From Methyloversatilis discipulorum (GTDB lineage: Bacteria; Pseudomonadota; Gammaproteobacteria; Burkholderiales; Rhodocyclaceae), in assembly GCF_000385375.1 (NCBI RefSeq), contig NZ_ARVV01000001.1, positions 1,860,001 through 1,924,000 on the forward strand: 64,000 nt of DNA, in the 5' to 3' direction. A program made the position numbers and the translations under genes. Positions 1 to 64,000 of this stretch are shown in pieces. The notes below the pieces were generated by a model. It was given only the letters and a program-made list of their open reading frames with translations, was not told where the DNA came from and did no database searches. Position 1 is the stretch's first letter. Each line of letters starts with the position of its first letter.

Positions 1-2
1 TA

Positions 3-620
3 TTCCGTTTCGAGAAGGGGCGCATGGACCGGCGCATGAGCGACGGCCGGCGCTTCCACTGCGAACGCGGCCAGCTCATGTTCCTACGCGGCGACTACGG
101 CGTGCCGCTCGCGTCGCTGTTCGATGTGCGCGTCGGTGCCGTGTCGGGGGCGGATGACATCTTCGTGCACCCGCAGGGCAATGTGGAGTTCGTCTGTTCC
201 AGCACGGTCGATACAGGCCGCACGCGGCGCGCCTTCTTCGATGTGCGCAACGACTGGCTGGAACAGCACAAGCCACGCCTGCTGGCGCGCCGGGTGCGCG
301 AGTTCGGCGAGCACAACTGGTGGCAGTGGGGGCGCCTGCACCACCGCTCGGGCGGCCCGCGCATCTACGTGAATGGCAAGACGCGCAAGCCGCGACCGTT
401 CTTCCTGCACGACTGCACGCACTACGACGGCTCGGTGCTGGCGCTGTTCGCCCGCCCCGAAGTGGCGGATCTGGCACGCGCCGCCGAGCTGCTCAACGAC
501 GCGGTCGACTGGCAGGAACTGGGTTTCGTCTGCGACGGCCGCTTCCTGTTCTCGCAGCGCAGCCTGCAGACCTGCATGCTGCCCGACGTATTCGAAACGC
601 TGCGCTCAAGAAAATCCTGA
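3..620 (+). CDS. DNA methyltransferase-like protein, C-terminal part (5' truncated)
   Basis: The reading frame is open from the first bases of the window, so only the C-terminal ~205 residues are present. The segment VRVGAVSGADDIFVH, followed by PRIYVNGKTRKPRPFF and YDGSVLALFA, resembles the specificity (target-recognition) half of Eco57I/TaqI-like N6-adenine methyltransferases. There 'VGxVSGADDxF' opens the recognition domain. The catalytic NPPY and SAM motifs would lie upstream, outside the window. The family call is from motif memory only. It ends about 100 bp before pqqA and does not look co-functional with it. An internal ATG at 24 exists, but the frame continues upstream and it is probably not the start. 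Confidence 0.5.
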   Translation, partial: FRFEKGRMDRRMSDGRRFHCERGQLMFLRGDYGVPLASLFDVRVGAVSGADDIFVHPQGNVEFVCSSTVDTGRTRRAFFDVRNDWLEQHKPRLLARRVREFGEHNWWQWGRLHHRSGGPRIYVNGKTRKPRPFFLHDCTHYDGSVLALFARPEVADLARAAELLNDAVDWQELGFVCDGRFLFSQRSLQTCMLPDVFETLRSRKS

Positions 621-727
621 GTCGTCTTTCCAGAGTGGCACGAGGTGGGCGGTGCCGGACCGGCGCAGTATTCGATCCATGCACTGCACGTCGCAGTGAG
701 CCAACGAACCACCATCAGGAGACTGCC

Positions 728-802
728 ATGAACTGGGAAACCCCGAAGGCCACCGACCTGCGTTTCGGCTTCGAAATCACCATGTACGTCGCCAACCGCT
801 GA
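728..802 (+). CDS. pqqA: PQQ precursor peptide PqqA, copy 1
   Basis: A 24-residue peptide containing the family signature FGFEITMYVANR. The Glu and Tyr of the E-x-x-x-Y unit are the residues that PqqE cross-links to begin pyrroloquinoline quinone synthesis. The start ATG follows a good ribosome site (AGGAG, 8 bp upstream) and a rho-independent hairpin follows the TGA. No pqqB, C, D or E lies nearby, so this is an orphan copy that must be processed by enzymes encoded elsewhere. It differs from the copy at 11148 only at residue 2 (Asn versus Ser). Confidence 0.93.
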   Translation: MNWETPKATDLRFGFEITMYVANR

Positions 803-823
803 TCCTCAGCGCTTGAGCAAACA

Positions 824-851
824 GAAAAGCGGGCATTGCCCGCTTTTTTGT
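824..851 (+). terminator. Rho-independent terminator of pqqA copy 1
   Basis: AAAGCGGGC and GCCCGCTTT arms around a 3-base loop run straight into a T-tract. The hairpin ends about 20 bp before the yddG stop on the other strand, so it sits between convergent genes. Confidence 0.85.
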
Positions 852-873
852 TTGGTGGCGCCGGAAATCGAAT

Positions 874-1770
874 TCATCCGGCTGGGCGTGTCGCCCGCCA
901 GCACAGCAACGATCCGGCCGTCACCAGCGCCGCGCCCTGCCAGAATGGCGGCGTGAGCGGCGCTCCCAGCCACGCGGCGGCAAATGCGGTCGACAGCAGC
1001 GGCCCGGCGTAGGACGCGGTCGTGAGCAGCGGCATGTCGCCGCCCAGCATGCCGACATTCCACAGCGCGTAACCCGCGCCCAGGGCCGCTCCGGCAGCGG
1101 CCACCTCAAACCAGATCCGCGCCGACGGCACCGCCAGAGGCTCTCCGCCCAGCACCGCCAGCCCCCACAGCGCGGCCGCCGTTGCCGAGAAGAATACGGT
1201 GACGCCGTTGTAGCCATCCGCCAGCCGACGGGTCACATTGCAGTAGAGCGCCCACAGCAGCGCGCCGGCGAAGGCCAGCGCATAGACCGCCGGATTCGAC
1301 GCTACGCCAGTCGACAGCGAGGACAGCGACCACTCGCTCCCCCCGCCCACCACCCGGATGACTCCGCCCAGGCACAGCGCCAGTCCCGGCGCTATCCACG
1401 GGCGCAGGCGCTGCCCGTTCATGACGACCGCGAGCAGGATGGTGAAGCAGGGCCAAAGATAATTGACGATGCCCAACTCCATCGCCTGTGCGTCGTCGAG
1501 AGCGAGGCCGAGCGACAGCGACAGGCACAGTTCGTAGGCGACGAACAGGGCGCCGCCCAGCAGCAGATAGACCGGACGCGCGCCGCGCGGTGAGGCAGGG
1601 CGGAACAGCAGCCAGAGGAAGATCGCACCGGCCGTATAGATCGCTGCTGCGCCGACCACCGGTCCGAGCGCGCTGCTGATGGCGCGCACCATGCCGATCA
1701 TCGTGCTCCACAGCAGGATGGCGGCAAGACCGCAGAGCGTGGCCGCAGGAGAGACGGGACGGACGGACAT
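874..1770 (-). CDS. yddG: YddG-type aromatic amino acid exporter (DMT superfamily)
   Basis: A 298-residue, strongly hydrophobic protein with about ten predicted membrane segments in two EamA-like halves, the usual drug/metabolite transporter architecture. The N-terminus (TLCGLAAILLWSTMIGMVRA), the central MELGIVNYLWPCFTILLAV and GYALWNVGMLGGD match the YddG branch, which exports aromatic amino acids and some toxic analogues across the inner membrane. It is transcribed toward pqqA and ends in the shared intergenic terminator region. Upstream lies an inverted repeat that could be its operator or the terminator of the AraC gene. The substrate is inferred from family. Confidence 0.85.
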   Translation of the reverse strand: MSVRPVSPAATLCGLAAILLWSTMIGMVRAISSALGPVVGAAAIYTAGAIFLWLLFRPASPRGARPVYLLLGGALFVAYELCLSLSLGLALDDAQAMELGIVNYLWPCFTILLAVVMNGQRLRPWIAPGLALCLGGVIRVVGGGSEWSLSSLSTGVASNPAVYALAFAGALLWALYCNVTRRLADGYNGVTVFFSATAAALWGLAVLGGEPLAVPSARIWFEVAAAGAALGAGYALWNVGMLGGDMPLLTTASYAGPLLSTAFAAAWLGAPLTPPFWQGAALVTAGSLLCWRATRPAG

Positions 1771-1815
1771 GGAGGCGACGACGGGACGATGCGGCCGAAT
1801 GCTAGCAGAGGAAAC

Positions 1816-1838
1816 AAAGTTTCTTCTTCTGAAACTTT
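1816..1838. promoter_or_regulatory. Inverted repeat between AraC gene and yddG
   Basis: AAAGTTTC and GAAACTTT are perfect 8-bp arms around a 7-bp spacer. It lies 46 bp upstream of the yddG start and downstream of the AraC-gene stop, both on the minus strand. It could be a weak terminator for the regulator gene or an operator for yddG. There is no clean T-tract. Confidence 0.4.
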
Positions 1839-1871
1839 AGCGTGCACCTGACCGGCTGCTCTCCTGCGCCG

Positions 1872-2693
1872 TCAGCCGCCCTGAGCGTTACGCCACTGCC
1901 GCGGCGACAGCCCCGTCTGCGCCTTGAACGCGCGCGACAGCGCCGCCTCGCCGCCGTAACCGACGTCGTCGGCGATCAGTTTCAGCGCGCGGCCCTGACG
2001 CAGCGCACGCTGCGCGATGCCGATACGCCAGCGCTGCAGGTAGGCGCCGGGCGTGCAGCCCACGGTGTCGCGGAACACGTTGGCGAACACGCTGCGCGAC
2101 ATGCTGGCGCGCTCGGCCAGCGTGTCGAGGGTCCATTCCTGCGCCGGGTTCTCGTGCATGGCCACCAGTGCCAGACGCAGCCGCGGGTGCGACAGCCCCG
2201 CCAGCATGCCGGCACCGGTCTCGCCGCCTTCCATCAGGTGCCGCAGCACCTGCACCAGCACCACCTCGAACAATCGATCCAGCACCGCCTGCCGGCCGCA
2301 GTAGGTGTGCGAGGCCTCGTCGAACAGCAGGTCGAGTACCGGCTTCGCGCCGAGGATGTCCTCCAGCGCCAGACAGCTGAAGTCGGGCAGCGCGGAGGCG
2401 ATCGGATTGGCGGCTCCGCCGGAGAAGTGCAGCCGCGCGCAGGCGAAGTCGGCGCCGCGCTCCGGGTCGGTGACGAAACGGTAGGGCGTCGGTCGTGGAA
2501 AAAGCAGCAGGCTGGGCCGGGTCACGTGTTCGATGCCGGCGGGATGGTGGATGTCCACCTCGCCGGCGCGCACCAGGTGCATGCGGCCGCTGTCGCCGGC
2601 GTCCAGTTCGGTGATGCCGCACAGCGCGCCGGTGTTGAACACGCGGGCGCTGACCGAGAAGTGCTCCAGCAGGGCTTCGAGGCGGTCGACCAT
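1872..2693 (-). CDS. AraC-family transcriptional regulator
   Basis: 273 residues. The N-terminal ~170 residues form a cupin-like AraC sensor of the AraC_binding/cupin_6 kind. The C-terminal ~100 residues carry two helix-turn-helix units (WTLDTLAERASMSRSVFANVF and LKLIADDVGYGGEAALSRAF) and the family ending GLSPRQWRN. It is divergent from the Ohr gene at 2817 with 123 bp between them, so it most likely controls the Ohr/hydrolase pair. Regulators of this subgroup often sit beside oxidoreductases or hydrolases and respond to small electrophiles, but the ligand cannot be told from sequence. Confidence 0.88.
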   Translation of the reverse strand: MVDRLEALLEHFSVSARVFNTGALCGITELDAGDSGRMHLVRAGEVDIHHPAGIEHVTRPSLLLFPRPTPYRFVTDPERGADFACARLHFSGGAANPIASALPDFSCLALEDILGAKPVLDLLFDEASHTYCGRQAVLDRLFEVVLVQVLRHLMEGGETGAGMLAGLSHPRLRLALVAMHENPAQEWTLDTLAERASMSRSVFANVFRDTVGCTPGAYLQRWRIGIAQRALRQGRALKLIADDVGYGGEAALSRAFKAQTGLSPRQWRNAQGG

Positions 2694-2726
2694 GGGTTAA
2701 GTACTCAAAGGTAAGTTTTCAGGATT

Positions 2727-2739
2727 ATACGTTGCGTAT
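2727..2739. promoter_or_regulatory. Candidate operator palindrome between AraC gene and ohr
   Basis: ATACG-TTG-CGTAT, a perfect 5-bp-arm palindrome in an AT-richer patch of the divergent intergenic region. It lies 34 bp from the AraC start and about 78 bp from the Ohr start, which suits a shared regulatory site. It is short, so chance is possible. Confidence 0.35.
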
Positions 2740-2816
2740 GGTCTCGCCGATCGGCGCAAAGTTCGTCCTGCCAACAGGCACTGCCGCAAACCCCTCTCAC
2801 TACACAGGAGTTCATC

Positions 2817-3242
2817 ATGTCGATCGAAAAGGTTCTCTACACCGCCCAGGCCACTGCAACCGGTGGTCGCGAAGGTCGCGCCGCGTCGTCCGACGGCGTG
2901 CTCGATGTCCAGCTGTCGACGCCGAAGGAACTGGGCGGCGCCGGCGGCCCCGGCACCAATCCCGAACAGCTGTTCGCCGCCGGCTACTCGGCCTGCTTCC
3001 TCGGCGCGCTGAAGTTCGTCGCCGGCCAGAACAAGGTCGCGCTGCCGGCCGACACGCAGATCACCGGCCGCGTCGGCATCGGCGCCATCCCGACCGGCTT
3101 CGGCATCGAGGTCGAACTGACCATTGCCGTCCCGGGCCTGCCGCGCGAACAGGTCGAGTCGCTGGTCGAGAAGGCGCACATCGTGTGCCCGTACTCGAAC
3201 GCCACCCGCGGAAACATCGACGTCACCCTGGTCATCGCCTGA
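2817..3242 (+). CDS. ohr: Organic hydroperoxide resistance protein (Ohr/OsmC family)
   Basis: 141 residues, the normal Ohr length. Ohr enzymes reduce organic hydroperoxides with a reactive cysteine pair. Both cysteines are present, in GYSACFLGA near residue 60 and [11 protein letters not shown] near residue 124, along with the [14 protein letters not shown] signature. The protein is cytosolic. The start follows AGGAG (ACACAGGAGTTCATC). It is followed after 57 bp by a secreted alpha/beta hydrolase on the same strand and is divergent from an AraC regulator instead of the more usual MarR-type OhrR. That suggests different induction. Confidence 0.92.
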
Positions 3243-3299
3243 GTCATCGGCCTGACGGATAGCCACCGTCCCCAACCCGTTACCTGAAAGGAATCCATC

Positions 3300-4250
3300 A
3301 TGAATGCAGTCCGCCGCACCCTCGCCCTGTCCGTACTTGCCGCCGCGCTTGCCGTACCGACCTTCGCCGCAGAAGCCGCCAAGCCCGCCGCGCGCACATC
3401 CGTCGCGGTCAAGAAGACCGAAAACTACGTCACCACGCGTGACGGCGTGCAGATCTACTACAAGGACTGGGGCCCGAAGAACGGCCAGGTCGTCGTGTTC
3501 AGCCACGGCTGGCCGCTCAGTTCCGACAGCTGGGAAGCGCAGATGCTCTTCCTCGCGTCGCAGGGCTACCGTGTGGTGGCGCACGACCGGCGCGGCCACG
3601 GCCGCTCGTCGCAGCCGTGGGACGGCAACGACATGGACCACTACGCCGACGATCTGGCCGCGGTGATCCAGGCGCTCGACCTGAAGGGTGCGACGCTGGT
3701 CGGCTTCTCGACCGGCGGCGGCGAAGTGGCGCGCTACATCGGCCGTCACGGCACCAGCCGGGTGAAGAAGGCGGTGCTCGTGAGTGCGGTGCCGCCGCTG
3801 ATGCTGCAGACTGCCGACAATCCGGGGGGCCTGCCGATCGAGGTGTTCGACGGCATCCGCAAGGCGTCGATCGACAACCGTTCGCAGCTGTATCTCGACA
3901 TCGCGTCGGGTCCGTTCTACGGCTACAACCGTCCCGGCGCCAAGCCGTCGCAGGGGCTGATCCAGTCCTTCTGGGCGCAGGGCATGCAGGCGGGGCACAA
4001 GAACACCTACGACTCGATCGCGGCGTTCTCGGCCACCGACTTCCGCGCCGACCTGAAGAAGTTCGACGTGCCGACGCTGGTGATCCACGGCGACGACGAC
4101 CAGATCGTGCCGCTCGACCTGTCCGGCAAGGCCTCGGCTGCGCTGGTCCGCAACGCCGAACTGATCGTCTATCCGGGTGCGCCGCACGGCATCACCGACA
4201 CGCACAAGGACAGGCTCAATCAGGATCTGCTGGACTTCCTGCGCAAGTAA
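3300..4250 (+). CDS. Exported alpha/beta hydrolase, non-heme chloroperoxidase type
   Basis: 316 residues starting with a signal peptide ([20 protein letters not shown]), so probably periplasmic. The alpha/beta hydrolase fold shows the oxyanion HGW motif ([11 protein letters not shown]), the nucleophile elbow GFSTGGGE near residue 140, the acid in HGDDDQIVP and the histidine in PHGITDTHK. This is the catalytic set of cofactor-free haloperoxidase/esterase enzymes. Most such proteins are cytosolic, so the leader is worth noting. It is probably co-transcribed with ohr and ends at a bidirectional terminator. The natural substrate is unknown, and the peroxidase activity of the family is often incidental to an esterase role. 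Confidence 0.85.
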
Positions 4251-4259
4251 GGCAGCACG

Positions 4260-4291
4260 AAACCCGGTCCCGCACAGCGGGCCGGGTTTTG
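4260..4291. terminator. Bidirectional terminator between hydrolase and Ca/Na antiporter
   Basis: AACCCGG and CCGGGTT arms, with further pairing of CCCGC/GCGGG inside, followed by TTTTGT on the plus strand and preceded by an A-run. It lies between two convergent stop codons. Confidence 0.8.
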
Positions 4292-4295
4292 TCCT

Positions 4296-5255
4296 TCAGT
4301 GACGGACGAACAGCAGCAGTGACAGATAGATCAGATAGGCGCTGACGAAAAGTCCGCCTTCAGTGCGCGACACCCGGCGCTCGCTGCGGAACACCGGCAG
4401 GCACACGATGGCCACCAGTGCGGCCAGCGGCAGGTCGATGCGCAGCACGTCGCTGCCGACCTCGATGCCATGCGGCGCGATGGTCATGGTCAGGCCGAGG
4501 ATGACCAGGATGTTGTAGATGCTGCTGCCGATCAGGTTGCCGATCGCCACGTCGCGGTCGTTCTTCAGCGTCGACAGCACGGTGGTGGCCAGTTCCGGCG
4601 CCGACGTACCGATGGCGACGATGGTGAGCCCGATGAAGGCGTCCGACACACCATAGGCGCGCGCGATGCTCGATGCGCCATTCACCAGCAGGTCGGCTCC
4701 GAACAGCGTGAGCGCCATGCCGGCCAGCAGCAGTGCCGAATTCCACGCCATGAACAGCCGCGCCGAACGCAGCGTGGCGGGCATCACATCGGCCACCTCG
4801 CGCGCGAACTCGCGTTGCATCGCCGCGCTTTCCTCGCGGCTGAGGCGCACCAGCGCCACCGTGTACAGCACGGCGCCGATCAGCAGCAGCACGCCCTCGC
4901 TGCGGTCTAGCCGCCCGTCCCACGCCATCGCGATCAGCGCCAGCGCGGCGGCGATCATGACCGGCACGTCGAGCCGCACGCTGAGCATGCGCGTCGGCAG
5001 CGGTCGCATCAGCGCGCTCAGGCCGAGGATGAACAGGATGTTCAGGATGTTGGTGCCGGCGATATTGCCGACCGCCAGCGGCCCCTTGTCCTCGGCGACT
5101 GCGGTGATGCCGACTGCCAGTTCGGGCACGCTGGTGCCGACGGACACCACGGTGAGCCCGATCAGTATCGGCGGTACGCGCAGCCGCGCCGCCACGCGCG
5201 AGGCGCCGCGCAGCACCATTTCGGCACCGGCCAGCACGATCACCAGCCCGGCCAC
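4296..5255 (-). CDS. yrbG: Calcium/sodium antiporter (CaCA family, YrbG-like)
   Basis: About 319 residues with ten or so membrane helices in two inverted halves. Each half carries the alpha-repeat of cation/calcium exchangers: LTVVSVGTSVPELAVGI with GNIAGTNILNIL, and LTIVAIGTSAPELATTV with GNLIGSSIYNIL. These GTS-PE and GN-SN residues bind the cations. The frame runs open far upstream inside the uspA gene, so the start is uncertain. GTG at 5255 is the first standard start after the uspA stop (5291), and a CTG at 5276 or 5282 is possible. It is the last gene of a four-gene ion/stress operon. Confidence 0.82.
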   Translation of the reverse strand: MAGLVIVLAGAEMVLRGASRVAARLRVPPILIGLTVVSVGTSVPELAVGITAVAEDKGPLAVGNIAGTNILNILFILGLSALMRPLPTRMLSVRLDVPVMIAAALALIAMAWDGRLDRSEGVLLLIGAVLYTVALVRLSREESAAMQREFAREVADVMPATLRSARLFMAWNSALLLAGMALTLFGADLLVNGASSIARAYGVSDAFIGLTIVAIGTSAPELATTVLSTLKNDRDVAIGNLIGSSIYNILVILGLTMTIAPHGIEVGSDVLRIDLPLAALVAIVCLPVFRSERRVSRTEGGLFVSAYLIYLSLLLFVRH

Positions 5256-5290
5256 GAAAACGAGGGCCGGGTGCAGCGTCAGCCCGGCGG

Positions 5291-6226
5291 TCAGACGAAG
5301 TCCTCGCCCGGCATCGCCGGAATCTCGGTCGGCCCGCGGCGGTCGATCACCACCAGCACGTCGCAATCGGCCTCCGACAGCACGTGCTTGGTCACGCTGC
5401 CCAGCAGCAGTTCTTCGGTCACGTGCGTACCGTGCTTGCCCATCGCGATCAGGTCGCAGTTGCGCTGCGCCTGGCAGTCCAGGATGTGGCGCGACGCGTT
5501 GCCGTGCTCGACCATCACCGTGTACAGGCTGCGCTCCAGCCCGGCGCGCTCGGCCAGATCGTGCAGCAGGCGCAGCGAGCGCTCGCGTGCTTCCGCCCGG
5601 TAGCCGTTGATCAGGTCCTGAGAAATGCCAGCGTACTGCAGCATGCCTTCGAACGGCACGTCGAAACTGTGCAGCAGCAGCAGATCGGCCTCGGGCGCGA
5701 CACGGCGTGCCATGCGGATAGCCTCCAGCGAACCCGGCGAGAAGTCGACCGGCACCAGCACGCGCCGGTAAGGCCCAGGGCACGGCTTCTTCACCACCAG
5801 CACCGGACTGCTGCTCTTGCGCAGCAGGCGCGACGCGGTCGAACCGACCAGCAGCCGGCTCAGCACGCTTTCGCCCCGCGCGCCGACCAGAATCAGATCG
5901 GCCTGAACCGATGCCGCATAGGCCGGCAGGAACTGCGTCGCCAGCCCGGCTTCGACCTTCAGTTCCGCGACCACGCCGCGATTGTGCGTGGCATCGCCGG
6001 CGATCGCGGCGAGCGCGTCGTACTGGTGCTGCACGGCCTTCTCGGAAACGATTTCAGCCTGATCGCCGAGCAGGTTGCGCAGCGGACCGAGTGCATCGAG
6101 GCCCAGCGCATGCACCAGCGTGTAGTGCGCGCCGCTGCGGCTGGCCAGTTCGAAGCCGCGATCGACGGCGTCGAGCGACAAGGGCGACAGATCGGTCGCG
6201 GCGATGATGCGTTGAAGCTGAGGCAT
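5291..6226 (-). CDS. Tandem universal stress protein (two UspA domains)
   Basis: 311 residues made of two UspA domains of about 145 residues. The first begins RIIAATDLSPLSLDAV and ends GARGESVLSRLLVGSTASRLLRKSSSPVLVVK. The second begins RRVLVPVDFSPGSLEA and ends MGKHGTHVTEELLLGSVTKHVL...DVLVV. Both ends show the ATP-binding G-x2-G-x9-G-S/T pattern, so nucleotide binding is likely. Tandem Usp proteins act in the cytosol in survival of starvation, redox or ion stress. It sits 30 bp downstream of the P-type ATPase gene and very close to the antiporter gene, in one operon. Confidence 0.92.
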   Translation of the reverse strand: MPQLQRIIAATDLSPLSLDAVDRGFELASRSGAHYTLVHALGLDALGPLRNLLGDQAEIVSEKAVQHQYDALAAIAGDATHNRGVVAELKVEAGLATQFLPAYAASVQADLILVGARGESVLSRLLVGSTASRLLRKSSSPVLVVKKPCPGPYRRVLVPVDFSPGSLEAIRMARRVAPEADLLLLHSFDVPFEGMLQYAGISQDLINGYRAEARERSLRLLHDLAERAGLERSLYTVMVEHGNASRHILDCQAQRNCDLIAMGKHGTHVTEELLLGSVTKHVLSEADCDVLVVIDRRGPTEIPAMPGEDFV

Positions 6227-6256
6227 GCTGGGTCTCCCCGAAAAATGCGTGCCGGC

Positions 6257-8968
6257 TTACAGCCGGGCCACGCGGAAGTGGCGAAGGACCGCCTTCTCGA
6301 TCTCGACCGCCAGAAACACGGCGGCGCCGAGGCCGAGAATCACCGTCCATGAAGACAGGTCGAGCGCGGCGCTCCTGAACAGCTGCTGCATCGGTGCGGC
6401 ATAGGTGAACAGCAGTTGCAGCACGATCAGGATGGCGCTGACCAGCAGCACCACGCGGTTGCCGGTCAGTGTTTCCAGGCTGAAGGCGTGGCGGGTGAAG
6501 TGGCGCACGTTGAACAGGTAGAACAGTTCGCACACGACGATCATGTTCACCGCGGCGGTGCGCGCCAGTTCGATGCTGCTGCCGCGCGCCAGCTCCCAGT
6601 TGAACACGGTGAAGGTGGTCGCCACCATCAGCGCAATGACGAACAGGATGCGCAGGCCCAGCGCGCGGGTGACGATGGCCTCCTGTGGCGGGCGCGGCGC
6701 GTGCGACATCACGTTCTGCTCGGCCGGCTCGAAGGCGAGCGACAGCGCCAGCGTGACCGAAGTGACCGTATTCACCCACAGGATCTGGCCTGCGGTCACC
6801 GGCAGTGGCAGGCCGGCGAAGATGGCCAGCAGGATGACGCCGGCCTCGCCGCCATTGGTCGGCAGCATGTGCATCAGCGATTTCTTGATGTTGTCGAACA
6901 CGACGCGGCCTTCGCGCACCGCGCGCGCGATAGTGGCGAAGTTGTCGTCGGTGAGCACCAGGTCCGATGCTTCGCGCGCCGCGTCCGTGCCCTTGCCGCC
7001 CATCGCCACGCCAATGTCCGCCGACTTCAGCGCCGGCGCGTCGTTCACGCCGTCGCCGGTCATCGCCACCAGATGGCCTTCGGCCTGCAGTGCCTCGATC
7101 AGCCGCAGCTTGTGTTCCGGGCTGGCGCGCGCGATCACGTCGGTGTCGAGTGCGCGCTCACGCAGTGCGGCAGCGTCCAGCGTGCCGATGACGTCGCCGT
7201 TCAGCGTACGTTCGGCCTCCAGACCCAGCTGGCGGCCGATCGCCGCAGCGGTGACCGCGTGGTCGCCGGTGATCATCTTGACCCGTATGCCCGCTTCGCG
7301 GCACTGCGCCACCGCGGCGATCGCCTCTTCGCGCGGCGGGTCGATGATGCCAACCAGGCCGATCAGTTCGAAGCGGGCGTCGATGTCCTGCAGTTCGACC
7401 GCGTTGCGCGAGCCAGGGAAGGGCGCCTGCGCCAGGGCAAGCACGCGTTCGCCTGCACCGCCGGCGCGCGCGATCGCCGCCGTCCAGTACGCATGGTCGA
7501 GCGGCGCACCGCCGTACTGGGTGGCGCACAGCGCCAGCACGCGCTCCGGGGCGCCCTTGAGCAGCAGGAAGGCGTGGCCCGTGTGGTCGCGGTGCAGCGT
7601 GCACATGAACTGGCGTTCCGACTCGAACGGAATGGCGTCGACGCGCGGGAAATTCTTCGTCTCGTCCTGCGGGTCGAGGCCGGCCTTGCGGGCGAAGGCG
7701 ACCAGCGCGCCTTCGGTCGGATCGCCGATCAGCGTCCAGCCGGCGTCGCCGTCGTGGCGGATCTGCGCGTCGTTGCACAGCAGCGCGCAGCGGGCCGCGG
7801 CAGCCAGTCCGGGCACGTCGCCGGGCGCGACCGGCTGACCGTCGCCGTGGAAGCCGCCTTCCGGCGCGTAGCCGCTGCCGCTGACAGCGATCTCGCGGTC
7901 AGCGAGCAGCAGTCGCACCACCGTCATTTCGTTTCGGGTCAGCGTGCCGGTCTTGTCGGTGCAGATGACGGTGACCGAACCCAGCGTCTCGACCGCCGGC
8001 AGCCGCCGCACGATGGCCTTCTTGCGCGCCATCGTGCGGGTGCCGATGGCCAGCACGATGGTGACCACCGCCGGCATGCCCTCGGGGATGGCCGCGACGG
8101 CGAGGCCGACCACCGCGAGGAAGAGGTCGAACATCGGCATCTGCGCGACGAAGTGGCCGTACAGCACGGTCAGCGTGGCGACGATCAGGATGAAGCCGGT
8201 GATCTGGCGGGCGAACTGGTCGAGCCGCCGGGTCAGCGGCGTGGCCAGCGTCGCCACTTCGCCGACCAGCGTGCCGATGCGGCCGATTTCGGTGCCGACG
8301 CCGGTCGCCACGACAACGCCGCGTGCCTGGCCGAGCGCGACCAGCGTGCCGCAGTAGCACATCGAACGGCGGTCGCCGATGGCCGCCGCTTCCGCCACGG
8401 CGGCGCTGTCCTTGTCGACCGGCGCCGATTCGCCGGTCAGCGCGGCTTCGGTCACACGCAGGTTCTTCGTGCGCAGCAGGCGCAGGTCGGCCGGCACCTT
8501 GTCGCCCGATTCCAGCAGCAAGATGTCGCCCGGCACCAGGTCGGCAGCGTCGACCTGATGGCGTTCGCCGTCGCGCAGCACGGTGGCGCGCGCGGCGAGC
8601 ATGCCGCGCACAGCGTCGAGCGCGCGCTCGGCCTTGCCTTCCTGGATGTGGCCGATCAGCGCGTTGATCAGCACCACGCCGAAGATGACGGCCGAATCGA
8701 CGTGGCCGCCCAGCGCCAGCGTCACCGCCCCGGCCACCAGCAGCACATAGATCAGCGGGTTGTGGAACTGCTGCAGTAAACGCAGCCAGGGCGGGCGCTT
8801 CGGTGCGTCAGGCAGGCGGTTCGGGCCATGCTTCACCAGGCGCGCTGCCGCTTCGGCGCGGCTCAGGCCCGACTGCGCCTGCACATCGAACAGCGCTGGC
8901 AGGTCGTCTGCGGGCAATGCGTGCCAGGCCTCGGCGCCGGCGGTGGGGTCGGTGTGTGGAGTAGTCAT
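6257..8968 (-). CDS. Cation-transporting P-type ATPase (P2 type)
   Basis: 903 residues, full length. In order: cation-ATPase N domain, actuator with LTGESAPVDKD, membrane helix M4 with PEGMPAVVTIVLAIG, phosphorylation site DKTGTLTRNEMT near residue 345, the nucleotide domain, the hinge TGDGVNDAPALKSADIGVAMG near residue 640, then four C-terminal helices. It pumps a cation across the inner membrane with ATP. The overall order fits Ca2+-type P2 pumps. However, the M6 stretch WVNTVTSVTLALSLAFEP replaces the Ca-pump TDGLPA signature, so Ca2+ should not be assumed. It lies 8 bp after the YbaL-like gene, clearly one operon. Confidence 0.9.
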   Translation of the reverse strand: MTTPHTDPTAGAEAWHALPADDLPALFDVQAQSGLSRAEAAARLVKHGPNRLPDAPKRPPWLRLLQQFHNPLIYVLLVAGAVTLALGGHVDSAVIFGVVLINALIGHIQEGKAERALDAVRGMLAARATVLRDGERHQVDAADLVPGDILLLESGDKVPADLRLLRTKNLRVTEAALTGESAPVDKDSAAVAEAAAIGDRRSMCYCGTLVALGQARGVVVATGVGTEIGRIGTLVGEVATLATPLTRRLDQFARQITGFILIVATLTVLYGHFVAQMPMFDLFLAVVGLAVAAIPEGMPAVVTIVLAIGTRTMARKKAIVRRLPAVETLGSVTVICTDKTGTLTRNEMTVVRLLLADREIAVSGSGYAPEGGFHGDGQPVAPGDVPGLAAAARCALLCNDAQIRHDGDAGWTLIGDPTEGALVAFARKAGLDPQDETKNFPRVDAIPFESERQFMCTLHRDHTGHAFLLLKGAPERVLALCATQYGGAPLDHAYWTAAIARAGGAGERVLALAQAPFPGSRNAVELQDIDARFELIGLVGIIDPPREEAIAAVAQCREAGIRVKMITGDHAVTAAAIGRQLGLEAERTLNGDVIGTLDAAALRERALDTDVIARASPEHKLRLIEALQAEGHLVAMTGDGVNDAPALKSADIGVAMGGKGTDAAREASDLVLTDDNFATIARAVREGRVVFDNIKKSLMHMLPTNGGEAGVILLAIFAGLPLPVTAGQILWVNTVTSVTLALSLAFEPAEQNVMSHAPRPPQEAIVTRALGLRILFVIALMVATTFTVFNWELARGSSIELARTAAVNMIVVCELFYLFNVRHFTRHAFSLETLTGNRVVLLVSAILIVLQLLFTYAAPMQQLFRSAALDLSSWTVILGLGAAVFLAVEIEKAVLRHFRVARL

Positions 8969-8976
8969 CAGGGACG

Positions 8977-10698
8977 TCAGTGATGCGGCCAGCTGGCGCC
9001 GCCGGGCGCGCCGCGCCCGAAATGCCGCACGACGTGTTCCGCCATGCCGCGCGCAAGTTCGTTTTCGCCAAGGAACACCGTGCCGAGGCTCTCGCGCTCA
9101 AGCAGTTCGGCTTCTTCCTCGTTGTGGGTGCGCAGCACCACGGCGATCTCAGGGTTCAGCGTGCGTGCGATCTCGACCATCTTGCGCACATTCACCGTTT
9201 CCGGAATCGCGATCACCAGCATCGCGGCCTTGGCGATGTGCGCCTGGATCAGCACCTCCGGCGTCTGTGCGTCGCCGAACACCGCCGGCACGCCTTCGCG
9301 CCGCAGCTGGTCGACGCGCTCACGGTTCTGTTCGGCGACCACGCAGGGAATGTGCTGTTCGCGCAGCGCGTCGGCGATGCGCCGGCCGACGCGGCCGTAG
9401 CCGACCAGCACCACCTGTTCGTTCAGCAGGCGCGCGTCGGTGGTCATCGGCAGCGCCGCCAGCGGGTCGTCGCGCTGTTCCAGCCGGCGGGCCAGCGACG
9501 AGCGCGCGATGGCCCAGGCGCGGAAGGGTTCGATGGCGGAGAACAGTGCCGCGTTGGCGGCGATCGATATCAGCGCGCCGGCCAGCACCAGACTTTGCCC
9601 CTCGGCCGGCATCAGCCCGAGGTTCACGCCCAGCCCGGCGAGGATGAACGAGAACTCGCCGATCTGCGCCAGGCTGGCGCCCACCGTCAGCGCGGTATTC
9701 AGCGGGTAGCGGAAGGCGAGCACCAGCAGCACCGCGGCGATGGTCTTGCCCACCATGATGATGGCCACCACCAGCAGCAGCTTCAGCGGCTGCGTCCAGA
9801 TCACGGCCGGGTCGAACAGCATGCCGACCGACACGAAGAACAGCACGGCGAAGGCGTCGCGCAGTGGCAGCGACTCGTCGGCGGCGCGGTGGCTGAACTC
9901 CGACTCGCGCATCATCATGCCGGCGAAGAAGGCGCCCAGCGCGAAGGACACGTCGAACAGCGCCGCCGCTCCGAAGGCCACGCCGACGGCGATGGCCACC
10001 ACGCTCAGCGTGAACAGTTCCTGCGATCCGCTGCGCGCCACCCACCACAGCAGGCGCGGCAGCACCCGGCGGCCGACCACCAGCATGAGCACGATGAAGG
10101 CGATCACCTTGGCCAGCGTGATCGCCATTGCGAGGCCAAGGTCGCGGCCCGATGCGGCGGCGTCATTGCCCGACAGCACGCCGGCCAGCGCCGGCAGCAG
10201 CACCAGCACCAGCACCATCACCAGATCCTCGACCACCAGCCAGCCGACCGCGATCTGGCCGTTGATCGACTTCAGCAGTCCCTTGGCTTCGAGCGCGCGC
10301 AGCAGCACCACGGTGCTGGCCACCGACAGGCAAAGGCCGAACACGATGGCCGCACCGATGTCCCAGCCCCACATCGTGGAGACCGCCATGCCGAGCAGCG
10401 TGGCGACCGCGATCTGCACCACAGCGCCCGGCACCGCGATGCGCTTGACCGCCATCAGGTCGTCGAGCGAGAAATGCAGGCCGACGCCGAACATCAGCAG
10501 CATCACGCCGATCTCGGCCAGCTGGCTGGCCAGTCCGATGTCGGCGACGAAGCCCGGCGTGGTCGGACTGATCACGATGCCCGCCATCAGATAGCCGACC
10601 AGCGGCGGCATGCGCAGGCGTACCGCGATCAGGCCGAAGATCATGGCGAGGCCGAAACCGGCCGCGATGGTGGCGATGAGGGTGATGTCGTGTGGCAT
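8977..10698 (-). CDS. ybaL: Cation:proton antiporter with TrkA-N domain (YbaL/KefB type)
   Basis: 573 residues. Residues ~1-390 are a monovalent cation:H+ antiporter-2 domain with about 12 helices (LMFGVGLHFSLDDLMAVK, LCLSVASTVVLLRALE, QIAVGWLVVEDLVMVL). Residues ~410-530 are a TrkA-N/Rossmann domain (VVLVGYGRVGRRIADAL). Sequence and layout match E. coli YbaL closely. By family it exchanges K+ or Na+ for protons in the inner membrane, gated by nucleotide on the cytosolic domain. It is the first gene of the operon ybaL, P-type ATPase, uspA, yrbG, a set suited to pH and ion stress. Confidence 0.9.
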   Translation of the reverse strand: MPHDITLIATIAAGFGLAMIFGLIAVRLRMPPLVGYLMAGIVISPTTPGFVADIGLASQLAEIGVMLLMFGVGLHFSLDDLMAVKRIAVPGAVVQIAVATLLGMAVSTMWGWDIGAAIVFGLCLSVASTVVLLRALEAKGLLKSINGQIAVGWLVVEDLVMVLVLVLLPALAGVLSGNDAAASGRDLGLAMAITLAKVIAFIVLMLVVGRRVLPRLLWWVARSGSQELFTLSVVAIAVGVAFGAAALFDVSFALGAFFAGMMMRESEFSHRAADESLPLRDAFAVLFFVSVGMLFDPAVIWTQPLKLLLVVAIIMVGKTIAAVLLVLAFRYPLNTALTVGASLAQIGEFSFILAGLGVNLGLMPAEGQSLVLAGALISIAANAALFSAIEPFRAWAIARSSLARRLEQRDDPLAALPMTTDARLLNEQVVLVGYGRVGRRIADALREQHIPCVVAEQNRERVDQLRREGVPAVFGDAQTPEVLIQAHIAKAAMLVIAIPETVNVRKMVEIARTLNPEIAVVLRTHNEEEAELLERESLGTVFLGENELARGMAEHVVRHFGRGAPGGASWPHH

Positions 10699-11147
10699 GG
10701 CGCGTTCTGGTTATCGTTGGGGCGTATGCATGCACCACGCATTGTGCGCGCGCACGATCGTCCCCCGGCGGCGCGGGTTGCGTGAAGCTGAAGACCTGCG
10801 TCCCGGGCGTCTGTTCGGCCACCGGCAGTGTGGCCATCGCTTTCTTAGTGTGCTTCGTATTAGATCAAACTTTTTCGCATCGGCCGTGACTGCGCATGCC
10901 GCGGCGATGGCGACGGCACAGTGTGCGACGCGCTGCGCCGGGCCGTTCCGCCGCGAGGTGCCGGGAAGCTGGCCTCTCAAATTCTGTCGATGAAACAGCC
11001 CTTAATGAAATTCTTTAGACTCGGTTCAGATCAGCTGCGAGGCGCCCAGGTGCGCCGCTGACGATACTGGCAGTGCAGGTCAGGCAACACGATCACCGGG
11101 ATGCAGGGCCTGCGGAAGAGCCATCCATCAAAACTGAGGAGATAGAC
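10699..11147. other. Intergenic region between ybaL and pqqA copy 2
   Basis: About 450 bp with no convincing gene on either strand. It should hold the promoter of the ybaL operon on its left and that of pqqA copy 2 on its right. An AT-rich stretch around 10845-10880 could be promoter for the leftward operon. No clear -35/-10 pair or operator could be assigned. Confidence 0.5.
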
Positions 11148-11222
11148 ATGAGCTGGGAAACCCCGAAGGCCACCGACCTGCGTTTCGGCTTCGAAATCAC
11201 CATGTACGTCGCCAACCGCTAA
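11148..11222 (+). CDS. pqqA: PQQ precursor peptide PqqA, copy 2
   Basis: A 24-residue peptide with the PqqA core FGFEITMYVANR, including the conserved Glu and Tyr that are linked during PQQ formation. It follows the ribosome site GAGGAG with a 6-bp spacer and is followed by a strong terminator. Apart from Ser for Asn at residue 2 it equals the copy at 728. The coding DNA is also almost the same, but the upstream regions differ, so the two may be expressed differently. It is again without pqqBCDE. It marks the left edge of the low-GC cassette island. Confidence 0.93.
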   Translation: MSWETPKATDLRFGFEITMYVANR

Positions 11223-11241
11223 GTTCTGCGGTGGCAAGAAA

Positions 11242-11280
11242 AACGGCGGGCCTTGTGCCCGCCGTTCTTTTCTTCTGTTT
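11242..11280 (+). terminator. Rho-independent terminator of pqqA copy 2
   Basis: Nine-base arms AACGGCGGG and CCCGCCGTT around a short loop, followed by the T-rich tail CTTTTCTTCTGTTT. Confidence 0.85.
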
Positions 11281-11340
11281 GCAGTGGGTTGCCGGTGCTG
11301 GTCGCTGCGTTGGTCGCCTCACTCTTAGGTGAGTTGGCGT

Positions 11341-11709
11341 CTACAAGACCCGCGGCGATTCCACATCAATCTCCGGCGGATGAAACGAGAGCACACTGAG
11401 ACAGCCATCTGGCCCGGTAACCAGAAACTCCCGTACACCCTCTCTGTTCGCAGTTGAGATAAACCCGCTCCGCTGTCCTTCTTGCTGAAGCCAGCCGCCA
11501 TCATGTATCTCGAATAGCCCGCCGCACTTGGCCGAACACGAAGGCCAGAACTCGAGCAGGTCTCCTTCGTCGAGAAATCTGAAGCCGATGACCGCTTTAA
11601 ACCTCAGCGTTGGACCGACACCCGTCCTTACAACGAGTGTCTTCAAGTCGTACGTAACGCTCTGGACCTCCGCGCCGCGCGGGAACTCATTCAGTGTGGA
11701 CGCAAGCAT
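11341..11709 (-). CDS. Hypothetical protein
   Basis: 122 residues with no signal peptide or membrane segment, and family not recognised. The composition is ordinary for a folded, mixed alpha/beta cytosolic protein (TYDLKTLVVRTGVGPTLRFKA, FLVTGPDGCLSVLSF). It belongs to the minus-strand island that contains integron recombination sites further along. Just upstream of its start is one of three related ~70-bp elements described in the findings. It could be an old gene cassette whose attC has decayed, but no attC is visible at its 3' end. Confidence 0.6.
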   Translation of the reverse strand: MLASTLNEFPRGAEVQSVTYDLKTLVVRTGVGPTLRFKAVIGFRFLDEGDLLEFWPSCSAKCGGLFEIHDGGWLQQEGQRSGFISTANREGVREFLVTGPDGCLSVLSFHPPEIDVESPRVL

Positions 11710-11842
11710 CTAGGCGCTCCTGATACGCAGTAGAAATATCCCGTTCCGGGGCAAGCGTATGTGTCCCGTCTTCGTCAGGTCGAAGTCGTTCATCCTCGTT
11801 TCAGATCCGGCGACCTTCATCCCATATGGGAATAAATGAGAT

Positions 11843-11965
11843 CTAGACTCCGTTTGTTCCGTGCTTGCGCCGGCCTTGCCGCACATAGACGAGCGAGCCG
11901 ACGGGCAGACCGGCTTTGCCGATGCATACCTCAATCTGCCGGCGGGTCGGCGTGGTCGCCGTCAT
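11843..11965 (-). pseudogene. hipA: Truncated hipA (N-terminal stub of HipA-like kinase)
   Basis: A 40-codon frame that starts at an ATG overlapping the hipB stop (TGATG), as hipA genes do, and ends in TAG. It reads QIEVCIGKAGLPVGSLVYVR followed by QGRRKHG, which matches the first beta-strands of HipA-family toxins (E/L-V-x-I-G-x-x-x-V-G-x-L-x-x). Full HipA proteins have over 400 residues, so everything carrying the kinase site is lost. The DNA downstream shows no continuation in any frame. The stub should be inactive, leaving the antitoxin alone. Confidence 0.65.
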
Positions 11966-12288
11966 CAGAGCGCTCCCGACGTACCGGCCTTGCTGCGCAC
12001 GCGCTTGGGCAGGTTCTCGTCCATCAGGGTCAGACCGATGTCGTCCTTCGCCGTGTCCAGCAGGTCTTCCAGCGCCTGAATCTCTCCGAAGACGTGAAGC
12101 GCGCGGGCGAAGAAGTGAATGGGAACCCGCAGGTCGCCTTTTTCCATGCGCCGCACGGTCGACAGCGACGCACCCATGCGCTCGGCGAGCGAGGCCTGCG
12201 AAATGTGCCGCCGACGGCGGGCGAGGGAGATGTCGCTGCCAAGCTTGCGGATCGCCCGCTCGACTCGCAGAGGAACTGGAGCTTCCAT
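11965..12288 (-). CDS. hipB: HipB-like XRE-family antitoxin/regulator
   Basis: 107 residues with an XRE helix-turn-helix at about residues 18-70 (DISLARRRRHISQASLAERM, then GASLSTVRRMEKGD). The sequence ends in a short tail. It is the antitoxin and repressor partner of HipA: it binds operators upstream of its own gene. The partner gene downstream is reduced to a 40-codon stub. The start codon overlaps an AT-rich region containing a perfect palindrome (12298-12309) that fits autoregulation. Now an orphan regulator. Confidence 0.8.
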   Translation of the reverse strand: MEAPVPLRVERAIRKLGSDISLARRRRHISQASLAERMGASLSTVRRMEKGDLRVPIHFFARALHVFGEIQALEDLLDTAKDDIGLTLMDENLPKRVRSKAGTSGAL

Positions 12289-12360
12289 ATTAAGTGTCCC
12301 TATAGGGATGCTTATATTCTATTAATGTTTCTATCGGAATGATTATAGTCGACCGGCGCA
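12289..12360 (-). promoter_or_regulatory. Candidate hipB promoter/operator
   Basis: Immediately upstream of hipB is the only strongly AT-rich patch nearby. It holds the perfect 12-bp palindrome TCCCTATAGGGA, and ~30 bp on a related half-site set (TATCGGAATGATTATAG). Repeated TATxGGxAT blocks upstream of a HipB gene are what autorepressor sites look like. Confidence 0.45.
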
Positions 12361-12625
12361 GTGCGGGAGAACTGCGCTTCTTGTGGGCGTCTTCACGACA
12401 CAGAGAGGAGGGTTCGGTCCGGCGAGGACGCTCCGTCCGCGCTGCAAGCGACACCTGCGAACACGCCGCCGGGCTGGCAGTGAGAGCGCTCGACTGTCGC
12501 GAATGATGCCGGGGCACGGATAACGTCGCCAGGGTTCGTCGCGAAAAGACCGACGCGTGATCGGGATGGCGGTTGCGGTACCGGGAAATGAATGGGGTCT
12601 GAACGCAATGCCGCTATTTCGCCCA
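12361..12625. other. Intergenic stretch without recognised features
   Basis: GC-rich sequence between the hipB promoter region and the next gene's stop. Open frames here are short with biased composition. Nothing can be supported. Confidence 0.4.
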
Positions 12626-13657
12626 TTACGAGAGAGAAGCCGCTTGAGTCAGCTTCTTTAGAGCAAAGCTCCCCTTCTCCGCGACTGATGGGTGCGGATC
12701 CGACGCAAGCGCTGTAGCCAATTGAACGGCAGTAGGACCAATGATTTCATGATTCCGGATGAGTATGTCCGCTGCGACACGTCGCACAAGAGAAGACCGA
12801 TCTAGCGATGCCGCTCTCATCGTCATCTCAAGTGGAATGCTTACGGATAGAGGGCGCTCACCGAACACGGGCTTGAAATGGCCCTTGCAGTATCGTATGT
12901 CTGTCCACTCCCATTTTCTTTCCGCTAACCAGACGACTTTTCCCTCTAGCAAGAATTTATATGCTTTTGCTCTTACTGACGGTTGGATGGCACTCCTTGC
13001 AATTTCAGGTAGATGTGCATCCAGCCCCGAGGACTGACCAACTTGGCAGAAAATTGAAGCTAGTGGGCCGGTTGTGCCAGCTAGAAGAATTGACTTTAAG
13101 GAGAGGGCTACCGCCTCAATAGAAGAAATCTCCAGGAGGGCTTGTTTAGTTTCAGTTTCCATTCGTCCCCACGAAACCCAATGAGGGAGAACGGAGCATA
13201 GAACGTCGACAACGTACTCTGGCTTTGTGGCGAGAGCCATTGAAGGCAATTGTTCACGGGCCGCTACACGAACTTGAGGCACCCAATCGTTGAGGCGACG
13301 AACAGCCACTGCAAAAAAGAAGCTGTTCGGGGCTGCGCCTGATAGGGTGCGCAGCGCTCGTTCGCGCAAAAAGCCATCACCGCTGCAGAGGTCGATCCAA
13401 GTTGGAAGCGGTGTCGCCCGGCGCCAAAATTTCCATCGTGAAGGTCTATGGTTCGCAGTGGCCTGATATATCCCCCAGCGAATTAGGCGTTCCCAATTGT
13501 CCAGGTTAGCCAAAGACAAGCGTGATGTTACTTCCACCACTGGCGACATGTCGGCAACTACATTCCCACCTGGGTTGAGGGAAGCGTAATACGCGCTAAC
13601 CGCCGCAAGAACTTGTTCTTGCTGTGAGGATACGTAAGAGGTGCCTCCTAACGACAC
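12626..13657 (-). CDS. Hypothetical protein with HEAT-like helical repeats
   Basis: 343 residues starting at GTG, with no leader and no membrane helices. Repeated helical units with conserved hydrophobic spacing and VR/VA pairs (DWVPQVRVAAREQLPSMAL, SSLVRRVAADILIRNHEI, PSVAEKGSFALKKL) suggest an armadillo/HEAT-type alpha-solenoid, generally a protein-binding scaffold. The GC content is lower than in the flanking chromosome, consistent with transfer. No attC is visible at its 3' end, so it may not be a cassette although it sits next to the integron segment. Confidence 0.65.
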   Translation of the reverse strand: MSLGGTSYVSSQQEQVLAAVSAYYASLNPGGNVVADMSPVVEVTSRLSLANLDNWERLIRWGIYQATANHRPSRWKFWRRATPLPTWIDLCSGDGFLRERALRTLSGAAPNSFFFAVAVRRLNDWVPQVRVAAREQLPSMALATKPEYVVDVLCSVLPHWVSWGRMETETKQALLEISSIEAVALSLKSILLAGTTGPLASIFCQVGQSSGLDAHLPEIARSAIQPSVRAKAYKFLLEGKVVWLAERKWEWTDIRYCKGHFKPVFGERPLSVSIPLEMTMRAASLDRSSLVRRVAADILIRNHEIIGPTAVQLATALASDPHPSVAEKGSFALKKLTQAASLS

Positions 13658-13860
13658 TGTGGATTTACCCCATGCGCGGGCAATCGGATGTGTCCGCCCT
13701 TTGCCATCTCGAAGTTATTTATCATCGCATCAGTTCTGAAATAAATAAAACCTGACCCCACCAAAAATACCGATCTTTATCTCAGCTTCGTCTAGCCACT
13801 ACCCGAAAACGTGGTCTGTCCCCTATTGTTTTGCGAGACGGTCTCTAAGTTCTTTCATGG

Positions 13861-13927
13861 CGCCAACGTCTGAATTCACCGGCCTGCGCGGCTTTTCGCG
13901 CAGTTCCGGTGGAATGATGTGTTAGCA
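13861..13927 (-). repeat. Integron attC site
   Basis: In gene orientation it starts TGCTAAC and ends ACGTTGGCG, the paired core sites. Imperfect self-complementary arms (CACCGG/CCGGTG, CTGCGCG/CGCGCAG) lie between. It is directly downstream of the 257-residue gene, whose stop is 3 bp away. Confidence 0.75.
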
Positions 13928-13929
13928 CG

Positions 13930-14703
13930 CTACCCACCGATTGCTTCCCTTAACTTGCGCAATATTTTGATTCCATACGCGCCGGGAACCTGCGCGACGA
14001 GACCATATGTCAGCGAGGCAGCAGCAATAACCCAAGGGTCGGAAACTTGCCACACTAAGGCAAATATCGCTGCAACACCGATCACTACACCCGCGAGGGC
14101 AGCACGTGGTTGGGGAACACCAAGAATCTGATTTTGCGGAACCCTAAACTTTAAACGCACACCCTTTTGCATTACCGCCAGCCAGATCGTCGGTGGATTC
14201 GTGGTGTTTGGCGAATTCAAGTAGGTGAGTTTGATTGCTTGCCCCCTATTCATGATCGGCACAATGTATTCGCGCTGTCCGTTGTAGATTGCCCATTGGT
14301 TTTCAGATGGCGACGCCCCTGCTTCTACATGCAATTGCTTCTTGTAATCTTCCGACCACTGCAGAATGTTCGGTGTACCCACCACCTGGGTTTGTTCGGT
14401 CAGTAGCCGAGTGTTGTCTGTGTAAGCGCGAACAACCACATTTTCGTAGTCGTTCATGCTTTCGTTTTTTAACTCGATGGTTGAAAGATAGAGGTTGGAA
14501 ACTGGATTGTTATTCCAAGAGACTGCGACCGTACCGAAGATCACATCTTCCGTGGACATGCCTACCCGTTGGTGATTTACAAAATAGGTAAATGTTCCTC
14601 GCTTGTTAAGAACTCTCTGCGTGAGCCAAGCAGTGATAACACCGCCAATACCGCCTGCGATTGCGGAGACGTATTCGCTTTGAATGATCTGTAGGAGGTT
14701 CAT
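13930..14703 (-). CDS. Cassette-encoded membrane-anchored hypothetical protein
   Basis: 257 residues. There is one hydrophobic segment at the N-terminus (EYVSAIAGGIGGVITAWLTQ) and a two-helix hairpin near residues 205-245 (AALAGVVIGVAAIFALVW, DPWVIAAASLTYGLVAQVPG). Between them lies a ~170-residue beta-rich soluble domain of a type seen in small membrane proteins of unknown role. The family is not recognised. Its stop abuts an attC and its start follows another attC, so this is a gene cassette, second from the attI-like site of the first integron segment. Confidence 0.7.
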   Translation of the reverse strand: MNLLQIIQSEYVSAIAGGIGGVITAWLTQRVLNKRGTFTYFVNHQRVGMSTEDVIFGTVAVSWNNNPVSNLYLSTIELKNESMNDYENVVVRAYTDNTRLLTEQTQVVGTPNILQWSEDYKKQLHVEAGASPSENQWAIYNGQREYIVPIMNRGQAIKLTYLNSPNTTNPPTIWLAVMQKGVRLKFRVPQNQILGVPQPRAALAGVVIGVAAIFALVWQVSDPWVIAAASLTYGLVAQVPGAYGIKILRKLREAIGG

Positions 14704-14710
14704 AGTGGCG

Positions 14711-14827
14711 CGCTACGCCCAAGGTAAGCGGCACCGGAGCACCGAAGGTGCGGAGGGTGCCAACACAGGCCATGAGAATGGCGAAGCCATGGCCTGTGTT
14801 GGTGTCCGCTTGACCGCCCAGTTAGGC
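14711..14827 (-). repeat. Integron attC site of duplicated cassette (locus 1 copy)
   Basis: 118-bp class of attC with long complementary arms (GGCACC.../...GGTGCC and ACACAGGCCAT/ATGGCCTGTGT). It is the same site as at 57519-57636, except that the outer GTTAGGC core has become GTAGCGC here, which may block further excision. Confidence 0.75.
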
Positions 14828-14855
14828 CGCACTTTCTTTGCGAAGAATTCATAGG

Positions 14856-15191
14856 CTAGCCTGCGATTAGTTCCAGATTGGCCCAGGCAACTTCGGGTGC
14901 CAGGAAAGAACTGCCCGGTACTTTATTCCAGACGGCGGAGCTCTCTGGTTCGTTCACACGGTGAGGAGCCCAGCCCTCTTTCGTGAGGGACGTGATTGAT
15001 TGGAAGCTTGCTGCACTCGCTGGCTGGAGATTGAACGTGAACTCGAACTGCGCTTCGTTCTTCCAGTATGGTCGAGCCAAAGAAGCGGGGCTGGGATGCC
15101 ATGCACTCAACGCTTGACGCAGCCGAGCATCAATAGCGGCAGCCTCTTCAGGTCCACCGCAGTTAGCGAACAAACGTAGGAATAGCTTCAT
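14856..15191 (-). CDS. Cassette-encoded hypothetical protein, copy 1
   Basis: 111 residues, cytosolic in appearance, with a helical N-terminus (KLFLRLFANCGGPEEAAAID) and an aromatic-rich centre (ARPYWKNEAQFEFTFNL). No known motif was recognised. The gene and its attC form a 491-bp cassette that recurs at 57524-58014 with two base changes, both giving Glu to Gln. Here it is the first cassette, directly beside the attI-like junction, the position in which a newly inserted cassette is expected. Expression would come from a promoter in the attI region. Confidence 0.75.
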   Translation of the reverse strand: MKLFLRLFANCGGPEEAAAIDARLRQALSAWHPSPASLARPYWKNEAQFEFTFNLQPASAASFQSITSLTKEGWAPHRVNEPESSAVWNKVPGSSFLAPEVAWANLELIAG

Positions 15192-15198
15192 TCGTGCG

Positions 15199-15232
15199 GC
15201 CTAACTTTGTTTTCTGGCGCAGTTTTGCGCCA
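15199..15232 (-). other. attI-like integron recombination site
   Basis: Read on the minus strand the cassette joins the sequence AAAACAAAGTTAGGC. This is the same 15 bases that end attI1 of class 1 integrons, as I recall that site. A TGGCGCA/TGCGCCA hairpin lies 11 bp further. No integrase gene follows in the next 400 bp, where one would be expected on the plus strand. Confidence 0.65.
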
Positions 15233-15637
15233 TAATTATGGGCGGTGGTGGATAAATACGAAAAGTTTTCATCGGGAACTTCCTTTTTTTCAGTCGGTTG
15301 GCGCGCTGTGTGCCGGATAACTAGCGATTAAACGAACACAAAAAACCTCACCTTTGCGTTTCCGGCAAGTGGAGCATAGCCACGGGGTCTGTTCCATCAG
15401 TCATTTATCCGAGCGGAGGCGCTCTGGGCGGCACCTTGAAGTAGCTGCCTGGTCGGGCGGTTTCTCCCTTTTGTAGCCGTGCGGCCGCGGTAACCTTGCT
15501 TGCCTGAGGCGGATCTGCGGCAATCACGGGCGTCGGAGGTATTGGAGCTGAACCTTGACGCATGCCCGGGCACGGCATCCCGGCAGCGGATAGATTGCGG
15601 CCTTTCCCGCTTCTTCCCGGCATCGCCGCCCCCGCCC
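15233..15637. other. Intergenic region flanking the attI-like site
   Basis: About 400 bp that in an intact integron would hold the 5' end of intI and the cassette promoter Pc. No integrase motif was found in any frame. On the minus strand, CATAAT at about 15230-15236 could be a -10 element reading into the cassettes, with only a weak -35. The right half is GC-rich and precedes the next chromosomal gene. Confidence 0.45.
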
Positions 15638-16060
15638 ATGAACACCTCCCACCCCTCACCCCTCCACACCGAATGGGCCACGCTGCAGCACGACCACGAG
15701 CGCCATGAGCGTTGCGCGGTCGGGATCAAGATTGCTGCGGTGGCGCTGACCGCCGGCGCTGCGCTGTTCGGTTTTCCGTTCGAGCTGGCGGCGCCGCTGA
15801 CCGTGATCGTGTGGGTGATCGAGGCGATGCTGCGCACGGTGCAGGGGCGCCTGGGTCAGCGCTTGCTGAAGGTGGAAACGCTGATCGCCGACGGGGCGTC
15901 GGAGTACGCGGCCTGTCAGTTGCACACCGAGTGGCAGGCGACGCGGCCGGGCGCGGTCGGGTTGTTGATTGAGTACGCGACGAGTGCGCTGAAGCCGACG
16001 GTGGCCTTTCCGCACGCGCTGCTTCTGCTGCTGCAGGCGGCACTCGCGATTGCTGGCTGA
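15638..16060 (+). CDS. Small membrane protein of unknown function
   Basis: 140 residues. After a charged N-terminus (HTEWATLQHDHERHERCAVG) come two adjacent hydrophobic segments (IKIAAVALTAGAALFGFPF and ELAAPLTVIVWVIEAML) and a C-terminal hydrophobic tail (FPHALLLLLQAALAIAG). It looks like a small inner-membrane protein with a soluble helical middle. The ATG follows a poor ribosome site. Base composition returns to the high GC of the host chromosome, so this marks the right edge of the integron segment. No family recognised. Confidence 0.6.
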   Translation: MNTSHPSPLHTEWATLQHDHERHERCAVGIKIAAVALTAGAALFGFPFELAAPLTVIVWVIEAMLRTVQGRLGQRLLKVETLIADGASEYAACQLHTEWQATRPGAVGLLIEYATSALKPTVAFPHALLLLLQAALAIAG

Positions 16061-16148
16061 GTCGTTTGCTGCATTGCGAAACATCAAGGCGCTGAAACGC
16101 GGGCCGGGGCACAATCGGGGCGACTCCCGCATTGCAACGGACTGAACC

Positions 16149-17240
16149 ATGACTGCATCGCGTCGCCGCCTCGTTCTGGGGCTGTTCGTGCTCGCCGCCG
16201 CAGCGGCCGGCTATTACGGCTGGAAGCAGTACGCCGCACCGCCGGTGAGCGAGGCTTTCGCTTCCGGCAACGGGCGCATCGAGGCGACCGAGATCGATGT
16301 CGCCAGCAAGACCGGCGGCCGGCTGGAGAGCGTGGCGGTGCGCGAGGGTGACGACGTGAGCGCCGGCCAGGTCGTCGCGCTGATGGACGTGCGTGCGCAG
16401 CAAGCCGAACTGAAGATCAGCGACGCGCAGATCGAGCAGGCGAAGGCCACGCGCGCCGCGGCGGTCGCCGCGGTGGCGCAGCGGCAGAGCGATGTCGCAA
16501 CGGCTGGCGCGGTGGTGTCGCAGCGGCAGAGCCAGCTGGCGCTGGCGGAGAAGGACATCGAGCGCACGCAGCGGCTGGTCGACAAGGGTTTCATCTCCAC
16601 GCAGAAGCTGGACGTCGACCGCACCAGCAAGCAGTCGGCGCTGGACGCGCAGAAGGCGGCGTCCGCGCAGTTGCAGGGAGCGCGCTCGTCGATCGAGGCG
16701 GCGCGCGCCGCGGTGAAGCAGGCGGAGGCGGCGATCGAGGCGGCCGAGGCGCGCAGCGCGCGCATCCGCGTCGACCTGCAGGACGCGCAGCTGGTCGCGC
16801 CGGCCGACGGCCGCGTGCTGTACCGGCTGGCCGAACCGGGCGAGGTGCTGGCGGCGGGCGGCAAGGTGCTCACGCTGCTCGACATCACCGACGTCTACAT
16901 GACCATCTTCCTGCCCACCTCGCAGGCCGGCCGCGTCGCCATCGGCACCGAGGCGCGCATCGTGCTTGACGTGCGGCCGGATATTTCGATTCCCGCCAGC
17001 GTGAGCTTCGTGTCGCCGCAGGCGCAGTTCACGCCGAAGTCGGTCGAGACGCGCACCGAGCGCGAAAAGCTGATGTTCCGCGTGCGGGTCAAGATTCCGC
17101 CCGAGCTGCTGAAGGCGCACGCCAAACAGGTGAAGACCGGTCTGCCGGGCGTCGCCTGGGTGCGGCTCGATCCCGAAGCACCGTGGCCGGCGACGCTGCC
17201 GCCGCTGGTCGGTACGCCGAAGCCGTCAACGACGCCATGA
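16149..17240 (+). CDS. yhiI: HlyD-family membrane fusion protein (YhiI-like)
   Basis: 363 residues. An N-terminal anchor ([18 protein letters not shown]) is followed by a biotinyl-lipoyl half ([20 protein letters not shown]). Next comes a long Ala/Gln/Glu-rich coiled-coil hairpin (residues ~100-200), the second lipoyl half ([20 protein letters not shown]) and a beta-barrel. It would span the periplasm and link the ABC exporter to an outer-membrane channel. Its stop overlaps the start of the ATPase gene (ATGA), giving tight translational coupling. Order and content match E. coli yhiI-rbbA-yhhJ. Confidence 0.88.
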
Positions 17241-19960
17241 CGGACACGGTCGCCCGGCTCGCCGGTGTCGGCCTGCGCTACGGCGACACGGTGGCGCTCG
17301 ACGACATCACGCTCGACATCCCGGCCGGCTGCATGGCCGGGCTGATCGGGCCGGACGGCGTCGGCAAGTCCAGCCTGCTGGCGCTGGTGGCCGGCGTGCG
17401 CGTGATCCAGCAGGGCGAGGTGGCTGTGCTGGGCGGCGACATGCGCGACCGCCACCACCGCGCCGCGGTGTGCCCGCGCATCGCCTACATGCCGCAGGGG
17501 CTGGGGCGGAATCTGTACATGACGCTGTCGGTGTTCGAGAACGTCGACTTCTTCGGCCGGCTGTTCGGCCACGCCACCCGCGAGCGCGAGGCGCGCATCG
17601 CCGAACTGCTGGACAGCACAGGGCTCGCCGCCTTCCGCGACCGCCCGGCCGGCAAGCTGTCGGGCGGCATGAAACAGAAGCTCGGCCTGTGCTGCGCGCT
17701 GATCCACGACCCCGACTTGCTGATACTGGACGAGCCCACCACCGGCGTCGATCCGCTGTCGCGTCGCCAGTTCTGGCAGTTGATCGAGCGCATCCGCGCG
17801 CGCCGGCCCGGCATGAGCGTGCTGGTGTCCAGCGCCTACATGGGCGAGGCGGCCGGTTTCGACTGGCTGGCGGCGATGGACGACGGCTGCGTGCTCGCCA
17901 CCGGCACGCCGGCCGAACTGCTGGCGCGCACCGGCGCCAAGGATCTCGACGCCGCCTTCATCGAGCTGCTGCCGCTGGCCAAACGCCAGGGGCATGAGGC
18001 GCTGGTGGTGCCGCCGCGCGTGGCGCAGGCGGATGGTCCGGCCATCGTCGCCGAAGGGCTCACGATGCGCTTTGGCGATTTCACCGCGGTCGACCACGTC
18101 GATTTCGAGATCGGCCGCGGCGAAATCTTCGGCTTCCTCGGCTCGAACGGCTGCGGTAAGACGACGACCATGAAAATGCTCACCGGCCTGCTGCCGCCGA
18201 GCGAGGGCAGGGCGCTGCTGTTCGGCCACGTGGTCGATGGCGGCGACATGGACACGCGCAAGCGCGTCGGCTTCATGACGCAGGCCTTTTCGCTGTACGG
18301 CGAACTGAGCGTGCGGCAGAACCTGGTATTGCACGCCCAGCTCTTTCACCTGCCGGCGGCCAGCATCGCGGCGCGCGTCGCCGAGATGGTCGAGCGCTTC
18401 GGTCTGGCCGAATACCTCGACACGCAGGCCGCCGGTCTGCCGCTGGGCATACGGCAGCGGCTGTCGCTGGCGGTGGCGGTGATCCACAAGCCGGACATGC
18501 TCATCCTCGACGAGCCGACCTCGGGCGTCGATCCGGTGGCGCGCGACGGCTTCTGGCGACTGCTGGTCGAACTGTCGCGCCAGGACGGCGTGACCATCTT
18601 CGTGTCCACCCACTTCATGAACGAGGGTGAGCGCTGCGACCGCATATCGCTGATGCACGCCGGCCGCGTGCTGGCCAGCGACACGCCGGCGGCGCTGATC
18701 GAGCGGCGCGGCGCCGCCTCGCTGGAAGAGGCCTTCGTCGCCTACCTCGAAGAGGCGACTGGCGACGGCGCGCAGGCAGTGGCCACCGAGGCGCCCGTCG
18801 CGGCGCCACCCGCTCAGCCCGCCGCGCCGCCCGCGCCTTTCAGCCGGCGCCGGCTGCTCGCCTACGCGCGGCGCGAGTGGCTGGAAGTGCTGCGCGACCC
18901 GGTGCGGCTTACCTTCGCGCTGCTCGGCTCGGTCATCATGGTGCTCATCCTCGGCTATGGCATTTCGATGGACGTCGAGGACCTGAAGTTCGCCGTGCTC
19001 GACCGCGACGACACGCCGGAAAGCCGCGCCTACATCGAGAACATGGCGGGCTCGCGTTACTTCATCGAACAGCCGCCGCTGGCCGGCAGCGACGAACTGG
19101 ACCGCCGCATGCGTGCCGGCGAACTGAGCGTGGCGCTGGAAATACCGCCGGAATTCGGGCGCCGGCTGCGCAGCGGTCACGCGGTCGAGATCGGCGTCTG
19201 GGTCGATGGCGCCATGCCTTTCCGCGCCGAAACGACGCTGGGCTACGTGCAGGGCCTGCACGCCGACTTCCTGCAGCAGGCGGCGGTACGCGAGGGGCTG
19301 CCGGCGACGGCGTATCCGGCGAAGCTGGACATGCGCTACCGCTACAACCAGGACTTCCGCAGCGTGTTCGCGATGGTGCCGGCGGTTATTCCGCTGCTGC
19401 TCACCTTCATCCCGGCCATCCTGATGGCGGTCGGCGTGGTGCGCGAGAAGGAACTGGGTTCGATCACCAATCTGTACGCGACGCCGGTCACCCGTCTGGA
19501 ATTCCTGATCGGCAAGCAGCTGCCTTACATCGCCGTCAGCATGGTGAGCTTCTACGGGCTGGTGCTGCTCGCGGTGTTCGTGTTCGAGGTGCCGCTGAAA
19601 GGCAGCCTGCTGTCGCTGAGCCTCGGCGCGCTCATCTTCGTCACCGCCACCACCGGCCTCGGCCTGCTGATGTCCTCGTTCGCGCGCACGCAGATCGCGG
19701 CACTCGCGGCGACAGCGGTGGTGACCATGCTGGCGACGGTCACCTTCTCCGGGCTCACGCATCCGGTGTCTTCGCTCGAAGGCGTCGGCCGCACGATAGG
19801 CACCTTCTTCCCGGCGACCTATTTCCTGAACATCAGCCGCGGCCTGTTCACCAAGGCGCTCGAAATGCGCGACCTGTACGCCGACTTCCTCGCGCTGGCC
19901 GCCTTCGTGCCGGTGCTTACCGTGCTCAGCGTGTGGCTGCTGAAGAAGCAGGAGCGATGA
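17237..19960 (+). CDS. rbbA: Ribosome-associated ATPase/putative transporter RbbA (ABC-ABC-permease)
   Basis: 907 residues. Two ABC ATPase domains come first: Walker [10 protein letters not shown] and GSNGCGKTT, Walker [14 protein letters not shown] and [13 protein letters not shown]. The first has a normal signature (LSGGMKQKL) and the second a weak one (LPLGIRQRL). From residue ~530 an ABC-2 permease follows, with about six helices and a large periplasmic loop. This fused layout is that of RbbA, reported to bind ribosomes in E. coli, though the permease part implies export. It overlaps both neighbours by 4 bp. Confidence 0.9.
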
Positions 19961-21087
19961 TGAGGAGGCGCTTTCTCAACGCCTGGCGGCTCGGGCTCAA
20001 GGAACTGATGAGCCTGTGGAACGACAAGGTGCTGCTCATCATGATCGTGTGGGCCTTCTCCGGCGGCATCTACAGCGCGTCGACGGCGACCTCGCAGGAG
20101 CTGCACAACGCGCCCATCGGCATCGTGGACGAGGACCGCTCGGTACTGAGCGAGCGCATCGCCGGCGCCTTCTACGGCCCGTACTTCCGGCCGCCGGAAA
20201 TGATCACGGAGGGGCAGGGCGACGCCGGGCTGGACGCCGGCCTGTACACCTTCGTCATGGTCATTCCGCCCGATTTCGAGCGCGACGTGCTGGCCGGCGC
20301 GCAACCGTCGATACAGGTGAACATCGACGCGATGCGGGTGAGCCAGGCTTTCATTGGCGCCAACTACATCCAGAACATCGTGCTCGGCGAGGCGGTCGAG
20401 TTCGTGCAGCACCGGCGCAGCGAGACGGTGGCGCCGATCTCGCTCGCGCCCACCATCCTGTTCAATCCCAACCTGACCAGCGCCTGGTTCGGCAGCGTGA
20501 TGGAAATCATCAACAACGTGACCATGCTGTCGGTCATCCTGACTGGTGCTGCGCTGATCCGCGAGCGCGAGCACGGCACGCTGGAACACCTGCTGGTGAT
20601 GCCGCTCGGCGCCTTCGAAATCATGCTGGCCAAGGTGTGGTCGATGGCGCTGGTGGTGTGGGTGGCGGTGCTGCTGTCGCTGTACTTCGTGGTCGAGCGC
20701 GCGCTGGCGGTGCCGATCGCCGGCTCGATTCCGCTGTTCATGGCCGGCACGCTGGTGCAGCTGCTGGCCACCACTTCGCTCGGCATCTTCATCGGCACGC
20801 TGTCGCGCAACATGCCGCAGCTTGGGTTGATGATGATCCTCGTTATCCTGCCCCTGGAGCTGCTGTCCGGCGGCATGACGCCGCGCGAGAGCATGCCGCA
20901 GGCGGTACAGGCCATCATGCAGTTCGCGCCCACCACCCACTTCGTCAGCCTCGCCCAGGCGGTGCTCTACCGCGGCGCCGGCCTCGACGTGGTCTGGCCC
21001 AGCCTGCTCGCGATCGCCGCCATCGCGGCGGCCTTCTTCACCGCCTCGCTGCTGATGTTCAGGCGCAGCATCGCAGCGCAGGGCTGA
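19957..21087 (+). CDS. yhhJ: ABC-2 type permease (YhhJ-like)
   Basis: 376 residues. One N-terminal helix ([20 protein letters not shown]) is followed by a ~140-residue periplasmic domain and five C-terminal helices, the ABC-2 permease plan (YhgE/Pip-DrrB-NatB group). It carries the family segments [18 protein letters not shown] and [18 protein letters not shown]. It should pair with the permease half of RbbA to make the export channel. It starts at an ATGATG overlapping the rbbA stop. The gene ends just before a long array of palindromic repeats. Confidence 0.88.
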
Positions 21088-21800
21088 GGTTTGAGCGCTG
21101 CAGTCGGGGTCAGAAGACCCCTCCCACAGAACCCCGGCTCCGACCACGGGTCGGGCGCGATCCCGGTGGGAGCGGCCTTGGCCGCGACACGGCTACGGGA
21201 TCTCGGGTCTGGCTCCCGCAGCCGGTCTGGCGCACGCCTTTGTAGGAGCGGTCTTCCGCCCGCGACAGGGCCTCTGCTGTCCGCAGGCTTCGATGCAAGC
21301 TGCGGTCGGGGTCAGAAGACCCCTCCCACAGAACCCCGGCTCCGACCACGGATCGGGCGCGATCCCGGTGGGAGCGGCCTTGGCCGCGACGCGGCCACAG
21401 GATATCGGGTCTGGCTCCCGCAGCCGGTCTGGCGCACGCCCCTGTAGGAGCGGTCTTCCGACCGCGACAGGGCCTCTGCTGTCCGCAGGCTTCGATGCAG
21501 GCCGCAGTCGGGGTCAGAAGACCCCTCCCACAGAACCCCGGCTCCGACCGCGAATCGGGCGCATCTCCGGTAGGAGCGGCCTTGGCCGCGACGGGGCCTC
21601 TGCTGTCCGCAGGCTTCGATGCAGGCTGCGGTCGAGGTCAGAGGACCCCTCCTACAGCACCCCGGCTCCGACCGCGAATCGGGCGCGATCCCTGTGGGAG
21701 CGGCCTTGGCCGCGACAGGGCCTCTGTTGTCGGCAGGCTTAGATGCAGGCCGCAGTCGGGGTCAGAAGACCCCTCCTATTGAACCCGGTTTGATCTCCGC
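21088..21800 (+). repeat. Array of palindromic intergenic repeats (five units)
   Basis: Five imperfect copies of a composite unit between the convergent yhhJ and ovoB genes. Each joins a GCGGCC-TT-GGCCGC hairpin within GTGGGAGCGGCCTTGGCC, a linker with GGCTTCGATGCAGGC, and the GGGGTCAGAAGACCCC palindrome followed by TCCCACAGA. GGTCAGAAGACC-type cores fall near 21108, 21310, 21509, 21631 and 21755, so spacing is about 200 then about 125 bp. No protein is supported here. Confidence 0.85.
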
Positions 21801-21807
21801 GCTGGCG

Positions 21808-22995
21808 TCAGCGCCGTGCAAGCGCCTGTTCAAGCCGCACCAGCGCGTCGCGGATGACCGCGCGCGACGAGGCGAGGTTGAGGCGCATGTGGCCGCTGCC
21901 GCCGGTGCCGAAGGTCTTGCCCGGGTTCAGGCCGAGGCCGGCGCCGATGAAGAAGTCGCGCAGCGCGTCGTCGTCGAGACCGAGGCCGCGGCAGTCCAGC
22001 CACAGCAGGTACGTGCCTTCCGGTGCGACAGGGTGTATGCCGCGCAGGCGGTGGGTGACGGTGTCGATCACCTCGTCGCGCGTGGTTTCGAGATAGTCCA
22101 TCAGCGCGTCCAGCCACGGCCCGCCGTCGCGGTAGGCGGCTTCGAAGGCGGCGACGCTGAACGGATTGGAGGCACTCACATGCAGCGTGCCGAACACGCG
22201 CTCGACCGCGCGTCGCTCGGCGTCGTCGGCGATCAGCGCGGACAGGCCCAGACCGGGCACGTTGAAGGTCTTGCTCGGCGCCACCGTGGTCAGCACGCGG
22301 TCGCCGGGGCGCGCCAGCGTGGCCAGCGGCAGGTGGCGCACGCCGGGGTAGGTGAGGTCGGCGTGGATTTCATCGGACAGCACGACCAGTTCGTGGCGGC
22401 GGGCAATCGCCAGCAAGGTGTCCAGTTCCTCGTGCGACCACACGCGGCCCACCGGGTTGTGCGGCGAGCAGAGCAGCAGCAGTTTCGATCCGGCGCGCGC
22501 GGCGCAGCCTTCGAGCTGGTCGAAATCCATGGTCCAGCGGCCGTCGCGCTCGATCAGCGGGTTTTCGACGACGCGCCGGCCGGTGTCACGGATGGCCGAG
22601 AAGAAGGGCGGATAGACCGGCGGCTGCACGATCACGTTGTCGCCAGGCTTGGTGAAGGCCTGCACCGCGGCATACAGCGTCGGCACGACGCCCGGGCAGA
22701 AATGGATGTGCTCGCGCGCGACGTTCCAGCCGTGGCGCGCGGCCAGCCAGCGCTCCAGCGCTTCGAAGGCGCCGTCCGGGTACAGCGTGTAGCCATAGAC
22801 CGGGTGACGCGCCCGCTCGGCCAGTGCGGCGACCACGGCCGGTGGCGCGGCGAAGTCCATGTCGGCCACCCACAGCGGGGTGACCTGCTCGGTGCCGAAC
22901 ACCGCGGCGCGGCCGTCGTGCTTGACGCTGGCCGTGCCGTCGCGCGAGATCGGCTGATCGAAATCGAAGGAAGTGCTCAGCGTACGCGCTCCCAC
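21808..22995 (-). CDS. ovoB: PLP-dependent C-S lyase of ovothiol biosynthesis (OvoB; MalY/PatB family)
   Basis: 395 residues, a fold-type I aminotransferase of the MalY/PatB cystathionine beta-lyase group. Visible are VADMDFAAPPAVVAAL, the NP(V)G substrate region (CSPHNPVGRVW), the aspartate of SDEIHADLTY and the PLP lysine in APSKTFNVPGLG. In ovothiol synthesis this enzyme cleaves the C-S bond of 5-histidylcysteine sulfoxide to give 5-thiohistidine. The gene overlaps the end of ovoA by 19 bp, starting at a GTG, which supports that role over general cystathionine lysis. Cytosolic. Confidence 0.82.
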   Translation of the reverse strand: MGARTLSTSFDFDQPISRDGTASVKHDGRAAVFGTEQVTPLWVADMDFAAPPAVVAALAERARHPVYGYTLYPDGAFEALERWLAARHGWNVAREHIHFCPGVVPTLYAAVQAFTKPGDNVIVQPPVYPPFFSAIRDTGRRVVENPLIERDGRWTMDFDQLEGCAARAGSKLLLLCSPHNPVGRVWSHEELDTLLAIARRHELVVLSDEIHADLTYPGVRHLPLATLARPGDRVLTTVAPSKTFNVPGLGLSALIADDAERRAVERVFGTLHVSASNPFSVAAFEAAYRDGGPWLDALMDYLETTRDEVIDTVTHRLRGIHPVAPEGTYLLWLDCRGLGLDDDALRDFFIGAGLGLNPGKTFGTGGSGHMRLNLASSRAVIRDALVRLEQALARR

Positions 22996-25106
22996 AGCGT
23001 CACTTCGGCCAGCGTGTGCTGGTGCTTGCGACGGGTTTCGCGGATGACGAAGGGCACGTCGCGCGGCGCGCCGACCATGCGGAAGCGCTCGCCCAGTACG
23101 GCCTTCAGGCCGTCCAGCGTGGTCCAGCTCTCGCCATCCTTCTTGAAGCCGCCCAGCCAGTCCTCGCGTTTCGTGTGTTCCTCCAGCCAGGTGTAGGGCG
23201 AGGTGATCATCAGCAGGCCGCCGACGTTCAGCCGCTCGTGCACCGCCGACAGGAAGGCCTTCGGGTCGTACAGCCGGTCGATCAGGTTGGCGGCGACGAT
23301 GAGGTCGTAGCCGGTCAGTACGCTCTTCAGATTGCAGGCGTCGCCCTGCATGAACTCGACCCGGCCGCGCACCGACTCCAGCCCCATGTCGGCCAGGCGG
23401 CGCGTCTTGTAAGACACCAGCTCGCCCTCGTCGACCAGCGTGTAGCGCAGTTCGCCCTGTTCGGCCAGGTGCACGCCGGCGTTGATGAAGCGGGCCGAGA
23501 AGTCGACGCCGGTCACGTGTTCGAAGCGACGGGCCAGTTCGAAGCTGGCGCGACCGGTGGCGCAGCCGAGGTCGAGCGCGCGCCGCGCAGGCCGGTCACC
23601 CATTGCCTCGATGGCGATGGTCGCCAGCGCCTTCGGGAAGTTGGGCACGCCGAAGTACTCGTCGCCGTAGTGGAATTCGGCGTACTCGGACAGCTGCCGG
23701 TCGCTTTCGTAATAGACGTTCGGCGCGCTGGCCGGTGCATCGCTGATCACGTATCGGAACCCCGCATGCTGGAAGAAGTGGCGGCGGAAGGCGTAGCGCG
23801 ATTCGCGCGTTGCCTCGTTGCCACAGGAAACCCACGCGCCGCCCTTCATCAGGGTGTGACGCGCGTCGAAGGTGGGCGTCGAGAAATCGTCGTAGATCGG
23901 GTGCACGTCGAAGCCGGCGAAGGGGTAGATCGGCGTCTCCGTCCATTGCCAGACATTGCCGACCACGTCGAAGAAGTCGCCGTGGGCGAAACGATCGACT
24001 GGGCAGGACGACGCCCAGTGGTCGAGGTGCAGGTTGGCGGGCGCCTTGGTATTCACAGGCACTTCGGCGACGCCGGCGACGTCGTACAGGCGGTACCACT
24101 CGTCCTCGGTCGGCAGCCGTACCGGGCGACCGGTCTTCGCCGCCTTCCACTTGCAGAAGGCGCGCGCCTCGTGACAGTTGGTTTCGACCGGCCAGTTCCA
24201 CGGCATCGGCACTTCTTCGAGCATCAGTCGCAGCTGCCAGCCCTCAGGCTTGCGCCGCCAGAACTCCGGGTGATCGACGCCGGCCTGCAGCCGGAAATCG
24301 CGCCAGCCCCTGCCTTCGTCGTCCCACCAGGCGTCGTTGCGGTAGCCGCCGTCGTCGATGAATTCGAGGAATTCGCGGTTGCTGACGATATGCCGGCTCG
24401 CTTCGAACGCCGCCACCGCGACTTCGCGCGTTTCGTATTCGTTGTCCCAGCCGTAGATCGGGTCGTCGCGGCGCCGGCCCATGCGCGCAAGGCCGGCCGT
24501 CACCGGAACAGTCGTATTCTCCGGCGCTTCGCCGCTGTCGCGACAGGGCGCCCAGGCCGGATGAGTGCGCACGAATTCGAGCCGGCTCTGGCGGATCAGC
24601 ACCGACGATGTTTCGAGGTGGATGCGCTCGTGTTCGATGCCCATGATGATGCTCCACCACGGGTTGCTCCAATTCACCGGCAGCGTGAGCGGCGCCTCGT
24701 TGATGACCCGGTCCACCAGACGCCGGACTTCGTTGCGGTAGTCGCGCACCGCCTGCACGCTCGGCCAGTCGTAGTTCGCCTCGTTGAGGTCGTCCCAGCT
24801 CATTTCATCGACGCCGACCGCGAACATCGATTCGAAGCGCGGATTGATGCGCTCATGGATCAGCCCGGCCAGCAGCAGCTTGTTCACGAAGAAGGTCGCG
24901 GTGTGGCCGAGATAGAAGATGAGCGGGTGGCGCAGCGCGATCGGCTTGCGGTAGTAGGCCTCGTCGCAGGTGAGCACTTCGAACAGCTGTTCGTAGCGGC
25001 TGAAGGTCGCGTGGAAGTAGTCGCGCAGCGTGCTGCGCATGGCGGCGGGATCGGTCGCGTCGAGTCGCGGCGTGCGCAGGAAGAGGACGTCCTGGTGGGC
25101 TTGCAT
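22977..25106 (-). CDS. ovoA: 5-histidylcysteine sulfoxide synthase / 4-mercaptohistidine N1-methyltransferase OvoA
   Basis: 709 residues from the ATG at 25106. A further ATG 20 codons upstream exists, but that stretch is proline-rich and unlike the family. Domains in order: DinB-like iron domain with the H-x3-H-x-E motif (EHERIHLETS near residue 180), FGE-sulfatase domain (residues ~200-460, VGNVWQWTETP, LMKGGAWVSCGNEATRESR), and a C-terminal SAM methyltransferase (ALDLGCATGRASFEL). OvoA joins cysteine to histidine C5 with O2 and later methylates 5-thiohistidine to ovothiol A. The full three-domain form plus ovoB gives a complete pathway. Confidence 0.92.
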   Translation of the reverse strand: MQAHQDVLFLRTPRLDATDPAAMRSTLRDYFHATFSRYEQLFEVLTCDEAYYRKPIALRHPLIFYLGHTATFFVNKLLLAGLIHERINPRFESMFAVGVDEMSWDDLNEANYDWPSVQAVRDYRNEVRRLVDRVINEAPLTLPVNWSNPWWSIIMGIEHERIHLETSSVLIRQSRLEFVRTHPAWAPCRDSGEAPENTTVPVTAGLARMGRRRDDPIYGWDNEYETREVAVAAFEASRHIVSNREFLEFIDDGGYRNDAWWDDEGRGWRDFRLQAGVDHPEFWRRKPEGWQLRLMLEEVPMPWNWPVETNCHEARAFCKWKAAKTGRPVRLPTEDEWYRLYDVAGVAEVPVNTKAPANLHLDHWASSCPVDRFAHGDFFDVVGNVWQWTETPIYPFAGFDVHPIYDDFSTPTFDARHTLMKGGAWVSCGNEATRESRYAFRRHFFQHAGFRYVISDAPASAPNVYYESDRQLSEYAEFHYGDEYFGVPNFPKALATIAIEAMGDRPARRALDLGCATGRASFELARRFEHVTGVDFSARFINAGVHLAEQGELRYTLVDEGELVSYKTRRLADMGLESVRGRVEFMQGDACNLKSVLTGYDLIVAANLIDRLYDPKAFLSAVHERLNVGGLLMITSPYTWLEEHTKREDWLGGFKKDGESWTTLDGLKAVLGERFRMVGAPRDVPFVIRETRRKHQHTLAEVTLWERVR

Positions 25107-25275
25107 GCTCTTGTTGTACTCCGGCGGATGCGGGTGTTGGAGGGGCGGCCGGTGGCTTGGGATCATGGCGCGATCATCCCGGTGAACGGACGTTTCCGGC
25201 TGCCGTCGCGCGTGAGACGCGGTGCGGCGCCGGTAAGTTCAGACATTGTGCCGCGACCGGCGCGGCGTGCGCGTG

Positions 25276-26187
25276 TCACGCCGGCTCCGGCGCGAAGGCG
25301 GCACTGTCACTGCCCAGTTCGCGCTTCAGCCAGTCGACCAGCAGCCGGGTGCGGCCAGGCAGCAGGCGGGCGTGCGGATAGATGACGTTCACCGGCCGCG
25401 GCGGCGGTTCGAAATCGCGCAGCACGATGCGCAGTTCGCCGCGCTCGAGCTGCGGCCGCACCTGATAGCAAAGGAAGAGCCCGAAGCCGGCGCCGGCCGT
25501 GCAGGCGTCCACCGCCGGAGCGATGTGGTTGAACTCGAGATTGCCGGTGACCGGCACCTGCAGCGCGCGGCCGTTCGTCCTGAAGGTCCATGCAAAGCTG
25601 GAAGCGCCGGTAAAGCGCACGCAGGGGGCGTGACGCAGCGCGTCCGGATGCGTCGGTTCGCCGCGCTCGGCGAGCAGGGCCGGGCTGGCGACGACGACGC
25701 GGCGTATCGAACCCAGCGGCTGGGCCACCAGGCCGGAGTCGTCGAGCGCGCCGATGCGCACGCCGACGTCGATGCCTTCCTCAAGCAGATTGACCACGCG
25801 GTCGTGCAGCAGCACGCGCAGTTTCACGCGCGGATGGCGCAGCGCGAAACGGGTGACCGCGGGCGCGACATACATCTGGCCGAACTGCACCGGCGCGGTC
25901 AGCGTGATCGGCCCCGACGGCTCGGACGCGCCTTCCTTCAGTGCGTCCTCGGCGTCCTGTACCGCCGACAGCACCTGACGGCAGCTTTCGAGATAGCTGC
26001 GCCCTTCGTCGGTCAGCGCGATCCGTCGCGTCGTCCGGTTCATCAGGCGTGCGCCCAGATGTGCCTCCAGCGCCGCCAGCGTGCGCACGACGGCCGGCAG
26101 CGAACTGTCGAGTGTCCGTGCGGCCGCAGTGAGGCTGCCCTGTTCGGCGATTTCGACGAAGGTGCGCATGGCCCTGAGTGTGTCCAT
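25276..26187 (-). CDS. LysR-family transcriptional regulator
   Basis: 303 residues. The N-terminal winged helix (MRTFVEIAEQGSLTAAARTL ... LNRTTRRIALTDEGRSYLE-type region) is followed by a LysR substrate-binding domain from about residue 90. It belongs to the CrgA/AaeR-like subgroup. It is divergent from the glutathione S-transferase gene with 126 bp between the starts, so it most likely controls that gene and the PNPOx-like gene behind it. The inducer is unknown. Confidence 0.88.
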   Translation of the reverse strand: MDTLRAMRTFVEIAEQGSLTAAARTLDSSLPAVVRTLAALEAHLGARLMNRTTRRIALTDEGRSYLESCRQVLSAVQDAEDALKEGASEPSGPITLTAPVQFGQMYVAPAVTRFALRHPRVKLRVLLHDRVVNLLEEGIDVGVRIGALDDSGLVAQPLGSIRRVVVASPALLAERGEPTHPDALRHAPCVRFTGASSFAWTFRTNGRALQVPVTGNLEFNHIAPAVDACTAGAGFGLFLCYQVRPQLERGELRIVLRDFEPPPRPVNVIYPHARLLPGRTRLLVDWLKRELGSDSAAFAPEPA

Positions 26188-26313
26188 GCCGCGATATTAC
26201 TGCGCCAGGTGGATGAGTGTTATCCGGTTTCGCTCATTTATTGCTCCATGCGGATTTCGGATACTCCATTCCGTCGCCACACGGCGCCGCAAAATCAACC
26301 CGAGGAGCCTGCA

Positions 26314-26961
26314 ATGTCCCTGATCGCCACGCACCAACCGGATGCCCCCATCGTGCTGAACGGCTTCAAGCTGTCCGGCCACAGTCATCGGGTCGAACTG
26401 TTCCTCGAACTGCTCGGCCTGCCCTACGAATTCCGCCAGGTCGATCTGGCCGGCGGCGAACACAAGAAACCGGCCTTCCTGGCGAAGAACTGCTTCGGTC
26501 AGGTGCCGGTGATCGAGGACGGCGCCACCGTCATCGCCGATTCGAACGCCATCCTGGTCTATCTGGCACAGCGCTACGCCCCCGGCCGCTGGCTGCCGCA
26601 GGACCCGGCAGGCCAGGCCGAGGTGCAGCGCTGGCTCACCGTCGCGGCCGGCCTGGTCGTCTTCGGCCCGGCCGCCGCAAGGCTGGTGACGCTGTTCCGC
26701 GCCCAGTTCGACACGCAGGAGGTGATCGCCCGCGCGCATCGGCTGCTCGCCGTGATGGACGGCGAACTGGCTGGCCGCGACTGGCTGGTCGGCAGCGCGC
26801 CGACGCTGGCGGACGTCGCGGTGTACACCTACGTGGCACACGCGCCGGAAGGCAATGTGTCGCTCGACGACTATCCGAACGTGCGCGCCTGGCTCGCCCG
26901 TGTCGAAGCGCTGCCCGGCTTCGTCGCGATGCCGGTGAGCAAGGTCGGCCTGCGCGCCTGA
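26314..26961 (+). CDS. Glutathione S-transferase family protein
   Basis: 215 residues. The N-terminal thioredoxin-like domain has the cis-Pro region FGQVPVIEDG and the glutathione contact ADSNAILVYLA. The C-terminal helical domain has the capping motif PTLADVAVYTYVA. The N-terminal GFKLSGHSHRVELFLELL offers Ser/His as the catalytic candidate. Cytosolic conjugation or reduction of electrophiles is the likely role. The ATG follows CGAGGAGCC. The next gene starts 5 bp after the stop, so the two form an operon. Confidence 0.88.
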   Translation: MSLIATHQPDAPIVLNGFKLSGHSHRVELFLELLGLPYEFRQVDLAGGEHKKPAFLAKNCFGQVPVIEDGATVIADSNAILVYLAQRYAPGRWLPQDPAGQAEVQRWLTVAAGLVVFGPAAARLVTLFRAQFDTQEVIARAHRLLAVMDGELAGRDWLVGSAPTLADVAVYTYVAHAPEGNVSLDDYPNVRAWLARVEALPGFVAMPVSKVGLRA

Positions 26962-26966
26962 TCGCC

Positions 26967-27857
26967 ATGGAAACCGGACGCAATCCCTTCCACGATGGCG
27001 AGCGCGCGATGCAGGCGCGTGCAGGCATGCAGCAGCGTATGGCCGAAATCGGCGTGCGCGTCATCCGCGACCACATGCCGGAGCAGCACCGCGACTTCTT
27101 CGCGCTGCTGCCCTTCCTGATCGCTGGCAGCGTCGACGCCGATGGCCAGCCCTGGGCGTCGGTGCTGCACGGGCCGCCGGGTTTCGTGCGGTCGCCCGAT
27201 CCGCGCACCTTGCACGTCGATGCCCGGCCGCCGGCCGGCAGTCCGCTGGCCGCGCATCTGCGCGACGGTGCAGCGCTCGGGCTGCTCGGCATCCAGCCGC
27301 ACACGCGCCGGCGCAACCGGATGAACGGGCGCGTCGCTCGTATGAGCGAGACCGGCTTCGACGTCGAGGTGGAGCAGAGCTTCGGCAACTGTCCGCAGTA
27401 CATCCGCACGCGTGAAGCGTTCTACTTCGAAGAGGGCGCGCCCGGTGCGCCGCAGCCGCTCGCGGCTCTCGACGACGCGGCGCGCGCACTGATCGCGTCC
27501 GCCGACACGCTGTTCATCGCCAGCGCGCATGCCGATGGCGTCGATGTGTCGCACCGCGGCGGTGAGCCGGGTTTCGTATCGGTCGACCGCAGCGACGTGC
27601 TGACGCTGCCCGACTACGCCGGCAACTTCTTCTTCAACACGCTGGGCAACCTGCTGCTCGACCCGCGCGCCGGTCTGCTGTTCATCGACTTCGACAGCGG
27701 CGACCTGCTGCACGTGAGCGCCCGTGCCGAAATCGTGTGGGACGGTGACGAAGTCGCCGCCCACCCGGGCGCGCAGCGGCTGCTCCGTCTGACCGTAACC
27801 GGTGCACTGCGCGTGCCACGTGGGTTGCCGCTGGAATGGTCGGCGAGCGCTGACTAG
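26967..27857 (+). CDS. Pyridoxamine 5'-phosphate oxidase-like flavin-binding protein
   Basis: 296 residues, consisting of two split-barrel PNPOx-like halves: residues ~45-140 (FLIAGSVDADGQPWASVLHG) and ~175-280 (LFIASAHADGVDVSHRGGEPGFV, NFFFNTLGNLLLDPRAGLLF). The motifs are those of the larger PNPOx-like proteins that bind FMN or F420-like cofactors and act on small electrophiles. A catalytic role is not settled for this group. It directly follows the GST gene, under likely LysR control, pointing to a detoxification pair. The stop lies 0-40 bp before a palindromic repeat array. Confidence 0.8.
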   Translation: METGRNPFHDGERAMQARAGMQQRMAEIGVRVIRDHMPEQHRDFFALLPFLIAGSVDADGQPWASVLHGPPGFVRSPDPRTLHVDARPPAGSPLAAHLRDGAALGLLGIQPHTRRRNRMNGRVARMSETGFDVEVEQSFGNCPQYIRTREAFYFEEGAPGAPQPLAALDDAARALIASADTLFIASAHADGVDVSHRGGEPGFVSVDRSDVLTLPDYAGNFFFNTLGNLLLDPRAGLLFIDFDSGDLLHVSARAEIVWDGDEVAAHPGAQRLLRLTVTGALRVPRGLPLEWSASAD

Positions 27858-27865
27858 GTGCGCTC

Positions 27866-28165
27866 GACCCGTGGTCGGTGCCGAGGTTCTGTGGGAGGGG
27901 TCTTCTGACCCCGACAGCGGCCGGTATCGAAGCCGGCGGACTGCGGAGGCAGCGTCGCGGCCAAGGCCGCTCCCACAAGGGATCGCGCCCGATCCGGGTC
28001 GGAGTCCGGGTTCTGTGCAGAGGTCTCCTGACCCCGACAGCGGCCGGTATCGAAGCCGGCGGACTGCAGAGGTCGCGTCGCGGCCAAGGCCGCTCCCAAC
28101 GGGATCCGCCCGACCAGGGCTCGGAGCCGGGGTTCTGTGGGAGGGGTCTTCTGACCCCGACGGCG
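27866..28165 (-). repeat. Palindromic intergenic repeats (three units)
   Basis: Between two convergent genes. It is the same family as at 21088 but in the opposite orientation (GTGGGAGGGGTCTTCTGACCCCGACAGCGGCC, split here by linkers). GGTCTTCTGACCCC-type palindromes lie near 27899, 28022 and 28146, and GCGGCCAAGGCCGC hairpins near 27957 and 28079. Unit spacing is about 123 bp. Confidence 0.85.
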
Positions 28166-28188
28166 GCGGACGCACGGCGCCGGTCGTG

Positions 28189-30264
28189 TCAGGTGGCGAC
28201 TCCCAGCGTCCGGGCGGCGGTCACGACTGCCTGTGCATCGGTGCGCGCAGCGTCGAGGCGGCGCGACAGGGGATCGGGTGACGGTGTTGACGGCACACTC
28301 GTCACGTCACTGCCGAGCAGGGCGCCCAGTTCGCGGCGCGCGGCGGTGAGCCGCTCTTCGACGTTCGATGCATCCGGCCGCGCGCTCAGCCGGCGCGCCG
28401 CGGCGATGTGGGCGAGCAGCAGATAGCCGCGCGTGGTGAGTACGTTCAAGGTCGCCAGCGGCTGCTGCTGCGAAGCCGGTTCGTCGCGCATGCGGACGAC
28501 CGCGTCGGACAGCGTGCCGAGCGCTTCCTGCACGTGGCGGCGAGCGAGCCGGTAGTGCATGTCGCGCGTGTCGGGCGTCAGCGCCAGTTCGACGTATTCG
28601 CGCAGCGCGCCGAGCAGGCGGGCGGCCAGTGCGGTGACGCTGTCGCGCTCCCAGCTCGGCAGCACGCGGCTGAACAGCCAGGCGACGGCGACGCCGACGA
28701 CGGTGTCGAAGAAGCGTTCGGAAATGTGGAAGCTGCCGGGCGCGATCAGGTGCAGCTGCAGCAGCGCCATCACGCAGGCGGCGGTGACGGTGACGCGGTA
28801 GCGCACGGTGATGAAGGCGTGCGCGATGCCGATGCAGACGAACACGATGCCCAGCAGCACCGCCGGTGCCGACACCAGATGCAGGATCACGGCGACGAAC
28901 AGACAGCCGAGTGCATTGCCTATCATGCGGTCGGTCTGGCGCTGGCGGGTCTGGCTGAAGCTGGCGCGCATGACCAGCGATACCGTCAGCAGTATCCAGT
29001 AGCCATGGCCGGCCCAGGGCAGCCACCGCGACAGCGCGAAGGCGGCGGCCATCGCCAGCGTGAGCCGCAGCGCGTAGCGCAGTACCGGCGAATCAAGCCT
29101 GAACTCGTCGCGCAGCGCACGCGGCGTGAAGCTTGAGCGCGACAGGAAGCGGCTCATGTCCTCGTCGTCGACCTGCGCCGGCTCGCGCAGCGCGCGATCG
29201 ACGCGACGCAGGCCGTCGATGGCGCCGAGCAGCTTGCGTCGCCCGGCTTCGAGTACCGCGATGGCGGCGCTGTGGTCCAGCGCCGGATCGGCCGACAGCG
29301 CGGCGACCTCCCGCTCCAGCGCAGGGCGCGTGTTGCGATAGGGCGTGTCGTCGAGCACCGGACGGCTGCCCGACAGGCCACCGTGAGCGAGACGCAGCAC
29401 GTCGTCGGCCGCGGCGTGCGTCATCGCCGCCAGCAGGCGCATGACGCGGTGATCGCCGAAGGCCTCGCGCAGCGGTGCGTAGTCGCCCTGGCTGGCCAGC
29501 ACCGCTTCGTGGGCGTCGATCAGCGCCAGCAGGCCGTTGGTCAGCGCCTGCTGTTCTGGCGAGCAGCGGTCGACGAACACGAAATCGCGCGCCGTCTGCA
29601 GCCGCTCGGCGAACGCGGCCTGCCGGCGCACCAGTTCGGCATACACCGCATCGAGGTCGTTGGCCGGGTTGAACAGTGCCGCCTTGCCGCGGACGTAGTC
29701 GGCGAAGGCGTACAGCGCGTCGACGACGGCGCGGCGGCGCATCGCGGTGTCGGTCAGGCGTGCCATCAGCAGTGCATACAGTAGATAGCAAAGGCCGCCG
29801 GCGAACTGCAGCGCCAGATGCGCCGCCTGTTCGCGTGGCGGCAGATCCGGCTGGGCCATCGTGAACGCCATCGTCATCATCATGCCGTAGCCCAGCGGCA
29901 GGCCGGGCTTGCCCCAGGCAGTGGCCATGCCCGAGGCGAAGGCGATCAGCAGGATCGCCGCGGTGAACAAGGGCAGCGTTTCGTGGGTGGCCAGCACCAG
30001 CAGCGCGACCACCGGCATCTGGACCAGGTTGGCGAGCAGCAGCGGCAGCTTGTTGCGGCGTGGAGCCGGAATGTCGGTCAGGCTCACCACCAGCGCGCCG
30101 GCCGCCATGGCGATGGCCGCCCGCGTGTCGGCCACCGCCCAGGCGAGCAGCGCGACCAGCGCGACGCCGAGCGAGCAGCCGAAGCCGCTCAGTGCGTGAT
30201 GGTTGCGCAGCTGGCGCGCCAGCAGCGGGTTGCGGGTGATGCGGTGGGCGAAGCGACGCAGCAT
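28189..30264 (-). CDS. FUSC-family inner-membrane protein (YccS-like)
   Basis: 691 residues. Two blocks of about six hydrophobic helices (residues ~28-170 and ~390-530) are separated and followed by long helical cytosolic segments. This is the duplicated FUSC/YccS layout related to aromatic-acid efflux pumps. Recognisable stretches are LPLGYGMMMTMAFTMAQPDL and WAGHGYWILLTVSLVMRASFSQTRQRQTDRMIGNALG, the conserved FUSC_2 block. A transport role is inferred only. Its start is 26 bp downstream of the response-regulator gene, so it is the third gene of that operon and a possible target of the system. Confidence 0.85.
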   Translation of the reverse strand: MLRRFAHRITRNPLLARQLRNHHALSGFGCSLGVALVALLAWAVADTRAAIAMAAGALVVSLTDIPAPRRNKLPLLLANLVQMPVVALLVLATHETLPLFTAAILLIAFASGMATAWGKPGLPLGYGMMMTMAFTMAQPDLPPREQAAHLALQFAGGLCYLLYALLMARLTDTAMRRRAVVDALYAFADYVRGKAALFNPANDLDAVYAELVRRQAAFAERLQTARDFVFVDRCSPEQQALTNGLLALIDAHEAVLASQGDYAPLREAFGDHRVMRLLAAMTHAAADDVLRLAHGGLSGSRPVLDDTPYRNTRPALEREVAALSADPALDHSAAIAVLEAGRRKLLGAIDGLRRVDRALREPAQVDDEDMSRFLSRSSFTPRALRDEFRLDSPVLRYALRLTLAMAAAFALSRWLPWAGHGYWILLTVSLVMRASFSQTRQRQTDRMIGNALGCLFVAVILHLVSAPAVLLGIVFVCIGIAHAFITVRYRVTVTAACVMALLQLHLIAPGSFHISERFFDTVVGVAVAWLFSRVLPSWERDSVTALAARLLGALREYVELALTPDTRDMHYRLARRHVQEALGTLSDAVVRMRDEPASQQQPLATLNVLTTRGYLLLAHIAAARRLSARPDASNVEERLTAARRELGALLGSDVTSVPSTPSPDPLSRRLDAARTDAQAVVTAARTLGVAT

Positions 30265-30290
30265 GAGTCGGAGGGCAGGGTGGTCGGCGT

Positions 30291-30917
30291 TCAGCCGCGC
30301 TCGCGGCGGCGCTCCATCGCGAACTTCATCAGCGCGGCGCTGCTGTCCAGTTCGAATTTGCGCTTGATGTTGATGCGGTGGCTTTCGACCGTGCGGACGG
30401 ACAGGTCGAGCCGGGTGGCGATTTCCTTGTTGCCGAGGCCGTCGGCGATCAGGTCCAGCACGTCGCGCTCGCGCGGCGTCAGTTCGGGTTCGGGCAGGCT
30501 GGCGCTGACCAGCGCGTCGGCGACGCGGGCGCTGAACCAGCGCTGGCCGGCACAGACCGCGTCGATCGCCGCAACGATCTCGGCCGACGGGCTGTCCTTC
30601 AGCACATAGCCGCGCGCGCCGGCGCGGAAGGCCTCGATCACGTACTGCGGCTCGTCGTGCATGGTGAGCATGATCACCTTCAGGTCGGGCACGCTCCGGT
30701 GCAGCCGGCGCGTCAGCTCGATGCCGTGGATGTCGCGCATCGAAATGTCCATCAGCACGCAGTCCGGCGCATGCAGGCGCACCGCGTCGAGCGCTTCGGC
30801 CGCGTTGCCGGCTTCGGCGACGACGGCGAAGCGGTCCACGGTTTCCAGCCGCGCGCGCAGGCCGTCGCGCACCAGCGGGTGATCGTCTACAAGCAGCAGG
30901 CGGAGCGGTGCGGTCAT
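30291..30917 (-). CDS. NarL/FixJ-type response regulator
   Basis: 208 residues. The receiver domain has the acidic pair LLVDDHPLVRDGL, the phospho-acceptor Asp57 in VLMDISM, the switch Thr in LTMHDEP and the Lys in VLKDSPSA. The C-terminal LuxR-type helix-turn-helix is ELTPRERDVLDLIADGLGNK plus EIATRLDLSVRTVESH. It is encoded 13 bp after the histidine kinase, its evident partner. By position it may control the divergent carbon-starvation/pyruvate transporter operon (cstA/btsT-yjiX-yjiA) and the FUSC gene. Cytosolic. Confidence 0.92.
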   Translation of the reverse strand: MTAPLRLLLVDDHPLVRDGLRARLETVDRFAVVAEAGNAAEALDAVRLHAPDCVLMDISMRDIHGIELTRRLHRSVPDLKVIMLTMHDEPQYVIEAFRAGARGYVLKDSPSAEIVAAIDAVCAGQRWFSARVADALVSASLPEPELTPRERDVLDLIADGLGNKEIATRLDLSVRTVESHRINIKRKFELDSSAALMKFAMERRRERG

Positions 30918-30930
30918 CGTGCGGATCGGG

Positions 30931-32280
30931 TCAGACTACGGGCAGGCGGGCCGACAGCAGGGTACCGGAGCCGCCGGAAGAAAGGTCGAAGCGGCCACCG
31001 AGCGCCTCCACACGTTCGCGCATGCTGCTCAGCCCGAGCCCGCGTTGCGGCGATGCCGACACCGCCTCGACGTCGAAGCCGCGGCCGTCGTCGCGGATGC
31101 TCAGCACGATGGCGCCCGGCTCGCGGCCAAGCCGCAGTTCGACCCGGCTGGCGCGCGCGTGACGCTCGATATTGTTCAGCGCCTCCTGCAGCAGCCGGAA
31201 CAGCGCGGTGCCGGCGTCACCGGGGGCGACGATGTCGGCGTCGGCCTGCATGTCGACCACGACGCCGCTGCGCTGCGCGAACTCGTCCACCACCTGCTTC
31301 ATCGCCGGCACCAGTCCGAGCGTGTCCAGCATGGTCGGGCGCAGCCCGTGCGAGATGCGCCGGACGTCGCCCAGCACTTCCTCGACGCCGGCCACGCCGC
31401 GGGCGAGGGTGCGGCGGGCCGAGTCGAGCGCGTCGGCGGCCGGCTGTTCGAGCCGCGCCTGTGCCGATTCGAGCAGGAACTTGACCGACACCAGGCTCTG
31501 GCTGACACCGTCGTGCAGTTCGCCGGCCACGCGCGCCCGCTCGTTCTCCTGCGAACGCACGACCTGGCGGGCGAGTTCGCGCATTTTCAGTTCGGCGTCA
31601 CGGCGGTCGGACACGTTCAGCGCCAGCCCGGCCAGTGCGACCAGCAGCGTCGCCACCACCGCAATGCCGGCGATCACGCCCATCGTATTGCGTATGGCGA
31701 CGCGCGCCTGGCGGTCGATCCGCTCGCGCGCGGCGACGATGTCGTCCGTGTAAAGACCGGTGCCGACCATCCAGCCCCACTGCGGCACGGTGGCGACATA
31801 GCCCAGCTTGTTCTCGATGCGACCGGTGGATGGTCGCTGCCAGATGAAATCGACGAAGCCGCCGCCGTCGCGCGCGCGGGAGAGCAGGTTCTGTATGGTC
31901 GGCCGGCCCTGCGGATCGCGCAGTTCCCACAGGTTCTGCCCGACCAGATCGGGCTGGCGCGGATGCATCAGCACCCGGCCCGACAGGTCATAGACGAAGA
32001 AGTAGCCGTCGTTGCCGAACTCCAGCTGACGCAGCACGCGCAGCGCCTCGTCGCGTGCCGCCGGTTCGTCGCGCGCCGTCAGGTGGGCAATGCTGGCCAG
32101 CGCCAGCGTCACGTAGTTCTGCAGTTCGTGCCGACGCGAATCCATCAGTGCCGGTTCGACGATGGCGTGCTCGGCATCGGTCAGCGCCTGCGACTGCAGC
32201 TTCACCACCGCCGCCACCGCCGCGATGGCGAGCAGCAGCGGCACGATGGCCAGCAGCACGAATTTGAGCCGTAGTTGCAT
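30931..32280 (-). CDS. NarX-like sensor histidine kinase with periplasmic Cache domain
   Basis: 449 residues from ATG 32280. An N-terminal helix (LKFVLLAIVPLLLAIAAVAAV), a periplasmic single-Cache domain (residues ~35-195, with GYFFVYDLSGRVLMHP and WGWMVGTGLYTDDI), and a second helix (MGVIAGIAVVATLLVALAGL) come first. Then HisKA_3 with the phospho-histidine in ERARVAGELHDGVSQSL and an HATPase domain (LLQEALNNIERHARAS, DDGRGFD, GLGLSSMRERVEALGG) follow. Cache domains of this kind bind small carboxylates, which fits control of the divergent pyruvate/peptide-type transporter operon. This assignment is inference. Confidence 0.9.
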   Translation of the reverse strand: MQLRLKFVLLAIVPLLLAIAAVAAVVKLQSQALTDAEHAIVEPALMDSRRHELQNYVTLALASIAHLTARDEPAARDEALRVLRQLEFGNDGYFFVYDLSGRVLMHPRQPDLVGQNLWELRDPQGRPTIQNLLSRARDGGGFVDFIWQRPSTGRIENKLGYVATVPQWGWMVGTGLYTDDIVAARERIDRQARVAIRNTMGVIAGIAVVATLLVALAGLALNVSDRRDAELKMRELARQVVRSQENERARVAGELHDGVSQSLVSVKFLLESAQARLEQPAADALDSARRTLARGVAGVEEVLGDVRRISHGLRPTMLDTLGLVPAMKQVVDEFAQRSGVVVDMQADADIVAPGDAGTALFRLLQEALNNIERHARASRVELRLGREPGAIVLSIRDDGRGFDVEAVSASPQRGLGLSSMRERVEALGGRFDLSSGGSGTLLSARLPVV

Positions 32281-32384
32281 GGGGCAGGGCGGATGGCGGA
32301 AGCGGAATGATAAGGCCTGCGCCGCGCCTGAAATGAGCGGTCCGCTGATTGCGGTGGTGCCGGAGAGGGGGGCGACGGTATCTC

Positions 32385-32690
32385 CGATCACCGCCGCTGT
32401 CGGGGTCAGAAGACCCCTCCCAAGAATCCCGGCTCCGGTCACAGGTCGGGTGCGATCGCTGTGGCAGCGGCCTTGGCCGCGACGCGGCTGCTGCGTTCCG
32501 CGGGCTTCGATCCAAGCCACTGTCGGGGTCAGAAGACCCCTCCCACAGAACCCGGGCTCCGGCCGCGGGTCGGGCGCGATCCCTGTGGGAGCGGCCTTGG
32601 CCGCGACGCGGCTGCTGCAGTCCGAATGCCTCGATACGGGCCGCTGTCGGGGTCAAGACCCTCCCACAGCCCCCCGGCTCCCACAACAGA
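32385..32690 (+). repeat. Palindromic intergenic repeats in a divergent promoter region
   Basis: Two and a half units of the same family. GGGGTCAGAAGACCCC occurs at about 32403 and 32525, a decayed GGGGTCAAGACCC near 32649, and GCGGCCTTGGCCGC at about 32467 and 32591. Unlike the other arrays, it sits between divergent genes (kinase and cstA), so it lies upstream of both promoters. Confidence 0.85.
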
Positions 32691-32859
32691 ACCACCCGCA
32701 CAACAGACCCGCCCCCGGGTTTTCCCCTACGTGTTTGCACGGATCTCGCCTGCGTAGTGCCCCCGATGCGGCAGGTCTTGTATGAAAACCATACTCCGGG
32801 CAGGCCGCAAAGAGGCGGTCGGCAGGCCGGGTTCACCGGTCGCACCCGAGAGGAGACAC

Positions 32860-34926
32860 ATGAACAACCTTCTTCCCAAACTGGGCTGGGCGGCGCTCTC
32901 GCTGCTTGGCGCCGCGTCACTCGGCGTGGTCGCACTGTCGCGCGGTGAAACGATCAGCGCGTTGTGGATCGTGCTGGCGGCGATTTCGGTCTATTTCATC
33001 GCCTACCGCTTCTACGCCCGCTTCATCGCCTACCGCGTGCTCGAAGTCGACGGCAAGCGCATCACCCCGGCCTGGGCCAAGAACGATGGCCTCGACTACG
33101 TGCCGACCAACCGCAACATCCTGTTCGGCCACCACTTCGCCGCGATCGCTGGCGCCGGACCGCTGGTCGGGCCGGTGCTCGCGGCGCAGATGGGCTATCT
33201 GCCGGGCATGCTGTGGATTCTCGCCGGCGTCGTGTTCGCCGGCGCGGTGCAGGACTTCATCGTGCTGTTCATCTCGACCCGCCGCGACGGCCGCTCGCTG
33301 GGCGACCTGATCAAGTCGGAACTGGGCGAGGTGCCGGGCGTGATCGCGCTGTTCGGCGCCTTCATGATCATGGTCATCATTCTCGCGGTGCTGGCACTCA
33401 TCGTCGTCAAGGCGCTGGCGCACTCGCCGTGGGGCACCTTCACGGTGGCTGCGACCATCCCGATCGCCATCCTGATGGGCGTGTACATGCGCTACATCCG
33501 TCCGGGCAGGATCGGCGAGATCTCGATTGTCGGCTTCCTGCTGCTGATGGCGGCCATCGTGGTTGGCGGCTGGGTCGCGGCCGATCCGATATGGGGTCCG
33601 ATGTTCACCTTCGACGGCACCGAACTGACCTGGATGCTGATCGGTTACGGCTTCGTCGCCTCGGTGCTGCCGGTGTGGCTGCTGCTGGCGCCGCGCGACT
33701 ACCTGTCCACCTTCCTGAAGATCGGCACCATCGTCGGTCTGGCACTGGGCATCTTCATCGTTGCACCGCAACTGCAGATGCCGGCGATCACCAAGTTCAT
33801 CGACGGCAGCGGTCCAGTGTGGTCGGGCAACCTGTTCCCCTTCCTCTTCATCACCATCGCCTGCGGCGCGGTGTCGGGCTTCCACGCGCTGATTTCGTCG
33901 GGCACCACGCCCAAGCTGCTGGACCGCGAAACCGACGCACCGCTGATCGGTTACGGCGGCATGCTGATGGAGTCCTTCGTCGCCATCATGGCGCTGGTCG
34001 CTGCCTCGGTCATCGATCCGGGCGTCTATTTCGCGATGAACAGCCCGGCAGCGCTGATCGGCAAGACCGCGCAGGAAGCGGCCACCGTGATTTCGCAATG
34101 GGGCTTCGTGGTGACGCCGGAAGTGCTGACGCAGACCGCGGCCGACGTCGGCGAATCGACCATCATTTCGCGCGCCGGTGGTGCACCGACGCTGGCCGTC
34201 GGCATGGCCCACATCCTGCACCAGGTGATAGGCGGGCAGGGCATGATGGCCTTCTGGTACCACTTCGCCATCCTGTTCGAAGCGCTGTTCATCCTGACCG
34301 CGGTCGACGCGGGTACGCGCGCCGGCCGCTTCATGCTGCAGGACCTGATGGGCACCTTCGTACCGGCCTTCAAGCGCACCGAGGCGCTGATTCCCAACCT
34401 GGTCGCCACCGGCCTGTGCGTCGCCGCCTGGGGCTACTTCCTGTACCAGGGCGTGGTCGATCCGCTGGGCGGCATCAACACGCTGTGGCCGCTGTTCGGC
34501 GTCGCCAACCAGATGCTGGCGGCCGTGGCGCTGGTGCTGGCTACCGTCGTGCTGGTGAAGATGAAGAAGCAGCGCTACATGTGGGTGACCGTGCTGCCGA
34601 CCGTGTGGCTGCTCGCCTGCACGCTGACCGCCGGCTGGCAGAAGGTGTTCAGCGACAACCCGAAGATCGGCTTCCTCGCTCACGCCGCCAAGTTCAGCGC
34701 CGCCGCCGAGAACGGCGAAGTGTTGGCGCCGGCCAAGAGCATCGAGCAGATGCAGCAGGTCATCTTCAACGATTACGTCGATGCCGCGCTCGCGTCGATG
34801 TTCGTGCTGGTCGTGCTGTCGATCACCTTCTTCGGCATCCGCAAGGTGTTGCAGGCGCTGCGCCACGAGCACCCGACGGTGCGCGAGACGCATCACGGCG
34901 TGCATGGCGAGACCGTCAAGGCCTGA
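32860..34926 (+). CDS. cstA: Carbon starvation / pyruvate transporter (CstA/BtsT family)
   Basis: 688 residues with about 18 predicted membrane helices. It carries the family signatures VPTNRNILFGHHFAAIAGAGPLVGP (positions within 33100-33175), YGGMLMESFVAIMALVAAS and FLLTAVDAGTRAGRFMLQD-like FILTAVDAGTRAGRF. Members import pyruvate or peptides as nutrients under starvation. The gene order transporter-yjiX-yjiA is that of E. coli btsT-yjiX-yjiA, and the kinase-regulator pair opposite resembles the BtsSR/PyrSR arrangement. The start follows GAGAGGAGACAC. Substrate (pyruvate versus peptides) cannot be decided from sequence. Confidence 0.9.
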   Translation: MNNLLPKLGWAALSLLGAASLGVVALSRGETISALWIVLAAISVYFIAYRFYARFIAYRVLEVDGKRITPAWAKNDGLDYVPTNRNILFGHHFAAIAGAGPLVGPVLAAQMGYLPGMLWILAGVVFAGAVQDFIVLFISTRRDGRSLGDLIKSELGEVPGVIALFGAFMIMVIILAVLALIVVKALAHSPWGTFTVAATIPIAILMGVYMRYIRPGRIGEISIVGFLLLMAAIVVGGWVAADPIWGPMFTFDGTELTWMLIGYGFVASVLPVWLLLAPRDYLSTFLKIGTIVGLALGIFIVAPQLQMPAITKFIDGSGPVWSGNLFPFLFITIACGAVSGFHALISSGTTPKLLDRETDAPLIGYGGMLMESFVAIMALVAASVIDPGVYFAMNSPAALIGKTAQEAATVISQWGFVVTPEVLTQTAADVGESTIISRAGGAPTLAVGMAHILHQVIGGQGMMAFWYHFAILFEALFILTAVDAGTRAGRFMLQDLMGTFVPAFKRTEALIPNLVATGLCVAAWGYFLYQGVVDPLGGINTLWPLFGVANQMLAAVALVLATVVLVKMKKQRYMWVTVLPTVWLLACTLTAGWQKVFSDNPKIGFLAHAAKFSAAAENGEVLAPAKSIEQMQQVIFNDYVDAALASMFVLVVLSITFFGIRKVLQALRHEHPTVRETHHGVHGETVKA

Positions 34927-34961
34927 AATGAGACCCCCACGCTCACTGCATTCGCTCGGGA

Positions 34962-34985
34962 GGACCGGCTTTGCACAGCCGGTCC
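34962..34985. terminator. Hairpin after cstA
   Basis: GGACCGGCT-TTGCAC-AGCCGGTCC, nine perfect base pairs, 36 bp after the cstA stop. There is no T-tract. It may trim or attenuate transcription into yjiX, which starts 220 bp later, and would lower yjiX-yjiA expression relative to the transporter. Confidence 0.5.
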
Positions 34986-35204
34986 GTTCGGTCGGCACGG
35001 CGCGGTGCGCCGCGCAATCCCGGCCTCACCCCCCCAAGAGAGCCGCGGTGAACCTGCGGGTGGCGCGGTGCTTCGTTTCCGTGATGCGTATGAACATGTC
35101 CTCCGGTCGATGGTCTGCCCCACAAGGGCGGGTCGTCGTGTCTGCCGCATACCTGCCCATCCTGCAGGCGTGCGGCGGGCAGGGCATGCTCTGAGGGCAC
35201 CGCC

Positions 35205-35399
35205 ATGTTCAAGGACCTCGCACGCATGGGCGAATACCTCGGGCAAGCTGCCCGCCTCATGGTCGGGCTGCCGGACTACGATACCTATGTCCAGCACATG
35301 CGCATGAAGCACCCGGACCAGGCGCCCATGACGTATGAGGAATTTTTCCGTGAACGCCAGGAGGCGCGCTTCGGCGGCGCCTCCGGCAAATGTTGCTAG
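35205..35399 (+). CDS. yjiX: YbdD/YjiX family small protein
   Basis: 64 residues, typical length for YbdD/YjiX (DUF466). The characteristic pattern GLPDYDTYVQHMRMKHPDQA and PMTYEEFFRERQEARFGG is present, along with a C-terminal Cys pair. Proteins of this family are nearly always encoded directly after CstA/BtsT and are thought to assist or regulate the transporter; the mechanism is unknown. Here 278 bp separate it from the transporter stop, longer than usual, with a hairpin between. The GTPase gene follows. Confidence 0.88.
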   Translation: MFKDLARMGEYLGQAARLMVGLPDYDTYVQHMRMKHPDQAPMTYEEFFRERQEARFGGASGKCC

Positions 35400-35503
35400 G
35401 CCGGCGTCGATGACGACGACGGCTTTCACCGATGTACCACCCTCCTCCTATTGGCCGGGGTCGGCGCAAGCCTTCCCCGGCATCTTTTTTGGAGAGAGTC
35501 TCG

Positions 35504-36535
35504 ATGACCCCTCATGAATCCATCCCGGTCACCCTGCTGACCGGTTTCCTCGGCGCCGGCAAGACGACGCTGCTCAATCGCCTGCTGGCCGCCAATCACG
35601 GCCAGCGCATCGCCGTGGTCGAGAACGAGTTCGGCGCCGCCGGCATCGACGGCGCGCTGCTCGACCGTGCCGCGGTGTCGGTGGTCGAGCTTTCGAACGG
35701 CTGCATCTGCTGCACCGTGCAGGGCGAGCTGGGGGACGCACTGGCCGGCCTGCTGGCCCGGCGTGACACGGGCGAGCTGGCGTTCGACCGGCTCATCGTC
35801 GAAACCACCGGTCTGGCCGACCCGGCGCCCGTGGTGCAGACCTTTTTCAATGACGCGCGGCTGCGCGAGCGCTACCGGCTGGACGGCGTCGTCACCGTCG
35901 TCGACGCGGTGCATTTCGACGGCCAGTTCCGGCGCGAGCGCGTCGCCGCCTCGCAGGTCGCCTTCGCCGACCGGCTGCTCATCTCGCACGCCGATCTGGT
36001 GACGCCGGAAGCGCTGTACGAGCTCTGTACGCGGCTGCAGCGCGTCAATGCGCGCGCGCCGCTCATCGTCGCCGGCAGCGCGGACGAGAGCTGGCGCGAT
36101 CTCTTTTCGATCAAGGGTTTCTCGCTGGACGAACGCGGGCTGCCGGTGCGCGGCTGGCACCCGGTGTCGCCGCGCGCGATTTCCGGCATCGCCGGCATGG
36201 CGCGCAAGTCCTGGGACGACGCGGTCGGCTCGCTGCTGCTCGAATGCGAAGCGCCGCTCGACCTGGAGCGCGTGTCCGCCTTCGTCGATGCGCTGATCAA
36301 CGAGCACTCGGTCGATCTGCTGCGCTACAAGGGCATCCTGTCGATCGCGGGCGAAAACCGCCGTCTCATCTTCCAGGGCGTGCACCGCATTGCCGGCTTC
36401 GACTACGGCCGGCCGTGGGAAGCGGGTGACGCGCGCATGAGTCGCGTCGTGCTGATCGGCCGCCATCTGCCTGCAGAGGCATTGCGCGCCCGCTTTCTCG
36501 CCACCGTCGCCGCACCGGCGGCCGAAGCGGCCTGA
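35504..36535 (+). CDS. yjiA: CobW/YjiA-family GTPase (metallochaperone-like)
   Basis: 343 residues. The N-terminal P-loop is [16 protein letters not shown], switch/Walker B regions include [12 protein letters not shown], and the guanine-specificity loop appears as SHADL. The metal site [12 protein letters not shown] holds the CxCC motif that binds Zn or other divalent metals. The C-terminal CobW_C domain covers residues ~230-330. These GTPases deliver metals to target proteins in the cytosol. The start follows GGAGAGAG. It is the third gene of the cstA-yjiX-yjiA group, as in E. coli. Confidence 0.9.
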
Positions 36536-36540
36536 CGTGC

Positions 36541-36565
36541 CTGGCGCCCGCCAAGCGGGCGCCAG
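36541..36565. terminator. Hairpin between convergent yjiA and rnk
   Basis: CTGGCGCCCGC-CAA-GCGGGCGCCAG: eleven perfect pairs and a 3-base loop just after the yjiA stop and before the rnk stop. T-tracts are poor, but the stem is very stable. Confidence 0.65.
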
Positions 36566-36571
36566 TGCGGC

Positions 36572-36997
36572 TCATCGCGCGAAATCGCCAGCCCTTTCGG
36601 GCTGGTACACCACCTTGTCTATGCGCACGCGCAGCGTGCCGCCGGCCGGGCCCGGCCAGTCGATCTCGTCGCCTTCGCTGAGCCCGAGCAGCGCGCTGCC
36701 GACCGGTGCCAGCACCGACACCGTGCCATTGCCGTCGCCCACTTCGCGCGGAAACACCAGCGTCAGGCTCTGCGTTTCGTTGGCCGGCGCGATGCTGAAG
36801 CGCACGGTCGAGTGCATGGTCACCACGTCCGGCGGCACTTCACGCGACGGCACGATGTCGGCGCGCAGTAGTTCGGCGGCCAGTGCGTCGCGTCCGGGCA
36901 TGTTGCGCGCGGGCAGGGTGGACAGCAGCGCGTCCAGGCGGTCGGCGTCCAGTTCGGTCAGCGTGATGTTGGGCTTGATGTTCTGCTTGTTGCTCAT
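36572..36997 (-). CDS. rnk: Regulator of nucleoside diphosphate kinase Rnk (GreA/B C-terminal domain)
   Basis: 141 residues. A short helical N-terminus (ITLTELDADRLDALLSTLP) precedes a GreA/GreB-type C-terminal FKBP-like domain (VTMHSTVRFSIAPANETQSL, TLVFPREVGDGNGTVSVLAP, GSALLGLSEGDEIDWPGPAG). Rnk binds RNA polymerase through this domain but lacks the long coiled coil that reaches the active site. It is named for an effect on nucleoside diphosphate kinase levels. The ATG is preceded by AGGAGGACC, a strong ribosome site. Single-gene unit. Confidence 0.88.
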   Translation of the reverse strand: MSNKQNIKPNITLTELDADRLDALLSTLPARNMPGRDALAAELLRADIVPSREVPPDVVTMHSTVRFSIAPANETQSLTLVFPREVGDGNGTVSVLAPVGSALLGLSEGDEIDWPGPAGGTLRVRIDKVVYQPERAGDFAR

Positions 36998-37364
36998 GTG
37001 TTCGGTCCTCCTGCAAAGCCCGCCGCAAGGACGAGCAGCCGCGTGACGCATCAGTGCGCAGCGCGGCGGAAATTCGGGAAAGTGGCCGGAAGTGGCCGGA
37101 GTCGGGCACGCGCGCCCGTCAGGCGGCGACGGTCTGGTGCAGCTTCAGGTGCAGACGGTCGCCGGGTCAGCCTCGCAGGCGCTCACCTCATGCAGTCGGT
37201 GCGCGAGCGCCGCGCACGACAGACGAGTGCCGGCGCGCAGCAGGGCTGCGGTCGGATTCGGCTGGACAGAGGTGCGCAATGCGTTCACGGGAGCGGGCCA
37301 GGGGTGGGATCATGCGAAGGGACGGACCGTAGCATCGAAGCGTGCTGCCTGCAAGCCGCACACC
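36998..37364. other. Intergenic region without recognised genes
   Basis: 367 bp between rnk and the cupin gene. It should contain the rnk promoter. A direct repeat AAGTGGCCGGAAGTGGCCGGA is present near 37080-37100. No gene or RNA supported. Confidence 0.45.
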
Positions 37365-37682
37365 TCACTCGACCAGCGGCGTCGGTTTCTGCGACGACAC
37401 GAAGATGACGGCGTCGCTCAACGCCACCACGTCGTGCTCCTCGCCGGCGTCCGTGTGCAGGTAGTCGCCAGCGTCCAGATCGACGCCGCCGATGCTTACC
37501 CGGCCGGCGATCACCACCACCTCCTCGCCACCCTGATGCGTGTGCCGCGGAAAGCGGCTGCCGGCCGCCAGCCGCACGAAGGAAGCCCGGCCGCCGTGCT
37601 CGGTGTTGCGGAACAGGCTGCGTTCGATGCCCGGAAAATCGGTGGCGGCCCAGCTGCGGGTTGCGGCCTTGTTGATGAGCAT
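37365..37682 (-). CDS. Small cupin-domain protein (ChrR-like)
   Basis: 105 residues forming one cupin barrel. Metal ligands can be seen in RHTHQGGEEVVVI (His, His, Glu) and the second-motif His in HTDAGEEHDVVAL. The start MLINKAATRSWAATDFPGIE is typical of ChrR-like anti-sigma or stand-alone cupins that sense oxidants through a bound metal. No zinc-binding N-terminal anti-sigma domain is present, so this is a stand-alone cupin of unknown role in the cytosol. Confidence 0.8.
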   Translation of the reverse strand: MLINKAATRSWAATDFPGIERSLFRNTEHGGRASFVRLAAGSRFPRHTHQGGEEVVVIAGRVSIGGVDLDAGDYLHTDAGEEHDVVALSDAVIFVSSQKPTPLVE

Positions 37683-37856
37683 GACGGATATCCGCGGAAG
37701 GTGTTCCGCAAGTGTGCCGCGTTTCGTTGTCGTCGGCGCGACCGGGCGCGCCGACCGTCGCCGTGGACTTTGCCCGTCATTCCGGATTGATATTGCGCAC
37801 GACCCCGAGCGTCGCGAAGCCTAGATTCTGTCCCGGTCCGTTCCGGGAGTCTCTGT

Positions 37857-38834
37857 ATGCATGCATCACCCAGGCAGCGCAGATGCAGTCGCCTGCTGCC
37901 CGTCTTCGTCGCTTTCTGTGCGCAGCTTGCCGTACCACCGCTGAGTGCCGACGAGGGCAACCGTTTCTGCGGTGGCGCGGCGCAGCCGGCCTCACCCGAT
38001 GACCTCGACAACGCGGTCGGCGAACTGTCGCTGCAGTACGTGGCGTCGCAGCCGGCCGGGCCGGTCAGCTGCGCGGCCGGCTATCTGCTGTCGAAATGCG
38101 GTGACCACGCGACGGCGAACAAGGTGTTCGACAAGTGCATCGCCGCCGGCTACACCGGCGCGCTGATCTGGAAAGCGCTGATGTACGAGAACGGGCAGGG
38201 CGTGCCGCAGGACCCGGTCAAGGCCACCGAAATGCTGCTGCGTGCGGCGAACAGCGGCGATCCCTACTACGGGCCGCTGGGCAAGATGCATTACGCCACC
38301 GCGCTGTACCAGGGGCGCGGCGTCGAGCGCAACGTCGAAGAGGCGATGCGCTGGTTCCGCGAGGCGGCGGCCGAGGGCGACGAATCGGCGCAGGAATTCC
38401 TGCGCACCGGGCACCACACCGCGGTACGCGACGGCAGCGGGCACGGCGTCGGCGAGGCGCCGGAGCCGCCGATGACCGCCGACGCCAGCGCCGACCTGGC
38501 CGCCGCCGACTTCCAGCTGTCCGTGGCCCGGGTCGATGAAGCCGCGCCGGCGCCGGTCCGTGCACGACGCCTGGGAGGCACCGATACCGTGGCGCCGGAA
38601 TCGGCGGCAGCACCCTCTGCGCCGGCGCAGCCGGATCCGGCCCCCACCGCCGGTCGCCGACTGGTCGAGGTGACGACGCAGCCGATTTCGCCACCCTTGC
38701 CGGACAGTCTGTGGCTGTTGCCCTTGCTGGCCGCTTTCTTCGCCGGTGCGCTCGCCCGACTGCGGCAGCGTCCGCGGCCGGCACCCGCCGCGGTCCCACA
38801 GCTGCGGCCGCAGCCCTTGCGCCGCGCCGCCTGA
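37857..38834 (+). CDS. Exported Sel1-repeat protein with C-terminal membrane anchor
   Basis: 325 residues. A signal peptide (LLPVFVAFCAQLAVPPLSADE) is followed by two to three Sel1-like repeats at residues ~85-185 (ALIWKALMYENGQGVPQDPV, YATALYQGRGVERNVEEAMR). A long Pro/Ala linker follows, then one C-terminal helix (PDSLWLLPLLAAFFAGALARL) with a basic tail. The repeats should face the periplasm and bind other proteins. It lies 30 bp upstream of a TolQ/ExbB-like channel gene, so it may be a partner of that complex. Confidence 0.75.
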   Translation: MHASPRQRRCSRLLPVFVAFCAQLAVPPLSADEGNRFCGGAAQPASPDDLDNAVGELSLQYVASQPAGPVSCAAGYLLSKCGDHATANKVFDKCIAAGYTGALIWKALMYENGQGVPQDPVKATEMLLRAANSGDPYYGPLGKMHYATALYQGRGVERNVEEAMRWFREAAAEGDESAQEFLRTGHHTAVRDGSGHGVGEAPEPPMTADASADLAAADFQLSVARVDEAAPAPVRARRLGGTDTVAPESAAAPSAPAQPDPAPTAGRRLVEVTTQPISPPLPDSLWLLPLLAAFFAGALARLRQRPRPAPAAVPQLRPQPLRRAA

Positions 38835-38864
38835 ATCCCTTGTGCATATATATATGGAGCGGAC

Positions 38865-39398
38865 ATGACCTCATCGATCGAAAGCGGGCTGTACGGCGTC
38901 AGCCAGTTCTTCCTGACGCCGGTGCTGCTCGCCATCGCCGCGCTGTTCCTGTACGCCTTCTTCGCGCTCGGCGCCTTCGTCGTGCAGGCGTTGCAGCGGC
39001 GCGGCGGTCACCCGGGCGGTTTCGAACTGCGCCAGGTAGTGCGCGCTGATCCGCGCATCGGCAGCGGCGAACTCGAGGTGATCGCGGCACAGCGGCTGGA
39101 ATGCGTGCGCATCGCCACCCGGGTGGCGCCGCTGCTGGGCCTGGTCGCCACGATGATTCCGATGGGTCCGGCGCTGGCCGCGCTTGGCGACGGCGATCTG
39201 GCGTCGGTATCGAGCGGGCTGGGTGTTGCGTTCTCGGCGGTCATCCTGGCGCTGATCGCCTCGGCCATCACCTACGCCGTGGCTCAGGTGCGTCGCCGCT
39301 GGTATGCCGCCGACCTGCTGCGCATCGAGCGTGAGCGCGCCGGCGACGCGGTGGCCGAGCACCGTGTGCCGATGCTGCAGGCGGAGGCGGCACGATGA
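38865..39398 (+). CDS. MotA/TolQ/ExbB-type proton channel protein
   Basis: 177 residues with three membrane helices: residues ~12-40 (FFLTPVLLAIAALFLYAFFA), ~88-105 (TRVAPLLGLVATMIPMGPAL) and ~120-145 (VSSGLGVAFSAVILALIASA). The last two carry the conserved TolQ/ExbB pattern G-L-x-A-T-M-I-P-x-G. By family it forms a proton-driven stator in the inner membrane. The next gene, overlapping by 4 bp, encodes the DUF2149 partner in the place where TolR/ExbD would be. Confidence 0.85.
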   Translation: MTSSIESGLYGVSQFFLTPVLLAIAALFLYAFFALGAFVVQALQRRGGHPGGFELRQVVRADPRIGSGELEVIAAQRLECVRIATRVAPLLGLVATMIPMGPALAALGDGDLASVSSGLGVAFSAVILALIASAITYAVAQVRRRWYAADLLRIERERAGDAVAEHRVPMLQAEAAR

Positions 39399-39706
39399 GA
39401 ACGCGCCTGCTCGACGATACCGAGGACGACGACCCCATCCTGTCGGTGGTCAATCTGATCGACGTGTTCCTGGTCATCATCGCGGCGCTGCTGATCGCCG
39501 TGGCGCGTCATCCGCTGAATCCGTTCGCCGCCGGCGACCTGACCGTCATCCGCAACGCCGGCCAGCCGAACATGGAAATCGTCGTCAGGAAGGGCGACCA
39601 GCTGAGCCGCTTCCGCGGCGAAGGCGAGGCGGGCGCCGGCCGCGGCGTGAAGGCCGGCACCGCCTACCGGATGGAAGACGGCTCGCTCGTCTACGTCCCG
39701 GAGTAG
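39395..39706 (+). CDS. DUF2149 protein, TolR/ExbD-like partner
   Basis: 103 residues. One N-terminal membrane helix (LSVVNLIDVFLVIIAALLIAVA) is preceded by the acidic start LLDDTEDDDPI, followed by a small periplasmic domain (MEIVVRKGDQLSRF, GTAYRMEDGSLVYVPE). The Asp in NLIDVF sits where the proton-carrying Asp of TolR/ExbD lies. Genes of this family regularly follow a TolQ-like gene. Its ATG overlaps the preceding stop (ATGA). The energised target, by analogy a TonB-like transport function, is not visible here. Confidence 0.82.
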   Translation: MRTRLLDDTEDDDPILSVVNLIDVFLVIIAALLIAVARHPLNPFAAGDLTVIRNAGQPNMEIVVRKGDQLSRFRGEGEAGAGRGVKAGTAYRMEDGSLVYVPE

Positions 39707-39883
39707 TCCCCACACATCTCCCGCCCGCGTCGGACCGTTCCGACAGCGCATGGGCATGCGCCTACAAGGCGCTGCCCGATCACCTATACGCTTCCAGGCG
39801 CCGCTCGCCCATGATTCAGTCATACCGCGGCGGCGCCAATGCTTCCGCTCCGGTACCGACTGTCCTCACCCAAGGAGAACGTC

Positions 39884-40057
39884 ATGCTGAAGTGGGCACT
39901 CATTTTCGCGATCGTATCCATCGTCGCCGGCCTGTTCGGTTTCACCGGCATCGCCGCCGGCGCGGCTGGCATCGCGAAGATCCTGTTCTTCGTGTTCGTC
40001 GCGGTATTCATCGTGCTGCTGGTGCTCGGTCTGCTCGGCCTGAAGGCCATCGACTGA
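39884..40057 (+). CDS. DUF1328 small membrane protein (YtjA-like)
   Basis: 57 residues, nearly all hydrophobic. It carries the family pattern [20 protein letters not shown] and [20 protein letters not shown], two helices. Members are small inner-membrane proteins common in stress regulons. The ATG follows AAGGAGAAC. First of three plus-strand stress genes (DUF1328, ferritin-like, CsbD), each with its own good ribosome site. Confidence 0.9.
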
Positions 40058-40089
40058 GCGCGGCGCACCGAACCGGAAAGGAGATCTTC

Positions 40090-40653
40090 ATGAACCTCGC
40101 AAGCCTTCCGTCGTCCGGCCGGCCGGATACCGCCGGTCCGCTCGAACTGGACCACGCGGCACTGCAGCGTGTGCACCAGCACCTCGATGATGGCGCGGTC
40201 ACACCCGCCATCGGTCCCTGGGCGGCCGACATCGTGCGCCTGCTCAACGGCGCACTGGCCACCGAGCTGGTCTGTGTGCTGCGCTACAAGCGTCATCACT
40301 TCACTGCGACCGGTCTCAACGCGCCGGCGGTGGCCGCTGAATTCATGGTGCACGCGAACGAGGAGGCGGCGCACGCCGACCGTCTGGCCGCGCGCATCGT
40401 GCAGCTCGGTGGCGAGCCCGATTTCAGCCCCGAGGGGCTGCTCGACCGCAGCCACGCAGGCTACGACGCGGCGCTCGATCTGAAGTCCATGCTGCGCGCC
40501 AATCTGCTGGCCGAGCGGGTGGCGGTAGAGGCCTACCGCCAGATGATCGCGCTCGTGGCCGACAAGGACCCGACGACCCGGCGTCTGCTCGAAGACATCC
40601 TGCTCGACGAGGAAGAGCACGCCGATGAACTGGCCGGTCTGCTCGAACAGTGA
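40090..40653 (+). CDS. Ferritin-like/bacterioferritin-family protein
   Basis: 187 residues in a four-helix ferritin fold. Di-iron ligands are visible: Glu in LATELVCVLRYKRHH, Glu/His in HANEEAAHADRL, Glu in ERVAVEAYRQMI, and Glu-Glu-His in LDEEEHADEL. That is a complete ferroxidase set. The N-terminus is longer than in E. coli Bfr and the haem methionine is not obvious, so bacterioferritin proper is uncertain. A role in iron storage or detoxification in the cytosol is likely. The start follows AAAGGAGATCTTC. Confidence 0.85.
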   Translation: MNLASLPSSGRPDTAGPLELDHAALQRVHQHLDDGAVTPAIGPWAADIVRLLNGALATELVCVLRYKRHHFTATGLNAPAVAAEFMVHANEEAAHADRLAARIVQLGGEPDFSPEGLLDRSHAGYDAALDLKSMLRANLLAERVAVEAYRQMIALVADKDPTTRRLLEDILLDEEEHADELAGLLEQ

Positions 40654-40725
40654 CCGACCCAACCCGTCCGCGGGCACGCAGGTCGTGTCTGCCGGAACTT
40701 CCATCCATCCATGAAAGGAATCGCC

Positions 40726-40923
40726 ATGAATACCGATCGTATCGAAGGCAACTGGAAGCAGATCAAGGGCAAGGTGCAGGAGCAGTGGGGCAAGCTCACC
40801 GACGACGACTTTGATGTCATCGCCGGCCGCCGCGAACAGCTCGCCGGAAAGATCCAGGAGCGCTACGGCATCGCCAAGGACGAAGCCGAACGACAGGTTC
40901 GCGAGTGGGAAAAGCGCCTCTGA
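40726..40923 (+). CDS. CsbD-family stress protein
   Basis: 65 residues with the full CsbD pattern: NTDRIEGNWKQIKGKVQEQW, GKLTDDDFDVIAGRREQLAG and RYGIAKDEAERQVREWEKRL. It is a small, charged, helical cytosolic protein induced by general stress in many bacteria; the molecular role is unknown. The start at 40726 is preferred over an in-frame ATG five codons earlier because GAAAGGAATCGCC gives it a proper ribosome site. A stable hairpin follows. Confidence 0.92.
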   Translation: MNTDRIEGNWKQIKGKVQEQWGKLTDDDFDVIAGRREQLAGKIQERYGIAKDEAERQVREWEKRL

Positions 40924-40930
40924 CCGGTCG

Positions 40931-40958
40931 GGCCGGCGTCGCTTCGGCGACGCCGGCC
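40931..40958 (+). terminator. Hairpin after csbD gene
   Basis: GCCGGCGTCGC-TTCG-GCGACGCCGGC, eleven pairs closed by a UUCG tetraloop, 8 bp after the stop. Very stable but without a T-tract, so it may act as an mRNA 3' stabiliser as well as a terminator. Confidence 0.65.
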
Positions 40959-41103
40959 GGCTCGGGTGGCGCCAACAGTGTTTGATCCAGGTCGTTGCAG
41001 GCGCGTCCGACCGGGCTACACTGGGCGCCCTTCCGGGTACCCGTAGCGGTGCCCGGCACCCGATCCCCGTTTTCCGACAAGCACAACAAGAACAGACCTG
41101 ATA

Positions 41104-41135
41104 CCCCGCGCCATGCCTTGCGTGCGCGGGGTTTT
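41104..41135 (+). terminator. Terminator-like hairpin just before a diguanylate cyclase gene
   Basis: CCCCGCGC and GCGCGGGG arms followed by TTTT, ending 9 bp before the ATG at 41145. It has the form of an intrinsic terminator in the leader of the gene, so it may be an attenuator. Confidence 0.6.
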
Positions 41136-41144
41136 CCTTCCCGA

Positions 41145-42875
41145 ATGCGCCTCCACCGTCTTTTCTGGCTGGTCAGCCTCCTGCTCGCCGGTGCCGTCCT
41201 CGGCCTGTCGCTGCGCATCGTCGTGGTCGAGTGGTCGCGCGCCGCGCAGGCGCGCAGCGGCCTGGAGGCGATGGAACACCTCGGGCATCTGCTGCGCGCG
41301 GCCGAGATGGCGTCGCGCGAGCGCGGTCCGGCCAACGGCGTGCTGGGCGACGATCTGCCGGGTGACCCGGCGAAGCACGAGCGTCTGGCCCAGGCGCGGG
41401 CGCGTACCGACGACGCCTTCGCCGTGCTGGAGCGCACCGTGGGTACGCCTTCGGCGCCGCGCAACGAGGTGCGCGCACTGATTGCGCGCGCCGCGCTGCA
41501 GCTCGCCCACGCGCGCGAAGCGATAGACCGCACCGCCGCGCTGCCGCGAGCGCGTCGCAGCCCGGCCGACATCAGCGAGGCGATCGGCAAGATGTTCGCC
41601 GTGATCGACGATCTGTCGCCGGCCCTGATACGGCTGACCAACGAGGCGGTCGCCGCCTACCCGCGCGCCGCCGATGCGCTGATCGGCGCCCGCATCGCTG
41701 CCGACCTGCGCGAGTACGCCGGCCAGCTCGGCTCGCAGTTCACGGTCGCGCTGACGTCGCGCCAGCCGCTGCGCGACGCCGAACATGTCGAGATCGAACG
41801 GCTGCGTGGCCGGGTCGAGCAACTGCGCAAGCTGCTGGTACAGCGCACCGAAGCGGCACCCGACCGCGTGCCGGTACAGACCGCCACCGCGACGATGCAG
41901 CTGCGCTACTTCGAATCTGCCATCCCCTTCGTCGAGGCACTGACCGCCCACGGTCTGGACGACGCGCAGTACGGCATGGACGCCGCCGGCTTCGCCGCGC
42001 GCTACGTGCCGGACATGGATTCCATCGTCGCGCTGCGCGACGTGCTGATGGACGAAGCGCTCGACCAGGCGCGCAGCGGTCACGCCGAGGCGCGCACTGC
42101 GCTGGTCTGGATCGGCGCCGGCGGTCTGCTCACGCTGGGCCTGCTCGGCCTCACGCTGTGGGTGGTGCATCACCGCGTGGTGCGCCCGCTCGAAGAAACC
42201 GCCGATCTGCTCGTGGCGATCGCTCAGGGCAATCTGCAGCGCACGGTGCCCAGTCCGCGCTATCGCGACGAAGTGGCCGACGTGCTGCAGGCGATCAGCG
42301 TGCTGCGCGCCAACAGCATCGCGCGCGTCGCGCTGGAGGACGAACGCCAGCGTCTGGTCGAGCAGCTGCGCGATCAGTCCAACACCGACTTCCTGACCGG
42401 GCTGCCGAACCGGCGTGGCTTCTTCACGCTGGCCGAGCGCCACATTCCGAACCAGCAGCGCCATGGCTATCCGGTGGCGGTCGCGCTGTTCGACATCGAT
42501 CACTTCAAGCAGGTGAACGACGGCTACGGCCACGTCGTGGGCGACGCGGTACTGGTCGAGGTGGCGCGGCTGTGCGGCGAACAGAGCCGGCGCGGCGACG
42601 TGGCGGCGCGCTACGGCGGCGAGGAATTCGTCGTGCTGATGCCGCACACCGACGTCGCCAGCGCCATCCAGCACGCCGAGCGTCTGCGCAGCGCGATCGA
42701 GGCGCTGCGCATTCCGCTCGATGACGGCGGCGAACTGCGCATCACCGCCAGTTTCGGTGTTGCCGCCTGCCGGCCGGACGACGATTCGCTCGACGCCGCG
42801 ATCGCCGGTGCCGATGAGTGCCTGTACCGGGCCAAGCGGCAGGGGCGCAATCGCGTGGTGTGCGCCACCGCCTGA
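41145..42875 (+). CDS. Membrane-bound diguanylate cyclase (sensor-HAMP-GGDEF)
   Basis: 576 residues. A first helix (LFWLVSLLLAGAVLGLSLRI), a helical periplasmic sensor of ~290 residues, a second helix (ALVWIGAGGLLTLGLLGLTL), a HAMP domain (VVRPLEETADLLVAIAQGNL) and a C-terminal GGDEF domain (NTDFLTGLPNRRGFF, FDIDHFKQVNDGYGH, RYGGEEFVVLMP) follow in order. The active site is GGEEF, so c-di-GMP synthesis is expected. An RxxD inhibitory site is not evident upstream of the GGEEF. The terminator-like hairpin directly before the start is unusual. Confidence 0.9.
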   Translation: MRLHRLFWLVSLLLAGAVLGLSLRIVVVEWSRAAQARSGLEAMEHLGHLLRAAEMASRERGPANGVLGDDLPGDPAKHERLAQARARTDDAFAVLERTVGTPSAPRNEVRALIARAALQLAHAREAIDRTAALPRARRSPADISEAIGKMFAVIDDLSPALIRLTNEAVAAYPRAADALIGARIAADLREYAGQLGSQFTVALTSRQPLRDAEHVEIERLRGRVEQLRKLLVQRTEAAPDRVPVQTATATMQLRYFESAIPFVEALTAHGLDDAQYGMDAAGFAARYVPDMDSIVALRDVLMDEALDQARSGHAEARTALVWIGAGGLLTLGLLGLTLWVVHHRVVRPLEETADLLVAIAQGNLQRTVPSPRYRDEVADVLQAISVLRANSIARVALEDERQRLVEQLRDQSNTDFLTGLPNRRGFFTLAERHIPNQQRHGYPVAVALFDIDHFKQVNDGYGHVVGDAVLVEVARLCGEQSRRGDVAARYGGEEFVVLMPHTDVASAIQHAERLRSAIEALRIPLDDGGELRITASFGVAACRPDDDSLDAAIAGADECLYRAKRQGRNRVVCATA

Positions 42876-42900
42876 GCGTGACCGCTCGCTCGTTGCCGCG

Positions 42901-44493
42901 TCAGCGGCGGTGCACGGCACGCAGTGTTTCGACGTCCTCGCTGGCCACCTGCACCACGCGATTGCGGCCGGCGCGCTTGGCCTCGTACAGCGCCTGATCG
43001 GCCAGCCGCACCAGCTGGTCCGGCGTGTCGTCGTCGGTCGGCACCATGACGGCCACGCCGATGCTGGCCGTCAGCACGCCGAAGGGCGAGCGCACGTGCG
43101 GCTGGCCGCGTGCCTGCAGCGCGGCGCAGACGGCGTGCGCCGTGGCGAGCGCGCCGTCGGCATCGACACCGGGAATGATGAAGGCGAATTCCTCGCCGCC
43201 GTAGCGCGCCACCAGATCGCTGGCGCGGCGCACGTGCGCGTTGATCACCTCGGCGACCAGGCGCAGGCAGTCGTCGCCCGCGAGGTGGCCGTAGTGGTCG
43301 TTGTAGGGCTTGAACAGGTCGACGTCGAGCAGGCACAGCGCGAGTGGCTCGCCGCTGCGGCGCGCGCGTGCCCACTCGGCTTCCATCGTTTCGTCGAAGC
43401 GGCGGCGGTTGGCGATGCCGGTCAGGCTGTCGGTGGCGCTCAACTCGGCCAGACGGCGGTTCGACGCTTCGAGCTCGACCGTGCGCTCGCGCACCTTGTC
43501 CTCGAGGTCCTGCGCCAGCGCGCGCTGTTCGCGCAGCAGGATGGACAGCCCCATGCCGATGATGCTCAGCGTCAGGATGTACTCCTGCGCGCGCAGTATC
43601 GTGTCGTGCGGCGAGGCCGCGCCGAAGGGCTGGTGTCCGGTGGTGACCGACCATGCGGCCCCGAGCGCGATCAGCGCCACCGTCAGCGCGGTGCAGCGCG
43701 TGCCGCAGCGCACCGCCACCCACAGCAGCGGCAGCAGCAGAAGGTGTGGCGTCAGCGCGACGTGGAAAGCGGCGCCGGCATTGACCGGCTGGGTGAACAG
43801 CAGGGCGGCGAAGGCCAGCGTCAGCCCCACCATCGCGATGCCTGCCGGGCCACCGCGCGCGCCTTCCGGGTCGGGGCGCAGGAAGGCCAGCAGCAAGGGC
43901 GTGTAGATGAGCAGCCCGAGTGCGTCGCCGAACCACCACAGCAGCGTCAGGGTCGAGTAGGGCGCGCTGACCCGGTCCAGCGTCAGCAGCACGACACCGG
44001 CCAGCAGCGAGGCGCCGAGCGAGCCGAGCAGCGGCCCGGCCAGCAGGAAGCGGCCGAAATCGTGGATGCGTTCCAGCCCCGGTGAAACGCCGAGCCGGCG
44101 CATCAGCAGATAGGTGAAGGCCACCTCGGACAGATTGCACAGGCTGACCAGCGTCGCCTGCAAGGGCGGGAAGGCCGGGATGTTCGCGTAGATGTCGGAA
44201 GCCAGCACAAGCGCCGCCATCCAGCCACCGCGCGCGCCCTGCCAGTGCAGCAGTGCGGCCAGCAGCACCGCGTTCGGCAGCCACACCACGACCTCGTTCT
44301 CCGGCGACAACGCGAGCGACATCGTCAGCTTCACGCTGGCGAAGTGCAGCAGCGGCAGCAGCAGGAATACGCGCCAGTCGGGGCGCGACGAAACCGCAGC
44401 GGAAGGCGGAGCAATGAGGGCCACAGCGTCTCGGGGGCGTCGGTTGCTCAAGGCGCGCCAGCATGCCCGAACACCCGGCTGATGGCGAGACAT
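42901..44493 (-). CDS. Diguanylate cyclase with MASE1-type membrane sensor
   Basis: 530 residues. The N-terminal ~310 residues form eight or so helices of MASE1 type (LHFASVKLTMSLALSPENEVVVWLP is split across this region). A short coiled coil (LAQDLEDKVRERTVELEASN) and a GGDEF domain (SATDSLTGIANRRRFDETM, DVDLFKPYNDHYGHLAGDDC, RYGGEEFAFIIP) follow. The GGEEF site is intact. It is convergent with the other diguanylate cyclase, 25 bp apart, so two c-di-GMP producers are paired tail to tail. The start at 44493 (MSRHQPG) is chosen; an ATG 29 codons upstream is less likely. Confidence 0.88.
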   Translation of the reverse strand: MSRHQPGVRACWRALSNRRPRDAVALIAPPSAAVSSRPDWRVFLLLPLLHFASVKLTMSLALSPENEVVVWLPNAVLLAALLHWQGARGGWMAALVLASDIYANIPAFPPLQATLVSLCNLSEVAFTYLLMRRLGVSPGLERIHDFGRFLLAGPLLGSLGASLLAGVVLLTLDRVSAPYSTLTLLWWFGDALGLLIYTPLLLAFLRPDPEGARGGPAGIAMVGLTLAFAALLFTQPVNAGAAFHVALTPHLLLLPLLWVAVRCGTRCTALTVALIALGAAWSVTTGHQPFGAASPHDTILRAQEYILTLSIIGMGLSILLREQRALAQDLEDKVRERTVELEASNRRLAELSATDSLTGIANRRRFDETMEAEWARARRSGEPLALCLLDVDLFKPYNDHYGHLAGDDCLRLVAEVINAHVRRASDLVARYGGEEFAFIIPGVDADGALATAHAVCAALQARGQPHVRSPFGVLTASIGVAVMVPTDDDTPDQLVRLADQALYEAKRAGRNRVVQVASEDVETLRAVHRR

Positions 44494-44741
44494 GCGACGA
44501 AAAGTCACTGTCAGGATGCGGGGGGCGAGGCGGTGATGAATGGGGGGAGCACCAGCGAGCGGTTCTGGCTTCGCCGCCAAGTCATTGAATTATCGTGAAT
44601 TGGCTGGTGCGAAGGAGGGCCTGCGGTCCATGCCAAGGCGCGGCTGGCGGGCGGTCTGCCACATCCCGAAAAGCTTTAGCCGGATATTCATCGCCGCGTG
44701 TCTGTCCATCCTGCTGGACCGCAACCGGGGAGTAGACCGAC

Positions 44742-45542
44742 ATGAAGAAATCAACGGCGGCAGTTTCGGCAGTGGTGCTGGCCGTGGCGGGCGTGGGCGG
44801 CTATCTGTACTGGCTGCAGCAACGGGCGGAGCCGGCCGACGCGCCGGCCCCGATCGAGGCGCCCGTCGTAACGGCACCCGAACCTCAGGCGCCTGCGCCC
44901 GAGCCGGCGCCGCACTACCCGATCGCCGCGCCGGAGGTCGCCGACGCCGCAGGCGCCGAGGTGGACCCGGACGCGAAACTGCTGGCCGCGCTGCGCGCGC
45001 TGTTCGGCGCCTCGGTCGACACCCTGTTCAACAGCACCGACATCGTGCGGCGCATCGTCGTCACCGTGGACAACCTGCCGCGCGAGAAAGTGGCGCGCCG
45101 CCTGATGCCGGTGAAACCGGTGCCCGGCCCCACGGCCACCGCCGGCAGCGGCGACACCCTGGTGCTGGACGAATCCAACGCCGCCCGTTACCGCACATAT
45201 ATTCATCTGGTCGACACCGTACCGACCGCCGCCGTCGTCGACGCCTATGTGCGCAACTACCCTGCGTTCCAGCAGCGTTACGTCGAACTGGGCTACCCGG
45301 ACGGCTATTTCAACAATCGCCTGGTCGAGGTGATCGACCACCTGCTGGCTGCGCCCGAACTTGCCGGCCCCCTGCGCCTCGCCCAGCCCAAGGTGCTCTA
45401 CACCTTCGCCGACCCCGAGCTTGAGAAGCTGTCGGAAGGGCAGAAGATCATGCTGCGCATGGGTTCGGACAACGCGGCGCGGGTGAAGGCGAAGCTGAGG
45501 GAGATACGGGCGGCGGTGACGAAGCAGGCGCCGGGTGGGTAG
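44742..45542 (+). CDS. DUF3014 domain protein
   Basis: 266 residues. One N-terminal helix (AVSAVVLAVAGVGGYLYWLQ) anchors it in the inner membrane. A Pro/Ala-rich linker (residues ~30-70) and a conserved DUF3014 domain (VRRIVVTVDNLPREKVARRL, YRTYIHLVDTVPTAAVVDAY, YPDGYFNNRLVEVIDHLL) follow. The domain should face the periplasm. The function of this family is unknown. The gene stands alone and ends at a palindromic repeat array. Confidence 0.85.
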   Translation: MKKSTAAVSAVVLAVAGVGGYLYWLQQRAEPADAPAPIEAPVVTAPEPQAPAPEPAPHYPIAAPEVADAAGAEVDPDAKLLAALRALFGASVDTLFNSTDIVRRIVVTVDNLPREKVARRLMPVKPVPGPTATAGSGDTLVLDESNAARYRTYIHLVDTVPTAAVVDAYVRNYPAFQQRYVELGYPDGYFNNRLVEVIDHLLAAPELAGPLRLAQPKVLYTFADPELEKLSEGQKIMLRMGSDNAARVKAKLREIRAAVTKQAPGG

Positions 45543-45559
45543 CCGAGCGGATGCGTTTC

Positions 45560-45905
45560 GAGCAGGAGCGGTTTTCTGACCGGGATGGAGGTCTGCAACG
45601 GCCCCGTCGCGGCCAAGGCCGCTCCCACAGGGGTTGAGTCCGGGCCACGGCTGGAGCCTGTGGCTGGGGTTCTGTGGGAGGGGGCTTCTGACCCCGACAG
45701 CGGCCTGTGCCGACGCCAGCGGCATGCATCGGCCGAGTCGCGGCCAAGGCCGCTCTCACAGGGGTTCAGTCCGGGCCACGGCCGGAGCCCGTGGCTGGGG
45801 TTCTGTGGGAGGGGTCTTCTGACCCCGACAGCGGCCTGTGCCGACGCCAGCGGCATGCAACGGCCGAGTCGCGGCCACGGCCGCTCTCACAGGGGTTGCG
45901 CCTGA
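45560..45905 (-). repeat. Palindromic intergenic repeats (three units)
   Basis: Between the convergent DUF3014 and LuxR genes, in reverse orientation like 27866-28165. GGTCTTCTGACCCC or its variant GGCTTCTGACCCC occurs near 45685 and 45815, and GCGGCCAAGGCCGC hairpins near 45610, 45742 and (as GCGGCCACGGCCGC) 45872. Confidence 0.85.
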
Positions 45906-45926
45906 TCCGCGGTCGGGCGTCTCTGG

Positions 45927-47051
45927 TCAGGCGCAGCGGGCGAGCAGGGCGACGACTTCGGCCTGGCGGTGCGTGCCGGTCTTCGCGAGGATGCGCTTGA
46001 GGTGGGAACGGACGGTCGCCAGGCCGATGCCCAGCCCCGACGCGATGCCTTCCAGCGAGCGCCCCTGTGCCAGCGCGGCGGCGACTGCGGCTTCGGTCCG
46101 CGTGAGGTCGAACAGTGCGCGCAGTCTGTCCAGATCGGCCGGCGCTTCCGGGTCGCGGATGAACACCAGCGCCGCCGGCCCCTGATCGCCGAACACCGAG
46201 GTCGTCGGCCGCAGTGGCGCGATCTCGAGCACGAGCGGCAGCCGTCCTGCACGCGGCACGCACAGCGCGGCCCCGGCATCGCCCGGCTCGCCCTGCGCGA
46301 CGTTGACCGCCGCGCGCACCTGCGCCGACAGCGCATCGCGCAGCGCCGGTTGCTGCAGCACGAGGCATCCGCCATGCACGGCCAGTTCGGTGTTCCCGCG
46401 CAACAGCGCGTCCGCCATCGCGCTGGACAGCACGACGCGGCAGCGCTCATCGACCACGATCACGCCGGCATCTACGCGGTCGAGCGCCTGCAGCGCGGCG
46501 GCGTGCGCCTGCGACAGAGCCGACAGGCGCCGGCCCAGGCGCAGCGCGCGTTGCAGGTGCGGCAGCAGCAGCGCGACCTTGCTGCGCTCGACTTCGGAAT
46601 ACGCACCGGCTTCGCGCGTGCGATGGATACCCAGCACGCCGATGACGCCGTCGGCCGCCTGGAACACCGCGCCCAGCATGTGGTGGATGTCGAGATGACG
46701 CAGCCATTCCTGGTAGAAACCGCTGCGTGCCTGTTCCTCGGGCGTCACCAGATCCTCGTCGGTGATGACGCGCGACAGACCGTGGGCGACCGAGCGTTCC
46801 ACCCACAGGTCGCGGCGATGCCAGTCCTCGGCCCAGGCCCGATCGCGCTCCGCGACCACCAGATTGTCGGTGCATTCGAGCAGATCCACCTGCGCGCCGC
46901 CGCCGTGCAGCTTGATGACGGTGCTGGTGGAATCGAGCGCCTGTGCGGTACGCTTTGCCGTGCCCGGCCACAGGCTGCTGTCCAGCGCAGCGTCGTAGTA
47001 GTGCGCGATCAGCGCCGACAGGCGGGCGTCGGCAAGTTCCGGTGAGGACAT
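45927..47051 (-). CDS. LuxR-type helix-turn-helix transcriptional regulator
   Basis: 374 residues from the ATG at 47051; the frame is open further upstream but without family resemblance. The N-terminal ~300 residues form a PAS/GAF-like sensory part (VFQAADGVIGVLGIHRTREA, ALDRVDAGVIVVDERCRVVL). The C-terminal LuxR helix-turn-helix is FDLTRTEAAVAAALAQGRSL plus EGIASGLGIGLATVRSHLKR. No receiver domain or autoinducer-binding signature is present, so the signal is unknown. Stand-alone, cytosolic. Confidence 0.87.
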   Translation of the reverse strand: MSSPELADARLSALIAHYYDAALDSSLWPGTAKRTAQALDSTSTVIKLHGGGAQVDLLECTDNLVVAERDRAWAEDWHRRDLWVERSVAHGLSRVITDEDLVTPEEQARSGFYQEWLRHLDIHHMLGAVFQAADGVIGVLGIHRTREAGAYSEVERSKVALLLPHLQRALRLGRRLSALSQAHAAALQALDRVDAGVIVVDERCRVVLSSAMADALLRGNTELAVHGGCLVLQQPALRDALSAQVRAAVNVAQGEPGDAGAALCVPRAGRLPLVLEIAPLRPTTSVFGDQGPAALVFIRDPEAPADLDRLRALFDLTRTEAAVAAALAQGRSLEGIASGLGIGLATVRSHLKRILAKTGTHRQAEVVALLARCA

Positions 47052-47227
47052 GGGTGACGCCTCCGTGAGCGGGTTTCTCCCCTGTTTGGGGGGCGCAAGC
47101 GCCCCGTGCGGATTTCTACCATAGCGTACGGGCGGCATACGACGGGAAACCTCACGCCCCACGCGCGGCAGCCGGGACTGCACCGGCGGCGACGCGCCCA
47201 CCGACAATGTATGACAGGAGCTTTTCC

Positions 47228-48046
47228 ATGCAGACAGGAACCGTTCTTTCCCGCCTCGCACTGGCCGGCGCGCTGATCGTCGGCGCCTTACCCGCACTGG
47301 CGCAGAACGCCACCACCCCCGCCGCAAAACTCGACATCGCCGGCGTGCGCATCGGCATGACCGAAGCCGAAGCCGTCAAAGCCGTACAGGCCTTCGACGC
47401 CAGCGCGAAGCTGAAGCGCAACCTTGCCACCTTCCCCTATTTCGACGGCGTGAATTCACTGGAGTCGCCGGAATTCCTCGACCAGATCGGCGTCACGATG
47501 GCCGGTTCCGGCATCGGCATCTGGTTCGCCAGCCCGCCAGCCGAGCCGCGCGTCATCGCGGTCATGCGGCGCGGTTCGGCGCCCCAGCCGCCGGGCAGCG
47601 AGCAGATGATGTCGTCGCTGGTCGCGCGCTACGGTCCTTACGCCGCGCGCACGCCGCCGGTTGCCGGCGGTCGCGCCGTCGTGCACTGGAGCGAGGAGGG
47701 CAAACCCCAGTGCAGCGTGGACAAGGATCGCAAGGGCCAGCGCATCCCTTGGAATAACGCCATGGGCACGCTGCTGCAGCCGGGTGCGGTCAAGGTGCTG
47801 GAACAGTACGCACGGCAGCGCGTGCCGCATCTGGTCGACGCCCTTGGCCCCACGCCGGACGTCGCACGCTGCGGCATCGTGCTGCGCTACGAATGGAACA
47901 GCGAACCGGTGCAGAACTTCGAAGCCTGGCTGGTCGATCAGGGCGGCATGGTCGCCAGCAACCGCAGATCGGCCGAGTGGGTGGAACAGCTCAAGGCCGA
48001 GGCGGTGCGGAAGCTGAAGGGGCAGGGGACGGCGCCGAAGTTCTGA
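47228..48046 (+). CDS. Exported hypothetical protein
   Basis: 272 residues. The signal peptide (RLALAGALIVGALPALAQNA) ends in an AQ-N cleavage site, so the product is probably periplasmic. The mature part begins LDIAGVRIGMTEAEAVKAVQ, a helix-turn pattern also seen in small lipoproteins that start with 'GVxxGMTxxE', and contains three Cys residues. The rest matches no family I recognise. The start at 47228 follows AGGAG with 7 bp spacing and is preferred over the ATG seven codons upstream. It is the last clear chromosomal gene before the cassette array. Confidence 0.75.
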   Translation: MQTGTVLSRLALAGALIVGALPALAQNATTPAAKLDIAGVRIGMTEAEAVKAVQAFDASAKLKRNLATFPYFDGVNSLESPEFLDQIGVTMAGSGIGIWFASPPAEPRVIAVMRRGSAPQPPGSEQMMSSLVARYGPYAARTPPVAGGRAVVHWSEEGKPQCSVDKDRKGQRIPWNNAMGTLLQPGAVKVLEQYARQRVPHLVDALGPTPDVARCGIVLRYEWNSEPVQNFEAWLVDQGGMVASNRRSAEWVEQLKAEAVRKLKGQGTAPKF

Positions 48047-48213
48047 CGGACGCGGTGTGTGCCGCTGTATCGAGTGGCGCGCCCGCGCAGATGCCACGTC
48101 GGCAGGAGTCACTCAAAACCCACTACCGATGCCGGATATGCGACTGCAAGAGCACGATCCGGAGAAACCAGACTATCGCTCCGTCTTGATTATCGGGGAG
48201 TCAATATATGCAG

Positions 48214-48726
48214 TTAGAGACCCTCACCAGACTGCCTCTTCGAAGTCTTTTGGTCGTCCGATGCACTGCGACGCTCCTCAAGCGACACGAAGCGGCGCCA
48301 GACGCTCGCAACAGTCAACACAACAGCACTGGCGACCCAAAGGTAGAAACCCCACGAGTACTCATAGATGCGCTGACATCCGCCCCCCTCTTTGTTAGCC
48401 GGAATACAGAGAGCGTTGAAGCGAAAGGTATCTAGCATGAGGATGAGTGAGCCAACTGACCACCACGGCGAAGAAGCTACCTTCTCCAGCGTGAGTGAGA
48501 TCCACGCAACGATGATCGCTAAATTTGCCAGCCAGGCCGCGCACAGAAAATACACTCCCAGCCATCCGATCCCGAGGAATTCCAGTCCGGATACCACCGT
48601 ACGTCTGACCTCGAAAGGGTACGCCCCCGTCACTGCCGCGGGCAAACTCAAACTCGCCAAGTACAGCATCACGCTCACAGCCACGGCACCGTATGTCGTG
48701 CGTCGCACTACGTCTTCTTTGGACAT
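48214..48726 (-). CDS. Hypothetical four-helix membrane protein
   Basis: 170 residues with four membrane helices: VSVMLYLASLSLPAAVTGAY, FLGIGWLGVYFLCAAWLANL, the ILMLDTFRF region, and YLWVASAVVLTVASVWRRF. A cysteine pair lies in the loop (CIPANKEGGGC). The tail is basic and polar. No family recognised. It is the outermost minus-strand gene of the cassette region; its upstream side carries one of the three ~70-bp related elements. No attC is visible at its 3' end, so cassette status is unproven. Confidence 0.65.
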   Translation of the reverse strand: MSKEDVVRRTTYGAVAVSVMLYLASLSLPAAVTGAYPFEVRRTVVSGLEFLGIGWLGVYFLCAAWLANLAIIVAWISLTLEKVASSPWWSVGSLILMLDTFRFNALCIPANKEGGGCQRIYEYSWGFYLWVASAVVLTVASVWRRFVSLEERRSASDDQKTSKRQSGEGL

Positions 48727-48728
48727 GT

Positions 48729-48812
48729 GAGGCCTAGCGATGCGCGAGAAATACCCCGTTGCAGGGCGGATGGTTGCTGCCGGCCTTCGGCGGTAAGAAG
48801 TTGTTCATCATC
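48729..48812 (-). repeat. Copy 3 of a ~70-bp element seen next to island genes
   Basis: On the minus strand it reads ACGATGATGAACAACTTCTT and on to a GGGGTATTTCTCGC end. It matches 11742-11815 and, more weakly, 13672-13735 in the order of blocks (ATGAxxAACTTC..., AAGGxxGG, ...CGGGGTA). Each copy lies immediately upstream of a minus-strand gene start. Role unknown. Confidence 0.45.
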
Positions 48813-49010
48813 GTTTCAGTTCCGCGATCGCCGTTTGATAGTCGCTCCCTGAGGGCCATCCCCGTCGCTGCCGGGCGTTCTCGAAAAACCAAACCGGGGG
48901 TAGATCACGGTTTTCTAAGTCAGTGTTCGAAAAGTTCTTGAATGAAAACGTGGCACGTCTTCTCATGTGGAATGACCGGCCACACGGCGTCGGCTGGAGG
49001 GGTGCTGCCA

Positions 49011-49823
49011 TTACTTTCCGAACCAACCCTTTGCTTTGGCAACGTTTGCCCGCTTCGTATCAAGGACAAACCCGATTCCCCGCTTCTCAAACCGCTCTTC
49101 CAGCGTGTCGGCCCCCTTCTTGAGCTTGAGGTCCATTTCCTCCTTGTACAGCGGCGTCAGCACGTAGAACGAAATCGTGTCCCCGGACTTTGTCCGGAAC
49201 TGGAAGAAGTCTTTGGGCAGTGAATACGGTGGCGTGAGCATCGCGCCGACAAAACCCGTATTTGCAATGGGTTCCGGCGGGTCGCCATTGGGAATCGAAT
49301 GCCCCCACCCGATCCACGTCTTGTACTCATGGGGCAGGCGCCCGATCGTCTTCAGCCACCTTACCGGCCAGTAGTTCGCTTCGTTCTTGAGCGATTCCTG
49401 GTCGAGAGGCCAGTCACGCGGCAGAGCGATAAGAAGCTCGACCCGACGGAATTTCTGCATCCCCTCAGGAACATTCATCGGTTCGTCGCTTACACCGCTG
49501 GTCACCAGCACGTGATAAGGACGTTCCGCCGTAGCAGGAACGATCAGCACATCAAGATGGACCAGATCGGACAGAACTTCGTGGTAGACGGACTCAACCT
49601 TCCCGATGTACTTCTCGACGTGAGCTTCCACCTCTTCCAGATTTTTTCCGGAGTGCCTTGGAGCGGTCCATTCCGGGCTGCGTGGCTTGTGGCGATAGAT
49701 GGGACTGCCGGATTCGGATCTCTCTTCTACGTGCGACATGGACCCCTTCCTGTCGGCGGAATGGACAGATGGCGCCGCGGCGAGCGTGGCCACAAACAAG
49801 AACACAACGGTGAGGTATTTCAT
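49011..49823 (-). CDS. Exported SUFU (suppressor-of-fused) domain protein
   Basis: 270 residues from ATG 49823. The signal peptide is YLTVVFLFVATLAAAPSVHSA. Residues ~60-260 resemble the bacterial SUFU-domain family (VHLDVLIVPATAERPYHVLV, TSGVSDEPMNVP, RRVELLIALPRDWPL, FFQFRTKSGDTISFYVLTPLY). Bacterial SUFU proteins are often immunity factors or of unknown role, mostly cytosolic, so the leader is unusual. The frame runs open without a stop into the gene upstream, so a 424-residue fusion from 50285 is formally possible. The leader argues for a separate start. Confidence 0.75.
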   Translation of the reverse strand: MKYLTVVFLFVATLAAAPSVHSADRKGSMSHVEERSESGSPIYRHKPRSPEWTAPRHSGKNLEEVEAHVEKYIGKVESVYHEVLSDLVHLDVLIVPATAERPYHVLVTSGVSDEPMNVPEGMQKFRRVELLIALPRDWPLDQESLKNEANYWPVRWLKTIGRLPHEYKTWIGWGHSIPNGDPPEPIANTGFVGAMLTPPYSLPKDFFQFRTKSGDTISFYVLTPLYKEEMDLKLKKGADTLEERFEKRGIGFVLDTKRANVAKAKGWFGK

Positions 49824-50285
49824 GATGGCTGGCGTGGAAGTGGGCGGCCTGCGCTGCTTTTCGCTCAGGTCCGCACGACTGCAGGGTCGGCCCCTTCGGG
49901 CCAGAATTCCATACGCATGGTAAGGGGCCTCGGAGACAACCAATTTCTCTGGAATGGGTTCGGTGTTTCCGTTCAGATGCACGTCGAGCCCATCGAAATC
50001 TCCGTTTGCATCCGCATAGACAATGAACTCAAGGGACGCACCGGGCGGCTGCTTTGTCGGGAACTCAGCAAGAAAGACAGCGTGACCTCTCCCGGAAGGC
50101 GGGACGATTGGAGCGGTTTGCCTTCCCTCCTCAAGCACCATGTTGAAACTGTTACAACCACACTCACAAAGGCGTGTGATCTTCCCGGCGTTGAATTGTG
50201 CGAGAGGCGCTTCGCCAGCGACGAACTCAGGACATTCTGCAATGAACTTTGCCCAGTGAGCGGCGGCTTCGGCGCTGTTCGTCAT
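49824..50285 (-). CDS. Hypothetical protein in frame with the SUFU gene (possible frameshift)
   Basis: Begins at ATG 50285 (TNSAEAAAHWAKFIAECPEF). It has a Cys cluster (RLCECGCNSF) and a globular region to PEKLVVSEAPYHAYG. Beyond that, this frame turns into an unlikely Arg-rich linker and enters the signal peptide of the SUFU gene. A neighbouring frame instead ends in MRMEFWPEGADPAVVRT and a stop at 49865, which looks like a natural C-terminus. A one-base frameshift near 49920 or a true fusion are both possible. Function not recognised. Confidence 0.5.
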
Positions 50286-50373
50286 GAGAGGGCTAACGCC
50301 GAAAATCGGGATATATGCGATTCGAATAGTGGTCGGGCTACGATTATGTCGCCCCACCAGAGATTGAGATTGC

Positions 50374-50400
50374 GGAAAATGTGGTCGGTCCCCTATTTTT
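50374..50400. repeat. Short motif shared with 13805-13832
   Basis: GGAAAATGTGGTCGGTCCCC followed by TATTTTT, against GAAAACGTGGTCTGTCCCCTATTGTTTT at the first island. Both lie in non-coding gaps of the cassette regions. The GGGGACxGACCAC core is a motif I have often seen near REP-type or degraded mobile sequences, but its identity is not certain. Confidence 0.4.
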
Positions 50401-50410
50401 CGATACGGGC

Positions 50411-50671
50411 TCATGCATATGACGCGACCTGCTGGCTCAGAAGATCGACGCGAAGGACTCTTGGACCGTCGATCACGTAGCCATTGAGTTTCCACTCGAT
50501 GACGACGGCCCACTTGGTCCATGTCTTTCTGTGTTTTGAATCAGAAGCCATTTCGTCCGGAGATGCGTCTATCACTTGCCAAGACCAGCCCGCTTTCTGC
50601 TCTTGGCCTTTGAGAAAGGACTCGGCAAGCGCCATGGCTTGCTGTCTCGCCTGATCGTTGCTTATGCGCAT
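50411..50671 (-). CDS. Cassette-encoded hypothetical protein
   Basis: 86 residues, cytosolic. The sequence MRISNDQARQQAMALAESFL then WSWQVIDASPDEMAS and a beta-rich end (WAVVIEWKLNGYVIDGPRVLRVD) has the look of a small single-domain protein. No family recognised. The start lies 11 bp after an attC in gene orientation, as for the other cassettes. Its own attC is not clear on the downstream side. Confidence 0.6.
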   Translation of the reverse strand: MRISNDQARQQAMALAESFLKGQEQKAGWSWQVIDASPDEMASDSKHRKTWTKWAVVIEWKLNGYVIDGPRVLRVDLLSQQVASYA

Positions 50672-50681
50672 TCAATGCGAG

Positions 50682-50739
50682 CCCAACGTCAGAGTTCAGG
50701 CGCGGCCGTAGGCCGTCGCCTGGAACGACCAGTTAGGCC
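50682..50739 (-). repeat. Integron attC site
   Basis: 58 bp. In gene orientation it opens GCCTAAC and closes ACGTTGGGC, with complementary arms (CAGGCG/CGCCTG, GGCC inner arms) between. It is the lowest-coordinate clear attC of the large array. Confidence 0.8.
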
Positions 50740-50771
50740 CCACGGCGCACGGAACAGCACGAGTTGCAGCG

Positions 50772-51383
50772 TCATTTCTCGGTGAGCCTCCACTGATCGC
50801 CGATGACGTTCTCCCCTTCCTCCAGATCGGCTCTTGCTTTTTCTTCCTCTTGAAGTTCCCTTGCGCGTCTGACCGAAGCCGCCTTTCTCCGAAACTCGTC
50901 GTATGGCCCAGGCCTGGAAAGAGCGCTAGAGAAAAGCATCCATGCAAACGACGCCAATGCCATGCCGAGCCCGATCTGAATTCCAAGCAGATCGTTTCCA
51001 TGGCGCATGGCGGCAATGTCGCTGTAGGAGCAGACCGCGCTCTGGCCAGCGTGGATCCCGAAGACACGGTGATACTGCCCCGCCACAAGCGGTCTGCTGG
51101 CGGCAACATCGTACTGAACAGTTAGGCGTTGCCCCCGCAGATTCAGTAGCTGCTCCCGCACCTTCCCACATCGTCGTCCAAAAGAAAGATACCCCAGACG
51201 CACGTCAACGCCTTCAAGATTGAGTATCAAAAGTGAGCCCTGCGTGCCCACCGAAACCAGCGTCGCCGAAACATCGTTGAGCTATGGTTTGTCAGACTCC
51301 AGCTTCCACCAAGCACACGAGGCAACGAGGCATCCCACCACCATCAAAGCGATCAGGTGCCAGTATTTGCGGATCACTCGCAT
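50772..51383 (-). pseudogene. Cassette membrane protein interrupted by an in-frame amber codon
   Basis: ATG at 51383 follows an attC and reads MRVIRKYWHLIALMVVGCLV and on through WWKLESDKP. Then a single TAG (51282-51284) interrupts. The same frame continues without further stops for about 170 codons (LNDVSATLVSVGTQGSLLIL, ...). It ends in a membrane helix (LLGIQIGLGMALASFAWMLF) and a charged coil at 50772. The N-terminal leader and the 3' body clearly belong together, so one substitution (CAG to TAG would do it) has broken the gene. Restart at GTG 51251 would give a leaderless 159-residue product. Confidence 0.65.
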
Positions 51384-51386
51384 GGT

Positions 51387-51473
51387 GTCTAACGTAGAGC
51401 TGACCGGCGCTGCGCGGCTTTATCGCGCAGCGTCCAGCGACCAAAGGGAGCCAGGTTGAGCGCCATGTTAGGG
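51387..51473 (-). repeat. Integron attC site
   Basis: 87 bp. Core pair CCCTAAC ... ACGTTAGAC in gene orientation, with stem arms GGCGCT/AGCGCC and CTGCGCG/CGCGCAG. It is nearly identical to the attC at 58529-58615. Confidence 0.85.
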
Positions 51474-51480
51474 ATCGATT

Positions 51481-52470
51481 TCACTCCAGCGACGCGCGGT
51501 AAATAGTCCCGTCCTTACCACCAACTAGAGCAAACGCCCCCGTCCGAGATACTGCTATCGACGCGATTTCCGTTGGCATGGGCTGCTCCTTGATTAGTTT
51601 TCCTGTAGCCGCGTCCCATGTAAGCAGCCTTTTGTCTTGCCCGCCAGATATAACGCGTCGCCCATCTGGAGAAAGCCGTATTGCTCTGACGTCCATGGTA
51701 TGCCCAGTCATTCGCCTAAGTTCAAGACCGGTAGTAAGGTCCCACATCACAAGTGTTTTCCGATCAATTCCGTAGGAAACCGCAAGATTGCCACCCATCC
51801 CCAAAGCAAGTGGACCGCCTTTGTATGCTTTGTTTTGGATTACCGACAACTGCTTACATGTAGACAAATCCCACGTTCGGATGCTTTGGTCTTGGCTAGC
51901 GGAGATGGCATTCTTTCCGTCATTGAGGAAGGCCACACTGTTCAACGCGTACATGCGCTCATGCCCAATCAATTGGCATATAGATTTCCCTGTGGCGCGA
52001 TTCCAAAGAATCAACGCACCGCCTGGACCCGCAGAAAGAATGGTATCGCCCCGTGCAGATACCGAAACAGCATTGATTCCCCACGGATGCTCAACGAGCC
52101 GACGTTCGCTATTTAGTGTCTTCAAATTCCAAATCTCAACGGCCTTATCGAGGCCGCCTGAAACAGCAAAGGCTCCATCGGGGGTAAATTTCACATCGAA
52201 AGTCGCGTAGAGGTTAGCAATGTGATGTGCATTGAAGTGCGCCAGTTCCTTCTTGGTAAGGATGTCCCAGAATCGGATTCCATCGCTTTCGCTACCAGAT
52301 AGGACTTTCGTTTCATCCGGCGCGAGCGCGATTGCCCTGACCCAAGAGGCATGACCACGCAAGAATGGGACTACATCGTCTGCCGCAAACGACGATTGTG
52401 TAAGAGCGACCAACGCCACGACGAGCAGCGAAGTACGAACGTGTGCTCCGAAGATGCGGATGGCAGTCAT
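51481..52470 (-). CDS. Exported WD40-repeat protein (cassette)
   Basis: 329 residues. The signal peptide (TSLLVVALVALTQSSFAADD) is followed by a WD40 propeller of about seven blades. Each blade ends in a W/F-D-like pair (GIRFWDILTKKE, AVEIWNLKTLN, ALILWNRATGK, SIRTWDLSTCK, TLVMWDLTTGL, RLLTWDAATGK). The GH dipeptides are present (RGHASWVRAIALAP, GHERMYALNSVA, TGHTMDVRAIRLSP). It should be a periplasmic protein-interaction platform. It lies between two attC sites, so a large gene cassette. The partner is unknown. Confidence 0.85.
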   Translation of the reverse strand: MTAIRIFGAHVRTSLLVVALVALTQSSFAADDVVPFLRGHASWVRAIALAPDETKVLSGSESDGIRFWDILTKKELAHFNAHHIANLYATFDVKFTPDGAFAVSGGLDKAVEIWNLKTLNSERRLVEHPWGINAVSVSARGDTILSAGPGGALILWNRATGKSICQLIGHERMYALNSVAFLNDGKNAISASQDQSIRTWDLSTCKQLSVIQNKAYKGGPLALGMGGNLAVSYGIDRKTLVMWDLTTGLELRRMTGHTMDVRAIRLSPDGRRVISGGQDKRLLTWDAATGKLIKEQPMPTEIASIAVSRTGAFALVGGKDGTIYRASLE

Positions 52471-52478
52471 ATCGAGAT

Positions 52479-52556
52479 CCCTAACGTTTAAGCTCAGCCG
52501 ACCGCATAGGCGGACGAAGCCCGCTGTAGCGGTTCGGCTGGAGCGCAGGGTTGGGC
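52479..52556 (-). repeat. Integron attC site
   Basis: 78 bp. Cores GCCCAAC and ACGTTAGGG in gene orientation, arms CAGCCGA/TCGGCTG. It overlaps the end of the Sel1-type cassette gene's downstream side. Confidence 0.8.
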
Positions 52557-52557
52557 A

Positions 52558-53169
52558 TCACTTTGGGCATACCAATTTGGCTTCTAACTCAACTTTGCGG
52601 CTCTTTGCTGCCTTAACTTCTTCTGCAGAGGATAGCTTTTCGACATGAGACACACCGCTGGCTGCATCGTCATTGTTGGGCGCGGCTATGTACACCCACG
52701 CTAGTGCCTCTGCTTTATTGGACGAGCCAGCTTCTCCCGAGTAGAGGAGGTGTGCGAGCTGGTTCTGAGCAGTGGCATCACATGAATATGAGGCTTTACT
52801 AAAATATTCCTTGGCACGACCAATATCAGGCGATACACCTTCACCTTTCAGGTACATCAGACCAAGCATCGTGTCTGCTCCTGTTTCCCCTTTCTCGGAA
52901 CTACTCTCGAAGAGTGACTTTGCCTTTGCGTAGTCTTTAACTACACCCTCTCCAAAGTAGTAATAAGTTCCCAAGGCAAAAATAGATTTTGGGTCACCCT
53001 TCTCCGCTCCTTGCTCAAAGAAAACTATGGCCATCTTGATGTCACCCCTCTCGTGTTGCGCGACACCAGCTTCGTAATCCGACTTAATACGAAGTCGAAA
53101 TTCGGCAAGAGCCACTTGGCATGAGATAGCAAAAACAATTGCAATTAGGGCTTTGAGACAAGACTTCAT
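52558..53169 (-). CDS. Exported Sel1/TPR-like repeat protein (cassette)
   Basis: 203 residues. The signal peptide is LKALIAIVFAISCQVALAEF. Sel1-like repeats span residues ~35-150 (YEAGVAQHERGDIKMAIVFF, ALGTYYYFGEGVVKDYAKAK, MLGLMYLKGEGVSPDIGRAK, QLAHLLYSGEAGSSNKAEAL). A helical tail ends in a Cys (AKLVCPK). It is a periplasmic interaction protein of the Sel1 type. The stop lies at the edge of its attC, the hallmark of a cassette. Confidence 0.82.
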   Translation of the reverse strand: MKSCLKALIAIVFAISCQVALAEFRLRIKSDYEAGVAQHERGDIKMAIVFFEQGAEKGDPKSIFALGTYYYFGEGVVKDYAKAKSLFESSSEKGETGADTMLGLMYLKGEGVSPDIGRAKEYFSKASYSCDATAQNQLAHLLYSGEAGSSNKAEALAWVYIAAPNNDDAASGVSHVEKLSSAEEVKAAKSRKVELEAKLVCPK

Positions 53170-53201
53170 ACTAAGCTCCGACCATTAAAATGATTTTTGA
53201 T

Positions 53202-53297
53202 GCCCAACGTCGTAGTTGTGCGGACGCCGGAGCGGCGCAGCCGCGCAGGGAACCCAAAGCGCAGCTTTGGGCGGTCCGCTCGAACGCAGTGTTGGAC
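53202..53297 (-). repeat. Integron attC site
   Basis: 96 bp. Cores GTCCAAC ... ACGTTGGGC in gene orientation, long arms GCGGACCGCCCAAAG/CTTTGGG...GTCCGC. It is the same sequence type as 54822-54917 (about one difference) and 55187-55282. Confidence 0.85.
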
Positions 53298-53573
53298 GGC
53301 ACCGAGACCGTCAGCGAAGGCACGTTGCGCATGACGAAGCCCTTGCCCCTCACAATTGATTTGAACTGAACCAGGCAAGCGGCGCCCGCTACGGCCTGCT
53401 GCCCTCAATGCCCCGAAACACTAGCACAAGGGCATGGCGCAACAAGGGGCGACCTCACTCATGCCCGGAGTGCTTACCCTGCAAATCGCACTGTTCGGCG
53501 CAGGTACCTGCGCGGGCGCAGGACGTCGACTTGGACCGCCCGCCAGAAACCTAAAGAACCGGTGACGTTCAAC
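53291..53573 (-). repeat. Gene-less integron cassette, copy A
   Basis: 283 bp between two attC cores with no supported gene. Copies B (54911-55193) and C (55276-55557) are alignable over their full length, B about 95% and C about 80% by eye. An open stretch of ~50 codons reading ERHRFF and on to VAPCCAMPLC persists in all three on the minus strand. It begins inside attC without a consistent start or ribosome site, so it is not called. Confidence 0.75.
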
Positions 53574-53623
53574 GTGAAGGTGAGCGGACGCCGCAGGCGG
53601 TCCGCTCGACTGAAATGTTAAGC
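53567..53623 (-). repeat. Integron attC site
   Basis: 57 bp. Cores GCTTAAC ... ACGTTGAAC in gene orientation, arms GAGCGGACCGCC/GGCGGTCCGCTC-like. The stop of the 109-residue gene lies within it. Confidence 0.8.
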
Positions 53624-53947
53624 CTCACGGCTTGGGGCTGGATGTTCATACTCGTCGAAGAAGAGACCTCCTCGGTCTGCCAGGAATGCCGCGCAATCCT
53701 TCGCGTCCGAAACTGAGTTGCACACGATCCCATAAAGCATGACAAAGAACTGCCCTTCAACTTCTCTGACGCTCATTACGAGACTTTGCTCTGGGGTGAA
53801 GTACGAAGGCCTTTCGGCTGACCAACCGGCAGGCCATGGAAAGGCTCTCTGTGCCTTTGGCACTTCCAAGACCTCGATGTGCCCAGTGGCATTGCCAAAG
53901 GCGCTCGTCGGTGACGAGAAGACGGAGACGTCGATCCGGATACGCAC
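53618..53947 (-). CDS. Cassette-encoded hypothetical protein
   Basis: 109 residues starting at GTG 53947. A soluble mixed fold with one hydrophobic strand region (GQFFVMLYGIVCNSVSDAKD) and an acidic end (GGLFFDEYEHPAPSREA). No family recognised. The TAA stop is part of the attC core GTTAAGC. That overlap is typical of cassettes and supports the call. The upstream attC ends 8 bp from the start. Confidence 0.6.
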   Translation of the reverse strand: MRIRIDVSVFSSPTSAFGNATGHIEVLEVPKAQRAFPWPAGWSAERPSYFTPEQSLVMSVREVEGQFFVMLYGIVCNSVSDAKDCAAFLADRGGLFFDEYEHPAPSREA

Positions 53948-53954
53948 TAGTGGG

Positions 53955-54026
53955 GTTTAACGACGAAGGTCAGCGGTAGGCGGACAGCGCAGCTGGCCGA
54001 CTGTCCGCTGGACCGGATGGTTAGGA
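53955..54026 (-). repeat. Integron attC site
   Basis: 72 bp. Cores TCCTAAC ... TCGTTAAAC in gene orientation, arms CCAGCGGACAG/CTG-TCCGC with inner GCCAGCTGCGC pairing. Confidence 0.8.
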
Positions 54027-54476
54027 TGGACAGCCAACTTGCGCCTTTTTATCAACAGGTGCATAGCCGAATGAAGTCTTGTACGCATGCAAAAATGCGG
54101 TTGTCTCTGGCACAGACCAGACCATCATTTCCGTTATCTGCTGCTTCTCGAACTGCGTGTGGTAGATCAATCGCACCTCATTGGGAAAACAGGACGTTGC
54201 TACCAGCGTGGAGGATAAGTATTTTCCGAGCAGCGTTTGAGCTGACTCCTCAGCTGCAATGAACTGCTCTTGCGTGATGGAGCTCTTCATCGCAGGGGAC
54301 GCGAGTTTATACATGCCGGTGAAATTCTGTTGGGCGTACAGCCGTCGAAATTCCTGTACTCCTGAAAGGGCACTTGCTCGATCCTTGGCAAAACTCCCGG
54401 CCTTAACCTGAGCGTCACAAGCAGCCACCGGACCCAAAAGCAACAGAAGAAAAATGCGCCACCAGTTCTTATGCAT
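54021..54476 (-). CDS. Cassette-encoded lipoprotein
   Basis: 151 residues. The lipoprotein leader (WWRIFLLLLLGPVAACDAQV) ends in the lipobox V-A-A-C. The mature part is DUF3887/DUF4019-like in style (FRRLYAQQNFTGMYKLASPA, MKSSITQEQFIAAEESAQTL), i.e. a small alpha+beta domain with a trailing Cys. It probably sits on the inner or outer membrane, facing the periplasm. The stop overlaps the attC core. The family is uncertain. Confidence 0.72.
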   Translation of the reverse strand: MHKNWWRIFLLLLLGPVAACDAQVKAGSFAKDRASALSGVQEFRRLYAQQNFTGMYKLASPAMKSSITQEQFIAAEESAQTLLGKYLSSTLVATSCFPNEVRLIYHTQFEKQQITEMMVWSVPETTAFLHAYKTSFGYAPVDKKAQVGCPS

Positions 54477-54482
54477 GCCGAA

Positions 54483-54569
54483 TCCTAACGTGGAGGTAAG
54501 CGGACGCCGAGCAGAGCGAGGGAACCCAAAGCGCAGCCTTGGGCGGTCCGCTTGACCGCAGGGTTGGGC
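54483..54569 (-). repeat. Integron attC site
   Basis: 87 bp. Cores GCCCAAC ... ACGTTAGGA in gene orientation, arms AAGCGGACCGCC/GGCGTCCGCTT and GCTGCGC inner stem. Related to 58008-58094. Confidence 0.85.
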
Positions 54570-54596
54570 GTCCGGGAGCGAACTGGGTAAAGATGC

Positions 54597-54818
54597 TTAC
54601 ATTTGGTAGACAAGCCGCGCCTCGCCCGAAAAAAAGACAATGACTCGAACATCCGGCGGATCAACTACAGCGACCTGCGGATCAAGTGCTTCGGGAACCA
54701 GGAACACTACTTCCATTGCATCTTCCCCGGATGGTTCAACTTTTGCGGGCATGCAAAACGAAATCCCTCGATCTCTCAGGAAAGTCGCTGCGATGCTAAT
54801 CGCAGAGTCTTTGTTCAT
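54597..54818 (-). CDS. Cassette-encoded small hypothetical protein
   Basis: 73 residues from ATG 54818: NKDSAISIAATFLRDRGISF, then CMPAKVEPSGEDAMEVVFLV and on to VRVIVFFSGEARLVYQM. A short helix followed by strands, probably one small alpha/beta domain (the pattern suits 'DxA...FL...' dystatin-like or PepSY-like folds, but this is not certain). The start is 4 bp from an attC core in gene orientation. No family recognised. Confidence 0.62.
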   Translation of the reverse strand: MNKDSAISIAATFLRDRGISFCMPAKVEPSGEDAMEVVFLVPEALDPQVAVVDPPDVRVIVFFSGEARLVYQM

Positions 54819-54821
54819 GAC

Positions 54822-54917
54822 GCCCAACGTCGTAGTTGTGCGGACGCCGGAGCGGCGCAGCCGCGCAGGGCACCCAAAGCGCAGCTTTGGGCGGTCCGCT
54901 CGAACGCAGTGTTGGAC
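54822..54917 (-). repeat. Integron attC site
   Basis: 96 bp. Cores GTCCAAC ... ACGTTGGGC, almost identical to 53202-53297. Confidence 0.85.
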
Positions 54918-55193
54918 GGAACCGAGACCGTTAGCGAAGGCACGTTGTGCATACCGAAGCCCTAGCCCCTCACAGTTGATTTGAACTGAATCAGCCCAGC
55001 GGCGCCCGCTACGGCCTGCCGCCCTCAATGCCCCGAAACACTAGCACAAGGGCATGGCGCAACAAGGGGCGACCTCACTCATGCCCGGAGTGCTTACCCT
55101 GCAAATCGCACTGTTCGGCGCAGGTACCTGCGCGGGCGCAGGACGTCGACTTGGACCGCCCGCCAGAAACCTAAAGAACCGGTGACGTTCAAC
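54911..55193 (-). repeat. Gene-less integron cassette, copy B
   Basis: Second copy of the 283-bp non-coding cassette, the same length as copy A, carried with a near-identical attC. Confidence 0.75.
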
Positions 55194-55282
55194 GTCGTAG
55201 GTGAGAGGCCGCCGGAGCGGCGTAGCCGCGCAGGGCACCCAAAGCGCAGCTTTGGGCGGTCCTCTCGACCGTAGTGTTGGAC
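55187..55282 (-). repeat. Integron attC site
   Basis: 96 bp. Cores GTCCAAC ... ACGTTGAAC. A variant of the 53202 type in which the outer arms changed together (GAGAGGACCGCC/GGCGGCCTCTC), i.e. with compensating substitutions. Confidence 0.85.
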
Positions 55283-55557
55283 GGCACCGACACCGTCAGC
55301 GAAGGCAGGTTGTGCATGACGAAGCCGTTGCCCCTCAAAGGTGATCCGAACTGAACCAGGCCAGCGGCGCCCGCAACGGCCCGCCGCCCTCAATGCCCCG
55401 AAACACTAGCACATGGGCATGGCGCAACAAGGGGCCACCTCACGCGTGCTCGGAGTGTGCGGCGATCATTCTCGCTGACCGTTGCAGTCGCCTGCTCGGG
55501 CGCTGCACGCCGACTCGGACCGCCCGCCAGAAACACGAAGAACCGGTGACGTTCAAC
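55276..55557 (-). repeat. Gene-less integron cassette, copy C
   Basis: Third, more diverged copy of the non-coding cassette, directly in tandem with copy B. Confidence 0.75.
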
Positions 55558-55623
55558 GTGAAAGCTCAGCGGCGCCAAAAAGGCGGTAGTCTTTTTGGCG
55601 TCCGATGGAGCGCCTTGTTGGGC
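55551..55623 (-). repeat. Integron attC site
   Basis: 73 bp. Cores GCCCAAC ... ACGTTGAAC, strong arms GACGCCAAAAAG/CTTTTTGGCGCC-like. The 131-residue gene reads through its first half. Confidence 0.8.
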
Positions 55624-55961
55624 GCTTTTCGTTTACCAAGGACAAGCCCGCCAAGCGCACCCACGGCAACCAGCAGAGATGAAGCGGCGGCCGAGAAAAA
55701 GTACACCATGCCTTGCTCGTTCAATATTGCCGTTCTCATGTAGGGCTCCTGCCACAGGTCCCAAGTACCCCACAGCATGATTGCCCCTAAGCCCATGCCG
55801 AGTAAGGCTAGCCACCAGCGGAACCCAGCCAACGCCAAGGCGGCAGCGCCGAATAAGATGCCTTGCAGCAGAAGAAAACCAATGGTCGGAATCTTGTCCG
55901 ACACCTCTGCGGCTGCAAGTGTCGGTATAAGCAACCCGAAGAGCAGAACTGTGATTCTCAT
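55566..55961 (-). CDS. Cassette-encoded membrane protein
   Basis: 131 residues from ATG 55961. A signal peptide or first helix (RITVLLFGLLIPTLAAAEVS) is followed by three membrane helices (IGFLLLQGILFGAAALALAG, WWLALLGMGLGAIMLWGTW, VYFFSAAASSLLVAVGALGG). The last ~18 residues (NKALHRTPKRLPPFWRR) are translated from the attC site itself, a common trait of cassette genes. No family recognised. The attC of the next cassette lies 4 bp before the start. Confidence 0.68.
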   Translation of the reverse strand: MRITVLLFGLLIPTLAAAEVSDKIPTIGFLLLQGILFGAAALALAGFRWWLALLGMGLGAIMLWGTWDLWQEPYMRTAILNEQGMVYFFSAAASSLLVAVGALGGLVLGKRKAPNKALHRTPKRLPPFWRR

Positions 55962-55964
55962 GAC

Positions 55965-56069
55965 GCCCAACGTGGAGCTAACCGGCCGCCGGAGGCCGAA
56001 GGCCGGAGGGTACCCAACAGGCGCGCGCAGCGCGGTTGTTGGGCGGTCCGGTTGAGCGTAGTGTTATGT
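55965..56069 (-). repeat. Integron attC site
   Basis: 105 bp. Outer cores ACATAAC ... ACGTTGGGC, arms CAACCGGACCGCC/GGCCGGTTAG-type plus an inner GTTGGGTACC stem. The 364-residue gene ends inside it. Confidence 0.75.
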
Positions 56070-57072
56070 TTCGGATTAGTTTCTCGAGCTTCGATGACGC
56101 TATGCCAAGCAATACTGAAAATGCAGAGCTCCCGAATAGCTTGAGCATTACGAAGCGTTTCCGACTGGCAAATTCGTCGATCAAATTTGCGTCGCCCTTG
56201 TTTAACTTCAAATAAGACAAGACGGGGTACCCGTCGATAACTTCCTCAAAAAGCGAACCGATTGCTCCCATTAGGGGAACTAGAATGAGAGCGCCTCCTG
56301 CGTATACGACGAAGAAGCGCGCCCATGTTTCCGGTGAGGTTGTTGATGAAAAGAAAGCCGGAACTGACTGGAGTGCAAACCAAGAAATTATGAGGCCAAC
56401 AGCCAGTTTCGCTAGCCCAGGCGCTAGATGCGACCAGCGGCGCAAGGGGTTAAGCCAGGCGACGGGCGCTTCCTTCTTGCAGCCGCGAATCCACTCCTCG
56501 AAGGCCTCGAGAAATCCTCTGGCTATCACATAGTCGGCGTAGTCGACTGTCACCTCGGCTGTGTTTAGAGCGACGAATCCAGCGAGGTGGCCTCGAACAA
56601 ACGGCGGTGCTTCGTCCTCGATTTGCTGAAGCATTGCGATACGCGATGTAAGGCGAATTGACACAACATATTCTTGCGGCCTTTCTAAGCCTGCGGGCAC
56701 TATCGAGAAGTTATATTTGAGGACGAGGCTGACAGTTGGACTCGCGGCATTGGCGTTATACGCGCGAAATCGTTCAAAGGAAGTGAACTGTTCTTTGCGT
56801 TCTTTGTCATGAAATACAGAAATTACTTCATTACATGCGACCACTTTGTGTACATCGCATAACTGTTGCACCTTGAAATGCAACTGTTCAATTTCCGGGA
56901 ACTCTACGAGCAAGTTATCGGAATAGCGCTTTCGGATTTGCTCGGTTCGTCCAGTAACTTGGTGATATATGTCTTGATACACCTTGAGCGATACACGAGA
57001 ACCGCCGTCCCCTACGCGAACGACCTCGATGTTTCCGTCTCCATTTTCCGAGTGTTCGATTAAGTCTCCCAT
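55978..57072 (-). CDS. Cassette-encoded large hypothetical membrane protein
   Basis: 364 residues. A soluble N-terminal ~215 residues (GDLIEHSENGDGNIEVVRVG, FRAYNANAASPTVSLVLKYN, YVVSIRLTSRIAMLQQIEDE) is followed by two membrane helices (LAKLAVGLIISWFALQSVPA, WARFFVVYAGGALILVPLMG) and a cytosolic tail with a weak third helix (MLKLFGSSAFSVLLGIASSK). The final ~30 residues are encoded by the attC and are probably without function. No family recognised. It is the largest cassette in the array, with lower GC than the host genes. Confidence 0.7.
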   Translation of the reverse strand: MGDLIEHSENGDGNIEVVRVGDGGSRVSLKVYQDIYHQVTGRTEQIRKRYSDNLLVEFPEIEQLHFKVQQLCDVHKVVACNEVISVFHDKERKEQFTSFERFRAYNANAASPTVSLVLKYNFSIVPAGLERPQEYVVSIRLTSRIAMLQQIEDEAPPFVRGHLAGFVALNTAEVTVDYADYVIARGFLEAFEEWIRGCKKEAPVAWLNPLRRWSHLAPGLAKLAVGLIISWFALQSVPAFFSSTTSPETWARFFVVYAGGALILVPLMGAIGSLFEEVIDGYPVLSYLKLNKGDANLIDEFASRKRFVMLKLFGSSAFSVLLGIASSKLEKLIRNITLRSTGPPNNRAARACWVPSGLRPPAAG

Positions 57073-57100
57073 CTAGAGTCTCCCTTGGTGAAGGACTGAA

Positions 57101-57173
57101 ACATAACGCTGGAGCTAAGCGGCCACATCAATCGCGAAGCGATTGATTGGTCCGCTTGAGCGAAATGTTAGGC
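57101..57173 (-). repeat. Integron attC site
   Basis: 73 bp. Cores GCCTAAC ... GCGTTATGT, arms CAAGCGGACCA/TGGCCGCTTAG, with the hairpin tip ATCAATCGC-GAAGCGATTGAT. Confidence 0.82.
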
Positions 57174-57506
57174 CTCACGCCCCGCCCTCACAACGGCGGC
57201 TAGATCAGGGCGGCGAAGACCTACGTAGTGATTGACTGCTGCTTTTGCTGCGACATAAGCCGCATCTCTCGCCGAACCAAATGAATCGTCGTTGTCCAGC
57301 GAGTCAGTGAAAACAGTTTTCGGGGAATTTAGTTCATCGCGAATACGACGCACCAAATCCTCGCAGCGCGATGGCTGAGTTGTTTGTAGCAGCCTGGCGT
57401 AATGAGCCGCTGCACTTATGACTCTTGAGTCGGAAGTCGCAGCTGCCAGCTTGCGCAACGCGTCAATCAGGTGGGACAGCACGGTGTCGGTTTCAGTTGC
57501 GACCAT
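57168..57506 (-). CDS. Cassette-encoded hypothetical helical protein
   Basis: 112 residues from ATG 57506 (VATETDTVLSHLIDALRKLA). Mainly helical and Ala-rich (ISAAAHYARLLQTTQPSRCE, ARDAAYVAAKAAVNHYVGLR), cytosolic. An ATG 45 codons further upstream lies inside the next attC and is rejected. The stop lies in the attC core. No family recognised. Confidence 0.65.
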   Translation of the reverse strand: MVATETDTVLSHLIDALRKLAAATSDSRVISAAAHYARLLQTTQPSRCEDLVRRIRDELNSPKTVFTDSLDNDDSFGSARDAAYVAAKAAVNHYVGLRRPDLAAVVRAGREA

Positions 57507-57518
57507 GGTCTGTGTGAG

Positions 57519-57636
57519 GCCTAACGCCCAAGGTAAGCGGCACCGGAGCACCGAAGGTGCGGAGGGTGCCAACACAGGCCATGAGAATGGCGAAGCCATG
57601 GCCTGTGTTGGTGTCCGCTTGACCGCCCAGTTAGGC
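57519..57636 (-). repeat. Integron attC site of duplicated cassette (locus 2 copy)
   Basis: 118 bp with intact cores GCCTAAC ... GCGTTAGGC and three stacked arm pairs. The locus 1 copy at 14711 is the same except for the damaged outer core. Confidence 0.85.
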
Positions 57637-57664
57637 CGCACTTTCTTTGCGAAGAATTCATAGG

Positions 57665-58000
57665 CTAGCCTGCGATTAGTTGCAGATTGGCCCAGGCAAC
57701 TTCGGGTGCCAGGAAAGAACTGCCCGGTACTTTATTCCAGACGGCGGAGCTCTCTGGTTCGTTCACACGGTGAGGAGCCCAGCCCTCTTTCGTGAGGGAC
57801 GTGATTGATTGGAAGCTTGCTGCACTCGCTGGCTGGAGATTGAACGTGAACTCGAACTGCGCTTCGTTCTTCCAGTATGGTCGAGCCAAAGAAGCGGGGC
57901 TGGGATGCCATGCACTCAACGCTTGACGCAGCCGAGCATCAATAGCGGCAGCCTCTTGAGGTCCACCGCAGTTAGCGAACAAACGTAGGAATAGCTTCAT
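57665..58000 (-). CDS. Cassette-encoded hypothetical protein, copy 2
   Basis: 111 residues, identical to the product at 14856-15191 except for Gln in place of Glu near residue 15 (CGGPQEAA) and near the C-terminus (LQLIAG). It has the same cytosolic, helical/aromatic character with no known motif. Here it is the third cassette from the array's high-coordinate end, flanked by intact attC sites on both sides. This copy is therefore still mobilisable in principle. Confidence 0.75.
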   Translation of the reverse strand: MKLFLRLFANCGGPQEAAAIDARLRQALSAWHPSPASLARPYWKNEAQFEFTFNLQPASAASFQSITSLTKEGWAPHRVNEPESSAVWNKVPGSSFLAPEVAWANLQLIAG

Positions 58001-58007
58001 TCGTGCG

Positions 58008-58094
58008 GCCTAACGTGGAAGTAAGCGGACGGCGAGCAAAGCGAGCGAACCCAAAGCGCAGCTTTGGGCGGTCCGCTTGACTGCAGGGTTAGAC
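58008..58094 (-). repeat. Integron attC site
   Basis: 87 bp. Cores GTCTAAC ... ACGTTAGGC, arms CAAGCGGACCGCC/GCCGTCCGCTT and a CCCAAAGC/GCTTTGGG-type inner stem. It overlaps the stop of the 136-residue gene. Confidence 0.85.
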
Positions 58095-58499
58095 CTGTTG
58101 ACCACTGACGATTTGGTCCCTGTATGCACGCCACTTCTCCAAGCCCGAGGCAGGATCGGCTGCTTGATCAAGAAATGTGCTGTAGCTGAGGTCAACTGCT
58201 TGGCACTGTAGCTTGTTGCACAGATCAAAAATGCCTCCGAGAACGGCGTCGCTTGCGCGTACATGAAGCGCAAGACAGACAACAGGTTCTTCCTTCCCGA
58301 CGTTGAACTCAACCGAACCAAACTCAGCCTCGAAAATGCCCCAGATGGGGTCGGCCCAGCTGGTGCCAGGGAATGCGGCAGAGACAGCTAGCTGTATCTC
58401 CTTCAGTGACCCCAATGCGAATGGCTGTTCATCTTCTGGAATCTCATCAAGAGACTGATAGCGCTGGCTGAACCTGTACAGCGAAACATCCCAACTCAT
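58089..58499 (-). CDS. Cassette-encoded hypothetical protein
   Basis: 136 residues: SWDVSLYRFSQRYQSLDEIP, PIWGIFEAEFGSVEFNVGKE, VVCLALHVRASDAVLGGIFD. A soluble alpha/beta protein with the opening MSWDVSLYRF seen in a group of small uncharacterised proteins ('MSWDV.ly') that often travel in integrons or near polymorphic toxins. That link is from memory only. The stop overlaps the attC and the start is 30 bp from the next attC. Confidence 0.68.
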   Translation of the reverse strand: MSWDVSLYRFSQRYQSLDEIPEDEQPFALGSLKEIQLAVSAAFPGTSWADPIWGIFEAEFGSVEFNVGKEEPVVCLALHVRASDAVLGGIFDLCNKLQCQAVDLSYSTFLDQAADPASGLEKWRAYRDQIVSGQQV

Positions 58500-58528
58500 G
58501 CGTACTCCTTCGATGACGAGACGGATAG

Positions 58529-58615
58529 GTCTAACGTAGAGCTAACCGGCGCTGCGCGGCTTTATCGCGCAGCGTCCAGCGACCGAAGGGAGCGAGGTTG
58601 AGCGCCGGGTTAGGC
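58529..58615 (-). repeat. Integron attC site
   Basis: 87 bp. Cores GCCTAAC ... ACGTTAGAC, arms GGCGCT/AGCGCC and GCGCGATAAAGCCGCGC tip. Nearly identical to 51387-51473, 7 kb away. Confidence 0.85.
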
Positions 58616-58645
58616 CGCTGATGCGAGCTGAAGTTGTGCATTTTT

Positions 58646-58870
58646 TCACTTTGCACTTGCGAAAACAGACTTGGCGTCGCCTTCCGACGCCAAGAGGTGA
58701 AGCAAGTTGGCCGCTTTGTTGCAAGCGGACGAGAACAGCTTGTCGGTCTCTGCGGACTCAACCGCCATACTTCCAAGTTCTTGAATAAGAGACTTTCGAG
58801 CACTCGGCGCAAGCTGTACCCAGTCATCTAGTGCGGCCTCTAGTTCTACCTCCCTACGTCCGAGCGACAT
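58646..58870 (-). CDS. Cassette-encoded small helical protein
   Basis: 74 residues: SLGRREVELEAALDDWVQLA, PSARKSLIQELGSMAVESAE, LFSSACNKAANLLHLLASEG. All helical and charged, cytosolic. It is the first cassette of the array, 120 bp from the terminal recombination core, so it would be best expressed if a promoter lies in the boundary. No family recognised. Confidence 0.62.
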   Translation of the reverse strand: MSLGRREVELEAALDDWVQLAPSARKSLIQELGSMAVESAETDKLFSSACNKAANLLHLLASEGDAKSVFASAK

Positions 58871-58990
58871 GCGAGTTAACCTCTCCGATATGGCTAGCGG
58901 GCTAAGTCTTCGGCCGATGCTGACTTGCAGCGGGAGCCGTGATGGGTGTTACGAACTGATACGACTCCACGGTGAACGCACATGATGGAT

Positions 58991-59046
58991 GCCTAACGTG
59001 ATGTATACATCATGACTGCGTGATATATCGGAAGCCTGCGTGATAT
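58991..59046 (-). other. Array boundary with attI-like features
   Basis: A lone core (ACGTTAGGC on the minus strand, 58991-58999) is not paired with a second attC core. It is followed by the perfect palindrome GATGTATACATC and an 11-bp direct repeat CTGCGTGATAT at 59016 and 59036. attI sites carry direct integrase-binding repeats beside the crossover core, so this may be the attI of the large array, or an attC remnant. Confidence 0.45.
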
Positions 59047-59461
59047 TCCAGCGGACCCCGCAGACGATTCATTCGTGAAATCAAGGCCTTGCGGACGGCA
59101 TCCATTTATTCAGGCCTCTTATCTGCGGTGTTACACGACTATCTATCTTTTGCGCGAACCACTGCCCCCTCGGTCCGCGAAGAGGGGCTGCTTGCCTGTG
59201 TCGCGTCCTCATACCTGCCTTACTGTCCGCCATCTGAACCGCGTTTCCCGCTCCATCGCGTTTCGTTCTCGATGAAATAGACTGGTCTACTCCATTTACT
59301 CCCCGGGCAGAAATCTCATGGTAGGTGGCGCATGATGATGCCATCCTCGTACGTCGGCCTTTTTGCTGAAGGGGCGCCGCGCGCCCGAACGGCAGCGGTC
59401 GTTTGATTTTAGAAAATATTCATCCGGGACCCGCAAGCTCGGAAATCGCGATAGCATGAAT
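59047..59461. other. Intergenic region beyond the cassette array
   Basis: About 415 bp of intermediate GC where an integrase gene would be expected. No integrase motif was found in either direction, and open frames are short and without family likeness. Promoters for the first cassette could lie here but none is clear. Confidence 0.45.
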
Positions 59462-59728
59462 TTATTTTTCCTTCCCTCCTGAGTACCACGCATTGACTTC
59501 ATCAGGAGAAAAATTCCATCCCCTAATTAGTTTGATGGCGGAAACGAACATAAATACAGAAAGAGTTCCTATAACAATCCATACCATTGTCTGCTCTGAC
59601 CGGAATAGGCCATAAGCAGACAAGAAGATGACCGCCGTTGAGAGAAATAAAGCGGCAGTCGCCAGTACTCTAATCGCGAGCCAAAAAAACAACCACCGAA
59701 CTCGCTCAAATGCCGTGGGTCTTGTCAC
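59462..59728 (-). CDS. Small two-helix membrane protein
   Basis: 88 residues from GTG 59728. The frame is open upstream but without likeness to a protein. Two helices (LFFWLAIRVLATAALFLSTA continuing to VIFLSAYGLF, and MVWIVIGTLSVFMFVSAIKL) and a short polar tail (SPDEVNAWYSGGKEK) are seen. No family recognised. It has low GC like the cassette region but no attC is attached. Confidence 0.5.
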   Translation of the reverse strand: MTRPTAFERVRWLFFWLAIRVLATAALFLSTAVIFLSAYGLFRSEQTMVWIVIGTLSVFMFVSAIKLIRGWNFSPDEVNAWYSGGKEK

Positions 59729-59984
59729 TGCATTTCCCCATGAAATCGTATGTACAGTTGATGCGGATTTGTCACGAGTGGCTGTCAAAAAATAGTCATT
59801 ACGATTTTTATGGGGACGCAGGGCGCGGTACGTACAAAAACCCGAAACCGGACGCGCTGCCTGCAGGAGTCTCACGGAAGTTAGCTCATGATGCCGTCGT
59901 CCTTCCACGCATCAGACTTTTGGCCGATAGGATGACGAGAATCCTGCGCCGTGAAGGTGGGTTCGAGCGCCGCCCGACACGCAA

Positions 59985-60016
59985 AGAAAAAGGGCCTGTC
60001 TTCCGACAGGCCCTTT
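59985..60016 (-). terminator. Rho-independent terminator of nrdJ
   Basis: AAAGGGCCTGTC-TTCC-GACAGGCCCTTT, twelve pairs; on the minus strand it runs into TTTTTCTTTG. It lies 35 bp after the nrdJ stop. Confidence 0.9.
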
Positions 60017-60050
60017 CCGTTTCAGCGCTGCGCCCTCGCGGACGCAGGCG

Positions 60051-62942
60051 TCAGCCGCAACTCCCCACCGCCCCGCAGGCCGTGCAGAAATCGCAACCGT
60101 CCTTCCGTATCACCGACTGGTTGCCGCACTCGTTGCACAGCGCGCCCTGCATGAGCTTGGGTTCGTCGTCGCCGCGCGGGGCTTCGAGGATGCCCATTTC
60201 GCGGGTGGGGTAGCCGTCCTCGTCGAGGATGCCCAGCATCGCGTAGCGGTGGATGATGAGGCGGGCGACGTAGGCGACGGTCGAGGGCCAGTTCTGCTGG
60301 CGGCGGGTGCCGGGCACGAAGGCCATGAAGTCGCCGAGCGGTTCCGGGTAGCTGATGAGCTTGCGCAGCTTCATGCCTATCCAGGCCGGGTCCATCACGC
60401 GCATGTCGAGCGCGAGGATGCGGGTGAGGCCGTCGAGCGCGCGCGGGTAGTTGCCGGACAGCCACACCGAGTAGGGGCGGGTTTCGCCGCCGGGCAGTGT
60501 GATTTCCTTCAGGCCGAGCACGAAGTCTTCACCGGTTGCCGGATTGCTGATGTCCACTGTCCAGCTCAGCGTGCCGTCGGTACCGGTCTTCGGCTCCTGC
60601 ACGGCGAACAGGGTGTCGAGCACCGGCGTCGGCGCTTCGCGGTCAAGCGCGCCGAGCTTGTCACAGCGGTAGCGGATGACGTTCGCGAAGGCGGCGACCA
60701 CCCCCGGCATGCGGCGGTGTTCGCCGGTCGGCGGGAAGGGCAGGTCGAAGCTGGCGTCGCCGACGGTCTTGGCCAGCACGTCGAGCTTGAGCTTGAGCCA
60801 GCCCGGATCGTTGGCACGCATGTCCATCGACAGCGTCTTGGCGACGGCACCGAGGCCGCGCGGCTGGTTGGCGCCATTGACCCAAACTTCGAAAGGCAGC
60901 GGCTGGATGCGGCCGTCCGGGCCTTCGTTCTCGGTATGGCCGACGAAGAGCGCGAATTCGCCGCCCGGTGTCTTCAGCATATAGGTCCAGCTCGGGTTGC
61001 CGTCGCTCATGTCCGGCCGGCCGGGCCAGCGCAGGCTGGACAGCACCGGCGCCGGCAGCGCGCCGATGGACAGGCGCTGATTGGCGCCGCCGGTGACCAG
61101 TTCGACGTCGTGCGGCTGCTTCTTCTCTTCCGTCTTCGGCGTGTCGACCGACAGCACGCTGCCGAGCACGCTGTTCGGGCGGTAGGTGGCCAGGCCCTTG
61201 AGGCCGGCCTTCCACGCGGCGAGGTAGAGGTCCTCGAAGTCGGCGTAGGGGTAGTCGGCCGGCACGTTCACCGTCTTCGAAATCGAGGTGTCGATGTAGG
61301 GCGCAACCGCGGCCACCATGTCCTTGTGCGCGGCGGCGGAAATTTCCAGCGCGGTGACGAACCAGGGCGGCAGTTTTTCCATGTCGCCGCCGAGGTGCTT
61401 GAACAGGCGCCAGGCGTAGTCCTCGACCGCGTATTCCTTGAAGGTGCCGTCGGCCATGCGCTTCTTGCGCGTGTAGGTCCAGGAGAAGGGCGGTTCGATG
61501 CCGTTGCTGGCGTTGTCGGCGAAGGCCAGCGAAATGGTGCCGGTGGGCGCGATCGACAGCAGGTGCGAATTGCGCAGGCCGTGCTTGCGGATCTGCTCCT
61601 TCACCTCGGCCGGCAGGCGCGACGCGAAGTTACCGCCCGACAGATACATGTCGGCGTTGAACAGCGGGAAGCTGCCGCGCTCCTTGGCCAGCTCGACCGA
61701 GGCAAGGTAGGCGGCGTCGCGCATCACTTCGGAAATGCGCGAGGCCATCAGCCGCGCTTCCTGTGAGTCATAGCGCTGGCGCAGCATGATGAGGGTGTCG
61801 CCCAGGCCGGTGAAGCCGAGGCCGACGCGGCGCTTGGCCATCGCTTCGTCATGCTGCTGTTGCAGCGGCCAGTGCGTCACGTCGAGCACGTTGTCCAGCA
61901 TGCGGATGGCGACCGCCACCACTTCGCGGAAACCGTCGAAGTCGAATTCGGCCGCTTCGGAGAAGGGCCGCTTGACGAAGCGCACCAGATTGATCGAGCC
62001 GAGGTCGCAGCAGCCATAGGGCGGCAGCGGCTGTTCGGCGCAGGGGTTGGTCGCCTCGATGCGCTCGCAGTAGTAGAGGTTGTTGTCGCGGTTGATGCGG
62101 TCGAGGAACAGGATGCCCGGCTCGGCGTGGTCGTAGGTCGAGCGCATGATCTGGTCCCACAGATCACGGGCGCGCGGCTTCGCATAGACCCACAGGCCGT
62201 CCTCGCGCTGGTAGGCGCCGGCTGCCTTCAGGTCGGGTGCCGGCTCGGCCTTGTGCACCAGGTCGACCGTGGTGTCGGCTTCGACCGCCTTCATGAACAC
62301 GTCGGTCACGCCGACCGACACGTTGAAATTGGTCAGGTCGCCACCGTCCTTGGCGTGGATGAACTGTTCGATGTCCGGGTGATCGCAGCGCAGCACGCCC
62401 ATCTGCGCGCCGCGGCGGCTGCCGGCGGATTCCACGGTTTCGCACGAGCGGTCGAACACGCGCATGTAGCTCACCGGGCCGGAGGCGCGCGATTGCGTGC
62501 CGCGCACGCGGGCGCCCACCGGACGGATGCTGGAGAAGTCGTAGCCGACGCCGCCACCGCGGCGCATCGTTTCAGCGGCCTGTGCCAGCGCGGTGTAGAT
62601 GCCGGGGCGTTCGTCTTCGATCTCGGTGATCGAGTCGCCGACCGGCTGCACGAAGCAGTTGATCAGCGTCGCGGTGAGATTGGTGCCGGCGGCAGAGCTG
62701 ATGCGGCCGGCGGGTACGAAGCCGCGGTCCTGCGCTTCGAGGAATTTCGCTTCCCAGTGTGCGCGGCGGTCTTCCGCCTCGGCCTGGGCCAGTGCCTTCG
62801 CTACGCGGCGGCGCACTTCGGCGACGGTGGTTTCGCCGCCCTTGGCGTACTTTTCGATCAGCACTTCGCCTGAAATTTCCTGCTCCGGCAGGCAGGCGAT
62901 TTTTTCCTCTTCGGTCAGTGGGACAAGATCGATCTGTTGCAT
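60051..62942 (-). CDS. nrdJ: Adenosylcobalamin-dependent (class II) ribonucleotide reductase
   Basis: 963 residues from ATG 62942, which follows GGGAGGAGCCCAC; longer in-frame starts upstream are rejected. The catalytic core shows the first active-site Cys (TLINCFVQP), the radical-site region [20 protein letters not shown] with Asn, Cys and Glu, and the loop [12 protein letters not shown]. From residue ~660 two TSCPD-type domains lie in tandem. The C-terminus is a zinc-ribbon-like Cys cluster ([19 protein letters not shown]) that would reduce the active site. It makes deoxyribonucleotides with or without oxygen and needs B12. No cobalamin riboswitch is seen upstream. Confidence 0.93.
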
Positions 62943-63159
62943 GTGTGGGCTCCTCCCTGACGTGAATCTTTCGATTCTAGGCCGCTGATACGAGGTCGGA
63001 CAGCCTTGACAGGGGCGTGTTCCGGCGGTCGTCCGCGTCCCTGCTGGCATTGGCTGCGATGTCCACGGCCCGGCGGGCGATTGCGGTGCACCATGACAGT
63101 GCGAGGGCGCGGGGGTGGGGAAAGGCCCGGCGGCAATTACCTCTGGTCACGGGCGGCAT

Positions 63160-63510
63160 TCCTTGTGAGAGCAGCCTTGGCCGCGATGCGGCCGCTGCTG
63201 TCCGCAGGCTGCGATGCAGGCCGCTGTCGGGGTCAGAAGACCCCTCCCACAGAACCCCGGCTCTGGCTCCGTCGGCGGAGCAGGCGCACACCCTTGTGGG
63301 AGCGGCCTTGGCCGCGACACGGCCTGTGCTGTCCGCCGGCTTCGATGCAGGTTGCTGTCGGGGTCAGAAGACCCCTCCCACAGGACCCCGGCTCTGGCTC
63401 CGACGGCGGAGCGGGCGAACACCCCTGTGGGAGCGGTCTTCTGACCGCGACTCGGCGGTTGCGGTCCGCTGGCTTCGATTCAGGCTGCTATCGCGAGCAA
63501 GCTCGCTACC
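63160..63510 (+). repeat. Palindromic intergenic repeats (three units)
   Basis: Same family as at 21088. GGGGTCAGAAGACCCC occurs near 63229 and 63359, GCGGCCTTGGCCGC near 63306 and a changed form GCGGTCTTCTGACCGC near 63434, where the two hairpin types are merged. A further AGCAAGCTCGCT hairpin closes the array near 63490. Confidence 0.85.
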
Positions 63511-63522
63511 ACCGGCTCAGTG

Positions 63523-63999
63523 TCAGCCGTGCAGCACGCGCTGGCTGCGCTGGGCGAAATAGAACCACTCGTTGCCCGGCGTGGCGGCGGGATTGGGGAA
63601 GACGATGAAGCCGTCGCGTCGGGCGCGTACTTCGCTGCCGTCCTCGCGCGTGCCGATCAGGTCGCCGGCGGACACCGGGTCGAAGCTGGCCCACGGGCGC
63701 GCGAACGTGTCACCGGCATGCAGACGGTCGATCACTTCGACCAGCTTCAGCAGTTCGCAGTCGGAGCGCGCAGGCGGCCGTGTTTCGTCGGTCAGGCCGA
63801 GGTGGGCCAGCGTGTTGCGGATCGCCCGCCAGGCGAAATCGGGCGCGGCCGGGTCTTCGTGCTGGCCGCATTCGAGCGTGATCGCGTAGCCGCCCATGCG
63901 GCGCATGTATTCGGTGGTGCCGACGCCGTAGTCGGGGTCGGTGCTGAGCAGTTGCGCACGCTCGGTCGGCGCGGTGCGCGCGAGCCGGGTGCGCACGCC
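63523..63999 (-). CDS. Succinylglutamate desuccinylase/aspartoacylase-family protein, C-terminal part
   Basis: The frame runs off the end of the window, so only the last ~159 residues are present. The segment GGYAITLECGQHEDPAAPDF holds the catalytic Glu of the AstE/aspartoacylase family. It is followed by the C-terminal beta-barrel (SAGDLIGTREDGSEVRARRD, GFIVFPNPAATPGNEWFYFA), which matches the family end. The zinc ligands of the N-terminal half lie outside the window. It hydrolyses N-acyl or related amide groups; the exact substrate cannot be told. Confidence 0.78.
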   Translation of the reverse strand, partial: GVRTRLARTAPTERAQLLSTDPDYGVGTTEYMRRMGGYAITLECGQHEDPAAPDFAWRAIRNTLAHLGLTDETRPPARSDCELLKLVEVIDRLHAGDTFARPWASFDPVSAGDLIGTREDGSEVRARRDGFIVFPNPAATPGNEWFYFAQRSQRVLHG

Positions 64000-64000
64000 G

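Follow-up and report, generated by a model that had tools for sequence, protein, structure and literature searches.

The chromosome of Methyloversatilis discipulorum holds an array of fifteen gene cassettes that begins at a predicted attI, the site where an integrase inserts circular cassettes, and profile searches found no integron integrase gene (intI) above cut-off in this single-contig genome of 4,251,015 bases. We consider it probable that the arrays of this genome (G000) are decayed integrons that were fed in trans by an integrase since lost from it. The window, the whole stretch of 64,000 nucleotides that was analysed, corresponds to G000:C1:1860001-1924000. It was read as N-free sequence together with six further stretches of the same genome, and the remaining genome was covered by search.

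The sequence-only reading had described fifteen attC sites and about fifteen cassettes, all on the minus strand, and had proposed a covariance model and bottom-strand folding as checks. The description holds: fifteen attC-bounded cassettes were counted, and the covariance model R3 recovered all fifteen attC sites, which span 50681-58615, are 57-118 bp long and lie in minus-strand (cassette) orientation (E range 4e-14 to 6e-8). The end of the array, placed at 58999 by that reading, has to be moved two bases further in, to the head crossover at 58997/58996.

50681..58997, minus strand: main cassette array, 15 attC-bounded cassettes (attC model R3 and pairing)
49827..49892, minus strand: degenerate attC left of the main array, in a stretch common to a sister genome (R3 E 0.018)
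50681..50738, minus strand: attC (R3 E 3e-11)
51387..51473, minus strand: attC (R3 E 6e-8)
52479..52556, minus strand: attC (R3 E 5e-11)
53202..53297, minus strand: attC of a cassette without ORF (R3 E 4e-14)
53567..53623, minus strand: attC (R3 E 2e-10)
53955..54026, minus strand: attC (R3 E 6e-12)
54483..54569, minus strand: attC (R3 E 4e-12)
54822..54917, minus strand: attC of a cassette without ORF (R3 E 4e-14)
55187..55282, minus strand: attC of a cassette without ORF (R3 E 7e-14)
55551..55623, minus strand: attC (R3 E 2e-9)
55965..56069, minus strand: attC (R3 E 1.5e-10)
57101..57173, minus strand: attC (R3 E 5e-10)
57519..57636, minus strand: attC (R3 E 8.5e-9)
58008..58094, minus strand: attC (R3 E 2.5e-12)
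58529..58615, minus strand: attC (R3 E 4e-10)

Another model, R1, was built from the fifteen window sites and its scores on them are therefore circular. For R3 the training set was 20 sites from the arrays at intI loci in G001, G002, G005 and G012, four other Methyloversatilis genomes. Its sequence source is independent, yet the model is not fully unrelated, because its training sites were originally picked with R1 and six of the fifteen window sites have BLAST-detectable relatives among them. R3 also matched 13861-13927 (E 4e-7), 14710-14827 (E 1e-4) and the degenerate site at 49827-49892; the next match in the 64 kb was the opposite strand of a known site (E 0.22), with nothing else below 0.2. 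The R''/R' and L''/L' arms pair and leave an extrahelical base; paired cells make up 84%, compared with 77% in shuffles and 21-41% for slid arms. Two-sided changes occur in 7 of 16 pairs, a number reached by 17 of 500 shuffles; the count of further pair types was not above shuffles (131/500). Calculated with DNA energies, stability is higher for the bottom (+) strand at 14 of the 15 sites, and folding z is -2.0 or lower at 12 of 15 (60 shuffles each), while at some sites the R box stays open in the single best fold. On the whole, pairing, covariation and bottom-strand stability agree. At the level of the letters, the fifteen sites are confirmed as real attC, and bottom-strand recombination by an integrase is predicted for them.

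The sequence in front of the first crossover is a conserved leader of 146 bp that recurs at other array heads in the genus.

58992..59137, minus strand: orphan attI type B at the head of the main array; core GTTAGGC, 58991-58997 (other array heads have the leader conserved up to GTT)

BLAST located this leader at seven places, one of them in the window, in 4 of 13 genomes; attC follow downstream in six of the seven, within the piece fetched, and in the seventh, L171, the end of the leader is missing. A profile of the leader, R2, matched in 29 of 299 genomes at E <= 0.1, with many weak matches; its six source sequences are not independent, because four of them are one orthologous locus. Twenty R2 loci were fetched, 16 of them outside the genus, and intI or a piece of it stands alongside in six of these 16 (near full length at L177 and L179, broken at L178, partial at L181, L184 and L176). 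The other ten have no intI alongside, and most of them are weak matches, E up to 0.1 having been accepted. Within the genus no intI was seen beside the attI-B places found, and L170 keeps a LexA-type box like that of the intI promoters in G002, G005 and G012. Because of its recurrence at array heads, its intI neighbours outside the genus and the LexA-type box, we read the leader as an orphan attI of type B, and the main array starts at this predicted site. An oversized attC was also considered for the leader and rejected by eye, as its arms do not pair.

It is very unlikely that the main array is an ordinary CALIN that never had an attI and arose when a distant integrase inserted cassettes at a chance attG. 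Insertion at attG has been described (PMC12901181, in the accessible part of that report), and off-target insertion is, beside intI loss and rearrangement, one of three proposed CALIN origins in the portion of a further paper available to us (PMC8618304). However, the array does not start at a non-attI genomic site: the sequence before the crossover is a conserved leader related to intI-adjacent sequences in other genera, and other arrays of G000 begin at attI-1 or attI-2.

A ribonucleotide reductase (RNR) gene lies at 60051-63050, and we refer to the position of the main array as the RNR locus. Upstream of the leader is a decayed copy of the start of the ABC-transporter gene that belongs to the attI-B locus at 507 kb; its scores of 24 and 32 compare with means of 11.9 and 11.7 and maxima of 19.5 and 28 in 500 letter shuffles. 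Of the two heads, at the RNR locus and at 507 kb, one seems to be derived from the other. A rearrangement that moved the head of the main array, with or without cassettes, to its present position from another attI-B locus is possible, and we consider it tentatively. The ABC-gene copy would fit such a move, as would the attI-2 head that a sister genome has at the RNR locus instead of attI-B, but the left part at 49001-50316 is common to a sister genome (93% identity with its locus L026). This possibility is compatible with feeding in trans, and a move alone would leave the missing integrase unexplained because the 507-kb locus is also without intI.

The sequence-only reading had seen no tyrosine recombinase in the window and had proposed a CALIN or a chromosomal integron with a lost or distant integrase, to be checked by a search for intI. 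PF00589 matched at two places in G000, both outside the window. NF011946 gave no match against the genome, and TIGR02249 only one of E 6e-4, to an open frame of some 420 codons that encodes a PF00589 recombinase. At the syntenic intI locus beside gatB, G000 now has genes for Vsr and a C5 methylase, one for an unknown protein, and a transposon, and no intI. Full-length intI is present in 8 of the 13 genomes of the genus; it is partial in G006, in two pieces in G001 and a fragment in G010, and none was found in G000 and G008, the latter having three attC matches despite the lack of an intI match. Because the genome gave no match above cut-off and the gatB locus is taken up by the Vsr and C5-methylase genes, the data point to an integrase that was lost rather than distant. 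The earlier reading is borne out, with loss as the likelier of its two cases; missing from it were the attI head, the other attC places of the chromosome and the signs of recent cassette movement.

Run over the whole genome, where 150 of 7401 candidates were scored, R1 gave at least 39 matches at E <= 1; on the window and the six other stretches it gave 50 matches up to E 5, of which 48 have E <= 0.04. Among the matches listed, about eight attC places can be told apart, at 74-82, 507-513, 632-635, 1874-1875 (in the window), 1911-1919 (in the window), 2177 (one weak site), 2199 (one site) and 3487-3489 kb, and at least five of them are headed by an orphan attI. The orphan attI of G000 number at least seven and fall into three types. 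Type 1, that of the G005 attI, is present in four copies, including one at 15.2 kb of the window, with intI remnants of at most about 31 codons. Type 2, that of the G002 attI, is found at 3.4898 Mb and as a doubtful relic at 2.1759 Mb. Two of the seven (1.253 and 1.413 Mb) have no nearby attC among the matches listed, and no attI was recognised at the single attC at 2.199 Mb, which may have arisen by insertion at a chance attG. Sister genomes have at most one intI above cut-off each, yet several integrase-less arrays headed by attI. The attI remnants mark at least five of the eight or so places as integrons that have lost their integrase, and the docking sites seem to have been used afterwards.

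13861..15205, minus strand: second array, two cassettes, with attC at 13861-13927 and 14710-14827 (R3)
15198..15355, minus strand: orphan attI type 1; 55 bp at 15203-15257 match the G005 attI (BLAST)

At this second array, a decayed promoter and the first intI codons were recognised at 15198-15355 by alignment with orthologues. The orphan attI-1 there is common to 7 of 13 genomes, with no strong intI match at the site. The attI-1 unit consists of attI, promoter and about seven intI codons, about 165 bp in all. In BLAST searches against the G005 integron, the orphan attI-1 matches of two loci (six places; five or six genomes, counting by place) have starting points no more than six bases apart, around IntI codon 7. 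At two other places the match starts further outside, around codon 31, and the remaining matches comprise attI proper only. At the 15-kb locus this left end seems to be present too, over about 15 bases only. The common left end was judged from BLAST ends, as in an anchor-based comparison, which left out the copies of the 15-kb locus in the window, G001, G005 and G010, the first ten bases are identical by construction. Since attI-1 relics share their left end at more than one locus, repeated loss of intI at shared loci could in principle have occurred, and independent deletions would hardly give the same end at two, perhaps three, loci. A possibility that we hold with reserve is that Methyloversatilis has a distributed integron, in which one SOS-controlled integrase would serve many attI of several types around the chromosome and the attI-1 docking unit, with one left end at these unrelated loci, would itself be portable. 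As an integrase crossover the left end is inexact: GTGAGGT fits GTTRRRY at six of seven positions, and the shared letters continue beyond it. At the 15-kb locus, comparison of G008, G007, G004 and G009 yielded no clean empty site for the unit; G008 is without an array, G007 has 78 bp between the flanks, and G004 and G009 have an intI-2-like (type-2-like) relic instead, as judged by eye.

Cassettes have been exchanged at these orphan sites. G000 and G001 share four orthologous orphan attI with flanks that are about 89-95% identical, and their alignments run unbroken across the junction of flank and relic. Identity is 0.79-0.93 over the last 100 bp before GTT and 0.10-0.55 over the next 40 bases, the highest value, 0.55, belonging to the 15-kb locus. 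When array interiors of the same locus are compared between the two genomes, three of the four loci have no stretch of at least 120 bp in common, and the fourth has just a transposon. Because the alignments are unbroken across the junction, the loss of intI most simply predates the split of G000 and G001, and the cassettes would have changed after it. It is improbable, in our view, that each locus was a complete integron until recently, with turnover in cis and its integrases lost afterwards one by one. Integrase relics do exist, namely the C-terminal fragment of G010, which lies beside attC about 8 kb from the RNR gene, and the intI-2-like sequence of G004 and G009, but the four unbroken alignments speak for early loss and later cassette change.

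57524..58014, minus strand: cassette copied near-exactly at the 15-kb orphan attI (2 mismatches to 14715-15205 over 491 bp)

The identity of these two copies stops at both crossovers. Similarly, the cassette at the 631-kb attI differs from a cassette of the gatB-locus array by one mismatch in 501 bp, crossover to crossover, and both copied cassettes sit first at orphan attI-1 sites of G000. Near-exact copies of single cassettes are the mark left by attI x attC insertion, here at integrase-less sites, and suggest that cassettes moved recently between arrays of G000. Gene conversion could have homogenised these two near-identical cassette pairs but would not normally stop at the crossovers. Under the reading that we favour, the main array would represent the cassette portion of a chromosomal integron that has lost its own integrase gene, and an integrase made elsewhere in the cell would have inserted cassettes at the orphan attI in trans. 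This enzyme would have been lost recently in G000, and its arrays should therefore be frozen now.

Sedentary chromosomal integrons are chromosomal, and their cassette proteins are mostly unknown. The arrays of G000 resemble them in both respects and in the LexA-type box, seen at the intI promoters of relatives, but differ in that one chromosome without integrase has several heads of three attI types. Loot et al. (2024) reportedly described attG-integrated cassettes, which likewise imply an integrase acting away from its own locus, whereas the target here is attI and not a non-classical site. With a CALIN the main array shares the presence of at least two attC (15 by R3) and the absence of intI nearby, but it is headed by a recognisable attI, of which this genome, with no integrase detected, has several; of the parts of a complete integron, intI was not found and attI is present by homology. 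CALINs (2961) and complete integrons (2760) occur in similar numbers in what is accessible of a large survey (PMC9024848). In Xanthomonas, dispersed CALINs are likewise integrase-less arrays at several conserved loci with intI often lost, and their mobilisation in trans is given as known; the available portion of that work reports no attI for the arrays, whereas in G000 no fewer than five of the roughly eight attC places have an attI, and two transfers of single cassettes can be followed base by base (PMC12444791). According to the part of its description at hand, IntegronFinder 2 limits attI detection to class 1. By title, the literature search found nothing on attI-headed integrase-less arrays or on Methyloversatilis integrons. 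The findings suggest that other CALINs are worth re-reading for hidden attI, and the feeding of orphan attI in trans becomes directly testable.

51481..52470, minus strand: WD40-repeat protein, cassette ORF, 329 aa (Pfam PF00400, E 5e-36)
52558..53169, minus strand: Sel1-repeat protein, cassette ORF, 203 aa (Pfam PF08238, E 7e-20)

As to the cassettes of the main array, a sigma-70 scan of 49000-59500 gave two promoter-like sites against 4.4 in shuffles, and Rfam had no match at gathering thresholds anywhere in the window. PADLOC gave no match for nine of ten cassette proteins; a HEAT/ARM model matched 59 residues of the WD40 protein, which we took as repeat similarity. That most products belong to no known family agrees with Pfam, where only the Sel1 and WD40 proteins among 12 array ORFs passed the cut-off and one further ORF had sub-threshold matches to DUF3887 and DUF4019. 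Three cassettes are without an evident ORF. The overlap of many stop codons with attC, also pointed out from the sequence alone, applies to half of the ORFs considered, the stop codon lying within attC in 6 of 12 selected cassette ORFs.

The main array, for which no integrase gene has been detected, contains three copies of a cassette without an open reading frame, which share about 85-96% identity:

window 53202-53573, ORF-less cassette, copy 1
window 54822-55193, ORF-less cassette, copy 2
window 55187-55557, ORF-less cassette, copy 3

Further copies are present in the arrays of the sister genome G001 and at other places in the genome that contains the window (G000). Across all eight aligned copies TGTGCTAGTGTTTC is free of variation, and this invariant stretch may act as a promoter or encode an RNA.

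G000 also carries a DDE transposon with Pfam matches to DDE_Tnp_1_6 and DUF772, which we take to be IS1182-like. Three copies in this genome are 99.6-99.7% identical:

L068:9653-11482, DDE transposon copy
L069:10029-11853, DDE transposon copy
L070:9652-11480, DDE transposon copy

The left side of the transposon adjoins an attC-like end in 7/8 viewed copies and the right side adjoins CGTCGTTA in 8/8, although both counts are likely biased since these loci were selected for attC.

At the position of the integrase gene (intI) of relatives, G000 harbors a different set of genes:

L068:15952-18306, cluster of Vsr, C5-methylase and unknown protein

With the XerD model TIGR02225, none of the 13 Methyloversatilis genomes yielded a match above the cut-off. 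The sole match in G000 (E 5e-11) falls on a PF00589 protein with a length of ~420 aa, and comparable matches were obtained in 12 of the 13 genomes, with open frames of 417-474 codons. Ordinary XerC/XerD proteins of the genus may be absent, divergent or outside the sequence searched.

Related intergenic repeats with an apparent unit size of ~130 bp, also found at further loci across Methyloversatilis, are scattered over the window:

window 21.2-21.8, 27.9-28.2, 32.4-32.7, 45.6-45.9 and 63.2-63.5 kb, intergenic repeats
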